Of a stretch of DNA of 64,000 nt, positions 1 to 64,000 are shown one piece after another. A program made the translations under genes and the position numbers. Within the stretch, counting starts at the first letter, position 1. Each line of letters opens with the position of its first letter. Source of the stretch: Craspedostauros australis. Its lineage: Eukaryota; Bacillariophyta; Bacillariophyceae; Mastogloiales; Achnanthaceae. The notes below the pieces were generated by a model. That model was not told where the DNA came from and did not search any database. It saw only the letters and a list, made by a program, of their open reading frames with translations. Location of the stretch: NCBI GenBank assembly GCA_026770025.1, contig JAMXDE010000019.1, forward strand, positions 1 through 64,000, read 5' to 3'.

Positions 1-158
1 GAATACAAATACTCGAAAGTGTGGGCGGTCCCAGTGAAGACGCCGATCAAAGTCCGTGTGGACAACATCGGAGCGATCTTCTTCGCCAAGAACCCATCGA
101 CATCCCAACGATCGCGGCACATCGACGTGCGCCATCACTACGTGAGGAACATGGTAAT
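1..158 (+). mobile_element. copia-0, RNase H fragment left of the copia-1 insertion
   Basis: The plus strand encodes the end region of a Ty1/copia RNase H: a VDNIGAIF segment followed by NPSTSQRSRHIDVRHH, which aligns by eye with the same segment of copia-2 and copia-4 (VDNVGAIF, NPSTSARTRHIDIRHH). The reading breaks off exactly where the copia-1 LTR begins, after the 5-mer GTAAT, and the same 5-mer restarts the family on the far side at 9418. This is therefore the left shoulder of an older copia into which copia-1 jumped. The rest of copia-0 lies left of the window. Confidence 0.85.
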
Positions 159-917
159 AGTTGGATTTTCGTGTGCTGTTGTGACACGATCCGGAAGGGA
201 TGGCCTAGTTGACTGCCAGATTCAGGGAATCTGATGATGAAGTCAACGTGTGGCGACCGTCTGGAGATTAGTAGTTAGTGACAATGAAGTAGATAAGTGT
301 TATAGTGCTGATCTTGAGTTGTGCTATTTGTTATTTGAATAGTCTGCATTGTGAGTTGATCAATTGAGATGTAGGATGAAGAAACGATAGTCGGTCTGAA
401 TGGTGTGCGGCTCTGCACTGACCTTCAGAGGTTCAGTGCTGAGGGCGGATGGGGCCTCTCTTTCTCTCTTTCTCCAGTATCTCATCGTAGTCGTGTAGTT
501 CTACGTTCGAGTACTAAGCCTTGACACCTTGATTGAGGTTTGGGATCGAGAACACAGGTTGTCAGGCCGCAGGAATTGATGTAAGATTCCCTGTGTGTGT
601 TGAAGCAGGGAGGATCTCTTGGCTGTTGTCATGCAAGGTTGTCAGGTTGTTTAGCTGACAACGGAATTCAGGTTGGTTGTATTACAATAGTTCAGGAGAG
701 CACATAGTTCTCAGGGTATCTTGATCTCATTGACTTCGGATAGTGTTTGAGTCAGTGGTGAGTCATGAATGAGTGTGGGAGAAGGAGGGAAAAGAGTGAT
801 TGTTCCGTATTTGTTGGTGGGAGGTTTCGCGCCAAAATTTCGCGCCAAACTAATTTCAAGGTGCGACAAGGAACACACTGAGTGAAAAGTAGTCCGTTCT
901 TTAGATGAACTTCAACT
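159..917 (-). repeat. copia-1 3' LTR
   Basis: 759 bp, nearly identical to 8665-9417. In sense (minus) it starts AGTTGAAG and ends TCCAACT, so the terminal dinucleotides are AG...CT rather than the usual TG...CA. The boundary is fixed by the GTAAT duplication and by loss of identity between the two LTRs on both sides. Directly upstream in sense is a purine run (GAGAGGGAG, 918-926) that fits a polypurine tract. Confidence 0.92.
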
Positions 918-3900
918 CTCCCTCTCAGTGTTGAGTCGCAGTGAGATCATGACATCGGTGAAAACTTCATCCGTGGTTGATGTATGAATGCCTCTCTTAC
1001 CATCCCATGATTTGGAATCGCAAGTACTGGAAGGTCTGGACGATTGATCCCTTGGTGAAGACATCGGCCAGCTGCTCGCCTGTCGGGATGTGTTGTACAC
1101 AGATGAACCAAGCCTTGACCCAATACCAGAAGAAGTGCCACTTGGTGAGGAAGTGTTTGGTTCGAGCAGTGGGTTGGTGATTGGTGGCGAGTGAGATACA
1201 TGCTTCATTGTCTTCGAAGACAGTGCACTGAAGGTTTGTGTGCAGAGGCATGTCTGTGCCTGCGTTGTCGATGACCTGGCGGATTAGCTGTTGAATCGGA
1301 ATGAGGGTGCGCATTGCGAGGGAAAGCGCAGCATACTCAGCCTCCATTGTTGAGAGCGCGATCTCCGTTTGAAGCTTGGACTTCCAGATGAGCGGACATC
1401 CTCCTAGTTTGATGAGGTATCCGGTACGCGACTTGACCGCTGTGCGATCCTGGTCGGGCTCTTGTCTGTAGAGTCCTGCGAAGTCGGAGTCAACGAAGCA
1501 CGTGAGGTCCAGTTGTCCAGTGGGGCGTATGATGGTGCCCTTGTCCTGCGTAGCCTTCAAGTATCGCATAATTCGCTTAATCGCTTTTGCGTGCGAGCGA
1601 CGAGGGTCGCTTCCGAAGCGAGCGACTTGGGAGACAGCGAATGCGAGGTCTGGACGCGTGTTGGTAGTGAGGTAGAGTAGCATGCCCCACCACAGAGCGG
1701 TAGTTCCAATTTTCGTCCATGGGTGGCTCATGCTCGTTCCTGCCGAGTGCGGTTTGAGCCGCAGGTGTGGCAGCTCCGCCGCATTCCGTCATGCCTGTCG
1801 CCGCGAGCACCTTTTGAATGAGCCCTGGCTGCCGCAAGTGGATGTAGTCGGCTTGTGGGTCACGGTTGACTTCGATACCGAGGAACTCGTTGAAGCTTCC
1901 TTCCTGGGTGAGTTCGAATCCTCGGTTTCGCATGGAGCGGATGAAGTCGTCTGCAAATTTCTTGGTCTTGGATGCGATGCCAGCGTCATCGACGTAGAGC
2001 ACTATCATGATGCCTTCGCGGATGAAGAGGCACTGCTCCTGGTCACAGGCCGTGAATCCTTCAGCAAGGAGAGCTCGAATGAGGTGTTCGTACCACAGGC
2101 GAGGGGCGATGGTGAGGCCGTATAGACTCTTTCTGAGGACAAGACAGGTGTTCGACCCCTTGCTTGACTTGAATCCTCGTGGTAGATGGAGGAACACCGG
2201 TTTGTGAATTTCGGCTTGGACGAAGGCGTTGGTGAAGTCGATTGATGTCGTGACCCATCCCAGGACGATGGATGTGATCAGGAAGATGCGGACGGAGGAC
2301 CATGCCACGACTGGCGCATAAGTCGAAGCATCTTCGAGGATGAGATCGCCGCGGCAGCACCATCGACCCTTGTACTTCTTGATTGTACCGTCGGGGAGGC
2401 GTTTGCGGCGGAAGACCCACGTACCTGGGTAGATTCTTTCTCCATAGGGCACGGTGTTCTTGTCGACTTCCTCCCATGTACCCTTTTCGGTGAGATCTTG
2501 GATTTCCTTGTTCGCTGCTTGCATCCATGCGTCCCTATTATCATCACGGATGGCCTCGTCGAAGGAGAGTGTGTCTGGGTCGGAGGTGGAAGCCTTGTAC
2601 GCTGCCGTTCGCTCAGAGATGTCGAGGTCGGCGCCTGTGGCGAAGTAGCTCATGAGTTGCCAGTCAACATAAGCTGGGAAGTTGGTAGCATCTGGCTGTG
2701 GCTCGATGATGTTCACGGAGTATGCGTGTTGCTCGATGTTGGCCCAATCCTTCTGTGGGATGCAGTTGTTGGTGTCAAGAATGTAGCTCGGGTCAACTGT
2801 CAGGGTGCTTTGGAGGATGGCTTGAAAGTCAGTCTCGCGCGTGTTGGGTACGTGATGGACCGGCTCGGTGCCTCCTTCTTGCACTCCAAGGTTGAATTGC
2901 TGAACTTCGAACTTGCTGGGTTGCTGCCATGGTCCTGGGCGAATGGTGCTGGTGTGCTGTCGCAAGGATTCGAATGCCAGCCGGTAGTTGTGGCTCTGTC
3001 CGATTGCATTCCAGATGGAGAGGAACTTTGCTTTGAACATTGTCGCTCCGAGTCCGCATTCTGGAGGAGTGTGCCCTTCGTTCATCAGTGTTTCGAGGTC
3101 GTCGGATTCGGCTGGATCACGAAGAGAGCTTGCTGCGAAGTCGAGTGCATCGAAGTGTGGAGTCATGATTCCTGTGAGCATGTATTTGCTCATGATCCCG
3201 AGGAACTTGCGCACAGCGTAGACTGTCACTTCGTTCTGTTGTTCCTCGAAGAGGAATTCGCACTCGCGATCCTCCATGATGTGGAGCTCCATGTCCAGGA
3301 AGAAGTCTTCGTATAGATCTGTTACGTTGAATGGGGCGTCCTCCGTCATGTCCGTTGGTTCCGGTTGCCACCAATCGACCATGTTCGCTTGAAACTCCTC
3401 AGGCTCCATTCTTGGCAAATCGTTGACTGAAGCTTGTGGATTGAGAGTTCGGTAGCGTTGGCGGAGTTGGCGCAGTAGGTATAGTGAAGTTGACCTTGAA
3501 ATCGTGGAGGTAGATAGAGAGAGGATCACTGCCGTTTCGTTGTAGAAATTCAATTGTGTTGAGGCAATCGATGACAGCTCGTGAGAATACGTGAATTGGA
3601 TACGAATCTGGATGTATGTCAGATGTGGCGTCGTCTGATTCAATTTCTTCTTCAGCAGCCGTCGCAACACAAAGGTGGTACTCATCGCAATCGTCGTCTT
3701 CAAGCCACGCTGCCTTGCCTCCAAGGCGTCCATAGGTGAATCGCTGTGGTTCTTTGCGAATTCTGGTGCTCCGTTCTCGCTTGGGCGTAATCGTGGATGT
3801 TGGTGGAATTGGTGATGAGGTCGTGGTCTCTGGTACATTTGATGTTGGCATAGAGGACACGGGTTGAAGTGGTGGTTGAGCTGACTGATCTTTCTTCAGC

Positions 3901-6900
3901 GGATCAGGGAGCTGGTCAGAAGGTTCCCATTGCGGTTCTTGTGAAGCGGGGCCCTCTTGGAGTTCCTCGCCTTCACTAGCTGCAGGAGGATGATAGCTGA
4001 AGTCTCCCTCTGTCGAAGACAGTGGTTGATTCACTCCCTCTGAAGCTGACATTGGAGGGGCGAGGTCATCATTGATGAAACCTGCGTCCGTTTGCATCAT
4101 TGGTTTCTGCTTTGGAGCAGGTAGCGATGGTACCTCTGCGCCTTGATTGTCAGCGGATGGAAAGGGGATGTGAGGCGAAGCTGGGATGTTTGGTTCGATC
4201 GCATCGTTTCGCTTCAATCGACTATGGTCTTTGAGGTCGGAGTTGAGGGTTTCTTCCTGTTCCATTGCCTCTACGTCGTCGTCATCAATGGATACTGAAA
4301 GGTTGTATCACCAAACATACGTGTCCACTCTTCTGATTGGTAGTTCGGCAGGTGTTTGGGGTCAGTTGCTGTAGTAGCGAACCAATCGTCGAACACCACA
4401 TGGAATTGAGGTGTGATGGATCCAGTACGTGGTGAGAGTACCAAAGGCACTGTCGAAGCGTGCTTCGTAGAAAGACCCACGTTGACGTATCGCTCTCCTC
4501 TTGGTTCCCATCGAGGTATCTTGCGTCCATCTGCGAGTGCTTTGTTGAGCACATACACAGGGCTGCCCCATACATGTAGATTGTGGAGCTGTTTGAGTGG
4601 AAGTCGGACACGAGAGAGAACATCGTATGGTGTTAGTCCTGTTGCTGGATTGGGCACACGGTTGTAAATGTAAGCTGCGTGTACCACTGCCATTGGCCAT
4701 AGCTGTGCATCAAACATGTCAGGCCAATGAATACTTTGGTGCATCATCATTGTTCGAGCCATTGACACGATGGTGCGGATGCTTCGCTCTGCTATGCCAT
4801 TGTGATGGTGGGCTCCGACTCCGGCGAATCGATGGACTTGATGGAAGGCTTCGAGTGTGTCGAGTGTACTCTGGTGAAGTGAAGGTAGTTGCGTTGTCTG
4901 ATAGGTAGGAGCGTACGGGCACGCCGACGTCGCGACACATTAGTTCAAATCGTTCCTTGGCTTCTAGAGTAGCGTGTGTAGTCAGTGCTGCTACTGGTTC
5001 CACGTGAATGTAACTCGATGCGTGGTCAACGAAGATAGCTCCGCCCCTATACATGTCAATTGGGTCTCCTTTTCCTCTTCCTGTAAAGAGGCGGCCTGGT
5101 GTTCGTCCGACGAAGTGGTCTACTGACACTTGTTGGCCTGGGAACAGGTGGTCGGTTCGCAACACACCTTGTTTGTCACGCACGACATGTTGGGTTATAC
5201 CTGGCGAAGGGCGCCGGTGTAACTTTCCAAACTGACATGCGGCACAAAGAGGGAGGTCGATGACTTTGGCGGCTGCGGTGTGCATTTTTCGGGATGCTTC
5301 GGATCCAGTGAGAACACCTGAACGTAGAAGGAATTTCACTCTGTTGAAGGATAAGTGCCCGAGGCGGTAGTGCCAGCGGAGAAGCTCTTTTTGCGGTTGA
5401 GTGAGGTTGACGTTGTGGTCTGACACGGTTGACACAATTGACGAGAGCGCTTTGGGTAGGTCGTGGATGTTGTCCGAGTTGTAACCAACTGAAGTTGGTA
5501 GTTTCGTTGACTTCTTGTAGTTGGCAACAACAGCGCTGCGACCCTCGTGCCCGTCCAATCCGCTCAACTTGCATGAAGAATTGTCAAAGACGATTGTTTC
5601 TCCAGGGTATTCTTCGAGGAGACTCGAAGTGCTGATGAGCTTCACTTTGGACAAGGGTACATAGAAGGCGGGCAATCGTAGTTTGCGTGGGCTTCCACGC
5701 ACGTCGAGCACATGCCATTCTACCGTTCCCAACGCATTCACTTGGATTTTCTTGAGGAATCCACTCAGAAAGGTTGGTTTTGGTGGAAGACTTGGGGTGG
5801 TGCAGAAGTCATCGAGGTCGTTGGTGACAGAAATAGAAGCTCCACTGTCCCATACCAATTCGAATGGAGCGTTGGGAGAGAGACAGTTTTCTGCCTTCTG
5901 TGGAGATGCAAAAGCGTGACGATTAGTGAAGAAGGAGGCAAGGCCTTGCAGAGAAAGAAGTGCAGGAGCGTCAGTATCACAGGGTTGAGTCTGACTTTTG
6001 CCGCAAGCCAAGTCAATGCCGAGCTTGGGGTAAATGTTCCAGAGATTTCGTGAGAGGGTTGATGTGCGACTTCGTGTACGTGTGATTGGATTTTGCGAAT
6101 TGTTTTGTTTCGCGCCATATTTGGAGTACTCCAACGGTGTTTTGGGCTTATTCCAATGGTGACGTTTTTGGTTGCGCTTGCGAGTTTTGGTCCGAGCAGG
6201 GCGAGGTTCTGATTTCGCGTTCCGTGGCGGACTAGTATTGAGAGCTCGCATTGGCACAGGGTCAGTTGCCTTACTGTTCTCTGTCATCGCGTCGTAGAGA
6301 GTGCGCTTCACTGGTTCATTGAAGTGGATGGGGCGGCGAATGTTGCTCTTAGACTTGGTTCGAGACATTGTTTGGAAAGTGTCGGCAGCTTTGATGGGGC
6401 TGTGTCTTCGTGGAACATTTGAGTGAAGGAGGAGCAGCGTGGTAGCGATTATCATCCAGGCGTTAGTTGCCGTGACGTACCACCCGTGCTCGACTCCGAG
6501 AGTGTAGACTTGAATGCTCACGAAAGAAAGGATTGATCCGATTGCACAGCTGAGGTAGTTGAAGGAGGTGAAGAGGTTCCACACAAACGACCACCATTCT
6601 TTCTCGTCTTGGCTGGTAGCAGCTGTTAAGCAGGTCCAAGCAGCCATGTCGACGACGAGATGGTCAGGCTTTGCGTTGTTGTTGCCTTTACCTTTCGGCT
6701 TGAAGTTGTCTTGATGACTTTCGGTGTTATGCAAAAGGCGCCAACGACGACACTTCGCGCACCACATGAACGTCTTGTCATAGACGAGCTTGCGCTGTGG
6801 TTCACCCGCTTTGGGTGGCGTGGATGCCCAACCTTGGTTCGGTTTTCGATTGCCGTTGTTGTTGTTGGGCTTCTTTGGTTGATTCTTCTTCTTCGCGTTG

Positions 6901-8649
6901 TTCCTTCCAAAACCCTTGTGTTGCTCAAGGATGTTGGCCTTTGGATGCTTGGCTACATTGTTGAAGTACGATTGCCTGGGGACGTTGCGGTCCTTGACGC
7001 GTCTAATGGCGTGCCAGCGATCTCCTCGTACTTCGTTGTCGTACGAAGCCTGCGCTTTGTTGCAGATTGCCATCCAGGTGAGCTCCTTGGCTGCGAGCTT
7101 TGGAAGAGCTTCTTGGTACGTGAATATGGGGAGACGCTTGAGGATTATCTCAAGATCATCCTTCATCACATAGAGGGGACGTCGGTATTGTTCACCGGAA
7201 AGGAACTTGCCGCCTGCCTGAAGGAAGGCGTCAAGGATGTTGCGGAGCAGATGGAGGTCGAAGCGACCAGCGTCATCGAGGCTCTTGCAGAGGGCGCGAA
7301 GCTTGACAGCCATGTCTCCGACGTTCTCACCAGCGAACTGAGAGCAGTCGACTTGACGGATGTCCTTGGCGATCTTGTCTTGCTCGTCCAACGAGTTGGC
7401 GGTGATGCTATTCATGAATTCGATGAAGAGGGTTAGGAAGTGGTTGTGATACTTCCTTTCGATTCGGTTCATGAGCTGATCTTCGAGAACTGGGTCAAGG
7501 CTATCGAGGAAGAACGAGGCGGCTGCCCAGTTGTTTTGGACGTCGTAGTTGTCCCACTTCTCGTGGTATGCTTCGAAATGCCTCATTGAATCTTCAAGGG
7601 TGAAGGAGGCAGGTGAGTCGAGGACACATACCATTGTTGGGGTTGCAGCGTCATCGGCAATGTATGCCATGGTTAAGAGTCCCGTCTTGCTCATGTGGTT
7701 GTGTACCAGCCGAATGAATTGCTGGATGTTGCCACCTTTCTTGAACTTGTCGGTCAATCCAGTTTCGCGCTTGGCTTGGTTCGCAGAGTCGGCTCCGTTG
7801 TGGAGGATTCTCTGCTGCTGGGCGTGGGTCCATCTAGTTTGGGACCCTTCCTTGAGGCCAGTCCATTCCACGTTTGGTTCGCCTGCTGTCCAGGGTACCC
7901 AGTTGCGGCCTTGCTGGTTCATTCCACCCATGATGGGGACGATTGGCTTGGTGGTGAGGTCTTCGTCGTCATCGTCGCTGTCGTCGTCCGGACGCTTGCC
8001 TCCTTTCGGCTTGGGGTCCGTGATGGCGTCAGCTGCGGCTTGAGAGACGGCTGCTGCCATGTTCGCTGCTTCAGCGTTGGCTTCGGCTGTCAACGTTGCC
8101 TCTTGGAGACGGAGGTTTTCAGTCCAAATGGTCTCGAGCTGTGCTTGCAGCTCTTCCAACGTTGGGTTGGGTTCCCCTTCCGCCATGATGGGCGGTGTCG
8201 GGTCCTTGAGGGGTCTTCTGACTTCGAAGGGATCGATCTGTTCTGCGTTCTACTGCTCTTGCTTCGACTTCACTTCGTTTTGAAGTTGTGCACTGAAGTA
8301 CGATGCTGGCTTTAGAGAGGGCAGGCGCCTGGTCTGCAGGCGCGGTTGAGCTTGCTTGAGCAGAGGCTACTGCGGTCCGATGTTATGATCGGGTATCGTC
8401 AGTTTGGACTTTGTAGTCCTCTCGAGATGCTCGGTTTTCGAGCTGTGGAGCTTAGTGTCCACTTTGGACCTGAGGGTCCGCTTGGTATTGCTCGGTTTGC
8501 GAGCCGTGGAGCTTGGTGTCCACTCTGGACCTGAGGGTCCTTGCAGTTTGCTCGGTTTGCGAGCGTAGCCTTGGGGCTTGGTCTCTAAGAGACCTTGCGA
8601 GCGGTTGGCAGAGGAAGATGCTCAGTAGAGTTGGTGAACGTTGGTGTAA

Positions 8650-8665
8650 CCACTCGCAGCTACCA
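8650..8665 (-). promoter_or_regulatory. copia-1 primer-binding site
   Basis: The sense strand reads TGGTAGCTGCGAGTGG at the LTR/internal junction, the complement of a tRNA 3' end (…CAGCTACCA). The TGG pairs with the CCA tail, so this element uses a conventional tRNA 3' end. The tRNA species cannot be fixed from the window. Confidence 0.7.
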
Positions 8666-9417
8666 GTTGGATTTTCGTGTGCTGTTGTGACACGATCCGG
8701 AAGGGATGGCCTAGTTGACTGCCAGATTCAGGGAATCTGATGATGAAGTCAACGTGTGGCGACCGTCTGGAGATTAGTAGTTAGTGACAATGAAGTAGAT
8801 AAGTGTTATAGTGCTGATCTTGAGTTGTGCTATTTGTTATTTGAATAGTCTGCATTGTGAGTTGATCAATTTGAGATGTAGGATGAAGAAACGATAGTTG
8901 GTCTGAATGGTGTGGCTCTGCACTGACCTTCAGAGGTTCAGTGCTGAGGGCGGACGGGTCCTCTCTTTCTCTCTTTCTCCAGTATCTCATCGTAGTAGTT
9001 CTACGTTCGAGTACTAAGCCTTGACACCTTGATTGAGGTTTGGGATCGAGAACACAGGTTGTCAGGCCGCAGGAATTGATGTAAGATTCCCTGTGTGTGT
9101 TGAAGCAGGGAGGATCTCTTGGCTGTTGTCATGCAAGGTTGTCAGGTTGTTTGGCTGACAACGGAATTCAGGTTGGTTGCATTACAATAGTTCAGGAGAG
9201 CACATAGTTCTCAGGGTATCTTGATCTCATTGACTTCGGATAGTGTTTGAGTCAGTGGTGATTCATGAATGAGTGTGGGAGAAGGAGGGGAAAGAGCAAT
9301 TGTTCCGTATTTGTTGGTGGGAGGTTTCGCGCCAAAATTTCGCGCCAAAATAATTTCAAGGTGCGACAAGGAACACACTGAGTGAAAAGTAGTCCGTTCT
9401 TTAGATGAACTTCAACT
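8665..9417 (-). repeat. copia-1 5' LTR
   Basis: 753 bp, matching 159-917 with scattered substitutions and a few short indels (for example the CGTGTAG/CGTAG region), roughly 1-2 percent divergence by eye. It is followed in sense by a primer-binding site whose TGG overlaps the last base of the LTR. Confidence 0.92.
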
Positions 9418-9557
9418 GTAATCAACAAAACCATCGAGATCATTTTCGTCAAATCCGAGCAAAACACAAGCGACGGATTCACCAAGAACATCAAGGCCGA
9501 CTTACAACGTGAACACGAGAAGTCGTACCTTGACACATCGAGAACATTCGAATGACC
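9418..9557 (+). mobile_element. copia-0, RNase H end right of the copia-1 insertion
   Basis: After the repeated GTAAT the plus strand encodes IEIIFVKSEQNTSDGFTKN, the conserved C-terminal copia RNase H segment (compare IQFVRSEDNIADGFTKN in copia-4). It then runs through a purine-rich stretch (ACACAGGAAGGG, 9564-9575) into an LTR. Confidence 0.85.
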
Positions 9558-9575
9558 GAATGCACACAGGAAGGG

Positions 9576-10371
9576 TGTCGAGATGTACATGTGAGTATAT
9601 GTCGAGATGTACGAGTATATGTGCATCGTTCACCCGCTATTCTCTCATACGCACTTGGACGGTATAACTACATTCGTGTCGATAGTATACTGTGATTCGT
9701 CAGAATTACAGGGGAAACGGAACACACGAAAAGGGGCAAGATTTCTGGAGGAAATTTGCAAATGACGATTTCTGAGAGAATTAGAAGATCGTCCGTCCAT
9801 CCATCAATGGTACCAAGAGAATCTCGAGGTACTTCCCAACTAAACCTCAGATGACGATATCATCTGACAGACCACTGCATCACCAATGGAACGTGACATC
9901 TGGAGAGCAGAAGGACGCCTACTGACGTCGACAGGATGTCATCATGTCACCACGTCGACATCTGTCTCCAAGTCAGAGCAGGAGGCGAAGATCCGATGAC
10001 CGAAGGGCATCAGCATCATGGATACAGAAGGTGAACTTCAAATGGCGAGTACTCATGGAGTAGGAGCCAGTACTGAATGAACGGAGTGTCGAATACGGAG
10101 TACGTATCGAACACGGAGTATCGTGCGCGACGAGCACACGATGTTGAGAGAGAGAGAGAATACAGAAGAGGAGCGAGAGAGCATCTCGCGTACCGACTCA
10201 TAGTCGGAGACTGAATCTACGAAACAGATTGAAGCACCAAGAGCATCGGGCAAGAGAACGGGCGTACACCGAGAGCATCGGAGTAGCCAAGTAATGAAAT
10301 AGCAAACGAACGACTATCAACCAACACCATCTTCCACGATCGTAGGTTACCGTGAGCGGAACTTGCCAACA
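9576..10371 (+). repeat. copia-0 3' LTR (extent inferred)
   Basis: It begins TGTCGAGATG straight after the polypurine tract and probably ends TTGCCAACA at 10371, giving a 796-bp LTR of the TGTC…CCAACA type also used by copia-2 and copia-4. The right border is inferred: at 10372 the sequence becomes the integrase-to-RT linker of copia-4, in the same orientation. No second LTR is in the window to prove the boundary. No gene is seen here. Confidence 0.6.
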
Positions 10372-13300
10372 CAGAGAGAGGAGTGACTTGGCTTCGTCAA
10401 TCGGACAGTATGAGCAATGTGGCGACCGATGACGATGAACAGCGCAGCAGAACCGGAGAACAAGGAAATTCAGAAGATGCTGCGCTAGAGCAGGACGACC
10501 TGCTACCCGTCCAGGAGGATCAGGAACCAGACGATGACGTCGGCGATGAATCCGGAAGGGACGAGGATGGAAGGAGTGAGGAAAGAACGGTAGAAAAAGA
10601 ACCACCCTCGACTCCAGTCGCAACACCTGTTGCGTACGTACCGAGAATGGTCAGAGATCTCGCAGGGTATAACAACTCGCCCGTTCCTAAAGAGGACAGA
10701 GACTACGGATCCAGCGAGGCCTCGGAATCTGACGATGAGAAGCAAGAGACTGCCCAAGAGACAGAAGCCGAAACAGCGGCGACAGAGGGGCCGAGCTTCC
10801 ATACAGACGGGTCGATGTTCAACAGAGACGTCGCAGGGATGATGATAGACACCACTCACGGAAAGATGAGATTGGATGACTTCATCGCTGCGAGCCAAGT
10901 AACGAATGATCGAGTCAGACCCGAGCAAGCAAGCGTAGCTATGATGCTAGACCCCACCACCTTCGAAGAATGCTGGGACCATGCAGATCCCAAGAAGAGA
11001 AAGAAGTGGAGAGAGGCTATCAATAAAGAGTTCAACGATATGACCAGAAGAGGAGTATGGGAGAAGATCAAGAGGAACCGAATGCCAAGGGATCGGCGAT
11101 GCGTGAAGACCAAGTGGGTATTCAAGGAGAAGAGGAACGGAGTCTTCCGGGCCAGACTCGTTGCCTGCGGCTACTCACAGATCGCAGGAGTGGACTTCTC
11201 AGCACACCACGCACCAGTGATTCATGATGCAACCTACTGCATCATGCTCACTATGAAGATGCTGCTGCACATGGATAGTATGATCATCGACTTCGAGACA
11301 GCATTCTTGCATGGAGAACTTGACAAAGAGATCTACATGCAATGCCCAAAGGGGATGAGGCATGAGGCTGACGAATGCTTGCTGCTCAAGAAGACCATCT
11401 ACGGATTAGTGCAGAGCGCCAGACAATGGAACAAAAAGCTGGTCGACATTCTACTCAAACTGGGATTTCGACAGAGCAAAGTGGATCCATGCCTTCTGAT
11501 TCGAAATCAGGAAGGGAGACTACTGCTAATAGGCACCTACGTCGACGACTGCCTATGCATCGGAGAAAAGGAGGAGTTGAAGCAACTGACCATCGACATC
11601 AAAGCTGAGCAATTCGGAATCAAGGTGGAGAACGACCTCGAAGATTACCTCAGCTGCAAGATCATCTTCAACAACGACCAGTCGAACTGCTGGGTGAACC
11701 AGCCACACATCATCAAGAACATCATTGATACATTCAAGGATGACGTACTGACTCTACAACGATACGGAACTCCAGGAACGCCAGGACAGGGTATCCAGAG
11801 AAACAGCGACCTACCCAAAGTGGACAGTGACCGACACAGCAGATACCGAAGCGGAGTAGGTATGCTGCTCTACTTGGTGAAGCACTTGCGACCAGACATT
11901 GCGAATGCGGTGCGCGAACTTACCAAGGTGCTGGACGGACCATCGGCTGCAGCATACAAGGAGATGCTGCGAGTAATGAAGTTCGTATCGGACACGAGGG
12001 ACTACGGACTACGAATGCAACCAACCCCGCTGGAGAACGACGCATGGAAGATCGAGATCTACGCGGACAGCGAGTTTGCGGGAGACAAGGATAACCGGAT
12101 CAGTGTCGGGGGACATCTCGTCCTACTGCAAGGGGTGCCCATCGTATGGAAGTCGAAGGCACAACGAAGTGTAACTCTCAGCTCAACAGAGGCGGAATAC
12201 GTCACTCTGTCAGAAGCAGGAAAGGAGATTCGCTTCCTCACACAACTAATGGAGGACATCGGCTTGACGATGACCAAACCAGTGGATGTGTATGTGGACA
12301 ATGTGGGGGCTATCTTCATTGCCTCCAATCCGTCGACATCAGCACGAACGAGACACATCGATATACGACACCATTTCACTCGGGAGCTGATAGACAACGG
12401 AGAAGCACGAATTCAATTTGTGCGCTCAGAGGACAACATCGCAGACGGCTTCACCAAGAACACAAAGAAGGAGATTTACGATAGACACAAAGGGAGCATC
12501 ATTCAATTGAGATCGACCATGGATTAATGGGACAGAAGAGATGAGTGCAAGAGCGAGACAAGGGAGTGAGACGAGAGACGATTTGTGTGTGTGAGTGAGT
12601 ATGGTGGTGCGACAATGGAAGGGTGTCAGGAATCGGGGGTACGACTTTGCAAAGATACCGTATTCTGCCGCAGCTCCCATGAGGACTGACTGGAACCGGA
12701 ATGGTATTAAGTGCAAAGATACCCATGATTGCCGCAACCCCCAATAGCATCTTCCAGACAAACCGCAACCTAGCAATCGACCAGTTGCACTCGGACAGCC
12801 CAATGGCCTTACCTGTCTTATGCGACATCCAAGCACCCTCATCCAGTGGCCTACTCGGCCATGTCCCGATAACGGTCGGGAACCGAGAGATCTATGACGA
12901 TGGCAACACACCAGCCCTGAGTGAATCGAATGAGCGCGACAACCAATATATCTGAACAAGTCGACGCGTCCCTGAGAACCTAATGTGAGAAAGTGAAACA
13001 GAGGCGATCCCTATTCACCCAAGACCACGATCCAGATGACAATAAGTTCCAAAGATCCAAAGGCAACCATCGAGATGACCGGAGGGAGGAACTGAAATGA
13101 AGTGGGACCAGTGAGGTGACAGGAGACCGAAGGAGAGGTACCTACAGGTCTACGAGTATGAACTTGACGAATGTAGGTGCTCTCCAATCCTCAGCTAAGC
13201 AAGCGATGAACCACGATGAAAGCAAGATGAAGATGCAGACGAAAGGAGCCAAGCTAAAGGGTGTAACCTCAGGTGGCTACTGCGGATCATGCTTGTTGTG

Positions 13301-13400
13301 AATTGGAATCGAAAAGAGATGAGCATGTTGTGCTCACAGTTCTAAAACGGTACAGACTGATAACAGATTAGTCTACTACTATAACCCCGGATTTCCAACA
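10372..13400 (+). mobile_element. copia-4, 3' part of a Ty1/copia element
   Basis: One long open frame (about 10383-12527) encodes the acidic linker, RT and RNase H. Landmarks are RCVKTKWVFKEKRNG, DFETAFLHG, TYVDDCLCIG, and the RNase H segments SKAQRSVTLSSTEAEY and DGFTKN. It is close in sequence to copia-2. The gag, protease and integrase parts are missing on the left, where the LTR of copia-0 abuts, as expected if copia-0 inserted into this element. The 3' end is intact through a polypurine tract (AATGGAAGGG) into the LTR. The visible coding part looks whole; the element as a whole is split. Confidence 0.9.
12624..13400 (+). repeat. copia-4 3' LTR
   Basis: 777 bp, from TGTCAGGAATC after the polypurine tract to GGATTTCCAACA. 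Both ends match the ends of the copia-2 LTRs; the middle has diverged a lot. The sequence after it (GATGTTTTTGC) belongs to the ankyrin-BTB remnant, so copia-4 appears to have inserted into that gene. Confidence 0.85.
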
Positions 13401-14561
13401 GATGTTTTTGCTGGAAATGTCCTGGTCTTCCAGGAGCATCTTATGGATGCTGGAAATCCTGATGTCAACGAACTCCCTGACCACAAGGGACGGTCGTAGT
13501 TGTTCCACGCATGCTGTGCGAACTCGCATGACATCGTGCGATTCGTGGTGGAGCAGTGTGGCGCCAATGTGGATGCGCTGGGCGAAGCTGGGTATTGCGC
13601 GCTATACGCCACTTGCTGCTTCGATCACCTTGACATCGCTCGATACTCGCTGTGCCTTGCTGGCACTAGCCTACTCCTGCCCTCTCGTGGTGACTGTTTA
13701 CCCATCCATGGCGCATGCATGCGCAACTCGATCAAGGTTGCCTTGTACCTTGCCAAGAACCACAACTGCGGAGGGAACGTTCCAGATGAAAATGGTATGA
13801 CTGCGTTCATCCATGTATGCAAGTTGAGTAGCGCAGCTCTAGTCAAAGGACTACTGCAAGCCATGAGTGTTGATCTATCTGGTCAAGACCGATTGGGGCG
13901 TTCTGCTCTGCATTATGCATGCATGGCCACGTTGCTACAGTCAAGCATCTTGTCCTCAAGCATGGTGCTGACATCACAGCTCTAGACCACAACAAGGACA
14001 CTCCCATCGAGTTGGAAAATGGAATGGGAAGCTGGACATCATACAATTCTTTTCTAAACACGCTGTTACCATTGCTTCACGTTGAAAGTTGACTATGCCA
14101 TTCACTGTCACCCATGTGACGACGTGTCCTCCACTTCCATTCGACGAGAGCAAGCACACTTGGGTGAGGTTCGACCAAGAACGCACCACCCCAAACAATG
14201 GACCTGACAACAACGATGTGACCTTTGTCTGCGGAAGTGGTGGTGATGATGATTGCCTCCGCGCCAACTCCGCAATTCTGCCCCACGTCGTCCCCAGAAT
14301 TGGGCGACTGCTGAGCACGGTGTTGGCTCCAGAAGAAGGCCTTTTTCTCAGTCTCTCCTTCATGCACCAGACGTGAGTCATGTCAACGATGATGGTGCCG
14401 TCACCATTCCTCTGCCACTATTCAGTGCAAAGCATGTTGCCATTGTCCTCAGCTGCATCTACACTGGCAGTATTGTATTCGATCGTCACAATTCCGACCT
14501 GGACAACCTCCACAACCTCAAGCACGAATTATTCTGGCTTGCTTGCGTGCTCAGGATGTGA
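13401..14561 (+). pseudogene. decayed ankyrin-repeat/BTB protein gene
   Basis: Plus-strand frames carry ankyrin-like units (LFHACCANSHDIVRFVVEQ; GRSALHYAC followed by KHGADITALD in a neighbouring frame), then a BTB/POZ-like stretch (NNDVTFVCG, LRANSAIL, then IPLPLFSAKHVAIVLSCIY). Ankyrin plus BTB proteins usually act as adaptors for cullin-3 ubiquitin ligases, but no such role can be claimed for a remnant. The segments sit in at least three frames with no convincing splice sites between them, so the gene is broken. Its 5' part is missing where copia-4 abuts. A second copy of its tail lies inverted at 19345-19630. Confidence 0.65.
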
Positions 14562-14810
14562 AGTGAAGCACTCTCAGGCACACAGATGACAGTCTTCTAT
14601 TGATTATCTGTTGTTGGTGTATTGCTGATACACTCCTTGTTGTGAACCAGATTATGACCACATACCATAAATCCAACAAAGACACATGCTCTGTTCGTTT
14701 TTTCCCCTGTGTTGTTTCAGCCACAAACACTCCGCCTCAGTTGCTTGTGACTGTACGGTCACAGAATCTTTGACCAATACGAGCTACGCGACTCGTTTGA
14801 CCCCAAAACT
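14527..14810 (+). repeat. inverted duplicate, copy 1
   Basis: About 285 bp that recur in reverse complement at 19345-19630 with roughly 90-95 percent identity by eye, including the shared core CGAGCTACGCGACTCGTTTG. It spans the BTB-like C-terminus and the sequence after it. Confidence 0.85.
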
Positions 14811-14857
14811 CACTCTAGCAGCTCATCCTGCTCTGCAACAAGTTCGAATTCTGGAGA

Positions 14858-15543
14858 ATGAAGCTCGCAGCAGAGATGCACATCATCCACTCCAGCCTGA
14901 ACAAGCCGTTCGTAATGGAGTTGGTGGGCTTCGTTGACGACAACGCATGCCATGTCCTGTTCGATGCATGCATCCACATGCTCATGAACAACAAGACTGT
15001 CCTCCTGGAACTCCCAGAGGCACGTTCATTCATGGACAATGGATTCTTCAGAGCTGTCCTGTTGTTGATACAACAGTCCTGCATTGGTTCCCTACCCAGA
15101 TATGAGCTGAAGGGTGGAACCAGAGCTGGTGCTGTGTGATGTCAATGTTGTTGGTTCGATCAGATATTGTTAGTTTGATTTATGAATCTGTTTTGTTGTT
15201 TTGTGCTGTTGCTTTGTGCCCGTGCTGTTTGCATGTGTGTGGTTGTTTTCATCTTCGTTGCGTCTCTTCGCCTTGGCGCGGTCATTCGGGTCATTGTGAG
15301 CATGGTGTGTTCCATGCAGCTGGCGGAGGCCACAACATGTACCAACACCTGCTCGACCTCATGGCAGCCCTAAACAGCACTGATTTGGCCACCAATCACT
15401 CCAAGGAGACCATTGACCAGCTGTATAAGCGCTGCAAGGAGGAGCTTGGTGTGTCTCTCACCTCTTACCTCCACAGGGATGCGTTGATTGGATGGATGGA
15501 ATCCATGAAAGATAGCTCCAACAAGCGCCAAAGCACCAAATGA
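14858..15543 (+). pseudogene. remnants of an unrecognised coding region
   Basis: Two protein-like stretches: 14858-15082 (MKLAAEMHIIHSSLNKPF, then a hydrophobic stretch ending FFRAVLLLIQQ) and 15335-15543 (NMYQHLLDLMAALNSTDLA, then YKRCKEELGVSLTSYL). Both are amphipathic and amino-acid compositions look real, but I recognise no family. They could be exons separated by 15083-15334, or the tail of the ankyrin-BTB gene. No RNA evidence is available to decide. Confidence 0.35.
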
Positions 15544-16590
15544 TCAACATAGAACGACGATTGCACAGCATTCATGACAACACCCACTAGCAACAGAAAC
15601 AGCAGACTGCACTATGATAGCCGTTTACGTAGTGAATAAATCTACAAGTCTACGAAGTTTGAAAGTACAGAAGCTTATATTCGAGTAGATATGAATCGAT
15701 TCGTGTAGGCCATGATACTCGCAGATGAGCAGAAATCTGTGTGATTCCTCTTCCCGTTCTGCGTGGTGCTGTGGAAACGCGAGGGTTTGTGTGGCGGGAT
15801 GATGACGAATGTTGGAAATCCGGGGTGGTGTGATAGTAGAAAGCTAATCGTTTGTTAGAATCTACTTCTCTGAACTGTGAGCTCTTCATTGCTCTCAATT
15901 GCAAAGTCCAATCTCCTCCTGAGATCACCATGGGTCCCTCTGTTGGTCTAGCAGGCATCCATCTTGCATTCATCGCAATTTCACCATGGACATGCATGCA
16001 CCACCGAGTACCCCATGTTCGTGCACACAAGCACGTTGTCCTCCGCTGATAGTTTCGATGCCTTAGACATCGCCGAGTCGTAGGCATCACACAGATCGGT
16101 TCAATCGATCAGATCACAGTCTCTCATGCATCGCGGGAACGCGTTGGTTGGGAGCTCATTCAGCTCCTCGACCATCTCACATCTCCGATCATTTCACATC
16201 TCCGATCGACTCCGATCGTTTCTGATTGTTTCTTCGCCGATCACTTCACCGGCTTCCTGGAAGTTCCTCATACCAGGTTCGTTCACAGGCCATCTCACAC
16301 TTCGTGACATCGGCCCTCCTCCAGTACTCTTTTTCATTGGTTGCGACATGGGGGCCGTAGTCGCTCGTATCGTGATGTTGGTCACGATTCCAACATCCCC
16401 GCCCCCTGCGACATACACGTGTGATTCGCATTCCTGCATTGGAGTCATGAACGTCAAGGCATGGTTCGCATTCGGCACGTGACGTTCTCCACCGCGAGTT
16501 ACGTGCAGCTCACATTTTTCTGTGTCACAATGATCAAACGTGGGAGTTGCGGTAATGTAGAATATCCCGACGTTCGGCTCCTTACTCCTG

Positions 16591-16631
16591 CACCGTCCGG
16601 TACTTTTGTTAGTCGTGGATAAAATAGACGG
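16591..16631 (+). repeat. left TIR of the 12.7-kb transposon
   Basis: Starts CACCGTCCGGTACTTTTGTT and matches the reverse complement of 29245-29284 with about three differences over 40 bp. Weaker similarity continues inwards for about 200 bp (GCTCTCTGA segment at 16746-16754 and 29107-29115 in inverted order). Confidence 0.9.
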
Positions 16632-16799
16632 TTTGCAATTCGACTCATTAGACTAATTTAGCACCAGCTTCGTGGGTTCACGTTTCAATTCTGTGGAGAC
16701 GCATTTGCATATTGGATATAACGGTCAAATCAAACCTATAACGTTCAGAGAGCAGGACAGGCCAGCCAACACGGAACGCTTGAGTGTCTTCCTGTCACC

Positions 16800-16895
16800 G
16801 TTCTGAATCAAACCCCCCGTTCTGAATCAGACAGCTCATTCTGGATTCAGAATCAGAACTTCTGAAGTTCTGAATCCGTTCTGACTCGATTATGT
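16800..16895. repeat. left subterminal TTCTGAATC array
   Basis: Five or more copies of CGTTCTGAATC-type units, some arranged as GATTCAGAATC palindromes. The same unit is repeated at 28968-29085. Subterminal arrays of this kind are commonly transposase-binding sites in DNA transposons; here that is inference. Confidence 0.65.
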
Positions 16896-16919
16896 TGTCT
16901 GAATGCTCTTGCGGACGAG

Positions 16920-16947
16920 GGCCGGGTGGTTTGTAAACCACCCGGCC
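16920..16947. repeat. 28-bp perfect palindrome
   Basis: Arms GGCCGGGTGGTTT and AAACCACCCGGCC with a GT spacer. It would form a strong hairpin with a 13-bp stem. It lies between the left subterminal array and the 19-bp inverted pair. Confidence 0.85.
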
Positions 16948-19344
16948 AATAGCGGTGCGGTCCAGGCAGGATTCTTTGATTTTGGTCCTTCGATTTCGAT
17001 GAGACTTGGTGCACATACACTTTAGCATACTTATATTAATAATCCGAGACTGTAGCTTCAGAGAGGCCTTATCTTTATAGTTATGAGGTGATGAAGTTGG
17101 GCAGGCTACCTCTAATGGAGCCCACGATCTGTCGTGTTGTTTTTCTCGAGTTTGGGACTATCTCATGACATTTTGGTTTGTTCACGAGTTCGAGAATCTG
17201 TTTTTCCTTGGTCGGAGGCAAAACTTGATGCCGATTTCCGCATAGACGGGCAGACGGTAAAATATTGGGTGCTCACAACATGGTCAACTCGCGGTGTCAA
17301 CGTGTGCAGCTGCCCCAGCTGCTCTTCCCCTCCTCATTCTCGTTTCACTGCGTACAGGATTCTGATGGTGAAGGCGGTACTTCCAATGGACAGGGGGTAA
17401 TCGAGTATAATAGCTTCTGAAAGAGCGAGGCGACAATGGAGAATTGGGTTGACATCCTCAGTCTCGTGCATCGCCGTGTTGTACTGTGGCGAATGTCCTT
17501 GTTCACATGTGTTCGATCTCAGTCGTCCAATTCAACCCTTGTCGAAGAAATCGTCCCAAGTCTTTGAAGGAAATAACTTATGAAGTATTGAAGTACATGT
17601 AGTCTTCTGGGTGGCAGTGAGTAAGCTGGAGAAGAAGCAATGGTGGAACCCCTTTAGTCACCATAAATTCAAAGCGGGAGAGGCCATTTTAAATATTGGC
17701 TCGCTTAACCCTCATTAATGTAATCATGTTGGATGGCAACGATCTACGCAATTTCGTCTACTGAGAAATGTGAACGTTTGAAATTAAAATTTGAAAATAT
17801 CCGTTGGTACTCGTATTTTATCATTGACATTCGTCAAACGTCATCATCAGTATTCCTTGTCCAATCACTTCGTCTCATTATCATGACGTATGTATGCGGG
17901 TACACGGACAGACAGTATCTGGTTCTCGCAAAGCATTCGAACTCAACAAATTCACTCGCATCGTTCGGTGAGAGGCGTTGGGTGGACCAACAGATTCGTC
18001 CCACCGACACCGTCAACAATAGAAACTGAACAACAACGCAATTGCATCCAGCACAGCAAGTCAACCAGGGCCACAGGTCAACATGATCATCAACAACGAC
18101 TCCATTGCGGCCGCCAAAGATATGGTCAGTGTGTGCTTAGCAGAATGACTCTGCGTAGTTCAGTATTGACAGCATCGTCGATGGCCATGAGACACCACCA
18201 TCTCATGAACACACCGGCGGAGACACCTACCAAGCTACTCCACCAACGCCTACCGCAGCATCGTCAACGGATGCAGCAACCATCGTCAACACTTTGTACC
18301 AACACACAAGGAATACAAGTATGGTTGAAGGGCAATGGTGGATCTGGAGCTGCATCTCCTTGCGCTCCCACTGCAGGCCAAATTCTCATTCTACATGATG
18401 TCGCTGGGCAAAGGGCAGTGAAAAGCAGTTGGCAATGCACAACGAGCTGCAAATGCTGTGAATCAGGACAACAGCAGCCTCAACAACACTGACATCACAG
18501 CGGCAAGGACAATGCTCAGTGAGTTGGTGCATTCAGAGCCTTGTGGATGGCTGAGCATTGAGCCTGTGGAATGAACATCACAGTAGTCTTCAGAAGTTGT
18601 ATATTCGGCTGATGGTCAATAGCAGAGCATCTGGCTGGAAGCAACTGATGGGCAGAGAGCACAGCATACAGTACAGATCTCATCAGTGTATGTCGCAACA
18701 GATGGAGAGCACCGCATCCTGTCAAAAGCATGAAAGGCAACATCCGGCAAACACCAACACACATACTATTCACTGGCACCACACAGAATGCAGAGCGCAG
18801 ACTGCCTCCTGAAACAACAAACTGATGAGAAGACTGCATTCAGCAAGATCCGGGAATATTGTTATTGATCAACAAGTAGTAGGCAGTTTCCAGAAGAAGC
18901 AAAAGGGCTTCCAACCACAGCCAATGAATTCATACATGACTCAATATCGAGAAGAGTATCTGGCTTCAACCAGGTACTAGTGGGTTAGTAGTGAGCTCCA
19001 CCACATGACATTTGGCAACCAGTAGTGAAGCAATGAAGAACATTCAGAACGAGGAGCATCCAACCACAACCAAATCCACAGAGAAGATCTAACAGGAGGC
19101 AACCAGCAGCAGAAAAGGATCAAGCATCAAATATACTGCAAAGTAATTGGCAACAATCAAGAAACTACAAATCCCCAACACCAGAGTACCCAACAAAGAC
19201 CATAGTACATGCAGCAAAGTATCTCAAAACGAGCAACAGATCACTCTGCATCATTTGGCAGAGAGCAGAGCCCACAGGTCACAGCTGCAGAGCCCGCAGG
19301 GTACATAACAGAGAACACCCGACTGAGTTCTGTTGGCTGCAACA

Positions 19345-19630
19345 GAGCGAGTTTTAGGGTCAAACGAGTCGCGTAGCTCGTATTGGTCAAAGATTCTGTG
19401 ACCGTACAGTCACAAGCAACCGAGGCGGAATGTTTGTGGCTGAAACAACACAGGGGAAAAACAAACAAACAGAGCATGTGTCTTTGTTGGATTCATGGCA
19501 TGCGGTCACAATCTGGTTCACAACAAGGAGTGTATCAGCAATACACCAACAACAGATAAGCAATAGAAGACTGTCATCTGTGTGCCTGCGAGTGCTTCAT
19601 TTCGCGTCCTGAGCACGCAAGCAAGCCAGA
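19345..19630 (-). repeat. inverted duplicate, copy 2
   Basis: Reverse complement of 14527-14810, including the coding tail of the BTB-like gene. Copy 1 lies outside the 12.7-kb transposon and copy 2 inside it. Confidence 0.85.
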
Positions 19631-19735
19631 ATCATTCGCAACCAACGAATCGGCAGGGTATTTGGCAACAATCACTTGTTCCGGTTTGATTTGTCATCAC
19701 CTACATCAATGCCACTCATTGATCATTGTGCTCTA

Positions 19736-21552
19736 ATTGATGTTGCTCCTCTGGCATCCCATGGAATGCTGTCTGATGCGGATGCACGCCTGCACACACT
19801 ACAGATTCTGCGTGGCTCAAATGTCAAACAGCATGAGCATCGTACGATCTACAATTCCATCCACAAAATTCATTCCAAACTGTCGCCGCTCGCCGCTCCC
19901 AAACGCACGAACTAAACAACACAAACGAACGCAAATGAATGGGCAGACAAGTGATCACTCCGCACAACAAACAAAATCCACAATTCAGCAGCGCAAATCA
20001 ACCAACAGACAAACGACCAAATCCACGAATGGCAGAACACACAGAATGGACAAACTGCTGCACCAATAGATGCCAACCAAACATATGATACCGCTCTTCG
20101 CATCCAAAGATCTTTTGCAGCAATGGTCAACTACTGTGCTCATTGGCCAGTCCCCCACAGCTGTCAATGCCGTCAATGCCATCAATGCCATCAACAACCA
20201 ACCAAATCCTCCTGCATGTCCAGCGAGAAATGGTGGAATGCATGGTACCATCAATGCGTCGAAGCCATCATGTCATACCAAAGGATGCCCACTGTGGCTA
20301 AATCACAAATATCATCTGTGCCTGCATTGTCCTCGAGAGTCCGTACCATTCCTTCCACGCCACTGCCACTGTCGCACACATGAAAGGATTATCTGAGACC
20401 ATGATCGTGGGATGTGTGGAGTGTGCAGGGTACCTCCTCGAGGAGCTCTGCAATGGCCATGCCAACAAGCAGTTCATGAAGAATGTCGCCAAAGACCCAG
20501 GCATCCTTGTCTGCGTCATCAGGTTGATTTGCGCCAACCTGGATGCAGTTCTTGTCTTCTCATCCATCCAATCGTGGAGGTCATGCGCTTCCAGTACATG
20601 CGCTGGCTTGGAGGTAAGTGTTGACGCACAACCGCAGTCGCAGCAACCCATCGCCATCACTGTAGCAATTGCCCATCATGCATTTGTGTGCTGCACTTCA
20701 AACACTTGCACACCAACACAATCACACCCATTCTCTCCTTCTCCTTTTCTCTTCATCCATACTATTCATCCACTCCACATCATCCTGGTGGGACCAAATG
20801 CAATGCAATACACAATTGCAGGGCTTCCAGACAACCTCCAGTTCCTCGTTGCCACAGTCATGCAGCACACAACACACCACACTCTTCGCGCAGCACACAG
20901 TACACAGGCCTACTCATAAGAACTACTTCGCCTCAATCAACACCAACTTCTGTCCATATGCTGGCATTGACCCAACTGTTGCTACAATCATGCGCAAGCC
21001 AGGCGTTGATACCACCATGAACCTCATCGATTTCGCCCACTTTGCAGGAGCATCCTTTCAGAACATGGAAGAGCCACCAGATGCAGTGTTCCACATGCTG
21101 AGAGCAGAATGAAGTGAGCCGCTCCCAAGCGCAAAGAGAATCAGCAGAAGAAGATCGCCATCGCTGCCTTCTCCTTCCCATCCTGCAAGATCAACGTCGA
21201 TACTGCCACCTCCTTCAACACCTTCAATGTGGCCAAGGCTATCCTGCAACAGCTCAAGAGCAAGGGATGCAATGTCAGTGGTGGCAACAGCATTGACAAA
21301 GCCACCAAGGAGGATATGCTGAAGGCCATCCTGAAGGATATCGTCAACAACATCATCAACACTCTGGAAGCAATGCTCTCCTTTCCAGAGCTCAATTTTC
21401 CCACCACAGGGATCCAGGCAAGTACTATTCATGATGATGTTTCGAATACAAGCAAGATCCCAACTGCCTCCTCTTTGCCAATTCCGTCAACACTGCTAGC
21501 CTACATCACAGACTCATGGCCTACACGTACCCATCACCCAATTCTCTGTTGA
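19736..21552 (+). pseudogene. remnants of a multi-part gene of unknown family
   Basis: Protein-like plus-strand stretches at 20395-20612 (CAGYLLEELCNGHANKQF, CVIRLICANLDAVLVF), followed by a plausible splice donor (GGAGGTAAGTG), then 20925-21112 (YFASINTNFCPYAGIDP, ending MLRAE and a stop) and 21140-21420 (FNTFNVAKAILQQLKSKG, KEDMLKAILKDIVNN). They lie in different frames and could be exons or decayed pieces. The lysine- and leucine-rich helices at the end are unlike the rest. I recognise no family. Its place inside a transposon suggests captured or trapped host sequence. Confidence 0.35.
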
Positions 21553-21620
21553 AATTCCCTGTTGTCCCAACAGTAACATGCTCCTGTATCGCTCAGGAGT
21601 GATCGATTCTACACTTGCCA

Positions 21621-22417
21621 TGTTGAAAGTGAGGGGGATTTTGTTATTTCTGTCCTCTGTTCTGGTTCAGTCCTGTACGATCAGGAATTTCTGATGTCAC
21701 ACATTTCGACAAGGGTCGTCAGGTTTTGCAGATAGTTAGGATTCGGGTGTAGACTTCGCGAATCGGTGGAGAATGCCTCGTGAATCTGCCGGCTTCGGGA
21801 TAGCCGTGTGATGCAGTTCAAGAGAGGTGTACTGATTGAAGAGTTAAAACTGTAACGATGAGTAGTAGAGTGCTTTGTAGCTAATCCTTGTCTGTTTATT
21901 ATGAGTTAGCTTATTGGTGTTAGTAGGGTGAAGAAACGATGCCACACAACTTGGCGAGACCCTGCACTGATGCATTTGATTCAGTGCAACATAGTAGACA
22001 ATCAATACAGTACTTGCTCTCCGCACATGTAGTTACACTGCAGTGTAGGTCATGACGATCGGTGGTGACGGTCATAAAGCAGTGGCTGTGGCTGAAGCTG
22101 ACCCTCGGATTCCATTGCTTGAGTTGAAGCAAGTTGGATACGCATGTTGAGACCACGGTGGTAGTGTGGTGGTCATCAGCATGAAGGAATCGAGGTATGT
22201 TGTAGTAAGGAGGATCTGAAGAGCATATAGTTCCCAGGTGGGGTGTGAGTCAGGTCGGTCAGGTTTGAGTCATGATGGATTCGTGAATGGAGGAGAGGAA
22301 GGAGGAGAAAAGATTTGGTGGTCGATCAAGTCGGAAGATTTCGTGCCAAAACAAGAATTTCTCCCATCGGGTTGATACCGTGTTCGGTAATAGTCTGTCC
22401 CTCATTGAATCTCAACT
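21621..22417. repeat. LTR-like segment distantly related to the copia-1 LTR (solo LTR candidate)
   Basis: Short landmarks occur in the same order as in the copia-1 LTR: GTGAAGAAACGAT, a TGCACTGA…TCAGTGCA hairpin, AGGAGGATCT, GAGCATATAGTTC, TTTGAGTCATGA and a TTTCG-GCCAAAA segment, ending CTCAACT. Overall identity is low, so it would be an old relative. I could not find a matching 5-bp duplication, so the ends are approximate. Confidence 0.5.
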
Positions 22418-24770
22418 CAGATGAATAACTGCCCTTTGCTGTGCACGGTAATGTGGCACCTGAGTTGCCCTCTCCTGTTTGCACATGTTCAAACCTCTCC
22501 TATTGAGTTGCAAGCACCGAGTCCCAAAGTTCAATATTTGGATGACTATCTGGGTATGAATACATTGTGAATGACCAAGTTGTTGACTTGATCATTTCTC
22601 AGATCAACGTCCCAGAACTTGGCACTTGTGAACTATTGTACAGCTTGTCAGCAATGACCTCCATCACCTCTTCCATGACTTGGTCCGCTGTTGTTTATTT
22701 GGCGTTGTTGGCTTTCATGTTTTGGGTTGGTGTGTTGCTGCCATGGGACTGTGCACGGAGACCAGAACCAGACCACCATCATTGCAGTTGGCAAAGCTGA
22801 CACCAATGGGAAAGGATGAGGCTGGTGCTAGTGCGACAGGCATCAATGAGATGAATCTGAAGGCAGTAGATGGTTGCTGCAAGGAAAACAAAGGTGGAGC
22901 TGAGGGGGGTAGGCCTCAGTATGGGGGCCTTTAATCACCATTGCCATGGGAGGGAGAAGCTTGTTGGCCATGGTAGAGAACATGTGTGAGTTGGGCACAT
23001 GAGTTGTCCTGGTCAAGGTGGAGAAAGACAGCCATGGATACAGTTCTGGCTGCCTCTGATATCATCATGGTTTGGATCATCGTCTTGCTGGCTCCTGAAT
23101 TTGGTTTTTGGTGTTGACGGGTAGGCTGTCTCTATGATTGATGGGTGGATTCATGGGTATGGTGGGTATCGTCCTGAAGGGATTGCTGTTGGAGTTGCGA
23201 TGGAGCTGCAATGAATTTGTCTCTGCTGAGAGAGAAGGGAATGGCGTTTTCCATCCCCTGGATGCCCGGGTGACCACTGGTAACCCCCAAGTGTAAGTGC
23301 TGCTAGGTGGATGCATGGAGAGGCCACTCAGATATTGGTGAGAGAGCAGAATTATTGGGGACATCACTGTTGCCTTCTGTTGGTTGTCTCTCAGGCCTGC
23401 TCACACTTGGGCGTTCGGAGTGCCCTCCTGAGCGTGTTTGGGCGTTTGGGTGAATGTGTTGATGTTTGTGCTTGCGAGTGTGTGATGTTGGATGTGATGA
23501 TGTGTACGGTCTGCGTTGTTTGTTGGCATGAATGATCACAACATGACTTAGTCGGAGGGGTCGACAATCGCTTGGACATGCACAAACTACACAGGAACAA
23601 GAATACACGAAAAAATCATACTCGTTCCCATTCAGCAGTGCAGGCGAATGTGTGTGCTACGTTAGTACGACAAGATAACAGTTGGCAAACAATCCAGGTC
23701 TTTTATACACAGAAAATCAAAATCATGCGGAGGAGAATAGTAGGGCGCGAGTCGAACATGCAGCACACGCGATGTTGTGACGAATGTAGAAGAGTATGAT
23801 ACAAGATCACTCAACAAAAACGTGCGGTGCAAAAAGGAAGAGAAAGCGAGAATCGAACCAGAGCAAAAGAATCCCGCCATTGCGTTTTCACAGTGCCCAC
23901 AATGCGATTTTGTATTTGAGCATACAAACTTCAAATACTGTCGATTGCATTCGCACTCCCACCACCAATGTCGCAAACGCACACTTCGAAATGGATTGGC
24001 AAACGCATGCTTTCGCAACCAAAACACACGCGAAAATCAGCTCTGATCTGAACCAGGTGGCATGAAGACGTCAATTCGAACGTCTGTCCAACCACACGCA
24101 ACTTTGGCGATGTCACACAGCACGGAACATGTGACATCACACGGTACTTAACGAAAACAAGAACGACGTCATCACAGGTTCGACTCCGAATAACGTCCAT
24201 AACGTTCAAATGAGCACGAATGATTGTTCTCTACCAAGCTTCCCACCAAGCAAAACACAAAGAAAGCGAAAATCAGATAGAAATGGGTTCCACGTGTCGT
24301 GACATGATCGCCCACAAAGCCAACGTCTGTCCGCTTGCACCGTATTTTGCCTCTAAAACAGTAGATTGCCACCCTCATAACTTTATAACTAAGGCCTGGA
24401 CTCACCATCTAACGCCTGAATCATGTTACCATAACAATAAAGTATATAAATATAGGTATTGATTTTTATGAGGGGCCGTACAAGCTTGGGCCAAAATGCA
24501 TTCTGCCTGGACCGCACCGCTTTTCGCTCACACGGGTCTTACAAGATTGTCACCATTTTAAACATGACACATAACGTATATTAACGCCTTTCAAACACAA
24601 CAAGTTGGTAACACAACAACCACTTCTTTGCTATTTGTTGCCGAGCGCTCGCACGCACATCATCGATAGCTGCTCCATCGTCGCTGTCGCTGTCGCTGGT
24701 ACTGTTGCTGTTGCTGCGCACTTGCAAGTCTTCACACATCATACCACGAGTACACCCTCTTCGATTTACA

Positions 24771-25725
24771 ATGGCTGACGTGATCACAGCTGATCAAACG
24801 CTCCACATGGGGCTCATGGTGGTGAGCTCTTGCTACGATGAATTCGATGGGAAGCGTATGATTGCCAAGACCAGCTGCTTCCGGTCGCATTTTGGTGTCG
24901 GGCCTGCAGCTGTCGCGGCTCTCTACTTTGACCTCCAATCACTCAACAAGGAACACGCGTTCGCGAGAATCTCTTTGCGCAGGCTGCTCATCACTCTGTT
25001 CTGGATGAAGACGTACAGCACGGAGACCTTGATGGCCAGCAAATTCCACCTCTCCGAGAAGACGATTCGAAAGCACTGCCTCGCATACGTGCAATCGATT
25101 GCTGCGCTGCGACAGCACAAGGTAAGATAGTCCAGAAGCATCTACATATGCGAGAATGTCATCAATCTCATCAAGTCACTGTGCACTCACCATCTTCCAG
25201 ATTCGTTGGACTCAAACCGTTGCTGAAAATGATCAAACTTTTGTTGTGACTGTGGATGGTATACACTGCGAGATCAACGAGCCTCGAGATGATCCAAGCT
25301 CCAAATGGTTTTCGCACAAATCACATGGTCCTGGTCTTGCGTATGAGTTGGCAATCTCCATCCGTGAGAGCAGGTTGGTCTGGATCAATGGCCCATTTCC
25401 TGCCTCTGTGAACGACCGCACAATCTACAAAATGGAGAATGGTTTGCGATCCATTATCCCTGATGGCTGCCTTGGCATTGGTGATGAAGGATACACAAAC
25501 GAGGACAAACTGAGCACAGCGAACTCTCTCGATAGCAGAGAATTGGCAGAATTCAAGCAAAGAGCACGCGCGCGTCATGAGATCTTCAATGGAAGACTGA
25601 AGGTGTTCAACGTGCTGAAAAATAAATTCCGCCATCACCGCGATCGCCATTTGGCAGTCTTCGAGACATGCTGTGTTCTGGTACAATATGACATGGAGAA
25701 TGGAAACCCTCTGTTTGATGTGTAG
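24771..25725 (+). CDS. PIF/Harbinger-like DDE transposase, two exons
   Basis: Exon 1 is 24771-25121 (117 codons from ATG, phase 0) and exon 2 is 25201-25725. The 79-bp intron starts GTAAG and ends CCAG. The 291-residue product has a helix-turn-helix-like segment (residues about 83-113, STETLMASKFHLSEKTIRKH) and an IS5/Harbinger-type catalytic core: D136 (VTVDG), D189 (SVNDRTIY) and E244 in the ARHEIFNGRLK motif that typifies this family. GDEGYTNEDK precedes the last block. It is somewhat short for HARBI1-like proteins (usually 350-400), mainly at the N-terminus. The reading frame has no break. It probably cuts and pastes the 12.7-kb element; whether it recognises CTG targets is inference. The start could lie upstream if a further exon exists. 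Confidence 0.82.
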
Positions 25726-26065
25726 CAACTATAATATTCTCTATAGCACTCATTAGAATCATCAAGCAACATCAGTGATCTATATTTGCGCAGTTGTGTG
25801 GAACGTTGGAGGAATTTGCGTCTTTGTGGGGAATCGTGGTGTGCATGCGATTTGGTGCCATGCACGAACAAATATCCACGACTCGCGCCAAACAACGGCT
25901 CGACACAACACCACAACCAAGATAATGCGACAAAATGCAACAAAATGCAACGCAATGCCACACAGATGCACATTCGTTTGTTCTGTTGACATCAATCCTA
26001 ATTATACTGTTGCCAGAGATTAAACTACTGTTCTCCATCTCATGCCTTCGCTCATGAGCGATCAC

Positions 26066-26509
26066 TTATGCATCATCATCGTCATCATCGCTGTCCTCGT
26101 TCATGCCTGTGTTTCGGTCAGCAAGGGGGATGCTCCCAAGGGACTCCTCGAGAGCTGCCAACTCCAGACTAGTCAAACCAGGCGGGGTACTCTTGCGGCC
26201 ACGAGGATGATTGGTTGCGTCGTCAAGCTCTGCAATCGTGCGCTTCTTGTGGTTTGTTGCATCGTTCATGATGGCATCGTTGCTTCCGACTGTGGTGGCG
26301 GCGAGAACTGCAACAGGCGGGGTGATGTTTTTGTGACCAACTGGCCCAGTTGGCACGTTTGGAAGGAGGAGAAGAGGGGTGCTGGGCACGTCTGGCATGC
26401 GAGGAACGTTGGCGGTTGGTGTGGTGGTTGCTCCGCCAGAAGCGCGGTTGTTGGTGGAAACGTTGTTCGCCACTTTGTCCGAGAAATTGCGGCGTCCGGA
26501 GCTGTTCAC
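26066..26509 (-). CDS. hypothetical transposon-borne protein with acidic tail
   Basis: The frame is open from 26596 down to 26066. No ATG lies in its upstream part: the first in-frame ATG is at 26398 (MPDVPSTPLLLLPN), which would give 110 residues, whereas the open stretch before it is Gly/Arg/Ser-rich (GRGSGRKSIPRPF). A missing 5' exon or a non-ATG start are both possible. The product has a Pro/Thr-rich N-part, a KKRTIAELDD segment, a predicted helix (LTSLELAALEESLGS) and an Asp-run C-terminus. I recognise no family. It faces the transposase tail to tail (341-bp gap). PIF/Harbinger elements usually carry a second, Myb-like DNA-binding gene; nothing Myb-like is visible here. Confidence 0.4.
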   Translation of the reverse strand: MNSSGRRNFSDKVANNVSTNNRASGGATTTPTANVPRMPDVPSTPLLLLPNVPTGPVGHKNITPPVAVLAATTVGSNDAIMNDATNHKKRTIAELDDATNHPRGRKSTPPGLTSLELAALEESLGSIPLADRNTGMNEDSDDDDDDA

Positions 26510-26717
26510 AAATGGGCGAGGAATGCTCTTGCGCCCGCTTCCTCTGCCAGCATGTGTGGAGCCTCCGCCACCCTCCGTCTTCGTGGGTGGAGCTTCTCAG
26601 AAGAGCACAACAGTAGAGTAGAGTAGTGTAGTAGAGGAGTAGAGTGTAGTAGAATAGAATCGTTTTGTTAGTGTTAAATGCACTCAACTTGATCACACAC
26701 CATTGCTTCACTTGTAT

Positions 26718-27815
26718 TCACTCACGTTTCACGTTGCCTGCGCCAAGATCGTCATCATCGTCGTCATCCTCAGTGGTTCGCACAGCACTGGTGTCTGCAG
26801 TTGTATTGGCCACAGCCACATGCCAGAAGACCTTGATGAAGGAGTCTGTGGCTGCCCCTGGATTGGCGTCCTTGCCTGACAGCTCAATACGTCGGCTGCA
26901 GCGCTTCAGGGAGTGGTTGGTAGGGTCCTTCCGCACATTGAAGAACTCCTTGCAGAACTCCATCCCATCTGGGGGCACAAGAGTGGTCTCCATGAGCGGA
27001 CGGGATCCTTCAGTCTTGTCCAACCGATTGGAGAGTTTGAAGTACTCCTCCTTGGCCTTGTCACAGAAGATGGCCTGAGTTCTTGTGGTTGCAATGGCCG
27101 TCTTGTCCCGAACGTCAACGAGCGGAAACACCGGCTCAGTGATGATGATTGATTTGTTGTCATCGCCCAGGATGGCGGAGTAATGGCTGATGTCGCGAGC
27201 GTCGGTGACAAGCTTCGAGATGACCACCTTGTCGACGACGAGATTACCGTCGGCCTTGGCAGATGCGACGTAGATGGCGATTCCGCCAGGGATCATTGTT
27301 GCGCCATCTCCGTTGAGGGTGAAGCTGGTGCGGAAGGCGATGTTCTTGGACATGGTTGCTGGTGCTGGTGCTGGTGCTGAGGTGATGAGGCAGTCACTGG
27401 CTCGTGGGTGGGTGTTGGATTGTTGGTTGTGATGCTTTCGCTTTTTGTGTGGTGATTCGATGGCGTGATTCTGGAACATGGAGCACAACTCATCCATGTC
27501 ATTGCCTTGTGATGCACTCACGGTTTTCTCCAAGTAGTTCTTTCTATTGTACGCTCTCTTCCGCTCAGGCGACCGCGCCAGGCCAAAGAGGAAGACATTC
27601 TGATCACAAAATTTACTGAATTTGCCGTGCTTGGATGGGTTTTGAATGAAGCTCAGAATTTGCGTGTCGGTGGCGCTGGTTGGGGCCTTCGTACCTTTTC
27701 GCTTGCGCGCTTGTTTCTCCTGAGAGTCCTCCATGGTTGGTTGGTTTTGAACTAGTATATTATGATGCTGATCAGCATTTATTGTGGATACAGTTGAGCC
27801 TAGGTTCTGATTCAT
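26718..27815 (-). CDS. hypothetical transposon-borne protein, 365 residues
   Basis: ATG at 27815; a second ATG 81 bp further on (MEDSQEKQARKRKG) is an equally good start. Residues about 28-110 are basic and look nucleic-acid-facing (KQARKRKG, SPERKRAYNRKNYLEK, SPHKKRKHH). Residues about 158-350 form a separate globular part starting MSKNIAFRTSFTLNG, rich in beta-like hydrophobic alternation (VVDKVVISKLV, SIIITEPVFPLVDV), and it ends in a run of eight Asp. No catalytic motif is recognisable. The unbroken frame and its place between the transposase and the right TIR suggest a job in transposition or DNA binding, but that is inference. It is divergent from the 28153-28689 gene, sharing the intergenic region. 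Confidence 0.55.
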   Translation of the reverse strand: MNQNLGSTVSTINADQHHNILVQNQPTMEDSQEKQARKRKGTKAPTSATDTQILSFIQNPSKHGKFSKFCDQNVFLFGLARSPERKRAYNRKNYLEKTVSASQGNDMDELCSMFQNHAIESPHKKRKHHNQQSNTHPRASDCLITSAPAPAPATMSKNIAFRTSFTLNGDGATMIPGGIAIYVASAKADGNLVVDKVVISKLVTDARDISHYSAILGDDNKSIIITEPVFPLVDVRDKTAIATTRTQAIFCDKAKEEYFKLSNRLDKTEGSRPLMETTLVPPDGMEFCKEFFNVRKDPTNHSLKRCSRRIELSGKDANPGAATDSFIKVFWHVAVANTTADTSAVRTTEDDDDDDDLGAGNVKRE

Positions 27816-28152
27816 TGCGTGTTGGGTATACTTGTGTTGCCGTCACAAGGATCACTATCTGTGAGACTGAGCTGGTTGGCACGATTGTCATGGCCCTGTT
27901 TTGGTGGGAAGATCAAGCAGTCTTGTGTGCATCGCCGTTTGTGACAGTTTACAAACAAGCAACGGATAGTTGCTGGTGGGGCTACCCATCTCGTTGTAGT
28001 TGCTCATGCTGTTCTCTTCGTATTGATTGTTGGGTGTTACCATTGCAGGTATGAGTGGTAGAGTCCGCTTGGTCTCAATGCAACTCTTGCCCAACATCAC
28101 AACAAGTCCCACACAAACTACAACGGAACAACATCTCGGCAATTTGTTGATC
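27816..28152. promoter_or_regulatory. divergent intergenic region between two transposon genes
   Basis: 337 bp between two outward-facing ATGs. It probably holds both promoters. A pyrimidine-rich ATTGCAG at about 28044-28050 could be a splice acceptor for an upstream leader of the plus-strand gene. No convincing TATA box is identified. Confidence 0.35.
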
Positions 28153-28689
28153 ATGCCTCGCAGCAAGTTGTGGCCAGCGGTCAAGGAGACTCTTCGTGAT
28201 GATCTCCTGCATGGAAGAATCACGGACGACATGAAACCTCGTGCTGTCTATGAACTGCGAGTCGAATACAAGCAAACCAACTACGTCAACTTCCGTACCA
28301 ATCTTCGAACTCTTCGCAAGGCATGCGATGAACAAAAGCGACGCGCACAAGCTGATGCCCAGGCTTTCGAACGATTCAAGGCCCTTCCACCAATTGTGCA
28401 CACTCGCCCTCGATGGAAGGGATCAAATGCAGAGGCACAGCTGGCAACTGACTTCGATGAGGGTCTGCACCTTGCCAAGAAGCCCAACGATCTCTACGAG
28501 TCGAATGTCGTGTACCACCAGTTCACGCTGAAGCAACTTCGCGATCACATCTATCAACTCAAGCGAAGCAAGATGGCATCGACGTACTGGTTGCAGCGAC
28601 GCAAAAATGAGGAGGAGAATAGGAAAGCAATGCGCGAACAACTCCTCAGCGCAGCACGCGCAGTCAACCAAGAACAGAATACTGAGTAG
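28153..28689 (+). CDS. small basic protein with a duplicated helical domain
   Basis: 178 residues from the ATG at 28153; in-frame ATGs at 28051 and 28078 would extend it by 34 or 25 residues, but that extension has no similarity between the two repeats. The protein contains two related units. Unit 1, residues about 4-57, has LWPAVKETLRDDLLHGRI, then KPRAVYELRVEY and FRTNLRTLRK. Unit 2, about 98-140, has LATDFDEGLHLAKKP, YESNVVYHQF and LRDHIYQLKRS. The shared pattern is an acidic D/DEG segment, a YE-x-Y centre and an FR/LR basic helix. I recall similar duplicated proteins from diatom genomes, where their function is unknown. A DNA-binding role is plausible given charge and context. The frame has no break and lies 280 bp inside the right subterminal array. 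Confidence 0.6.
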   Translation: MPRSKLWPAVKETLRDDLLHGRITDDMKPRAVYELRVEYKQTNYVNFRTNLRTLRKACDEQKRRAQADAQAFERFKALPPIVHTRPRWKGSNAEAQLATDFDEGLHLAKKPNDLYESNVVYHQFTLKQLRDHIYQLKRSKMASTYWLQRRKNEEENRKAMREQLLSAARAVNQEQNTE

Positions 28690-28967
28690 ATTACCATACT
28701 AGTTGTCATTGTCATACTGCCTACAATATCTTTTCTGGCGCCAAGATGTTTCTACTTGTGGTCATGTTGTTGATGTCACACCCAGTATGTTGGCTGTTGC
28801 TCTCTCTGTGTTTGTGTTTGTGTACAGTAGAGCATTCGCATTTCTGTGTGGGCGAACAACATGAGCGGAAATGACGCGCCCGGACAAGCCAACAGACAGA
28901 AGGAAACTTGTGTGTGTCTGCGACGAAGCCCCCACAGGGATCACTCGGAGGGACACTCTCGATTCAG

Positions 28968-29085
28968 AATCAGAATGGAAAAATTCTGAAGTTCTGAAGT
29001 TCTGACTCGATTCTGAATCCGTTCTGAAAGTCTGAATCCGTTCTGAAATTCTGAATCCGTTCTGAATCGGAGCCTGATTCTGAAT
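28968..29085. repeat. right subterminal TTCTGAATC array
   Basis: At least six units (TTCTGAATCCG and variants) packed in about 120 bp, matching the array at 16800-16895. Confidence 0.65.
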
Positions 29086-29244
29086 CAAGCTGAAACACGC
29101 CAGCCGTGCTCTCTGAGACGGAAACAGACTGACACGCGTAACGCTAATATAACGTCTACACAAATTCAAATTATTGCTTCAGCACGAAGTTTGGTTACGC
29201 GGGACTCGATTGGAAACGTCATTGGGTTCCATGAGCGGTCTGTC

Positions 29245-29284
29245 CGTCGTATTTATCCATGACTAACAAAAGTACCGGACGGTG
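29245..29284 (-). repeat. right TIR of the 12.7-kb transposon
   Basis: Inverted partner of 16591-16631, followed by the CTG duplication and the remainder of the copia-2 LTR. Confidence 0.9.
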
Positions 29285-29799
29285 CTGGGAGGTGCGGCAA
29301 TATGGTGTTTCAGAACACCCGATTCCTGACACCCTTCCATTGCCGCTCCAACCATATCCATAATGACGTTTTTCTTGCGTCCGGACGCATTCTCTACCTT
29401 CCACCTCACTCACTCGGCAAACCGATAGCACTAGTTGTAGAGTTTTTGCTGTCTTTCTGGCCAGAATGACTCGTGTTTGCATGATCCCGGGAGTATCGGC
29501 AATGCTCCCAACACTACAATTTCTTAAACCAACGAGTGGCCAGTGGCGTGACTGGTCACAACTCACAAAACTGAGCAACAGAGGTTTGCGTTGTTGTCGA
29601 ACACCCATCATCATCTTATGGCATCACACCTGTCCCCTCTCCACCTCTATTTCCTTGATGCTATTACTTTTTCTAATTCTACTAATAGGCTTCGTTTCCT
29701 TCTCCTCATAGGCGTTTCTGCTGTGGGTCTGTGTGTTGCCCATTCTGTCATGAGGGTGTTGTAGGCAAAGATACGCTTCGATCTTGGTAAGGCTTGCCT

Positions 29800-32700
29800 G
29801 GTCCGTTCCTGCCACTGGTCACCTGCGCGCACATGGTCCCAATTGACATTTATCTTGGCCATGCATAGCATATCCGCTTCGCTTCGCTTTATAAAGTCCA
29901 GGATAACTTTGTTCTTGAGTTGACATGCAAGAGGTGGGAGTTGAGAGACGTTCTGGAACATGATCCGTATTGATTCGGTGGATATGTGTGCCATCACATC
30001 CCCACAAGCATAGTTTTGCCCACTTACTTTGGTGTGATTCTTGTCATGTCGTTAGAGTTCCGCAGCACTGACCTGTGCCAGGTCTGCTTCCATCCTTGTC
30101 ATTCTGGGTATTTTAGGTGGTTGAGCTGCCTTGGCTGTGCGTGGGTTCGTGTTCCTCCTGAAGTTGTAGCTGTTCGCTGTTGGTGTTGCCATTTCTTCGG
30201 GCGAGCAGTGGTGCCTTGTCATACTGCCTATGCCCAGTGATTCACCTGCATTCGGCGTTGGTTGCTGGCTCCGCATGGTGGGCCTACTTCTTTGGATAGC
30301 CCTCATGTGTTTGATGTTGTTGTTGTTGTTGGTCTTGTTGTAGTAGATGTTGTGCTCTGCACTTTTACACTTTCTTTACGAGCTGTTACAGGTGCTGCTG
30401 GTGTCACTGTTGCTGGTTCTGTTGTTGCCATTGTGCTCTTTGCTGTTTCTCTTTGTTTCTTCATTGTTGTTGTTTATTCTGTTGGCTCTGTGGCTACTGT
30501 TGGTGGTGGTGATACTGTGTGTATTGTTGGGTCCTTCGCTGTGTTCCCGCCTGTTGAGATAATTGTCGCTGCTGTTGTTGTCGCGCGCTCGACTGAGTTG
30601 TGTTTTGGTGTCTCTGCTGTTGCTGTTCCTATTGTTGCCTGTTGATAGTGTTGGCTTGTTTTCTGCCGTTCTTGTTGGGGCTGCGCCTGTAGTTTCTTTG
30701 TTGCTGGATTTTTGCTGAGCCCCTTCCTTCCCACGTATTTACTAGTCACTCTTACTTTGTTTACTCTTGGCTTGCGTTCTGGGGAACGCTGCCTGTTGGG
30801 TTGTTGGTGTCCATGAGGTCGGACCCACCTGATTTGGCATCACTGCTGTTCTTGGCCACTAACTTGAATGCCTGCTTTTCATGCACTTCTTCGCTGCTAC
30901 CATCCTTGCTATCTTCTTCGCTGTCCTCCTCGCTGTCATCACTGTTGTCATCACTCATGTCATCTCCTTCTGAAACGGTATTCTCTGGGGCAGACAAGTC
31001 GAAATCCGTTTTTGCTTCGGCAGCCGTCGCCAACCTACCTGGGTTGGCAGTCTTGTGGTGGGATGTACGCCTGATGGCTTGCGCGATGTGATCAGCTTGT
31101 TGGACCACTGATGCCATCGCAAATGTGCCTACAGTGTTGTTGTCCCCGTTTTTAGTGTGGGGGTTGCTTTCCATTTGCACTTCAAACTTCAACAGCAGGA
31201 CAGGTTTCATGTTCCCATCCTTTTCCACATATCCTTCCCACCCCACGTCCGCTGGGGTGAGCCCCACCATTTCCTCTGCATCGAGGTCAAGGAAGTTGGC
31301 ACCAGCTTGGACCAGCTGCCCCATCTCCCATTTCCTCCTTGCTCCGAACGAGGCCTGTCTCCCAGTCTACTTCATAATACTGGTTCTGTGCCCACACCTC
31401 TGGTGTGAACCACCCTTGACAATTATGGCCAAGCTTCTTGCTGCAAAAGAAGGTGAGCTTCGAAATGAGTTCCAGCGCTTCGATTCTCCGTTTGGGATGG
31501 AATACGAAGACAGTTCTGTTGCGGTCCATCCTGCCTGTGTCAATCGACATGAAGAGAGCGAAGTCTGGGTTCCTGGACGATCTGAGGTTCATGATCACCT
31601 CCCTCAGGGTCAGATTCCAAATAGGCAACTCCACATCGAGCTGTCCAATCGAGTACACTCCTTGGGTTTTCATAGTCTTCTTGAATTGAACCTGGTGGGC
31701 TGCCATGGAGCTCAGACTAGCAAGTTCTCCAGGGGGTGGTGGAATCTTTGGTCCAGCGTGTCAGGCATGAACCGCATCTGCTTGTCAAGCAACCGGACCT
31801 TTTCGGCACAGTTGTTGAAGAGTTCTTTCATGTCTGTTTGGTATTGGAACAAGCGCGACTCTCCGCACATGACGTGTGTCGCTCTCGGTCTGTTGCGGAA
31901 GTCTTCGCCTTCTACCTGGTGTTGCCCTTGCTTTCTCACAAGGTGAATCTCCTGGATCCTCAACTGAACTGTGAACTTGTTTTGGACTAGTTCGCTCATG
32001 GTGATTGCCTTCATCAGATCATCAGTGTTGGTAGTGCTGTGGCTTCCAAACAACCAGCTGGCTTCAATGATGTTGTGCTCCTGGATATCTGACTTGCGAA
32101 AATGAATGGCTGCCATGCTCAGGGTACCGTCATTGTCAAATGCTTCAATCTCCTGCTTATGAGCAACCCACAGTCTGCTGTACATCATGGATCCCGTCTT
32201 TGCATAGAGACTCTCCACAATTTGTTTCAGGGTCTCCCTTGTGGACCATGGTACGTCAGTGGAGGTCCATGGAAGCATTGTATTGTTCTTATGCCATGCA
32301 ATGATCTGCGCCTTCGAGTCCGCCCTGAAAATGAATGCATGAAGGGCGTTCATACTGGCAATAACCTGCACCAGCGGGGAGTCATGGCCATCACGCGTCA
32401 TGGGGAGTTGGACGTCAAAGAACATCTTGTGGTACTTGCTGAGCACATCATTCACACTGTGGAGGCCCTGCGGTTTTGGCTGCTTGTGCGGAAACGTCAC
32501 AACTTTGTGTCTTAGTTTTCACTGTTTCTTGTGTTGCCACCAGGTTGGGGGATTTCGCCTGTTCTTCTTTTTCGTTGTCCAGAGGCATGCCTTTGACCAT
32601 CACGAGTGCCATCCTCACACCAATCCATGCTGCTGTCTTGTGTGTTGCCTTGATCTGCTCGGACTTCCACAGCCCTCCAGAGAATTTGTTGGAGGTGGCA

Positions 32701-33401
32701 ACCAGTCTGACCATCAGCTTGACCATGCATAGGTTCATGTCTGCAGACATCTTGTTGAAGTACGCATCGTGAAACATGCCTGTTGAGTCATCAAGAGAGG
32801 CGCCCTCTTTCAGGGCCTCATCCAGGTCCTTCACAAATGCCAGTACTTCATCCATAGCGCCTTCTTCCCTCATCGTGTGCACAAAGGGTTCAGACCCTCT
32901 GATCAGCAGGTTGCGTTCCTGGAGGATGTCACCCCATTTTCGCTCCAGCTGGTGGCTCCAAATCCAACAGTTCTCATCCTCTGTGGGACAAGTTGGCGAC
33001 GTCTTTTTGCTGGTGAGCTCCTGGCCTGTTGCTTTCCTCCTCGACCACCTCCTCGTCCGCTGTCACCACCAGTGTGACGCCCTCCTCTTCCTGTACCCGC
33101 ACGGGGTGTTGTCTGTTGGTATATGGTCCCATGGCAGACGGTGCAGCAGCAAATCCCATGTTCACAGCCTCTGCACGGTCGGAGATAGTCACAATAACAT
33201 CATCACACACACAACACATCCCGTATCGTCTCCCGATCATCACATTGTCTGTTTCTTTCGGGTCCTCTGAGAGCCTCTCCCATAGTCGTTTGTAGCATCG
33301 TTGCATGCCATGGAAAATTGTGTTTTCTAGTGCAGTTTCTACTTGTTCTACGTAAATTGCACTGGTCCTACGTACGTCTTCAACTGTGGGAGGGTCACGG
33401 G
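29800..33401 (-). mobile_element. decayed LINE copy (LINE-b), cut short near the start of ORF2
   Basis: Its 5' end matches the complete LINE at 54385-62746 (TACAGTCCCGTGACC start and the GAAGACGTACGTAGGACCAG leader). It then contains a clear but frameshifted homologue of that LINE's ORF1 (for example EHNIIEASWLFGSHSTTN against EHNIVAAGWLFGSHSTMN) in at least four frames between 33.3 and 30.5 kb. It ends shortly after the beginning of the ORF2 endonuclease (IRIMFQNVSQLP, LPRSKRIFAYNT). Similarity stops near 29800. LINEs are usually truncated at the 5' end, so loss of the 3' part points to a later deletion or replacement. Protein divergence marks it as a different, older subfamily. Confidence 0.85.
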
Positions 33402-34763
33402 ACTGTAGTTAGAATGCACTATTTTTTCCGAGTGTTTCCCATCTGGCTTTCCAGAAACCAACAGTGGACTCATCAGACTCAGGATTTGTAGCAAAGGTTT
33501 GGAGGCATTCGTTGGAATTCTGTTTTAATTTCCCACACCCCAACAGCAAGAAAAGACCGTCGCCAAGAAACCAAACACAACAACACGACAATGGGAAACA
33601 AAACAAGACACTGCGAGAACCACCAAATGTCATGGATGGCATTGCACCAACCATCAGTCCAATACCAAATCCAAGCACATCAACGGAACCGCCATGGAAA
33701 GCTTGGTGGATGGGCAAGAGGGCGCTGTCAGAGCGGTTCATTTGAATCAGCGATAGCGAAACGAGCAAAACGCGCAAAAAAGCGTCAACCATGCACGTTG
33801 GGTACGGGCTGTGTGTGGACGATACAAGCCATTTCGACAAACATGGATGGGCAAGACGCATCAAGGGGATCAAGATGAAGGGTTCTACGAAGTTTGAGGC
33901 TGAAAGACTGCCTGGAAGGTGTCAAGAGAAGGAACAAGTGGAGTGCAAGAGTTTTTTGGGTGGTGGCAAAGCACCCATCACGTGGCTTTGCTGGTGTGGT
34001 GGCGCATGTGAACATCCACCACACCGCCAACCCACCCATACAAGATGTGTTAATCATCAAGTCAGGAATGGGTTTGGAGAAGTGGGGATCGATTACATTG
34101 AGTGGAAGAGGTTGAAACCAACCAAATGCTGCAGTCGCATTTTTTCGACACGAAGAAAAACTGACAATGGCATCAGCGTCAGGATGGATAAAAAATTGGA
34201 GATCCATCTTGAGGCGTTTTGGGATGCATCAACGTGTCCCCAGTGAATCAGGGATCGAGGTGTGCTGCGTGGGGGGAACAGAGATGGATGTGAGAGGGAG
34301 ATATGATCAGATGAAGCAGCTGGCTTCAGACTGTCCTTCATTTTCAAAAATGTTGGATTTCAGGTATGGGCTGCCAACGTGTGTTGAAGGGAGATCTGAC
34401 GGTGCATGCTTGGCAGGGATGGATACATATGGGGTATATGGAGACAATGAGATGCGCAGGTGGTCGAAACGAGACGGTTATGGGCATCATCTTGGATGGC
34501 AAAGTGATGGCACCATGGTGCCATCCAGAGTTTTGCGGCACGCACAATCCCACGTTATCAACAAAAATGCTGTTAAATTTGAAGTTAATTTAAATTTAAG
34601 TTCAATATTCCTATACATCGCAAGTTATTTGTTCACATGGTACATTTAGTTTTAATTGTGAATGATGGGGTGTTGTGATATAGCATCATAAGCACTTTTT
34701 GGGATGGATTGCATTTTTGCTCTAGACTGGACTACGCAACACGACTAATCCCACGTTGGAGGG
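33402..34763 (+). other. decayed unrecognised coding sequence of element B
   Basis: Plus-strand open frames of 60-160 codons overlap in all three frames (for example RNKWSARVFWVVAKH near 33.93 kb and GYGHHLGWQSDG near 34.48 kb), with Lys/Trp-rich composition. It may be the remains of the element's own transposase, but no catalytic motif is visible. An AT-rich tail follows at 34560-34670. Confidence 0.3.
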
Positions 34764-34826
34764 CAAAAAACTCTACAACTAGTGCTATCGCTTTGCCGAG
34801 TGAGTGAGGTGGAAGGTACGTAGCTT

Positions 34827-34899
34827 GCGTCCGGACGCAAATTGAACGCTCAGTTTGCGTCCGGACGCAAATTGGGCCAATTTGCGTGGGGACGCAAAT
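34827..34899. repeat. palindromic iteron cluster 1
   Basis: Three copies of the 16-bp palindrome TTGCGTCCGGACGCAA or its variant TTGCGTGGGGACGCAA, at 34827, 34857 and 34884. A single copy is at 29375. The cluster is an inverted copy of the one at 41302-41374. Confidence 0.85.
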
Positions 34900-35313
34900 G
34901 CAAGCTCGCCGAAAATACCACTTGTACTACTTAAGTCCCATGTTCCTCCACGATGTCCCGTGTTGCAGAAAAAAAAACGATTTCGCTCCGAAACCCGAAA
35001 GTGGGTTGTTTTTTTTTCTGACTCCTTCGAGTAACGCATTTATTTGGCGATTTCAAAAAAAAACCTCGCGATGCAGCACGGCGTCATTGGTCATGTCTCA
35101 GGGGTTCCTTTCCGTGCGCCTGACTTGCTTTTCTGACGTCATGGGATCTGAGGTAATGAGCTTTTACTTTTTGATTTCGATGTCATCCACCACGCTCCTG
35201 ACAACAACACCAAAATCCTGGCAACGGTGTAACACAACAAGGAGGGTGGACCACGAATCATGATTATTATTTGTTCAATTACCACAACTGTGGCGATTAT
35301 TATCGATGTAAGA
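34900..35313. other. element A interior, no gene seen
   Basis: Contains several A or T homopolymer runs (34970-34977, 35010-35017, 35057-35065) and no supportable coding sequence. It ends with the TAAGA target duplication of copia-3. Confidence 0.5.
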
Positions 35314-35483
35314 TGTCAAACAGTGCAAGTAACTACGAAAGACGTATTGGCCCGTTGTTTCGTGCCCTGGTCGGAGCTCTTGTTGTTTATTTGTGAGTGC
35401 TGTCCGAAGACAGCCCCCGACCAGTATTTGACTAATAGGATTAGTAGAGGAGTAAGAAGTAAGGAATTCGGTGAGAATTGTCA
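35314..35483 (-). repeat. copia-3 3' LTR
   Basis: 170 bp; sense ends TGACAATTCTCACC … CACTGTTTGACA (TG…CA type). A polypurine tract AAGGGGCG precedes it in sense (35484-35491). Confidence 0.95.
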
Positions 35484-38400
35484 CGCCCCTTGATCTCGAG
35501 GTAGACCTGCATAGAACAGAGTTGTGACAAATGATGTGAGCTCTGGCTTTGCCAGTGCCTTCGTGAGCATATCTGCAAAGTTCCGCTTCGATGGGACATA
35601 GACTGGGACAAGGATTCCAGCTCCCACCGCTTCGCGGACTCTGTGGAATGAGATTGCCACGTGCTTCTTTTGAAGCAAGCTGTCTGCAATGGTCGTGTTC
35701 GATATCACTGCATTGTTGTCGCCGAACGTGATCGTTGGCGCTTTGACTGTGACTCCCAGAGATCGGAGTGCGTATCGGAGTGCAATGATTTGCTCGGTTG
35801 CCGAGCGCATTGCATTGAATTCTGCTCCGTATGTTGATGTTGCGACTGATGTCTGGCGTTTGCTGGAGAAGTGCACTGGGGTGCGCCCCAGGAAGATGAT
35901 GATGCCGGTGTTTGATCTCCGCGTGACCAGATCGTGAGCGTGGTCCGCATCGACGAATGCGCACATCTGGATCTCAGGATATATCGCTGCCGGTGCCTGA
36001 TCGTCAATGTCCTCAGCCGCTTCGGGGTACTCTTCCTTCATCTGTGCAACCATCTCCGGGTTGGGCGATTCTGGATTGAAGTTCTCGAATGCGATGGGTT
36101 TTGAGTCAATCATGGTTCTCAGCGTGGATTTGCTCTTGAGGTATCCCCATATCTTAAGTGCTCTCGTGAGATGCCCTTTTCGTGGTGTCGATGTGAAACG
36201 TGAGAGAGAAGAGGTGGCAAATGCGACGTCGAAACGTCCGAGCTGCACAACCCAGTTCAGCATGCCAATGAGCTGCTGGAACTGTTGTTGCTCGTCAGGT
36301 GTTAGTAGTGGCGTATCATCCGTTTCCAGATGATCCTTGCTCTTCATGGGCACATGTTGGTCATGCAGTTCCCCATGGAGCCGTTCGATCTTGTCCAGCG
36401 CATTGGAAATGTATTTGTCGCATCCGACGCTCCATTTTCCTTTTGCGTTCCTGGAATAATCGTTGCCGAGATAGTATTTCGGCGGTCCGATGTCTTTGAC
36501 TGTGTAGACTTGTTGGATCGCCTTCATGTACTGATCTGGGTCTTTGGCGACTATCTTGAAGTCGTCGACGTGGGTGCAGATGTAATCGTAGCCAGAGTCG
36601 TCTCTGCGCTGGATCCATACATCTTGATCATGCCGGGATGGCGTGAATCCCATTGATGAGAGAGTGTTAGCGAAGTGTGCATGGAATCGTTGAGCGCTCG
36701 ACCGAAGACCGTACAGTGCTTTCTTGAGCACGATGACTTGTCCTTCTTTGTCGCCGAATGCCTTTCCTGCTGTCGCGTAGATCTTCTCATTGGTGTACGC
36801 ATTGACGAATGCGTTGCCGACGTCGCCGCATAGCTGTTGCAGGTTGTTTGCATCTGCTATTGCATCAAGGATGCGGACGCTTGTCGATTTGACGGTTGAA
36901 GAGTAGACTCGGATGTTGTCCGCCAGCTCGATGAGATGCCCGCCTGCTACCAAGCGCCCCTTACGTCGCAGATCTTGCTTGACCGCGAATATGAGTCGGA
37001 GTTTTGTGCTCTGGTAGTCTGCTGGTGGTTGGTATGTCGATGGGTGGAATGTGAAACAGTCGAGTTCGATCAATGCGTCGATCTCTTTCTTCGCTGCATC
37101 TCTCCATTGGTGATCCCCATTGGCTTCATCCAGTTGCAATGCATGTTTCATGTTGCGTGGGACCTCGACACCGTATTGGTATACAGTGGCGAAGTAGTCT
37201 CGTTTCGGCTTCTTCTTGCCTGGACGGATTCGTCTGATGATGATGATGTTGTCGTCGTCATCCATTGCGAATGCTCGAGTCCGCTCGATTCTGCGGATTC
37301 TGCGCCTGATGGCTCGCAGTGCATGCTTTGCCCACTTGAGTAGGACTTGTGATTGTCGATTGTGTCGACCGTTGCGTCGTGGTTCGTTGTCGATGATGTA
37401 TCGTGCTACCATTTCGGGATGGTCTGCTCGAATCACGTCGTATCGGAACCACTGCGTTTCAGCGTTGGACCATTGCACATTGAAGTGTAGATGTCCGTCT
37501 CTGAATGCGTGGCTGAGGATGGAGTTGATTGCCAAGTCGTCAGATTTCTCGTTTTCGACCTGATTTCGGAACAGCTCGTCATGCTCTCTCTCGATGAGAG
37601 AGGACTCACGCCCCTGAGAGCGGTGCTCCGGAGGATCTGGCATCGCCGTGACGTCGGAGTCATCGGTCTCCTCAGAGATGTTACCCGTGGATGCGTCGCC
37701 GTCGTCATCTGAGATGACGCCGTGTGCATTATGTTCCGGCATGTCGCCGTCGTTGGGAATTATGTTGGGCTGACCGAACCATCGGTCTGCCGTGCCTGCT
37801 GGCGTGTTGTTCTCGGATACGCCCCTGACCTCCTGCGTCTCCGGCTCCGGTGGACCCGCCATCGCCCCTGACTGCACAGCAATCGCGTCGATGGCCTCGC
37901 GGACCTGTCGAGCGAGTTCCGCCGGCAATGTCTTGGTTCTGGCGCGTTCGCCGGATTCGCCGCGCGTAGTGGTGTGGATGATATCGAGTCGAGCGATGCG
38001 GTTGATTTCCGCATCCGTGATGCGTGGAGGAATGGCGTCTTCGACGACACGCGGCTTGACGATGTTGCGCACAAGCGCGGTGCCCTTCGTGACGTCATCG
38101 CCTCGTGGAGACCATATGGTGTAGGTAAATGGATCGCCGTGATTCCATGCGATGCCAAGGAAGTACCCTGGCTTGAATGGATGGTTGGGGAATTTGGTCA
38201 TGGGCTCGAAGAACCATACGGGTTGGAAGAACGTGAAGCGAAACATCGAGATGTCGGGAGTGTTGCCGCGAAGAATCTCGATCGGTGTACGCCATTGGAG
38301 GCTTGCTTTCGCCGTGTAGTTCCATGTGTCGATCGCGTGTTGCACAGCGTAGCACCAGAAAGAGAGTGGCGCCGAGGCCGCCCATAGAAGCTGGTATGCA

Positions 38401-39476
38401 TGCCGCTTGACATTGCCGATCGCCCGTTCTGCGTGGTTCTGGTTCTGATTCATGGGCACAGTGAACTGGTGCTTGATCAGATAGCGGGATGTGACCGCTT
38501 TCCATGCCTTGCCCGATTGCACCTGCGAATTGTCTGAAACGAGTAGATCCGGAGCGCCGACGCGGATGATGAAATCCGTGAGCGCCCCTGGCGCCATGGC
38601 CTCACGGCTCAGTGGCTTCGCCCAGATGAATTTCGATTGGTTGTGCGAGAATAGCTGGAAACACTTGTAGTGCCTGATGGACTGGACGGTAGAGAAGAAC
38701 GTGTCCGTGTCAACTCTGCCGTCGATTCTGGTGGGTTGCAGCACTCCTGCTCGCTGCGCTCGATACTGCCGCGGGATAAGCCTTGACTCTGCCTCGATCG
38801 GAGTATCCGCCAGCTGAGTGGATGCCGCCATGGTTTTCTCCACCACGTGTGGTGGAAGGTGCCGGAAGATTCGCGTGAAATCGACCCGACCTGTGTTGCG
38901 TCGTAGACGCTGATGTCTGTCGCATATGATGATATGCCGTGCCGTCGCCATCTCGTGGGCTGTTGGCTTTCTGATGGGAATGCGGAGCGTGTTGCCTTCA
39001 TGGTTCTCCAGTGGTATGCTGATTTCGTCCGATGAGACCCGCTGCTGTCCCTGATGTTCAATTAGGCGATCGTAGACGTTCAGTCCGGACGCGCGCATAT
39101 GATGTGTGTTAAACAGTGATTCCGTCTGCTGTGGATGCTTGTCGAGAGCCACGTAATTTGCTTTGATGAGGATCACGCCGCCTGATGGGGGCTCGTATGC
39201 TGCCACCGCGTCGACCATCTGGAATGTCTCGATTGGTGAGTTGATCGTCGCCCCTCGGGCACGAAACTCTTGTTGGTGTGTGTGGGTCACCTCCCATCCC
39301 GACGCATGAACGATGTCTCCGTCCGCCCCTGAGTCTAGGATGATAAAGCCTTGGCTATTGGTCGTTACTCTCGCCCTTCGGATGCAATGCTCCACTGTCG
39401 GGTGGGTTGTACACGGACGGGACTCTTGTGGTGCCACCGGACGTGCACGTCCGGGCATTCCCGCTGCGGTCGTCAC
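35481..39476 (-). CDS. copia-3 pol: protease, integrase, chromodomain-like segment, RT, RNase H
   Basis: 1331 residues. Protease DSGA at about 48-51. Integrase with D (VDTDTFF), D (VSDNSQ) and E (NHAERAIGNVK), about residues 260-370. Chromodomain-like stretch about 645-695 (ILSHAFRDGHLHFNVQW, then TQWFRYDVI and ARYII). RT with FVNAYTNEKIY and THVDDFKIV (the YVDD box is HVDD). RNase H with FVDADHAHD, SKRQTSVATSTYGAEF and NFADMLTKAL. The frame is open throughout. The end overlaps the first bases of the 3' LTR. Confidence 0.92.
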   Translation of the reverse strand: MTTAAGMPGRARPVAPQESRPCTTHPTVEHCIRRARVTTNSQGFIILDSGADGDIVHASGWEVTHTHQQEFRARGATINSPIETFQMVDAVAAYEPPSGGVILIKANYVALDKHPQQTESLFNTHHMRASGLNVYDRLIEHQGQQRVSSDEISIPLENHEGNTLRIPIRKPTAHEMATARHIIICDRHQRLRRNTGRVDFTRIFRHLPPHVVEKTMAASTQLADTPIEAESRLIPRQYRAQRAGVLQPTRIDGRVDTDTFFSTVQSIRHYKCFQLFSHNQSKFIWAKPLSREAMAPGALTDFIIRVGAPDLLVSDNSQVQSGKAWKAVTSRYLIKHQFTVPMNQNQNHAERAIGNVKRHAYQLLWAASAPLSFWCYAVQHAIDTWNYTAKASLQWRTPIEILRGNTPDISMFRFTFFQPVWFFEPMTKFPNHPFKPGYFLGIAWNHGDPFTYTIWSPRGDDVTKGTALVRNIVKPRVVEDAIPPRITDAEINRIARLDIIHTTTRGESGERARTKTLPAELARQVREAIDAIAVQSGAMAGPPEPETQEVRGVSENNTPAGTADRWFGQPNIIPNDGDMPEHNAHGVISDDDGDASTGNISEETDDSDVTAMPDPPEHRSQGRESSLIEREHDELFRNQVENEKSDDLAINSILSHAFRDGHLHFNVQWSNAETQWFRYDVIRADHPEMVARYIIDNEPRRNGRHNRQSQVLLKWAKHALRAIRRRIRRIERTRAFAMDDDDNIIIIRRIRPGKKKPKRDYFATVYQYGVEVPRNMKHALQLDEANGDHQWRDAAKKEIDALIELDCFTFHPSTYQPPADYQSTKLRLIFAVKQDLRRKGRLVAGGHLIELADNIRVYSSTVKSTSVRILDAIADANNLQQLCGDVGNAFVNAYTNEKIYATAGKAFGDKEGQVIVLKKALYGLRSSAQRFHAHFANTLSSMGFTPSRHDQDVWIQRRDDSGYDYICTHVDDFKIVAKDPDQYMKAIQQVYTVKDIGPPKYYLGNDYSRNAKGKWSVGCDKYISNALDKIERLHGELHDQHVPMKSKDHLETDDTPLLTPDEQQQFQQLIGMLNWVVQLGRFDVAFATSSLSRFTSTPRKGHLTRALKIWGYLKSKSTLRTMIDSKPIAFENFNPESPNPEMVAQMKEEYPEAAEDIDDQAPAAIYPEIQMCAFVDADHAHDLVTRRSNTGIIIFLGRTPVHFSSKRQTSVATSTYGAEFNAMRSATEQIIALRYALRSLGVTVKAPTITFGDNNAVISNTTIADSLLQKKHVAISFHRVREAVGAGILVPVYVPSKRNFADMLTKALAKPELTSFVTTLFYAGLPRDQGA

Positions 39477-39554
39477 GCTCGCCCCCCTACAGTCGCGGGG
39501 TTTGAGGTGGATGACAATCTCCGACTGACGGCGAGTTGTGCCCGTCTTTGATTG

Positions 39555-40952
39555 TCAAGAACCGGCGTTCCATGGTCCTTGGGTGCCGGGTCGTCCGGTC
39601 TTGTGATCGCCCGTGCGAGGCCGCTTGGGCCCTCGCTGGGTCAGTGGCAACTCGAGGTTGCGCGCGTAGTCTGCTGGCTTGTTGCGCTTGAGGGTATCCT
39701 CATCAATGGGTTTCCCGGTGGTGCGGAAGTGACGAGACGCTTCGACGAGGAGCACTTGAGTGCTCACCGGCATGCGACGGAAGACGGAGTCCGGCAACCG
39801 AAACGATGCGGCGCCCTTGCGATCCCACTTGGAGGATTCGCGTGGCCTCTTGCGGTCGTCCTTGTTGTCCTTCTGCTGGTAGCGACGGTTGCGCTTGGGA
39901 GAGTAGTGTCCTTCCGACTTCGTGAGTAGCGCATCATGTTGCATGAATGCCTCGCGGATTGTGTTGAAGGATTGTTCCGTGTTGCGGAATCTGGACATCT
40001 CGCTCGTGAAGCGATCGTCGGTGATGTTGCGAAAGAACTTCGCGATCTTCTGCTGGTCGGTCATCTGCTTTCCGTTCTGCTCCATGACACGGATGCATTT
40101 GGAGAAGTCATTGACGAAGACTGGGAAGGGCTCTGATCCGTCGTAACGGAGCTCGGCAATCTTCTGTTCTTCTTCTGCGATGGCCTCAGCTTTGTGGTCG
40201 ACGGACTCATAGTTGCGTACGAGCGCCTGGTATGCGTCATGGCCGCTCGGGTCATGCGCCTCCACGATGAATGCCGCGCATCCCTTCTCTGTCTTGGTGT
40301 GCAGGACAGTGTAGAGCTGCGCGTCGATGTCCTCTGCGTAGTGTGATGGCTTGTCGACATCGAGGTACGCGGCGTATCTGGATGTGACCAGTTGCCGCTT
40401 GAATGCGATCTTCCAGTCATACCAGTCGCTGTTGTTCCCGGTGAACTCGGGTGCCTCTGGCATGCTGATCTTGTCGAACTTCCATCCTGATGGAGTCCGT
40501 GGGGTTCGTGGTGATCGCGGGGTGCGTCTCGCGCGGCTCGGTGAGCTGACGGTGATTTCGCGACCCGCGGTTCCCGTGGCTTCCGCTGCTGTGGCTGCCT
40601 CCCTGATCGCCATCTCCGATCGCACTTGAGCAGCTGCATTTGCGACTGGCGTGCTGACTGCCGGTGGCTCGTAGCTGTTCGCTTCGTTGAACAAGTCGAT
40701 TGCTGCCCAATCGGTGCGTGCGGTGATGGTGTTGGCTCGCGCGTACGCGAAGATGCGGAGGATGTTTGTGATGTTGATCGATGACAGCGTTGGCGAGAGC
40801 GCCAAAGCCGCCACGATGGTGACGTCCGAGTTACGGATGACACGATCGATTCTCCCGAGTTTCTCGCCGATGAACGCCATCTCGTCGTCATCGAGCTGAA
40901 CCAGCTCTTGGATGATCTTGTTGAAGGTGTTGACGTTGGTTGGACGGTCCAT
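39555..40952 (-). CDS. copia-3 gag
   Basis: 465 residues starting MDRPTNVNTF. An N-terminal helical part is followed by a Ser/Arg/Pro-rich linker (residues about 135-157) and then the UBN2/retrotrans_gag-like core (FTGNNSDWYDWKIAFKRQL, later FFRNITDDRFTSEM) typical of copia gag. The C-terminus is very basic. No CCHC knuckle is visible inside this frame. Gag ends in the same frame as pol, with a hexamer of the CARYYA type just after the end, the context known for read-through in tobamoviruses and proposed for the SIRE1 copia group. Confidence 0.85.
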   Translation of the reverse strand: MDRPTNVNTFNKIIQELVQLDDDEMAFIGEKLGRIDRVIRNSDVTIVAALALSPTLSSINITNILRIFAYARANTITARTDWAAIDLFNEANSYEPPAVSTPVANAAAQVRSEMAIREAATAAEATGTAGREITVSSPSRARRTPRSPRTPRTPSGWKFDKISMPEAPEFTGNNSDWYDWKIAFKRQLVTSRYAAYLDVDKPSHYAEDIDAQLYTVLHTKTEKGCAAFIVEAHDPSGHDAYQALVRNYESVDHKAEAIAEEEQKIAELRYDGSEPFPVFVNDFSKCIRVMEQNGKQMTDQQKIAKFFRNITDDRFTSEMSRFRNTEQSFNTIREAFMQHDALLTKSEGHYSPKRNRRYQQKDNKDDRKRPRESSKWDRKGAASFRLPDSVFRRMPVSTQVLLVEASRHFRTTGKPIDEDTLKRNKPADYARNLELPLTQRGPKRPRTGDHKTGRPGTQGPWNAGS

Positions 40953-41013
40953 GGTGATAACTCGTAAGATGGTAAAAGGTGGTGTGGTGTTGGGTGTTGC
41001 TCAGTGTTGGTAA

Positions 41014-41028
41014 GCACGACTCTTAATC
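41014..41028 (-). promoter_or_regulatory. copia-3 primer-binding site, half-tRNA-Lys type
   Basis: Directly after the 5' LTR the sense strand carries 15 bases whose complement, GCACGACTCTTAATC, is identical to nucleotides 26-40 of the tRNA-Lys(CUU) gene at 63394-63466. The match covers the anticodon arm, not the 3' end. Drosophila copia is known to prime with a tRNA-iMet fragment ending at nucleotide 39, so priming by a cleaved tRNA-Lys half is the natural reading. Confidence 0.8.
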
Positions 41029-41198
41029 TGTCAAACAGTGCAAGTAACTACGAAAGACGTATTGGCCCGTTGTTTCGTGCCCTGGTCGGAGCTCTTGTTG
41101 TTTATTTGTGAGTGCTGTCCGAAGACAGCCCCCGACCAGTATTTGACTAATAGGATTAGTAGAGGAGTAAGAAGTAAGGAATTCGGTGAGAATTGTCA
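41029..41198 (-). repeat. copia-3 5' LTR
   Basis: 170 bp, identical to 35314-35483. Confidence 0.95.
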
Positions 41199-41401
41199 TA
41201 AGACATGAGTCATGTCGTGAGTCGAGATGGCCAGCGAAAAAGGGTTTGAAAAAAAACGGCTTCTCGTAAAGCGTATTTGGGCTAGTCCGTTGAGTCGCCG
41301 CTTGCGTCTGGACGCAAATTGGCCCAATTTGCGTGGGGACGCAAACTGCACCTCCAATTTGCGTCCGGACGCAAGCCACGTAGGCCAGTACCAGGCCAAA
41401 A
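41199..41401. other. element A right end, no gene seen
   Basis: Begins with the second TAAGA duplication of copia-3 and contains iteron cluster 2 and the terminal TCATTATGGA. Confidence 0.6.
41302..41374. repeat. palindromic iteron cluster 2
   Basis: Three copies at 41302, 41329 and 41359, inverted relative to cluster 1 with the same spacing elements (AATTGGCCCAATT between two of them). They lie just inside the right end of element A. Confidence 0.85.
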
Positions 41402-41426
41402 TCATTATGGATATCATCCACCATGT

Positions 41427-44400
41427 TCAGTCCAATGCTGATCTGGGCTGAATGATGCTCCCCTTGTGCCGATCGTAGATCTCCTTCTTAGTGTTCTTCG
41501 TGAATCCGTCGGAGATGTTATCTTCTGACTTCACGAATCGAGCTCTCGCCTCCTTGTTAGCAATCAGCTCTCTGATGAAGTGGCTGCGTATATCGATGTG
41601 TCTCGTTCTCGCTGATGTCGATGGATTGGTGGCGATGAAGATCGCCCCCACGTTGTCGACCATCACATCTGCAGGGACACTCGGCAGAAAGTCAGGATTT
41701 GCTACAACCGGAAACGTGTTAAGCAAAATAATGTCATGATATTATGAATTGGTCATACATCATTGCCGCGTATTGCGTCAATTACTCCCTTGAGAGAACC
41801 TTGAGTCGTAGCAGATAAACTCCCGACATTCCCGACAAAGCTCCCGACATTCCCGACAAAGCACCCGACATTCCCGACAAGACACCCGACATTCCCGACA
41901 AAGCACCCGACATTCCCGACAATCCCGACAATCCTGACATTCCTCACACAACAGTCGACATACTCGACCAAAGTTGACAATCTGTTTGGATGACGTTGGC
42001 GGAGCGTGAGTGCTGTTGCGATCCATGAAGTTTCAACCCGAACACACACAAAATGCCACCCAAATGGGATGAGCGTGTTGTTTGTTGTTGCCGTGCGGAT
42101 TCCCGGTTTGGACAAACAACGGGCAGCTTTTTCGCTTGACGCCACAACAACGACACACCATGTCGCCTCGCATCACATCACAGTCCATGTATGCAATGCA
42201 GGGCACTCATATAGTGATTGTAATATTTAAACATAAGCACTTATGTCATCCTATTATGGTGTGTAGAGTAGATTCGTAAATTTTTAAGCTCCTGGGACTT
42301 GTAAACACAAAGTTATTGTTTCGTTGTAGCCTATGACTAGAAACGTTTGGCATGCGGACGCAAAGGGGCAGCTGCAGTTCAAAATCTCCAGTCGTGCTTC
42401 AACTTGTGCCAGTCAAGTACACATCCACAACATGATCGCGAGTGTGTTGGTTTCGTCCCGTGTGTGTCTGTTTCCTTTGTTACCACCACGCGTTTTCGTT
42501 CTTCGATTGTTTCGTCTGTCCGTTCCCCGTGAGCTCTGCCCATCCAGGTGCGGATGTCTGGTGCCGAGACTCCGGACATTCTCGACAATCGCCACAACAC
42601 GCCCGACATTCCCGACAACGCACCCGACATTCCCGACAACACACCCGACATTCCCGACAAAACTCCCGACATTCCCGACAAAGCGCCCGGCATTCCCGAC
42701 ATTCCCGACAATGACACATGACAGTATGAGTTTATCAATTTCGTTGTGATGACCTAAATAATATCAAAAGACACCGAAGCTATTTAATTGGTTTAAGGAA
42801 AGAGGTTTTTTGATCGTGCCAGACATTTTGCCGCGTGTCCCAGGTTTCTCCATCTCCAATCCGATGTCCTCCATCAGTTGAGTCAAAAAGCGGATCTCCT
42901 TTCCAGCTTCTGACAGTGCAACATACTCGGCCTCGGTCGAGCTCAATGTCACGCTGCGTTGTGCCTTCGATCTCCAGATGATAGGCACTCCTTGCAGTAG
43001 GACCAGATGTCCTCCAACGCTGATGCGGTTGTCCTTGTCTCCAGCGAACTCGCTGTCGGTGTACACCACGATCTTCCATGCGTTGTTGTTCAACGGCTTG
43101 GGCTCCATCCTCAATCCGTACTCTCTCGTGTCCGATACGAACTTCATCACTCTCAGCATCTCCTTGTATGCTGTGGTCGTTGGTCCATCCAACACCTTTG
43201 TGAGTTCTCGGACTGCATTCGCGATGTCTGGTCTCGAATGCTTCACCAGATATAGTAGCATACCCACTCCACTGCGGTATCTGCTGTGTCAATCCTTGCC
43301 GACTTTGGGTGCTTCACTGTTCCTCTGGATCCCTTGACCTGGTGTGCCTGGGGTTCCATATCGTTGAAGCTTCGTCACGTCGCTCTTGAATGTATCCGTG
43401 ATGTTCTTGATGATGTGTGGCTGGTTCACCCATCAGTTGGTTTCACTCTTGTTGAATTCGATCCGGCAACTCAAGTAGTCTTCGAGTCCATCCTCGACCT
43501 TGATTCCGAATCGTTCGCGCTTGATGTCCTTCACCAGTCGCTTCAGTTCGAGGGTGCTTCCGATGCACAGGCAATCATCGACGTACGTCTCGATGAGGAC
43601 GAGGTTCCCTTCCCGATTCCGAATTAGCAGGCACGGGTCCACCTTGCTCTGCCGGAAGCCAAGCTTGATCAGGATGTCCACAAGCTTCTTATTCCACTGC
43701 CTTGCGCTCTGAACCAACCCGTAGATGGTCTTCTTCAGTAGCAGGCATTCGTCCGGCTCATGCTCCATTCCCTTGGGGCATTGCATGTAGATCTCTTCCT
43801 CGAGGTCTCCGTGCAGGAAGGCGGTTTCGAAGTCGATGATGATGCTGTCTGTCTTCAACAACATCTTCATGGTCAGCATCGCTCGGTACGTTGCATCGTG
43901 GATCACTGGCGCATGATGAGCGGAAAAATCCACTCCAGCAATCTGTGAGTATCCACAGGCAACCAACCTGGCGCGAAAGACTCCATTCCTCTTCTCCTTG
44001 AAGACCCATTTCGTCTTCACACATCGCCGATCCCTCGGCATCTTGTTCTTCTTGATCTTCTGCCAGACTCCTCGTCTCGTCATATCGTAGAACTCCTTGT
44101 TGATGGCCTCCCGCCACTTCCTTCGCTTCGCTGGATCTGCATGATCCCAGCATTCCTCGAAGGTGGTTGGGTCCAGCATCATTGCCGTGTATGCATGCTC
44201 GGACGTCTCGTTCCAATCCCCTCTCTCGACTCGTTGGCTTGCTGCGATGAATTCATCCAGCCTCATTCTCCCTTCCGTGGTGTCGATCATTAGACTCGCC
44301 ACGTCTCGATTGAACATGGATATGTTCGAATGGAAGTCTCGTTCGCCCGTAGTTGCAGGGATCATCTCAGCTGTCTCAGCTGGTTCATCGTCTCCACTGC

Positions 44401-47400
44401 TTGATTCTGAGTCGGATTCATATCCTGGTGGATTGTTGTACGGGACCAAACCCCGTAGCATCCTTGACATCTTTGCCACAGGTCTCGCTGGGGGTTCCTC
44501 GATTTCTCTGCCTTCGGCGGCTTGTCTTCGAGTCACTCGTGTGTCGTCCCTTCCGGATTCATCGTCGTCTTCATCGTCCGATGGTTCGTCCCCTTGGGCA
44601 GGTAGCAGTTCATCTTGCTTCGATGCATAGCCTGTGGTATCTTCGTAGTCTGTTCCGGACTCTCTGCTTCGATCAGCTGATACGGCCTTCGCTTCTCTTG
44701 CGATACTCGCGTCACGCTCCCAAGTAACCTTCGTATTGCGGAGTGCTGCTCCGGCATCGAAGTCGTCGTCTCCCAGATCCACCCATTGTGTTCTGTTGGC
44801 ATTCTCAATACCCTTGAATTGCCCATACGACTGGTTCATCCATGTCACGTCTCTGGTCATTAGGATTCTCGTGGTTGCCAGATTCATCATGCGGTATACA
44901 CCATTCGCATGAGACTGTCCGTACCCGACGAACATGGCTGGCTTGGATCTGTCATCCAGTTTCGCTTTGATTGCGCGACTGCCGATGTAGACCATTCCGA
45001 TCTCCCCGAAGATACGCAATCCTTTCGCGTAGGTTGGGGTCTGTCCATTGAGTAGCAGGCATGCAGGGTCTCTCGACTTAGTCTCGATGATGTTCTTGAT
45101 CTGCGTTGCGTTCCTTGCTGCCTCTGCCCATAGTTTGCCGCGCAGTTGCCTTGGTAGGTGCGCCTGGTTCAGCATTGACCTGACCTTACCATAGAGAACC
45201 GCGAATTTCCGTTCCACTCTTCCGTTCTGTTGAGGAGTTGATGCGGCGGTGTATTCGAAGTTTGGGGCGAAGCCTGCCCTCAGTAGTAGTGCCTCGGCGC
45301 TATAGTTCTCTCCGGCGTTGTCACATCTGACATTCTTCACTGTCACTTGTTGATTGCCTGATAGCCACTTCAACAATGATAGCAGTCTGGGACCGACCTC
45401 GCTCTTTTCCTTAACGAAGTAGCTCCAGCAGTAGTCGCTGTAGTCGTCGATGACCAGCAACCAGTACTTTCCATGCCCGAAGCTCGTAGCTTGGACACTT
45501 GAAGTATCCATGAAGAGTCGTTCTCCGACCTTCTTCGCTCGTAGTTGGAGAGTTTTGGTCAGGCGTTTTTGCTTCGCCTTTCCGATCGCGCAGTCCTCGC
45601 ATGGATTGAGAGTCCCAGTGACATTCCATCCATATTGTCTCGCCGTCCTGGAGATCGTGTAAGAGTCAACGTAGCCTCGCATTTTATGGAGCTTATTCAC
45701 ATCCATGGGCTTCTTTGTATCAAGCCCGACATTTGCCATCTCTTCACTCTTGGGGGCAGGTACCATGTTCACACCGAGCACGAATCCGCTGTGAGTTGCC
45801 ATGATCCGATCGAATCGGATGTGCTGCCCGTTCTTATCCAGTGCGATGATCACGCCATTGTTACTGATGTTAAATCCATTATGGAGCGCCTTGCCGATGC
45901 TCAACAGGTTGACCCAGAGCTTAGGCATGTAACGCACTCCCTTCAGGATGATGATGGCGCTCTTGCCGTCCTTCTGCATCACTCGCATGCGTAGATCACC
46001 GACCTTGGTGGCGCGGAGGAATTTTCCGCTTCTCACCTTCACAGAGAAATTCGAGAGGCGCACATTAGTCATGCCCTCATCATTGTTCGTCAAGTGACAC
46101 GATGCGCCGGTATCCCCCAACCATGTGTTTGCTTCATGTTGGTCTGGTGCAACCAGCTCGCGGTTGCTCTCATTCGATTCGTGATCCTCGATCACCATGG
46201 CCATTTCGTGTCCGAATCTTGCTCGGTCGAAGTGTTCCATGAGTTCGAATTTGTATTGCGGACTCCCCTCCATTGGTCTGACCTTTGGGAGTTCTGGACA
46301 TTCCAGCCCGTCGCGTACTTCGGTGTCCTCCCAGTTGTGCATCCACATTAGTCGTGATGCTGCCATTCTGCTCATCCTCATGATTAGGTGTTGGGGTAGC
46401 AGTGGTAGCTGTCTTTCCTCAAGCAATTCATTGATGATCACAATCTTGCATGATACATCGAATGCTCCATTGAAGCCGATCTGAGTCAGCATGTAGTAGA
46501 GCTCCCGAGCTCCCATGCAGTTGACTCCATCTTCGATGGACTTCTTCCTCACATCGAAGCAGAGGAGTGCGTCGTTGATACGCACGTCGTTGGCTGCCAA
46601 TACGTTGGATAGGGAGACTCTGATCGCGTCTTCCACGCAGTTGAACCTGCTCAGGATTGCTCGACAGCGAATCCTTTCAGGTTCGGTGGTTGTTGGGATG
46701 TCTCTGAACGCCCAACGTGCTCGAATCTTGAACACGTCGAATTCGGTGCATTCTGTGCACCACGAATACATCGCTCCACGCGCGAGGCAGATTGGACACC
46801 ATGCATCCGTTCTGCTGCGTTCACACACGCGGTCGATTTCGTCGCGCAGGAAGTAGTCGATGGCGTTACTCATCCAAGTGGCCACTGCTTCCTCACCTTG
46901 CGCAGGTGGCGCGTTGTTGACGTCGACCCCTGGCATCGCGATTTCGGTGTCCCCAATGCTCTCGTCTGATTCGAGCAGATCGTCGTTCATGAGGTCGCGG
47001 ATGCCTTCGGTGATCGGCGATTCCGCTCTCTCGTTCGAAGGGAACGACTCCATGATTTCGAAGAGATCCTCTTCGAGTCCATCCTCGAGTTCGATCTCAT
47101 CAAGATCGTCAATCTCAACGAAACCACCATCTGCGATGACCAATGCCATATCGTCCATCGCATCGTCGCCATCCATCGCCATGTTGGCGCTCTCAGCTTC
47201 CTTCATTGCTGCCTTCAGCTTGAAGCATTGGATGATCTTGTGCCCTGCCTTTCCACAGTAGTTGCACTTCCCGTCGAATCCTCCTTTCTTGGATCCGCCT
47301 TTGGCATCGGCGTGGTTGCCCTTCTTCTTGGACCCACCGCCTCTTTTGTTGTTGCCTCCCTTGGCTGGCGCACGACAGTCCGCCTTCTTGTGCCCGTAGG

Positions 47401-48286
47401 CACCACAGTTGCGACAGTTTCCCTTGAACTGTCCAGCTCCGAACAGAGCGAGCTCCTCGTTGCTGCTGTTGCCTGCGCGCTTATAACCATGTTTGAGATG
47501 GTGGCGGTCGTAGGTGAGACTAACAGCTTCGCGGATGTCGCCCACAGTCATCTCTCGTTCCTTTCCGTGGAACTTGAGTTCGAGCAGCTTCACGTCCATC
47601 TCGTACTCGCGGCCGAGTGCGTTGAGTACGAGCATGTTGAATTGATCGACGTCGACGATCACCTCCTGGTCGATCAGTCGGTTGCGAAGGACCTCCATGT
47701 CCGTCAAGAAGAGATCCGGATTCTCTCCCTTCTTCAATCGCATCGCGTTGAGCTCCGCCAGCAACTTTGCCTTCATAGGCGCAGTGCGCTGCTCATAGAT
47801 GCGCCCAAGGGCCACCCAAGCTGCACGAGGTTCTCCTCCCCCGTTTAGCATGCCCTTGCATCCCCACACCGCCTCAAAGGCAATCTTGCCTTCCTTCGAA
47901 TCATGGCTGATAGCCAAGGTCAGTTCTTCGTAGGCGAACTTCGCCATCGCCTCCTTGTACTCTGCTAGGTCTGCAGCGCTCGGTTTGGTACCGGACTTGG
48001 TACTCGGCTTGAGTTTGGCGCCTGGATCAGGCTTGATGGTTGCTGCCAGGGACTCGGCTGCGGCGGAAGGAGCTGTCACCTTCACATCAGAGTAGGGCAT
48101 CAGGAACATGTCACAGTAACCCTTGCGGTTGGCGCGACAGAGGAACTTGGCATGCCAGAACTTCCAGTTCTCCTTTTTGCCGTCGAAGTAGACGATGCGA
48201 TCGGACTTGGTCTCGTAGGTACTCATGATGATGATGATGAAGGTGGATGATGGCTTGTTGGTGCGGGGTGAAACGTAGGATTTCAA
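41427..48286 (-). mobile_element. copia-2 gag-pol coding region
   Basis: In sense order: gag with two CCHC knuckles (CRNCGAYGHKKADC and CNYCGKAGHKIIQC, near 47.2-47.5 kb); protease around WLGDTGASCHL (46.1 kb); integrase with a NPCEDCAIGKAKQKRL zinc segment, MDTSS, CDNAGE and NGRVERKFA; an acidic linker; RT with DFETAFLHG and YVDDCLCIG (43.6 kb); RNase H with SKAQRSVTLSSTEAEY. The first GGACAC element splits the RNase H region. Gag and pol share one frame, as in many copia elements. Copia-4 is a close relative. Confidence 0.9.
41675..42840 (-). mobile_element. non-autonomous GGACAC element, copy 1
   Basis: 1166 bp with ends GGACACTCGGCAGAAAG and GGACACGCGGCAAAATG (inverted), flanked by CAG on both sides (41672-41674, 42841-42843). 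It interrupts the RNase H region of copia-2; copia-4 near 12280 shows the uninterrupted order. It contains two direct-orientation arrays of a roughly 21-bp TCGGGAATG unit (about 41820-41945 and 42585-42715). No transposase. Opposite in orientation to copy 2. Confidence 0.88.
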
Positions 48287-48304
48287 TCGTAACGTTTCGA
48301 AACG

Positions 48305-50299
48305 TGTTGGAAATCCGGGGTGGTGTGATAGTCGAAAGCTAATCGTTTGTTAGAATCTACTTCTCTGAACTGTGAGCTCTTCATTGCTCTCAATTGCAAA
48401 GTCCAATCTCCTCCTGAGATCACCATGGGTCCCTCTGTTGGTCTAGCAGGCATCCATCTTGCATTCATCGCAAATTCACCATGGACATGCATGCACCACC
48501 GAGTACCCCATGTTCGTGCACACAAGCACGTTGTCCTCCGCTGATAGTTTCGATGCCTTAGACATCACCGAGTCGTAGGCATCACACAGATCGGTTCATT
48601 CAATCAGATCATGGTCTCCCATGCGTCGCGGGAACACCTTGGTTGGGAGCTCATTCAGCTCCTCGACCATCTCACATCTCCGATCATTTCTCATCTCCGA
48701 TCATCTCCGGTCAACTCCGATTGTTTCTGATTGTTTCTTCGCCGATCACTTCACCGGCTTCCTGGAAGTTCCTCATACCAGGTTCGTTCACAGGCCATCT
48801 CACACTTCGTGACATCGGCCCTCCTCCAGTACTCTTTTTCATTGGTTGCGACATGGGGGCCGTAGTCGCTCGTATCGTGATGTTGGTCACGATTCCAACA
48901 TCCCCGCCCCCTGCGACATACATGTGTGATTCGCATTCCTGCATTGGAGTCATGAACGTCAAGGCATGGTTCGCATTCGGCATGTGTCGTTCTCCACCGC
49001 GAGTTACGTGCAGCTCACATTTTTCTGTGTCACAATGATCAAACGTGGTAGTTGCGGTAATGTAGAATATACCGACGTTCGGTTCCTTACTCCTGGGAGG
49101 TGCGGCAATATGGTGTTTCAGAACACCCGATTCCTGGGACACGCGGCAAAATGTCTGGCACGATCAAAAAATCTCTTGCCTTAAACCAAATAAATAGCTT
49201 CGGCGTCTTTTGATATGTTTTAGGTCATCACAACGAAATTGATAAACTCATACTGTCATGTGTCATTGTCGGGAATGTCGGGCGCTTTGTCGGGAATGTC
49301 GGGAGTTTTGTCGGGAATGTCGGGTGTGTTGTCGGGAATGTCGGGTGCGTTGTCGGGAATGTCGGGCGTGTTGTGGCGATTGTCGAGAATGTCGGGAGTG
49401 TCGGCACCAGACATCTGCGCCTGGATGGGCAGAGTTCACGGGGGACGGACAGACGAAACAATCGAAGAACGAAAACGCGTGGTGGTAACAAAGGAAACAG
49501 ACACACACGGGACGAAACCGACACACTCGCGATCATGTTGTGGATGTGTACTTGACTGGCACAAGTTGAAGCACGACTGGAGATTTTGAACTGCAGCTGC
49601 CCCTTTGCGTCCGCATGCCAAACGTTTCTAGTCATAGGCTACAACGAAACAATAACTTTGTGTTTACAAGTCCCAGGAGCTTAAAAATTTACGAATCTAC
49701 TCTACACACCATAATAGGATGACATAAGTGCTTATATTTAAATATTACAATCACTACATGAGTACCCTGCATTGCATACATGGACTGTGATGTGATGCGA
49801 GGCGACATGGTGTGTCGTTGTTGTGGCGTCAAGCGAAAAAGCTGCCCGTTGTTTGTCCAAACCGCGAATCCGCACGGCAACAACAAACAACGCGCTCATC
49901 CGATTTGGGTGGCATTTTGTGTGTGTTCGGGTTGAAACTTCATGGATCGCAACAGCACTCACGCTCCGCCAACGTCATCCAAACAGATTGTCAACTTTGG
50001 TCGAGTATGTCGACTGTTGTGTGAGGAATGTCGGGATTGTCGGGATTGTCGGGAATGTCGGGCGCTTTGTCGGGAATGTCGGGTGTCTTGTCGGGAATGT
50101 CGGGTGCTTTGTCGGGAATGTCGGGAGCTTTGTCGGGAATGTCGGGAGTTTATCTGCTACGACTCAAGGTTCTCTCAAGGGAGTAATTGACGCAATACGC
50201 AGCAATGATGTATGACCAATTCATAATATCATGACACTATTTTACTTAACACGTTTCCGGTTGTAGCAAATCCCGACTTTCTGCCGAGTGTCCCTGACA
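48305..50299 (-). repeat. copia-2 5' LTR, split by the second GGACAC element
   Basis: LTR sequence occupies 48305-49136 and 50294-50299, closely matching 15810-16590 plus 29288-29331. The insertion lies six bases from the LTR end. Next to the LTR on the internal side is the perfect palindrome CGTTTCGAAACG (48293-48304), where the primer-binding site should be; I could not assign a tRNA. Confidence 0.88.
49137..50293 (+). mobile_element. non-autonomous GGACAC element, copy 2
   Basis: 1157 bp, reverse complement of copy 1 with high identity by eye. Flanked by CTG (49134-49136, 50294-50296). The sister LTR has a single CTG with continuous LTR sequence at 29326-29328, an empty site. Arrays of the TCGGGAATG unit are at about 49267-49400 and 50035-50150. 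Confidence 0.9.
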
Positions 50300-50357
50300 T
50301 CTGCCATCGCAACTCGATGGAGTAGCACTCCTTCACTCTGTAGTGTTGGCATTGCAA

Positions 50358-50986
50358 CATATCCCTAATGAGATTTTGGGCCCCCGATGTGACAAATTTG
50401 GCACTTCACATTGATGTGACAAATTTGGATCGATGTGCCACATTTGTCACATCCTGTGTGTTCGCATCGGCCAGCTGAGGTGGTACTGATAATGTTTTTT
50501 CGACTTCCACACAGCGTTATCGCGGAGAGGCGCTTTTGTGTCCTCAAAACTCTTGATTGTTGTTTCTCCAGGATTGGCGTTTGTGCTTCTGTTGGTTTCC
50601 GACGGCGGTGAGACTATTCGATGCTTCGCAGAACTTGTTTCAGTGCTATTTCCAAGCGAAGTCTGCGATTGTCATCCAATCATTGTCTTTCAACAGTGTC
50701 TATGCACGAAGCGTTCCGGCTTGTTGATAAATAATTCATTTATGGGGTATGTCCTTAGGGTTCTGAATTCCTTATGCGGCCTTGTTTGCAGCCAAAATTG
50801 CCTGCGCCAGAAGGTTCCAATAAAACAATGAGAGAAGCCACCACACTGGAGGACCATGTTGGTCTGGCATGCGATCTCACCACCTACACGTGGAGGCCAA
50901 ATAGTGCTGTTGATGCGAACCCAAAAGCAGTGACAAATTTGGCACATGTGCCAAATTTGTCAGCAAATTTCTCATTAGGGATATGG
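50358..50986. mobile_element. 629-bp TIR element C with TCCCTAATGAGA ends
   Basis: CATATCCCTAATGAGA at 50358-50373 is mirrored by CTCATTAGGGATATG at 50971-50985. Target duplication is TA or ATAT. The ends resemble those of element A (TCCATAATGA). The interior has repeated TGACAAATTTGGCAC half-sites near both ends and no supportable gene. It lies 59 bp outside the copia-2 5' LTR. Confidence 0.75.
50931..50962. repeat. 32-bp perfect palindrome in element C
   Basis: Two TGACAAATTTGGCACA arms meet back to back without a spacer. Related half-sites occur at 50392-50455 near the other end. Confidence 0.9.
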
Positions 50987-51090
50987 TGACGAAGGCATGC
51001 ACGTATGTATATAGGTACTAGTATGTATGTGTATGTGGTCGGTCATCACGCCTTCACACATTCCCATTCGGTTCTGCATCATGCTTCTCC

Positions 51091-54000
51091 TCAGCTTTTC
51101 TTTGTGTTGCTTTTCTTGCGGCTACGTTGTCCTCCACCTGATCCATCTCTTACCTGTTTTCTTTTTCGCTTCGGCTCCTGCAACCAAGGACACGTCCTCT
51201 TGATCCCAGCGACAATGTCCTTCGCATCTTCCAAAGACTGAGGGTAGATGATACGATTTGCGTTCTCGATGGTCTTCCGACTTCGCCGGCGACGATCATC
51301 GAGCTTGTTCATCGATTCACTCATCAGTGGACTCTCATCGGTGGGAAAGCCTGCGTAGAAAGATGTTCCGTCGGCCGCCTCTCCGGTATACGGACTATCA
51401 AGACTGAGTTTGTCTTCCCTGCTTGCAACACAGTACAGTCGATTCAAGCCAAACGTGGTGTTCAGGAGGCTGTCGTAGACTCTGCCTCTGTTGTCGCGGA
51501 TTTTCTTGTTGCCAATTGTGCTGGAATCAAAAAAATCTTTGGCTTGGATGCAGACCGTGAAGAGTCCCACTTGCCATCTTGAGATTTTACCTGCGCAGTC
51601 TGTGATCTTCTTCATGCCAACAGTGGAAACGTATCCATCCGCGAGGTTGCTCGATCCCTCCGCCACAGTTGTGAGTGATGAGCAGAAATTCTGCTTGGTT
51701 GGATTTAATTGGGGCACTTTTTTCTTTGTGGCCGTTGGCTCAAGCTTAGCGCAGGCATTCCTCATCTTGAGAAGCCCTCTCGTCAGGTCTTTGTCCATGT
51801 CGAACGATGGCACCAAGGTCTCCCACTTTGAAGCATCAAAACCTTTGGCTTTCTTCCATGTGGAGACCAGCCCACGACGCCTGCTGCCAAAGTTTCGATC
51901 GACTTGCTTTGTTTTCAACCTCTTCCAACGGTTCAGCTTGATGCGATTGTCACGGGCTTTGATACGTTTCTTCTTTTCGTTTTCCAACCACTCCTCGACC
52001 TCACTTGGGGTCATGGATTCAAAGTTCTTGGGCTTGGTTGGTCTGGTCGGTTCGTTGACGTTCATTTCAGACTGCTGATAGTACATTCCATCCATCGCGA
52101 GCTCAGACTTATCAGAAAATGGAATCACACCTTTCAGCGCGTCCCATTCCACCTTCACGTGGTCTATCTTGTCGCCAGGGTCTCCACTGGATGATTTAAG
52201 CTTCATTTTGAGGGTATCCCCCAGGATGGATTGGATGCATTTCCTGTGATTGAATGCGACCGTCTTGGCTGCAGTGATAGCAGCACCGATGATCTGCGTC
52301 GACAACGCCTCGTAGGCAAACGGCGTTGTTCCAAGAAAGCCATCACCACCTTTCACCCTGATTCCACCCTCCAACAGCCACACACAGAACAGTTGAATTG
52401 CCTCATCCACGATGTATGGCTTCTCCAGTTTCTCTTGATCCATGAACTCTGGATCGACTTTGTTCTTATTATCTTCACCCACAATAATGTTGTCGAAGAT
52501 CTTGAAAGGCTCGGGTGTCACCAGTCCGTACTCCGTGATGAGGTCTTGCATGATGTTGATGTCGTTGTCTCCGAACTTCTCGAAGTTGATTCCATAGTCG
52601 AGTGCCATCGCGTGTTTCCTTGCTAGGTCGATGTCCAAGGGCACTTTGAATGGTGTTTGATACAGAAGAATGGCAAGCGTCCGTGCCACTGCCAGAGCTC
52701 GTTTGCTGCCAAGTTCCGCAAACTTCGCTGGAAGCCACAGGTCTCTCATGCCATTGCTTCTCGCGAATTTATCAAACACCAAAGACACCAACTGCATCTC
52801 ATGGTTCGGCTTGCCGAACTTCAACACCGACTCTGCCAGCTGGTTGACCAAGATAGAGGCCATCCTTGCATTGTGTGATGCAATGATGCTCAAGAATGGC
52901 GTCTCCATCATCTTCTTGTAGGTGGGGAGCTTGCGCCTTTCCCAGGTTCCTTTGCGGTATTCCTTGCAAAGGGCTTGGTACACTTGTTTGGGATCCTTTT
53001 TGGCGCTGGATTCAAGATAGACGAAGTTGTTGCTTTGAGAACCGACAGTCCCACCGTACATCCCAGTACCTGCAATAGAGAAGACCACCTCGATGGCTGA
53101 CAGGGTGTCGAATACTGGGAGCTCGCCATCACCCGGGCTGGCTTCTGCCTCCTTGCTTCCAATGGCCTTGTTCATGATGTAGTGACCGAGGTCTCTTCCA
53201 AGGTGTTTATAGTTTCTGATGATCTCTTTCGCGAAATTGGGACACTTCCGTGCTTCATCGATGGCAAGCACTATCCGAATCATGTTGTCCTTCACCTTCG
53301 GGTGTGCATCGTCTCCAGTCGAGTCGCTCATGCGTTCCTTCTTCTTCTTCTTCTTCTTGAGTGTATCCAACCGCTGCCGCACCGTGTTTACGATCGTTGA
53401 TAGCACCACACCGTCAAGTGTGAAGAAAGTATTCACCCATTCCTTCAAGTAAGCTCGGCACTGCTCCGTTCGAGCATCGTTTGGATCCGTCGCCGCTATG
53501 TCGCCGTCTGCTTCATGCATCAGAGTGATGACAGCATGTCTTGACTCTGAGCTTGTTGCCAGCTCGACTGTCTTTCCTGTACCGCTGCCGGAGAAGAAGA
53601 CACGGACTACGCTGGTGTGTGCAGCTTTGTCATTTTGGGTGACATGAACTCTTGGGGGGATTCTAGATTCGCTGCCCATGTGTCGAAACTTGCAATCGCC
53701 GATGTAATATACTCTTCTCCTCCCACCACACTGTATGCTCCGAAGAGAATGCTTTGTGTGTTCGGTTCGAGCGTCGAAGAGCTTCTCCAGGCTGCTCTGT
53801 ACCGATTGGCGGAGATCCACGTTTGGGTCATCGAGTCCACCGAGACCCTTGATCAAGTTCCATGCGTATGTTGCGTTGCCCTGATTGCCACCGTTGTAGA
53901 GCCATTGGGCCAGGAGGTGATCTCCTTCACGGCCCACGCCCATTCCTTGTATTCCCTGCTCCAACCAGCCCCTGTTTTCCACCAGATTGATGACATGCTT

Positions 54001-54264
54001 TCGGAAGGTCATCGTTCTGTTGAGCCAATCAACCTCCCATGCGCTTCTCTTCTCGTCTGTTAGTTCCGCGTGTTGAATCATTCCCATCGTCTCCATGATG
54101 ACGCTTTCGTCGGGCTTCGGCAACGTCTTCAGCATCTTCATGATGCGTTCCTCGTCATCCTTGAGGGTCCAGAAGAGGTAGTTCTTGAAGACAGAATCGC
54201 AGATCGTCTCAACGAGCGGCGCGTTACCACCAGTATCATCGGCATCACTGGCGAGTATAGCCAT
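51091..54264 (-). CDS. large P-loop NTPase with nuclease-like tail, Crinkler/RHS-like
   Basis: 1057 residues from the first in-frame ATG (MAILASDADD); the frame is open for 40 more codons up to the LINE insertion. Walker A GSGTGKT at 226-232, Walker B-like IVLAIDEA at 331-338, with a poly-Lys run at about 303-310. The large middle part is alpha-helical in look and unassigned. Near the C-terminus LADGYVSTVG is followed by VGLFTVCIQAKDF (QAK at 907-909), which fits the D…(E/Q)xK pattern of restriction-like nucleases, and the protein ends in basic clusters (KRKRKQ, RSRKKSNTKK) that could be nuclear signals. Crinkler-RHS proteins combine this type of NTPase with such nucleases and descend from transposons. 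The assignment rests on motif order only. The frame has no break. Confidence 0.5.
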   Translation of the reverse strand: MAILASDADDTGGNAPLVETICDSVFKNYLFWTLKDDEERIMKMLKTLPKPDESVIMETMGMIQHAELTDEKRSAWEVDWLNRTMTFRKHVINLVENRGWLEQGIQGMGVGREGDHLLAQWLYNGGNQGNATYAWNLIKGLGGLDDPNVDLRQSVQSSLEKLFDARTEHTKHSLRSIQCGGRRRVYYIGDCKFRHMGSESRIPPRVHVTQNDKAAHTSVVRVFFSGSGTGKTVELATSSESRHAVITLMHEADGDIAATDPNDARTEQCRAYLKEWVNTFFTLDGVVLSTIVNTVRQRLDTLKKKKKKKERMSDSTGDDAHPKVKDNMIRIVLAIDEARKCPNFAKEIIRNYKHLGRDLGHYIMNKAIGSKEAEASPGDGELPVFDTLSAIEVVFSIAGTGMYGGTVGSQSNNFVYLESSAKKDPKQVYQALCKEYRKGTWERRKLPTYKKMMETPFLSIIASHNARMASILVNQLAESVLKFGKPNHEMQLVSLVFDKFARSNGMRDLWLPAKFAELGSKRALAVARTLAILLYQTPFKVPLDIDLARKHAMALDYGINFEKFGDNDINIMQDLITEYGLVTPEPFKIFDNIIVGEDNKNKVDPEFMDQEKLEKPYIVDEAIQLFCVWLLEGGIRVKGGDGFLGTTPFAYEALSTQIIGAAITAAKTVAFNHRKCIQSILGDTLKMKLKSSSGDPGDKIDHVKVEWDALKGVIPFSDKSELAMDGMYYQQSEMNVNEPTRPTKPKNFESMTPSEVEEWLENEKKKRIKARDNRIKLNRWKRLKTKQVDRNFGSRRRGLVSTWKKAKGFDASKWETLVPSFDMDKDLTRGLLKMRNACAKLEPTATKKKVPQLNPTKQNFCSSLTTVAEGSSNLADGYVSTVGMKKITDCAGKISRWQVGLFTVCIQAKDFFDSSTIGNKKIRDNRGRVYDSLLNTTFGLNRLYCVASREDKLSLDSPYTGEAADGTSFYAGFPTDESPLMSESMNKLDDRRRRSRKTIENANRIIYPQSLEDAKDIVAGIKRTCPWLQEPKRKRKQVRDGSGGGQRSRKKSNTKKS

Positions 54265-54384
54265 ATCAAAGCGAGTGTTGGTACAGCTGGCACGAAAGTG
54301 CCGACAGATGGCGCGGAACCTCAGAAAGCCAATGACGTCAGTCGTAGGTGCAACACAACGGCTGGCAGCCACCACCAGCACCAA
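54265..54384 (-). other. leader of the NTPase gene, cut by the LINE
   Basis: 120 bp between the first ATG and the LINE junction. The end at 54369-54384 is one copy of the 16-bp target duplication. The sequence on the other side (62747 onward) is the original upstream region. Confidence 0.6.
54369..54384. repeat. LINE target duplication, 3' side
   Basis: CCACCACCAGCACCAA, identical to 62747-62762. Confidence 0.93.
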
Positions 54385-54489
54385 ATAAATAACTCAATGA
54401 TTACATTAGAAATGTGCCATAAGGCTTTACCCTCGCCGCCGCAGGCCCCGTAGGACCGTGCTTTGAGCGAGCTGTCGTGTGTTGTTCGA

Positions 54490-57400
54490 CTATGACAGAC
54501 CCAACCAAGCCGCCAACGCCCGCCTCTCGGCGTGCATTGACCGCGATCGACGCCGCGCTCTCACCGCTGCGTGAACGGCTATCATAGCGTTCACCCACTG
54601 CTGCATTTGAACCTCGGTGCCATGTTCGACATGGCGTCCTTCCCGGAACAGCCGCATCTCCGCTTCGTTCATGTCCTGGCTTGCACTCTGCATCATTCGG
54701 CGAACCTTGCGCCGCAAGTCCTGTACCGTAGGATGCTGTTCTTCGTCGTGCACTTTTGCATTCCGTGCCAACCATATTTCCCAGGGGATTTTCCAGATCC
54801 ATCGTACCACTTCTCGGGCCCAAGCGTTGGCATCGGGGTACAGGCACTCATGCGTCGTCATCCAGCGGGCCTGGTGAAGAGCCCAGTCCTCGTGGATGAA
54901 CCCTAAAATGAGAGGGTACCACCCAATGCCGCTTTGCGCATCGGTGGACCAAGTGTTCCTTCTCCACTTCACGAGGCCAACCCGCATGCGTTGGACCAGC
55001 CGTGGGGCTGTTCCAATTGTCACCATGCGGTCAATGAGGCCAGAAGTAGCCTCGGTCCATGCTTCGTGATGCTCTGGGCACCGCAGAACATGTTGAGTGG
55101 TCTCGTCGCTGTTGCAGAACTTGCACTTCGGCGTCTGTAGTTGGCCGGTCTGATGAAGTTTGTGGTTGACCCCCACAAAGCCGGAAGCCCATTTGGAGAT
55201 GAAACGCACCGTCCCACGGTTCAGCTTGGACTTCCGTGCCGTCTTGTAAACGCGCCAATCGATCTGGCGAACCTGGTTCTGATTCCACTGGAATTTTGTA
55301 GACCAATATTGCATCGCTGATGTCGTTTGAAGGAGTTCGTTCATGGCCTCGGGATCCACGTGAGAATGGTCGGCGTCTCGTAAACGGAGCCTCCATCGAC
55401 CTGTGGCAGTCACCCAAGTTTTCACGTGTGGTCGGGAGCCCGTGTCGGACCAGAACTGTTTTGCTTTCGCGTCCATCTCCACGTTGAGCCGTTCCAATAG
55501 CGTTAGTTTCCTGCCTGTGTCATCTTGATGGCCTTTCACCCACTCCCATTTCAGGGTGGCTTTGATGCCACGTCGGAGCTGTCGGATCTCTGTGAGGATG
55601 TCCCAGTGCCGTTGGTGTGGTCGCAGGTAGTCCTCTTGAGCTTGCAGGAGCGCCTGCTTACCGTCAAGAGCTATGGTGATGGTACAGTCGTCCTGTAGTC
55701 CGGGGAGCTCTGCCACCATTGCAAGGGACGCCCAGATTCCGGCGAGCTCGCTTCTGTAGGCGCTCTGGACCTCTGGCGGCCCTGGGACGAACGTCTGGCA
55801 GTAGACATACTCCTTGGACTGGACATCATATGCGATCGATGCCGACGTGCCCCGCTGATCCTTGAACGAACCGTCGCTCACAAGCACCAAATCGCCTCTG
55901 TTCGCGGCCAGTGCCACGTCCTGTAAGGAAACGGTCCCTCGCATGTTTTCGATTGGCTCGTATGCAGGAGCGGGCTCCTCGAGAGGGCATGCCAGTCCGA
56001 TGTGACCGTCCCATTCGATGCCCTGTTCGGTGTAAACGACAGAGACTCGTTTGAGGCCGGCTGGGACCTCCGTAGCGGGCGTGGCCAGAGAGTACTGCTG
56101 GCGGCGAGTACGTCGTCGTGGGGTAGGTCGGTAGCGAAGGACTGGATCAGAGTCCAGGTCGTAGATATCGTCCTGGTACGGTGCCTTCCACCAACGCCAT
56201 GTCCCGTCCTCTCTCTGCCATCTGCCGAGGGGCTTGTCCAGAAGCAGGCCTCGAAAGCACATCGACTTGCACCATCGCTGCCATTCCTTCCACCAGCCAC
56301 TGGGGAGCCGTTCGGGTTGTCGTGCCCATCGCTGCGGCATTCCGGACGTCAGAGTGCCATCGTGCGCTTCAGGCAGTATTCTGGTGCCATCTGCTGACAC
56401 AATGTCCGACATGCGCATCACCCCCATCTTGTGGCGAACCATGTTCAAGTGGTAGAGCTGTGCGCCTTTCACGTGTTGCTGAGTCCATAGATCCATGAGG
56501 AAGGCATCTCCTTTCCGTTGGAGCTTCCAAGATGACGAGAACTCACACACCTCAATACCCGTTCCCTGAAGCTGTTGCCATAGGCCGGATACCCAGCATC
56601 TGGTTGCACAGTGCCCCATGCTGGAGAACGAGCGTTGAAATAGAGATCCTCCCACCCCCAGCTCTTCTTTGAGTGCTTGTATAGAGCAGATGATCATCTT
56701 GCCCGTCTGAGTCCCTCGGTGTACCTCGTCGAAAGCCAGCTGGATTTGCGCCATCAGCTGGGAGTTCACGGGGTGTACTATGCCCAAACCGCCGAGCGAT
56801 TTCGTGCCGTACACTAAGTCCCGGGGCAGAGTCCGCGAGCATCCCATTTTTGGCAGGGCTGCCAGCAAGGCTGGGGCCATGATGTATCGCCACTGAAGTG
56901 GAGTGAGCTGGACAACTGGCATGACGTACTCTATGGATTTCATGAACCGCAGGGTGAGAGCCGACCGTGCGTCGTCCGTGGAGATCTGCGCCATACGCAT
57001 CCTTCCGCCGAAGTCTTCTGCTTTCTTCCGCAAGATCTGGATTTGCTCCTCGTTGTTCCCATCGAACGAGATAAACACCCCCAGTGTGAACACTGGTTGT
57101 GACATCGTCCTGCTCGGGATCACGGCGCTTCCTCCTCGGCCATCGTCAATGCTGATGGTTACCGAAGTCTCGCTGTCGCTCCAAACCCATTTGTCCTTGA
57201 CAAACGCTGGCTGCGTGGCCCACCAGGCTGATTTCTCCGGCACCAGAGCTCCTCCTGTGACCTGAAGAAGGCGGCTCCAGTCTTGAACCGTCCTTCGAAA
57301 GCTGGAGACATCCGCGTCGTTTCGTTGCGGTAGCTCGATTCTGATCAGGTCCGTGTCGTCAACAAAGGCCGACCCCAGTATGGGTATATATTCTCCTGAC

Positions 57401-59955
57401 GGGGTAATCAGAGACGACGTGTGTCCCAGCCGGGTCATGGCTTTGAACATCACTGAGCTGATGACAGCCCAGATCGCTGGGCCTGCGCCGTTACCCTGGC
57501 CGATTCCATGCATATCGCATTCCGCGTCTTTCTCGTAGTATCGACTGGAGACTCCGTAGGCTGTGCTGATGAAGTGCCGTGCATCTCGAAGTGTCTTGAA
57601 CATGCACCGTGTGGCAGAAGCATTGGCCCCTGCCGCCATCATCGCTGCCGCGGCGAAGTTTGGAACGATTCTATCGTAACACGATTTCGCATCGTTGGAA
57701 CAAAAGGACAGTGCGACTTTCCGCTGATATCCCAGATCGATGGTGAGTCGCTTGTTCAGCGCTGCACTCATCGCCGACCTGCGCTTCCTGCTTCCAAACT
57801 GGAATCCTGACAACCAACCTGCCTCTTCCGCCGTTTGCATCATTTGTCTGCCGAGTCGCTTGTTATTCAAATTGAATTGCGCATCCATCAGTTGAATCGT
57901 GCGCATCTTTTCAATATTGAACACTTGCGCTTTCTTGAGTATCTCAACGTCGGTGATACATTGCCACGGCTTCGGAGAATGGCCAGTTTGATACGGGATC
58001 TCTCGTAGAATGGTATCCACTCGGGCAAGTGCGGGATTCTGTGCGGCCGCCTTGTAATGCCCGAAGTGCGGGCAACTCGGTTCGGAGTTCGTGAGTTCTG
58101 TCTGCTTGCGCCAGGCCTTCGCGTGATCTTTCACCTCTAGCTGGGTATCGTCTGGGACGACAGGCTCGAGGCACTCCAGAAGAGTACGGACCATCGGATC
58201 GACCGAAGACGGCCACGGTCCTTCTGCTGCGATCAACTGTTTCGCTAGTTCCGGGACCCAGACGCGGTCCATGAGGGTTTTGCCTGGCCCGACCATGCAT
58301 TGGGTGCGGTTGGCCTGTGAGAACCGCTTCTTGTTCTCTCGGATGCAGGCGGAGACGATCTCGTGTTGTTCGTCGCACTCATGTACCTGTCCGACGTCGT
58401 CGGTGAACAGCACTTTCGTGGTCATGGACTTGCCGCGTCCAAACGCCGCTCGTAGACGGCCCGTTTGTTCGCGCTGTCGTTCCCTATTCATCATCGTCTT
58501 TAGGGCAGCCTCATACTCCTGCTCGTTCGCGTCATGGCGCTGCCGTGCCATTTGCACCAGGTGGTCCTGCCGTGCTTTTTGGTGATCCTTTTTCTGGGCA
58601 TAGTAGGTTTTGTAGGCTTCAGTGCGCATTTGCTGTGCGTGTTGCAGGGACTCGCCTTCGACCAGGCCGACTAGCTTCTTGGTACGTTGTCGCAGAGAAG
58701 AACTGACTTTCATTCCAGAGAGGTGCTTCACCTCCAGAGACCAGTGCTTGATCACGTTACGAGAATGCTGCATTTCCGGGGACCATGCGACTCCGCCCAT
58801 TTTGAGCTTTCTGCATCCCTTCTCTGCGAACCTTCGTATCTGATTGACCTGCTCCAGGAGCTTGTCGAACTGTGACCGTTGTTCACGCGTGAGCGTCCAT
58901 CCTTGGGCTTTCGCAGTCTTCAGCATCATCTCCACTCGCCGCTGTATGTTGTGTTTCCCGTACTCCTCGAGGAGGGCATCGTTGTAGCGTTGCACCGCCC
59001 TCGGATCACTTAGCACGAGCCGTCTTGGAGAGCCGGATTTCACCGGCTTGATGCCTGGTCCCAAGACCTGGGAAAAGCTGATGTCCAGCCAGACTGCGCG
59101 ATGGTCCGATGGGATGGCAGACCCGAACGCCAGATATCCGGCTTTTGCCACTTGTACTCCTTCCAAGACATAGATGGCGTCAATTGGCACTTCCCCTTGG
59201 TTCCGTTGTTGGGTAGCCCTGCGTGCTGCTGGCCCAATACGGTCCTCGACTGCGTGTTTCAGACCGACTGCGGTGAGCTGTCTGGATATTACGCTATCCA
59301 GGGAGTCGTCGTTCAGGTCCACTCCCAGGGCAATGGCCTCTCCTTCTGCCTTCCATCGTCGTAGTTCGTTCTGCAAGTCCTTGGCCCAAGCTTCGTGGGG
59401 ATCTTCGTCTCGACCATCCGCGGCCAGCGCCCTCACTTGTTGTGCCCATACTGTATTGTCTCCATCGGTGGATCGACACGGCCTGTAGGCTGCGATGATT
59501 CTGAGGGACTTGCCTCCTTTGCCTTCCGACAATGTCCAGCACCATCGGCCCATGCCGCTCTCATCAACCCCGTGTTGAAAGGTGCGAGCTGCCAGTTGGG
59601 CAGTCGTCACTACTCCTGCTCCACCGTAGATTCTGGGATCTCGTTTTGTTTCGTGGGTGTTGTATGAGAATACGTGCTTTGACCTGGGTATTATCCGTCG
59701 CCCTCGTTCGGCCCACTGGTCGGCCGGCTGAACGTAGTCCCATCTCACGTTGGTCTCTGTCATGCATAGCACGTCCAGATTGCTCGTCTTGATGAAGTCA
59801 AAGATCTCCTCATTCTTCTGTTGGTATGAATGGATGGGGATCTGAGATGCGTTCTGAAATACGATTCGTATCGTATCTCCTGACTTAGTAGTCATCGCAT
59901 CCCCGCAAGCATCGTTTAGCCTACTCGCTTCTGTGTCGACAGTGTCGTCTGTCAT
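54490..59955 (-). CDS. LINE ORF2: AP endonuclease, reverse transcriptase, RNase H, zinc knuckle
   Basis: 1821 residues from ATG. Endonuclease: FQNASQIP start, MTETN (E67), GVDLNDD, and SDH at about 285. RT: MHGIGQGNGAGPAIWAVISS and the catalytic FVDDTDL at about 864-870, the position where most LINEs have FADD. RNase H: VSDGS (about 1358), SELAG (1402), ALDGK (1431) and KGHQDD (1476) supply the D-E-D-D set. Zinc finger CKFCNSDETTQHVLRC at about 1610-1625 is of the zf-RVT type. The product nicks target DNA and copies the LINE RNA there. The frame is unbroken. Confidence 0.95.
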   Translation of the reverse strand: MTDDTVDTEASRLNDACGDAMTTKSGDTIRIVFQNASQIPIHSYQQKNEEIFDFIKTSNLDVLCMTETNVRWDYVQPADQWAERGRRIIPRSKHVFSYNTHETKRDPRIYGGAGVVTTAQLAARTFQHGVDESGMGRWCWTLSEGKGGKSLRIIAAYRPCRSTDGDNTVWAQQVRALAADGRDEDPHEAWAKDLQNELRRWKAEGEAIALGVDLNDDSLDSVISRQLTAVGLKHAVEDRIGPAARRATQQRNQGEVPIDAIYVLEGVQVAKAGYLAFGSAIPSDHRAVWLDISFSQVLGPGIKPVKSGSPRRLVLSDPRAVQRYNDALLEEYGKHNIQRRVEMMLKTAKAQGWTLTREQRSQFDKLLEQVNQIRRFAEKGCRKLKMGGVAWSPEMQHSRNVIKHWSLEVKHLSGMKVSSSLRQRTKKLVGLVEGESLQHAQQMRTEAYKTYYAQKKDHQKARQDHLVQMARQRHDANEQEYEAALKTMMNRERQREQTGRLRAAFGRGKSMTTKVLFTDDVGQVHECDEQHEIVSACIRENKKRFSQANRTQCMVGPGKTLMDRVWVPELAKQLIAAEGPWPSSVDPMVRTLLECLEPVVPDDTQLEVKDHAKAWRKQTELTNSEPSCPHFGHYKAAAQNPALARVDTILREIPYQTGHSPKPWQCITDVEILKKAQVFNIEKMRTIQLMDAQFNLNNKRLGRQMMQTAEEAGWLSGFQFGSRKRRSAMSAALNKRLTIDLGYQRKVALSFCSNDAKSCYDRIVPNFAAAAMMAAGANASATRCMFKTLRDARHFISTAYGVSSRYYEKDAECDMHGIGQGNGAGPAIWAVISSVMFKAMTRLGHTSSLITPSGEYIPILGSAFVDDTDLIRIELPQRNDADVSSFRRTVQDWSRLLQVTGGALVPEKSAWWATQPAFVKDKWVWSDSETSVTISIDDGRGGSAVIPSRTMSQPVFTLGVFISFDGNNEEQIQILRKKAEDFGGRMRMAQISTDDARSALTLRFMKSIEYVMPVVQLTPLQWRYIMAPALLAALPKMGCSRTLPRDLVYGTKSLGGLGIVHPVNSQLMAQIQLAFDEVHRGTQTGKMIICSIQALKEELGVGGSLFQRSFSSMGHCATRCWVSGLWQQLQGTGIEVCEFSSSWKLQRKGDAFLMDLWTQQHVKGAQLYHLNMVRHKMGVMRMSDIVSADGTRILPEAHDGTLTSGMPQRWARQPERLPSGWWKEWQRWCKSMCFRGLLLDKPLGRWQREDGTWRWWKAPYQDDIYDLDSDPVLRYRPTPRRRTRRQQYSLATPATEVPAGLKRVSVVYTEQGIEWDGHIGLACPLEEPAPAYEPIENMRGTVSLQDVALAANRGDLVLVSDGSFKDQRGTSASIAYDVQSKEYVYCQTFVPGPPEVQSAYRSELAGIWASLAMVAELPGLQDDCTITIALDGKQALLQAQEDYLRPHQRHWDILTEIRQLRRGIKATLKWEWVKGHQDDTGRKLTLLERLNVEMDAKAKQFWSDTGSRPHVKTWVTATGRWRLRLRDADHSHVDPEAMNELLQTTSAMQYWSTKFQWNQNQVRQIDWRVYKTARKSKLNRGTVRFISKWASGFVGVNHKLHQTGQLQTPKCKFCNSDETTQHVLRCPEHHEAWTEATSGLIDRMVTIGTAPRLVQRMRVGLVKWRRNTWSTDAQSGIGWYPLILGFIHEDWALHQARWMTTHECLYPDANAWAREVVRWIWKIPWEIWLARNAKVHDEEQHPTVQDLRRKVRRMMQSASQDMNEAEMRLFREGRHVEHGTEVQMQQWVNAMIAVHAAVRARRRSRSMHAERRALAAWLGLS

Positions 59956-60073
59956 CTTGCCGTTCTAGTACACTGTGGTATATCGGCGGTTCTGGTCCGT
60001 GCCAGAATTCGTGGTTGTTGTTGGTCCACTATTTTAGTGGTGTTGTCCTCTGATTCGTTCGTCTGTTCGTCGC

Positions 60074-62578
60074 TTATAGTGAGGATGTGTATGCAGCTTG
60101 TCTGTTCGCCCCTATTGGGTTCGTGATTGTGCGCTGATGCTTTTCGTGTTTGTTGCTGTTCTGTGTTGTGGTTGTTGTTTCGCGTTGTCGCCTCTGTCTC
60201 CTCCGGTCTCTTCTGTGTATAGATATATGCTTTTTTTTACTCCTGGTTGTTGGCTCCTTGGCCCATGGTTGCAATTGGATCGGTGTCCATTGGGTCCGCC
60301 ATTGCGGCGTCTCCCGAGCTGTCCTCCTTGCTCTCGTCCCGACGGTGTCGCTGGAACTGTTTCCCTCTTCTTCTCCTTCACCCGATCGTTGACCCTTCAT
60401 TTGGTCGCTCTCGTCGGATTCTTGTTCGTCCTCTTCGGGGATGCTGGTGCCAGGGTCGTCGGGATCGAAGTCGGTCTTGGCGGTTGGGTCCGTTGCGAAC
60501 TGTTGTGGTCTCGCCGATTTGTGCTTTGCCGTGTTACCAATAGCAGCGCTGATGTGGGCGGCTTGCTGTGCTACCGTGGCTGTGGCGAACGTCGCGACTG
60601 TTCCGTTGTCGCCGTTCTGGGTGCTGGGATTGGCCGTCATTTCTACTTCGAACTTCAGAAGCGGAACCGGCTTCATGTTCCCGTGTTCGTCCACGTAGCC
60701 TTCCCATCCCACATCCTCTGCCGACAGCCCGACCATCTCATCTTCGTCGAGGTCCAGAAAGTGAGCGTCTGCTTGCGCGAGCTGTCCCATTTCGAGCTCT
60801 TCTTTACTCCGAACCAGTCCAGTCTCCCAGTCTACCTCGTAGAACTCGTTTTGAGACCAGGCCTCTGGGGTGAACCAGCCTTGACACTTGTGATCAAGCT
60901 TCTTGCTGCAAAAGAAGGGCAACTTGGAGATTAGTTCCCTTGCTTCGACCTGTCGTTTGGGGTGAAAGACAAAGAAGGTGCGGTTGCGATCGAACTTGTC
61001 CGTGTCGACGGACACGAACAATGTGTAGTCCGGATTGTCGAACGACCGAAGGTTCATGATGACTTCTCGCAGTGTCAATCTCCAAATTGGGACTTCCACA
61101 TCCAGCTGCATGATGGAGTAGACCCCTTGGGTGACCATTTTCTTTTCGAACGCGATCTGGTGTGCTACCATGGAGCTGAGATTTGCCAACTCGGAAGGAG
61201 GATGGTGGAATCGCTGGTCGAGGGCATCCGGCATGAACCGCATTTGCTTCCCAAGAAGCCGCACCGTGTCAGCTCGATTGTTGAACATGTCTTTCATCGC
61301 AACTCTGCATGCCGTGGACTTCAATTCACCACACATGATGTGGGTTGCCCTTGGCCTGTTGCGGAAGTCATCCGACTCAGAGCGCCGTCCTCGTCTCTTC
61401 ACCAGCTGTATCTCGCGGATGCGGAGCTGTACCACACAGTGATTCTTCACGAGTTCGTGATCGTTGATCACCTCGGCCAGATCATCCGTGTTCATGGTGC
61501 TGTGGCTCCCGAAGAGCCAGCCCGCCGCCACGATGTTATGCTCCTGGATATCTGACTTCCTGAAGGAGATTGCGGCCGCTGCGAGTGTCCCATCGTCGTC
61601 GAAGACCTCGAGGTCCCTTTTGTGAGCAACCCAGATTCGGGTGTAGGTCATGAAACCCGTACGCGCGTAGAGGCTATCCACGAATTGCTTCAGGGTCTCC
61701 CGATTGGTCCATGCGACGTCCGCCGCAGTCCATGGGCGTAGCTCCCTGCTTTTCCGCCATGCCAGTATCTGAGCCTTGGAGTCTGCGCGGAAGATGAACG
61801 CTCGCAGGGTGTTGAGTCCTGCAATGACCTGTGTGAGAGGGGTGTCGCTACCTTCCCTTGACATCGGCAGTCGCACGTTGAAGAACGTTTTATGGTACTC
61901 GCTGAGCACATCGTTGACGCTGACCAATTCCCTCGCTTGTGGGTTTTTGCGCGGGTAAGCCTTCACTTTGTGTCTTGGCGTACGCGATTTCTTCTTGGAC
62001 GTTGGATTCGGGGAGCTGGCTTGTGGAACTTCTTCGTCGTCGTTGTCGAGGTGGATGCCCTTGACTTCCATGAAGACGGTTCTGGCGGCGATCCATGCTG
62101 CGGTCTCATGGGTGGATCGGATCTGCCCCAGTTTCCACAGCGCTGACAAGAAGATGTTCGAAGTCGCCAACAGTCTCACCATGATTTGGATCATCACCAG
62201 GTTGGACTCCGCAGGGAGCTTGTTATCGTAGGCGTCGCTGAAAAGCTCTTTCCACTGTGGGAAGGATGCTCCGTTCGCCAGGTCGTCCCTCATCTCCTTG
62301 ACAAAGGCGATCGTCTCGTCCAATGCTCCTTCTTCCCCGGTCGCTGCCAGGAACGGCTCGTAGCCTTGTGTCATCAGGTTGCGCTCGCGAAGAACGTCTC
62401 CCCAGCTTCGCTCGTGCTGGTGGCTCCAAATCCAACGGTTCTCGTTTTCAGAGGGGCGCGTTTTCGCTGTCTTTTTGCCCGGAGAGTCTCTGGACTGTCG
62501 CTTACCACCGCGGCCTCCTCCTCTGGAGCCAGTGCCACGGGCCTGACGACCTCCTCTTCCTGATCGTCCTCGTGCCAT
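60074..62578 (-). CDS. LINE ORF1, 834 residues
   Basis: The start is taken at the ATG at 62578 (MARGRSGRGGRQ); the frame is open further upstream across the LINE border, but that part lies outside the element. The N-terminus is an RGG/Lys-rich, RNA-binding-like tail. The body (about residues 50-650) is a large globular domain without CCHC knuckles or a recognisable RRM. The C-terminus is acidic (about 690-750) and then basic. Most LINE ORF1 proteins are 300-500 residues and bind the element RNA; this one is about twice that. The decayed LINE-b has the same body, so the long ORF1 is a family property. Confidence 0.88.
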   Translation of the reverse strand: MARGRSGRGGRQARGTGSRGGGRGGKRQSRDSPGKKTAKTRPSENENRWIWSHQHERSWGDVLRERNLMTQGYEPFLAATGEEGALDETIAFVKEMRDDLANGASFPQWKELFSDAYDNKLPAESNLVMIQIMVRLLATSNIFLSALWKLGQIRSTHETAAWIAARTVFMEVKGIHLDNDDEEVPQASSPNPTSKKKSRTPRHKVKAYPRKNPQARELVSVNDVLSEYHKTFFNVRLPMSREGSDTPLTQVIAGLNTLRAFIFRADSKAQILAWRKSRELRPWTAADVAWTNRETLKQFVDSLYARTGFMTYTRIWVAHKRDLEVFDDDGTLAAAAISFRKSDIQEHNIVAAGWLFGSHSTMNTDDLAEVINDHELVKNHCVVQLRIREIQLVKRRGRRSESDDFRNRPRATHIMCGELKSTACRVAMKDMFNNRADTVRLLGKQMRFMPDALDQRFHHPPSELANLSSMVAHQIAFEKKMVTQGVYSIMQLDVEVPIWRLTLREVIMNLRSFDNPDYTLFVSVDTDKFDRNRTFFVFHPKRQVEARELISKLPFFCSKKLDHKCQGWFTPEAWSQNEFYEVDWETGLVRSKEELEMGQLAQADAHFLDLDEDEMVGLSAEDVGWEGYVDEHGNMKPVPLLKFEVEMTANPSTQNGDNGTVATFATATVAQQAAHISAAIGNTAKHKSARPQQFATDPTAKTDFDPDDPGTSIPEEDEQESDESDQMKGQRSGEGEEEGNSSSDTVGTRARRTARETPQWRTQWTPIQLQPWAKEPTTRSKKKHISIHRRDRRRQRRQRETTTTTQNSNKHEKHQRTITNPIGANRQAAYTSSL

Positions 62579-62746
62579 TGTCGATGTCGAACGAGTGGTC
62601 TGGTTGCTTGTGCCAGAACAGTTTTGTGCGTCGGTGCGCACCATTGTTCGGGATTTTGTTCTAGTACTGTTTCTACAGGTTCTACGTGAGAAATTTTGTA
62701 CTGGTCCTACGTACGTCTTCAACGGTGGAAGGGTCACGGGACTGTA

Positions 62747-62762
62747 CCACCACCAGCACCAA
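62747..62762. repeat. LINE target duplication, 5' side
   Basis: CCACCACCAGCACCAA, identical to 54369-54384. Confidence 0.93.
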
Positions 62763-63393
62763 GCCAGCAAACCACAACAAGACAGCAAACCACACCAAGA
62801 CAGCAAACCAGACCAAAACAGCCGAACACAACACCCGGTCATAATTCCTGTTTAATTTATCTGGTTACAACCCCATCAACAACTGTACTGCTGTTCATCT
62901 GGATCGACCTTCGGCTCATCGCCGAGTAGCGACCGGTGACACAGCTCTTGCTTCAACAGCGAGGGCGCAAGCGTTGATTCTTGGCTTTGGTGTGAGTGTA
63001 CGTGCGGGCTTGATGTACGGCTCCAATCTGGTTACTTGAGAGGTACTCCTGTGGTCTGAAGCTTGGGTCGGGCAGAGATGGTGTGGATTCTCAGGTTACT
63101 GAGTGGGGTGGAGTTGATGACGATGGTGTCGTTGTAAGCGCTTTGTACGTTCGTATGGTTTGGCAAAGCAGATCGATGATTGGGTTGTGTGCCTGTGATG
63201 GTGTCGCAAGCCATTCAAATGGGGGTCCGCTGCTGTTGTGTGTGGGATGTTTGTGGCGTCCAAGATCACAGCAACATGGCGGCCTTCGTTCTGACGCTTT
63301 CGTCGTGATTCGGAAACGTTGGCGACCGAATTCCCCACAACAAGACTATATCTGGGATTAAGATGATTACAATTTTTATGAACAGGCAACATG
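62763..63393. other. original upstream region of the NTPase gene
   Basis: Starts with three to four tandem 18-bp units (ACAGCAAACCACACCAAG type, 62763-62825), then 570 bp without a supportable gene. Before the LINE arrived this sequence lay directly upstream of the NTPase reading frame, so it probably holds that gene's promoter on the minus strand. Confidence 0.45.
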
Positions 63394-63466
63394 CCTAATT
63401 AGCTCAGTCGGCAGAGCGCACGACTCTTAATCGTGTGGTCGAGGGTTCGATCCCCTCATTGGGTGC
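63394..63466 (+). tRNA. tRNA-Lys (anticodon CUU)
   Basis: 73 nt without intron. Acceptor GCCTAAT pairs with ATTGGGT (two G-U pairs); D stem GCTC/GAGC; anticodon stem CACGA/TCGTG with loop CTCTTAA, anticodon CTT; T stem GAGGG/CCCTC with loop TTCGATC. The A box (TAGCTCAGTCGG) and B box (GGTTCGATCC) are intact. It decodes AAG. Its nucleotides 26-40 match the copia-3 primer-binding site. Confidence 0.97.
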
Positions 63467-63467
63467 T

Positions 63468-63472
63468 TTTTG
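63468..63472 (+). terminator. RNA polymerase III terminator
   Basis: Run of five T two bases after the tRNA-Lys 3' end. Confidence 0.85.
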
Positions 63473-64000
63473 TTCACATTCGGTGTGTGGGAGTGCGACG
63501 CTGCTGTCCGTCGTCTTGGGGCGAGGGATATTCTTTTGCACCAGCATCCCTTGCGACTCCCGCCAACAAACAAGAGGAGACGCTCCATCGCTTCACTTAA
63601 TAGTAGAATACCATACATTGAACACGGCAAGCAGTGCATGTGCAGCATTTCAGGCGAACTTTCAACAGTTGGCTAAGCATGCTCCACCTGAGCGTCATAC
63701 CTCTGTTCTGCATTTCATTCTGTTACGACTATGTGTAATCCAATCGAGTGCTTTGTCGTAGCCATTTGGGTCCGTCTCCGGACTGTCCTGCTGCGCTCTC
63801 ATTCCGCAAGTGGCCGTCTTGCGCAAGATCACGGTACCGAGATATCATTCTGCGTTTTGCGAAGGATCGGTATTCAATGCATGTTGCTGCGTGTACGCCA
63901 ACATGCAGCAAACGCAGCCACGAGTGCAACCAGTTTGCGCTGTCAGTATTCCTTTGCTTTCCGCAGCTGCTTCTTCGATCGTCTCGCTTGCATTTTGAAA
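63473..64000. other. no gene seen
   Basis: Only short open frames on both strands with no recognisable domain, and no repeat shared with the rest of the window. Confidence 0.5.

Follow-up and report, generated by a model that had tools for sequence, protein, structure and literature searches.

The window analysed here is a stretch of 64,000 nucleotides in which the interval from 16588 to 29287 begins and ends in inverted sequences with CTG on either side, and an earlier note read it as a large transposon of the PIF/Harbinger type whose empty site is preserved elsewhere in the same stretch. The locus raises the questions of what kind of element this is, whether it moves as a unit of that size, and what the CTG signifies in a superfamily that includes a group duplicating TWA. 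The combined evidence very probably identifies a cut-and-paste PIF/Harbinger (PHIS) transposon of approximately 5.1 kb, which inserts at CWG, was invaded by a 7.6-kb nested element, and carries beside its transposase a likely partner gene (P178) and a clade-specific gene (M374).

Borders, target duplication and empty site

The borders that had been proposed for the element (16591-29284), together with the 3-bp CTG duplication, proved exact to the base, and are defined by the following features.

16588..16590, unstranded: target-site duplication CTG, left copy (from the sequence and the empty site)
16591..16623, plus strand: left terminal inverted repeat (TIR), 33 bp, 1 mismatch to the right one
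29252..29284, minus strand: right terminal inverted repeat (from TIR comparison)
29285..29287, unstranded: target-site duplication CTG, right copy (from the sequence)
49093..49095, unstranded: paralogous empty site, where the second LTR-like repeat has CTG only once (from the repeat alignment)

Across 16588-29287 the letters read CCTTACTCCTG and then the left end CACCGTCCGG, with the right end CCGGACGGTG followed by CTGGGAGGTGCGG, and the paralogous empty site reads CCTTACTCCTGGGAGGTGCGG from position 49085 on. The two host repeats, which share 96.3% identity over 791 bp and lie in the same orientation, had been taken for the two LTRs of one copia element; they are better described as paralogous LTR-like repeats, given that their outer 5-mers (ACGAA and TCTGC, read with the LTR end set by the TG..CA rule) differ. 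The terminal inverted repeat was likewise longer than the 10 bp first reported. A 10-mer end taken alone is without significance (3 matches against 3.64 expected, with 1 mismatch allowed), and the element is certain because its ends match over the full 33 bp with a single mismatch and because its first 100 bases find 23 matches across the 74.8-Mb genome, 21 of them outside the window element.

Several other features are present in the same window: copia-type coding regions (RVT_2) at 35309-41198, 43436-48349 and 10356-12524; a direct repeat of 170 bp (35314 and 41029) that may be the LTR pair of another nested element; and, within 51094-62851, three long minus-strand open reading frames of 1100, 1824 and 925 aa that display no Pfam match at E <= 1e-5.

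Natural size of the element and the nested insertion

Between its two ends the interval is composite, and its parts are as follows.

16591..16932, plus strand: PIF-type element, left part (matches the 342-bp ends of other copies)
16933..16946, unstranded: 14-nt filler GTAAACCACCCGGC, an inverted copy of the PIF flank that replaces the first 13 bp of the nested element
16947..24538, plus strand: nested non-autonomous transposon with TIR GACCCGTGTGAG, without its left tip and separate from the PIF element
21733..22418, unstranded: LTR-like solo repeat inside the nested transposon, borders approximate, 5-bp duplication CAGAT
24539..29284, plus strand: PIF-type element, right part, with all three genes inside (from comparison with other copies)

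Four other full-length copies exist in the genome (C17:1063148, C45, C51 and C11), and in each of them the stretch corresponding to 16933-24538 is absent and the two parts of the element are directly joined. Two of the four are bare copies of 5098 and 5106 bp, while the C51 copy has received a solo LTR-like insertion and the C11 copy a 9.1-kb insertion bearing two copies of that same repeat; short copies of the family, of approximately 0.8-2.6 kb, are also present. The natural length of the element is thus about 5.1 kb, and the copy in the window, which had been described as large, appears to extend over 12.7 kb because an unrelated 7.6-kb non-autonomous transposon was later inserted into it.

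The contrary reading, that a single transposon of 12.7 kb moves as a unit with 16933-24538 as its cargo, would account for two intact outer ends with matching CTG, but is most improbable, and was rejected on the grounds that the other full-length copies are free of the nested stretch. That stretch, moreover, is found in some 20 or more copies elsewhere, and all 10 of those checked possess their own ends and 4-bp NTAN duplications; the TTAC that follows its right end is itself an NTAN site, uninterrupted in other PIF copies; and the two copies on contig C76 that share the left flank of the window are duplicates of the window locus.

The nested family comprises at least 20 copies, with no transposase recognised in it, and the element carries a captured fragment of the gene for magnesium chelatase subunit H (ChlH), as a photosynthetic host would lead one to expect. 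Of 33 genomic matches to the left end of the nested element, 30 lack the 14-nt filler that stands there in the window. The filler forms a palindromic junction of the kind that an abortive cut, followed by hairpin-type or snap-back repair, would leave, in the manner of a P-nucleotide-like scar.

Further rearrangements were noted around this insertion. Contig C76 holds two near-identical duplicates of the window from position 1 to approximately 24.5 kb (9 of 16 sampled tiles match; L034 and L035). One of them (C76:43732, L035 8648) has the same broken left tip of the nested element, and its nested right end is joined to ATAT, another NTAN site, within a repeat whose other occurrences are mostly close to the ends of contigs; the other duplicate runs up to the end of the contig. 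These duplicates possibly reflect either a segmental duplication with transposons at its borders or an overlap between the ends of contigs. An LTR-like repeat of approximately 686 bp occurs solo in the window and in C51, paired around the 9.1-kb insertion of C11, and also at L042 and L043. In addition, a 295-bp inverted repeat with 94% identity has one copy outside the nested element (14525-14816) and one inside it (19344-19638), and is absent from the C76 duplicate.

The transposase and its two companion genes

All three genes of the element reside in its right part.

24771..25121, plus strand: transposase exon 1 (gene model)
25201..25725, plus strand: transposase exon 2, with DDE_Tnp_4 and residues D136, D212 and E244 of the 291-aa protein
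26718..27815, minus strand: third gene M374, an orphan open reading frame of 365 aa (374 aa from stop to stop), stop codon included
28153..28689, plus strand: P178 open reading frame, 178 aa, stop codon included, with relatives that adjoin most PIF-type transposases of the genome

The transposase is encoded by two exons and is 291 residues long (292 codons including the stop), just as it had been read from the sequence initially, and the assignment of the element to the PIF/Harbinger type is upheld by a Pfam match to DDE_Tnp_4 above cut-off (E 6.7e-14). D136, D212 and E244, which we take to be the DDE catalytic triad, are invariant in 17 sequences (that of the window and 16 of the 120 homologues listed). 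The best homologues among those 120 matches are 45-47% identical and are mostly environmental sequences; only two are assigned to a named organism, one to Bacillariaceae sp. and the other to Nitzschia inconspicua, both of them diatoms. No occurrence of the transposase in viral contigs was confirmed, and a comparison with solved structures found none matching it, the transposase alignment giving matches at chance level only.

The three reading frames are free of stops in the five full-length copies, with the exception of P178 in C51, which is truncated by the LTR-like insertion. The ratio dN/dS is 0.15-0.37 for the transposase (10 pairs), 0.13-0.29 for M374 (10 pairs), and 0.09-0.37 for P178 in 9 pairs, with a value of 0.85 in one further pair that contains 4 changes; across the three genes 29 of 30 pairwise comparisons lie within 0.09-0.37, although the pairs are not independent tests because they share ancestry.

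The distribution of the two companion genes was established from the best 45 of at least 150 transposase matches (best 45 of 150, counted together with 48 of 60 matches for P178 and 18 of 30 for M374). Among those best 45 loci, a P178-like reading frame lies within 12 kb of the transposase at 37, distant relatives included, and by this proximity P178 is the likely counterpart of the ORF1 partner protein of PIF/Harbinger elements; the element at C11:1710882, in which the P178-like frame and the left end are 20 kb away, falls outside the distance limits of the count. M374 lies between the transposase and P178 on the opposite strand, and a frame resembling it, again on the opposite strand, accompanies all 18 of the closest transposase loci but none of the 27 that follow (same best 45 of at least 150). 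Some of its matches to relatives are weak (E up to 0.2) and gain weight only through the constant position of the frame, which suggests that M374 may belong to the transposition machinery or to the control of transposition.

Neither P178 nor M374 has a homologue at E <= 0.001 among 5.8 billion proteins, and neither matches a Pfam model above cut-off (hence no Myb/SANT match) or an NCBIfam model; their predicted structures are poor, with a mean pLDDT of 57 and 32, respectively.

Target choice across families

CAG on one strand is CTG on the other, and the two triplets denote one double-stranded site, here written CWG. When the flanks of family termini were read without any assumption as to their sequence, 35 of 39 proved to be CWG, in a window where CWG makes up 3.7% of triplets and TWA 0.8%; the termini are partly paired, and a binomial value for this excess is not a strict probability. 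TWA was found at 0 of 39. The remaining four comprise a TTG, a CCT and the two ends of a single old copy, TCG and CGG. The 39 were obtained from 40 scanned rows by removing a spurious match (L039:288093) and both ends on C76, which duplicate the insertion studied here, and by adding the two ends in the window; an additional end at C20:1108559, missed by the scan and standing outside the 39, is flanked by CAG. Identical CWG was present on both sides in 12 of 13 two-ended copies, the other being without a match, and C49 was excluded from this paired count, its right tip not being intact. The tabulation of flanking triplets that the earlier note had proposed as a check on its CTG duplication was in this way carried out, and apart from the four exceptions it failed to refute the claim.

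Two copies (L025 at C53:264304 and L026 at C17:674134) are inserted, in opposite orientation, at one and the same CAG within a host repeat that displays 94% identity over 229 bp across the site; the pair represents either independent insertions or inversion in place.

The same site preference extends to related families, among transposase matches that number at least 150 in the genome, a figure that covers the 150 scored out of 358 candidates. The second family, which corresponds to the next 13 transposase loci (46-54% identity), has ends reading CAAGGCACGGG. Direct reading of two independent insertions gave a right flank of CAG in one and CTG in the other, while the right ends read at C68 and C1 stopped short of the border; the pattern of CWG plus end occurs at 116 sites and, when reversed, at 1; CWG is present at 94 of 99 sites listed and missing from 5; and both ends carry matching CWG at 12 of 13 loci, some of which may be segmental duplicates of one another (C68/C34/C1). 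The third family (43% identity), with ends GGACAC, yields 174 sites against 5 reversed, and 7 of 8 of its transposase loci have both ends with 0 mismatches to the CWG-including pattern. Since the patterns employed for these two families themselves contained CWG, they favour CWG sites, and the unbiased counts are the 35 of 39 and 12 of 13 of the first family only. A family of 47-48% identity is flanked by CTG at one copy and by TTG at a second, with left ends not found; for a family of 36-37% identity, no border was found within 351 bp.

Two MITEs of the third family lie in the window itself.

49137..50293, plus strand: MITE of the third (43%) CWG family, CTG at 49134-49136 and 50294-50296
41675..42840, minus strand: second MITE of the third (43%) family, CAG at 41672-41674 and 42841-42843

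The first of these lies inside the LTR-like repeat in which the main element has its empty site, 41 bp away from that site, and has an empty site of its own (CTG at 29326-29328) in the first LTR-like repeat.

Relationship to known PHIS groups

The traits of the PHIS (PIF/Harbinger) superfamily are present in this element: DDE_Tnp_4, terminal inverted repeats and a 3-bp duplication. It also resembles the TWA-duplicating PIF/Harbinger group in having a second reading frame beside the transposase and in its MITEs, but differs from that group in duplicating CWG, with the defining TWA seen at none of the 39 termini, and in the third gene of its close clade. The place of the Myb/SANT second reading frame of that group and of NuwaI is taken by P178 (at 37 of the best 45 of at least 150 loci), with no Myb/SANT match and a poor structural model. 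Other groups were considered and set aside: ISL2EU is characterised by an AT duplication and THAP/YqaJ domains, whereas the duplication here is CWG and no such domain was found in the frames scanned; and the duplications of Pangu (ANT) and NuwaII (C-TNA-G), as well as the lack of any duplication in Spy, likewise disagree with CWG.

CWG duplications in PIF-like elements, which the earlier note had mentioned, are indeed published: they define the group NuwaI, reported from 16 animal genomes of 836 surveyed, with TIRs that usually begin with GGG and an average length of approximately 4.5 kb (Han et al. 2015, PMC4482050). The element shares with NuwaI a CWG duplication confirmed by paralogous empty sites, a DDE transposase, a short TIR, a length of some 4-5 kb and more than one gene; it differs in its likely diatom host (NuwaI being described from animal genomes), its extra third gene, its lack of a detected Myb/SANT domain, and TIRs that start with CACC/GACC, or with CAAGG in the second family, where the usual GGG of NuwaI is not absolute (PMC4482050). 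Among stramenopiles, the Harbinger elements of the brown alga Ectocarpus have a comparable two-gene core, their two genes being arranged tail to tail, but are described as duplicating ANT or TNA, with no mention of CWG in the available text (PMC12477816). Harbinger-like elements have also been noted in the diatoms Thalassiosira and Cyclotella, which places the superfamily in diatoms, in reports whose available text does not give duplication or gene content (PMC2806351, PMC7466962). No report of a CWG Harbinger element outside animals was found in the open literature searched.

Two alternative readings bear on what is distinctive here. The element might be a true member of NuwaI, inherited from or exchanged with an animal lineage, as its CWG duplication (the defining trait of that group), its length of 5.1 kb against an average of 4.5 kb (PMC4482050), and the GGAC with which the third family begins, close to GGG, would suggest; this is nevertheless unlikely, in view of the divergent TIRs of the first two families, the Myb/SANT domain that was not found, the restriction of NuwaI to animals in the 2015 survey (PMC4482050), and the environmental and diatom origin of close relatives among the matches listed. 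A second reading, also rather unlikely, gives M374 no part in transposition and makes it a passenger or a regulatory gene, or else regards it as a non-coding frame open by chance; this is in keeping with the lack of homologues found for M374, its poor structural model and the weak similarity between families; against it stand the dN/dS range for M374 across all 10 pairs, the 374-376 codons that are open in five copies, and a place and strand that are constant at 18 of 18 loci.

A proposed mechanism and its significance

In PIF/Harbinger elements, as described in the available text of PMC10288884, the transposase and a partner protein that binds the element ends excise the element and join it to a staggered cut. 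By analogy, the DDE_Tnp_4 transposase would here perform the cutting and joining, P178 would be the partner that binds the ends, in the manner of ORF1, and M374 would be a third, clade-specific component. A cut staggered by 3 nucleotides that brackets the palindrome C-W-G, centred on W, would give rise to the CWG duplication; the 3-bp duplication observed at CWG fits such a stagger on a symmetric site.

The element is ordinary as a member of its superfamily, and CWG duplications in PIF-like elements are already known from NuwaI. What is new is its host, likely a diatom, its three open genes, for which dN/dS is mostly far below 1, and a third gene that is confined, among the best 45 of at least 150 loci, to the closest clade. 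The duplication is what defines a PHIS group, and CWG has hitherto been thought an animal trait. A tentative extension, which is possible, is that diatoms host a CWG PHIS lineage of their own, its transposases diverging to about 43% identity, together with one clade that has acquired M374 as a third protein, essential for transposition, and that this lineage arose apart from the NuwaI of animals. Were that true, it would represent a three-component Harbinger machine of separate origin from NuwaI. Conservation of a third gene within a single clade would itself extend a superfamily that has been described as needing two proteins.

The presence in one genome of several CWG families of graded relatedness, along with MITEs, intact copies and empty sites, offers a route to the transposase residues that distinguish CWG from TWA. 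CWG is also a symmetric context for non-CG methylation, and the choice of CWG for insertion may consequently be readable against methylation maps.
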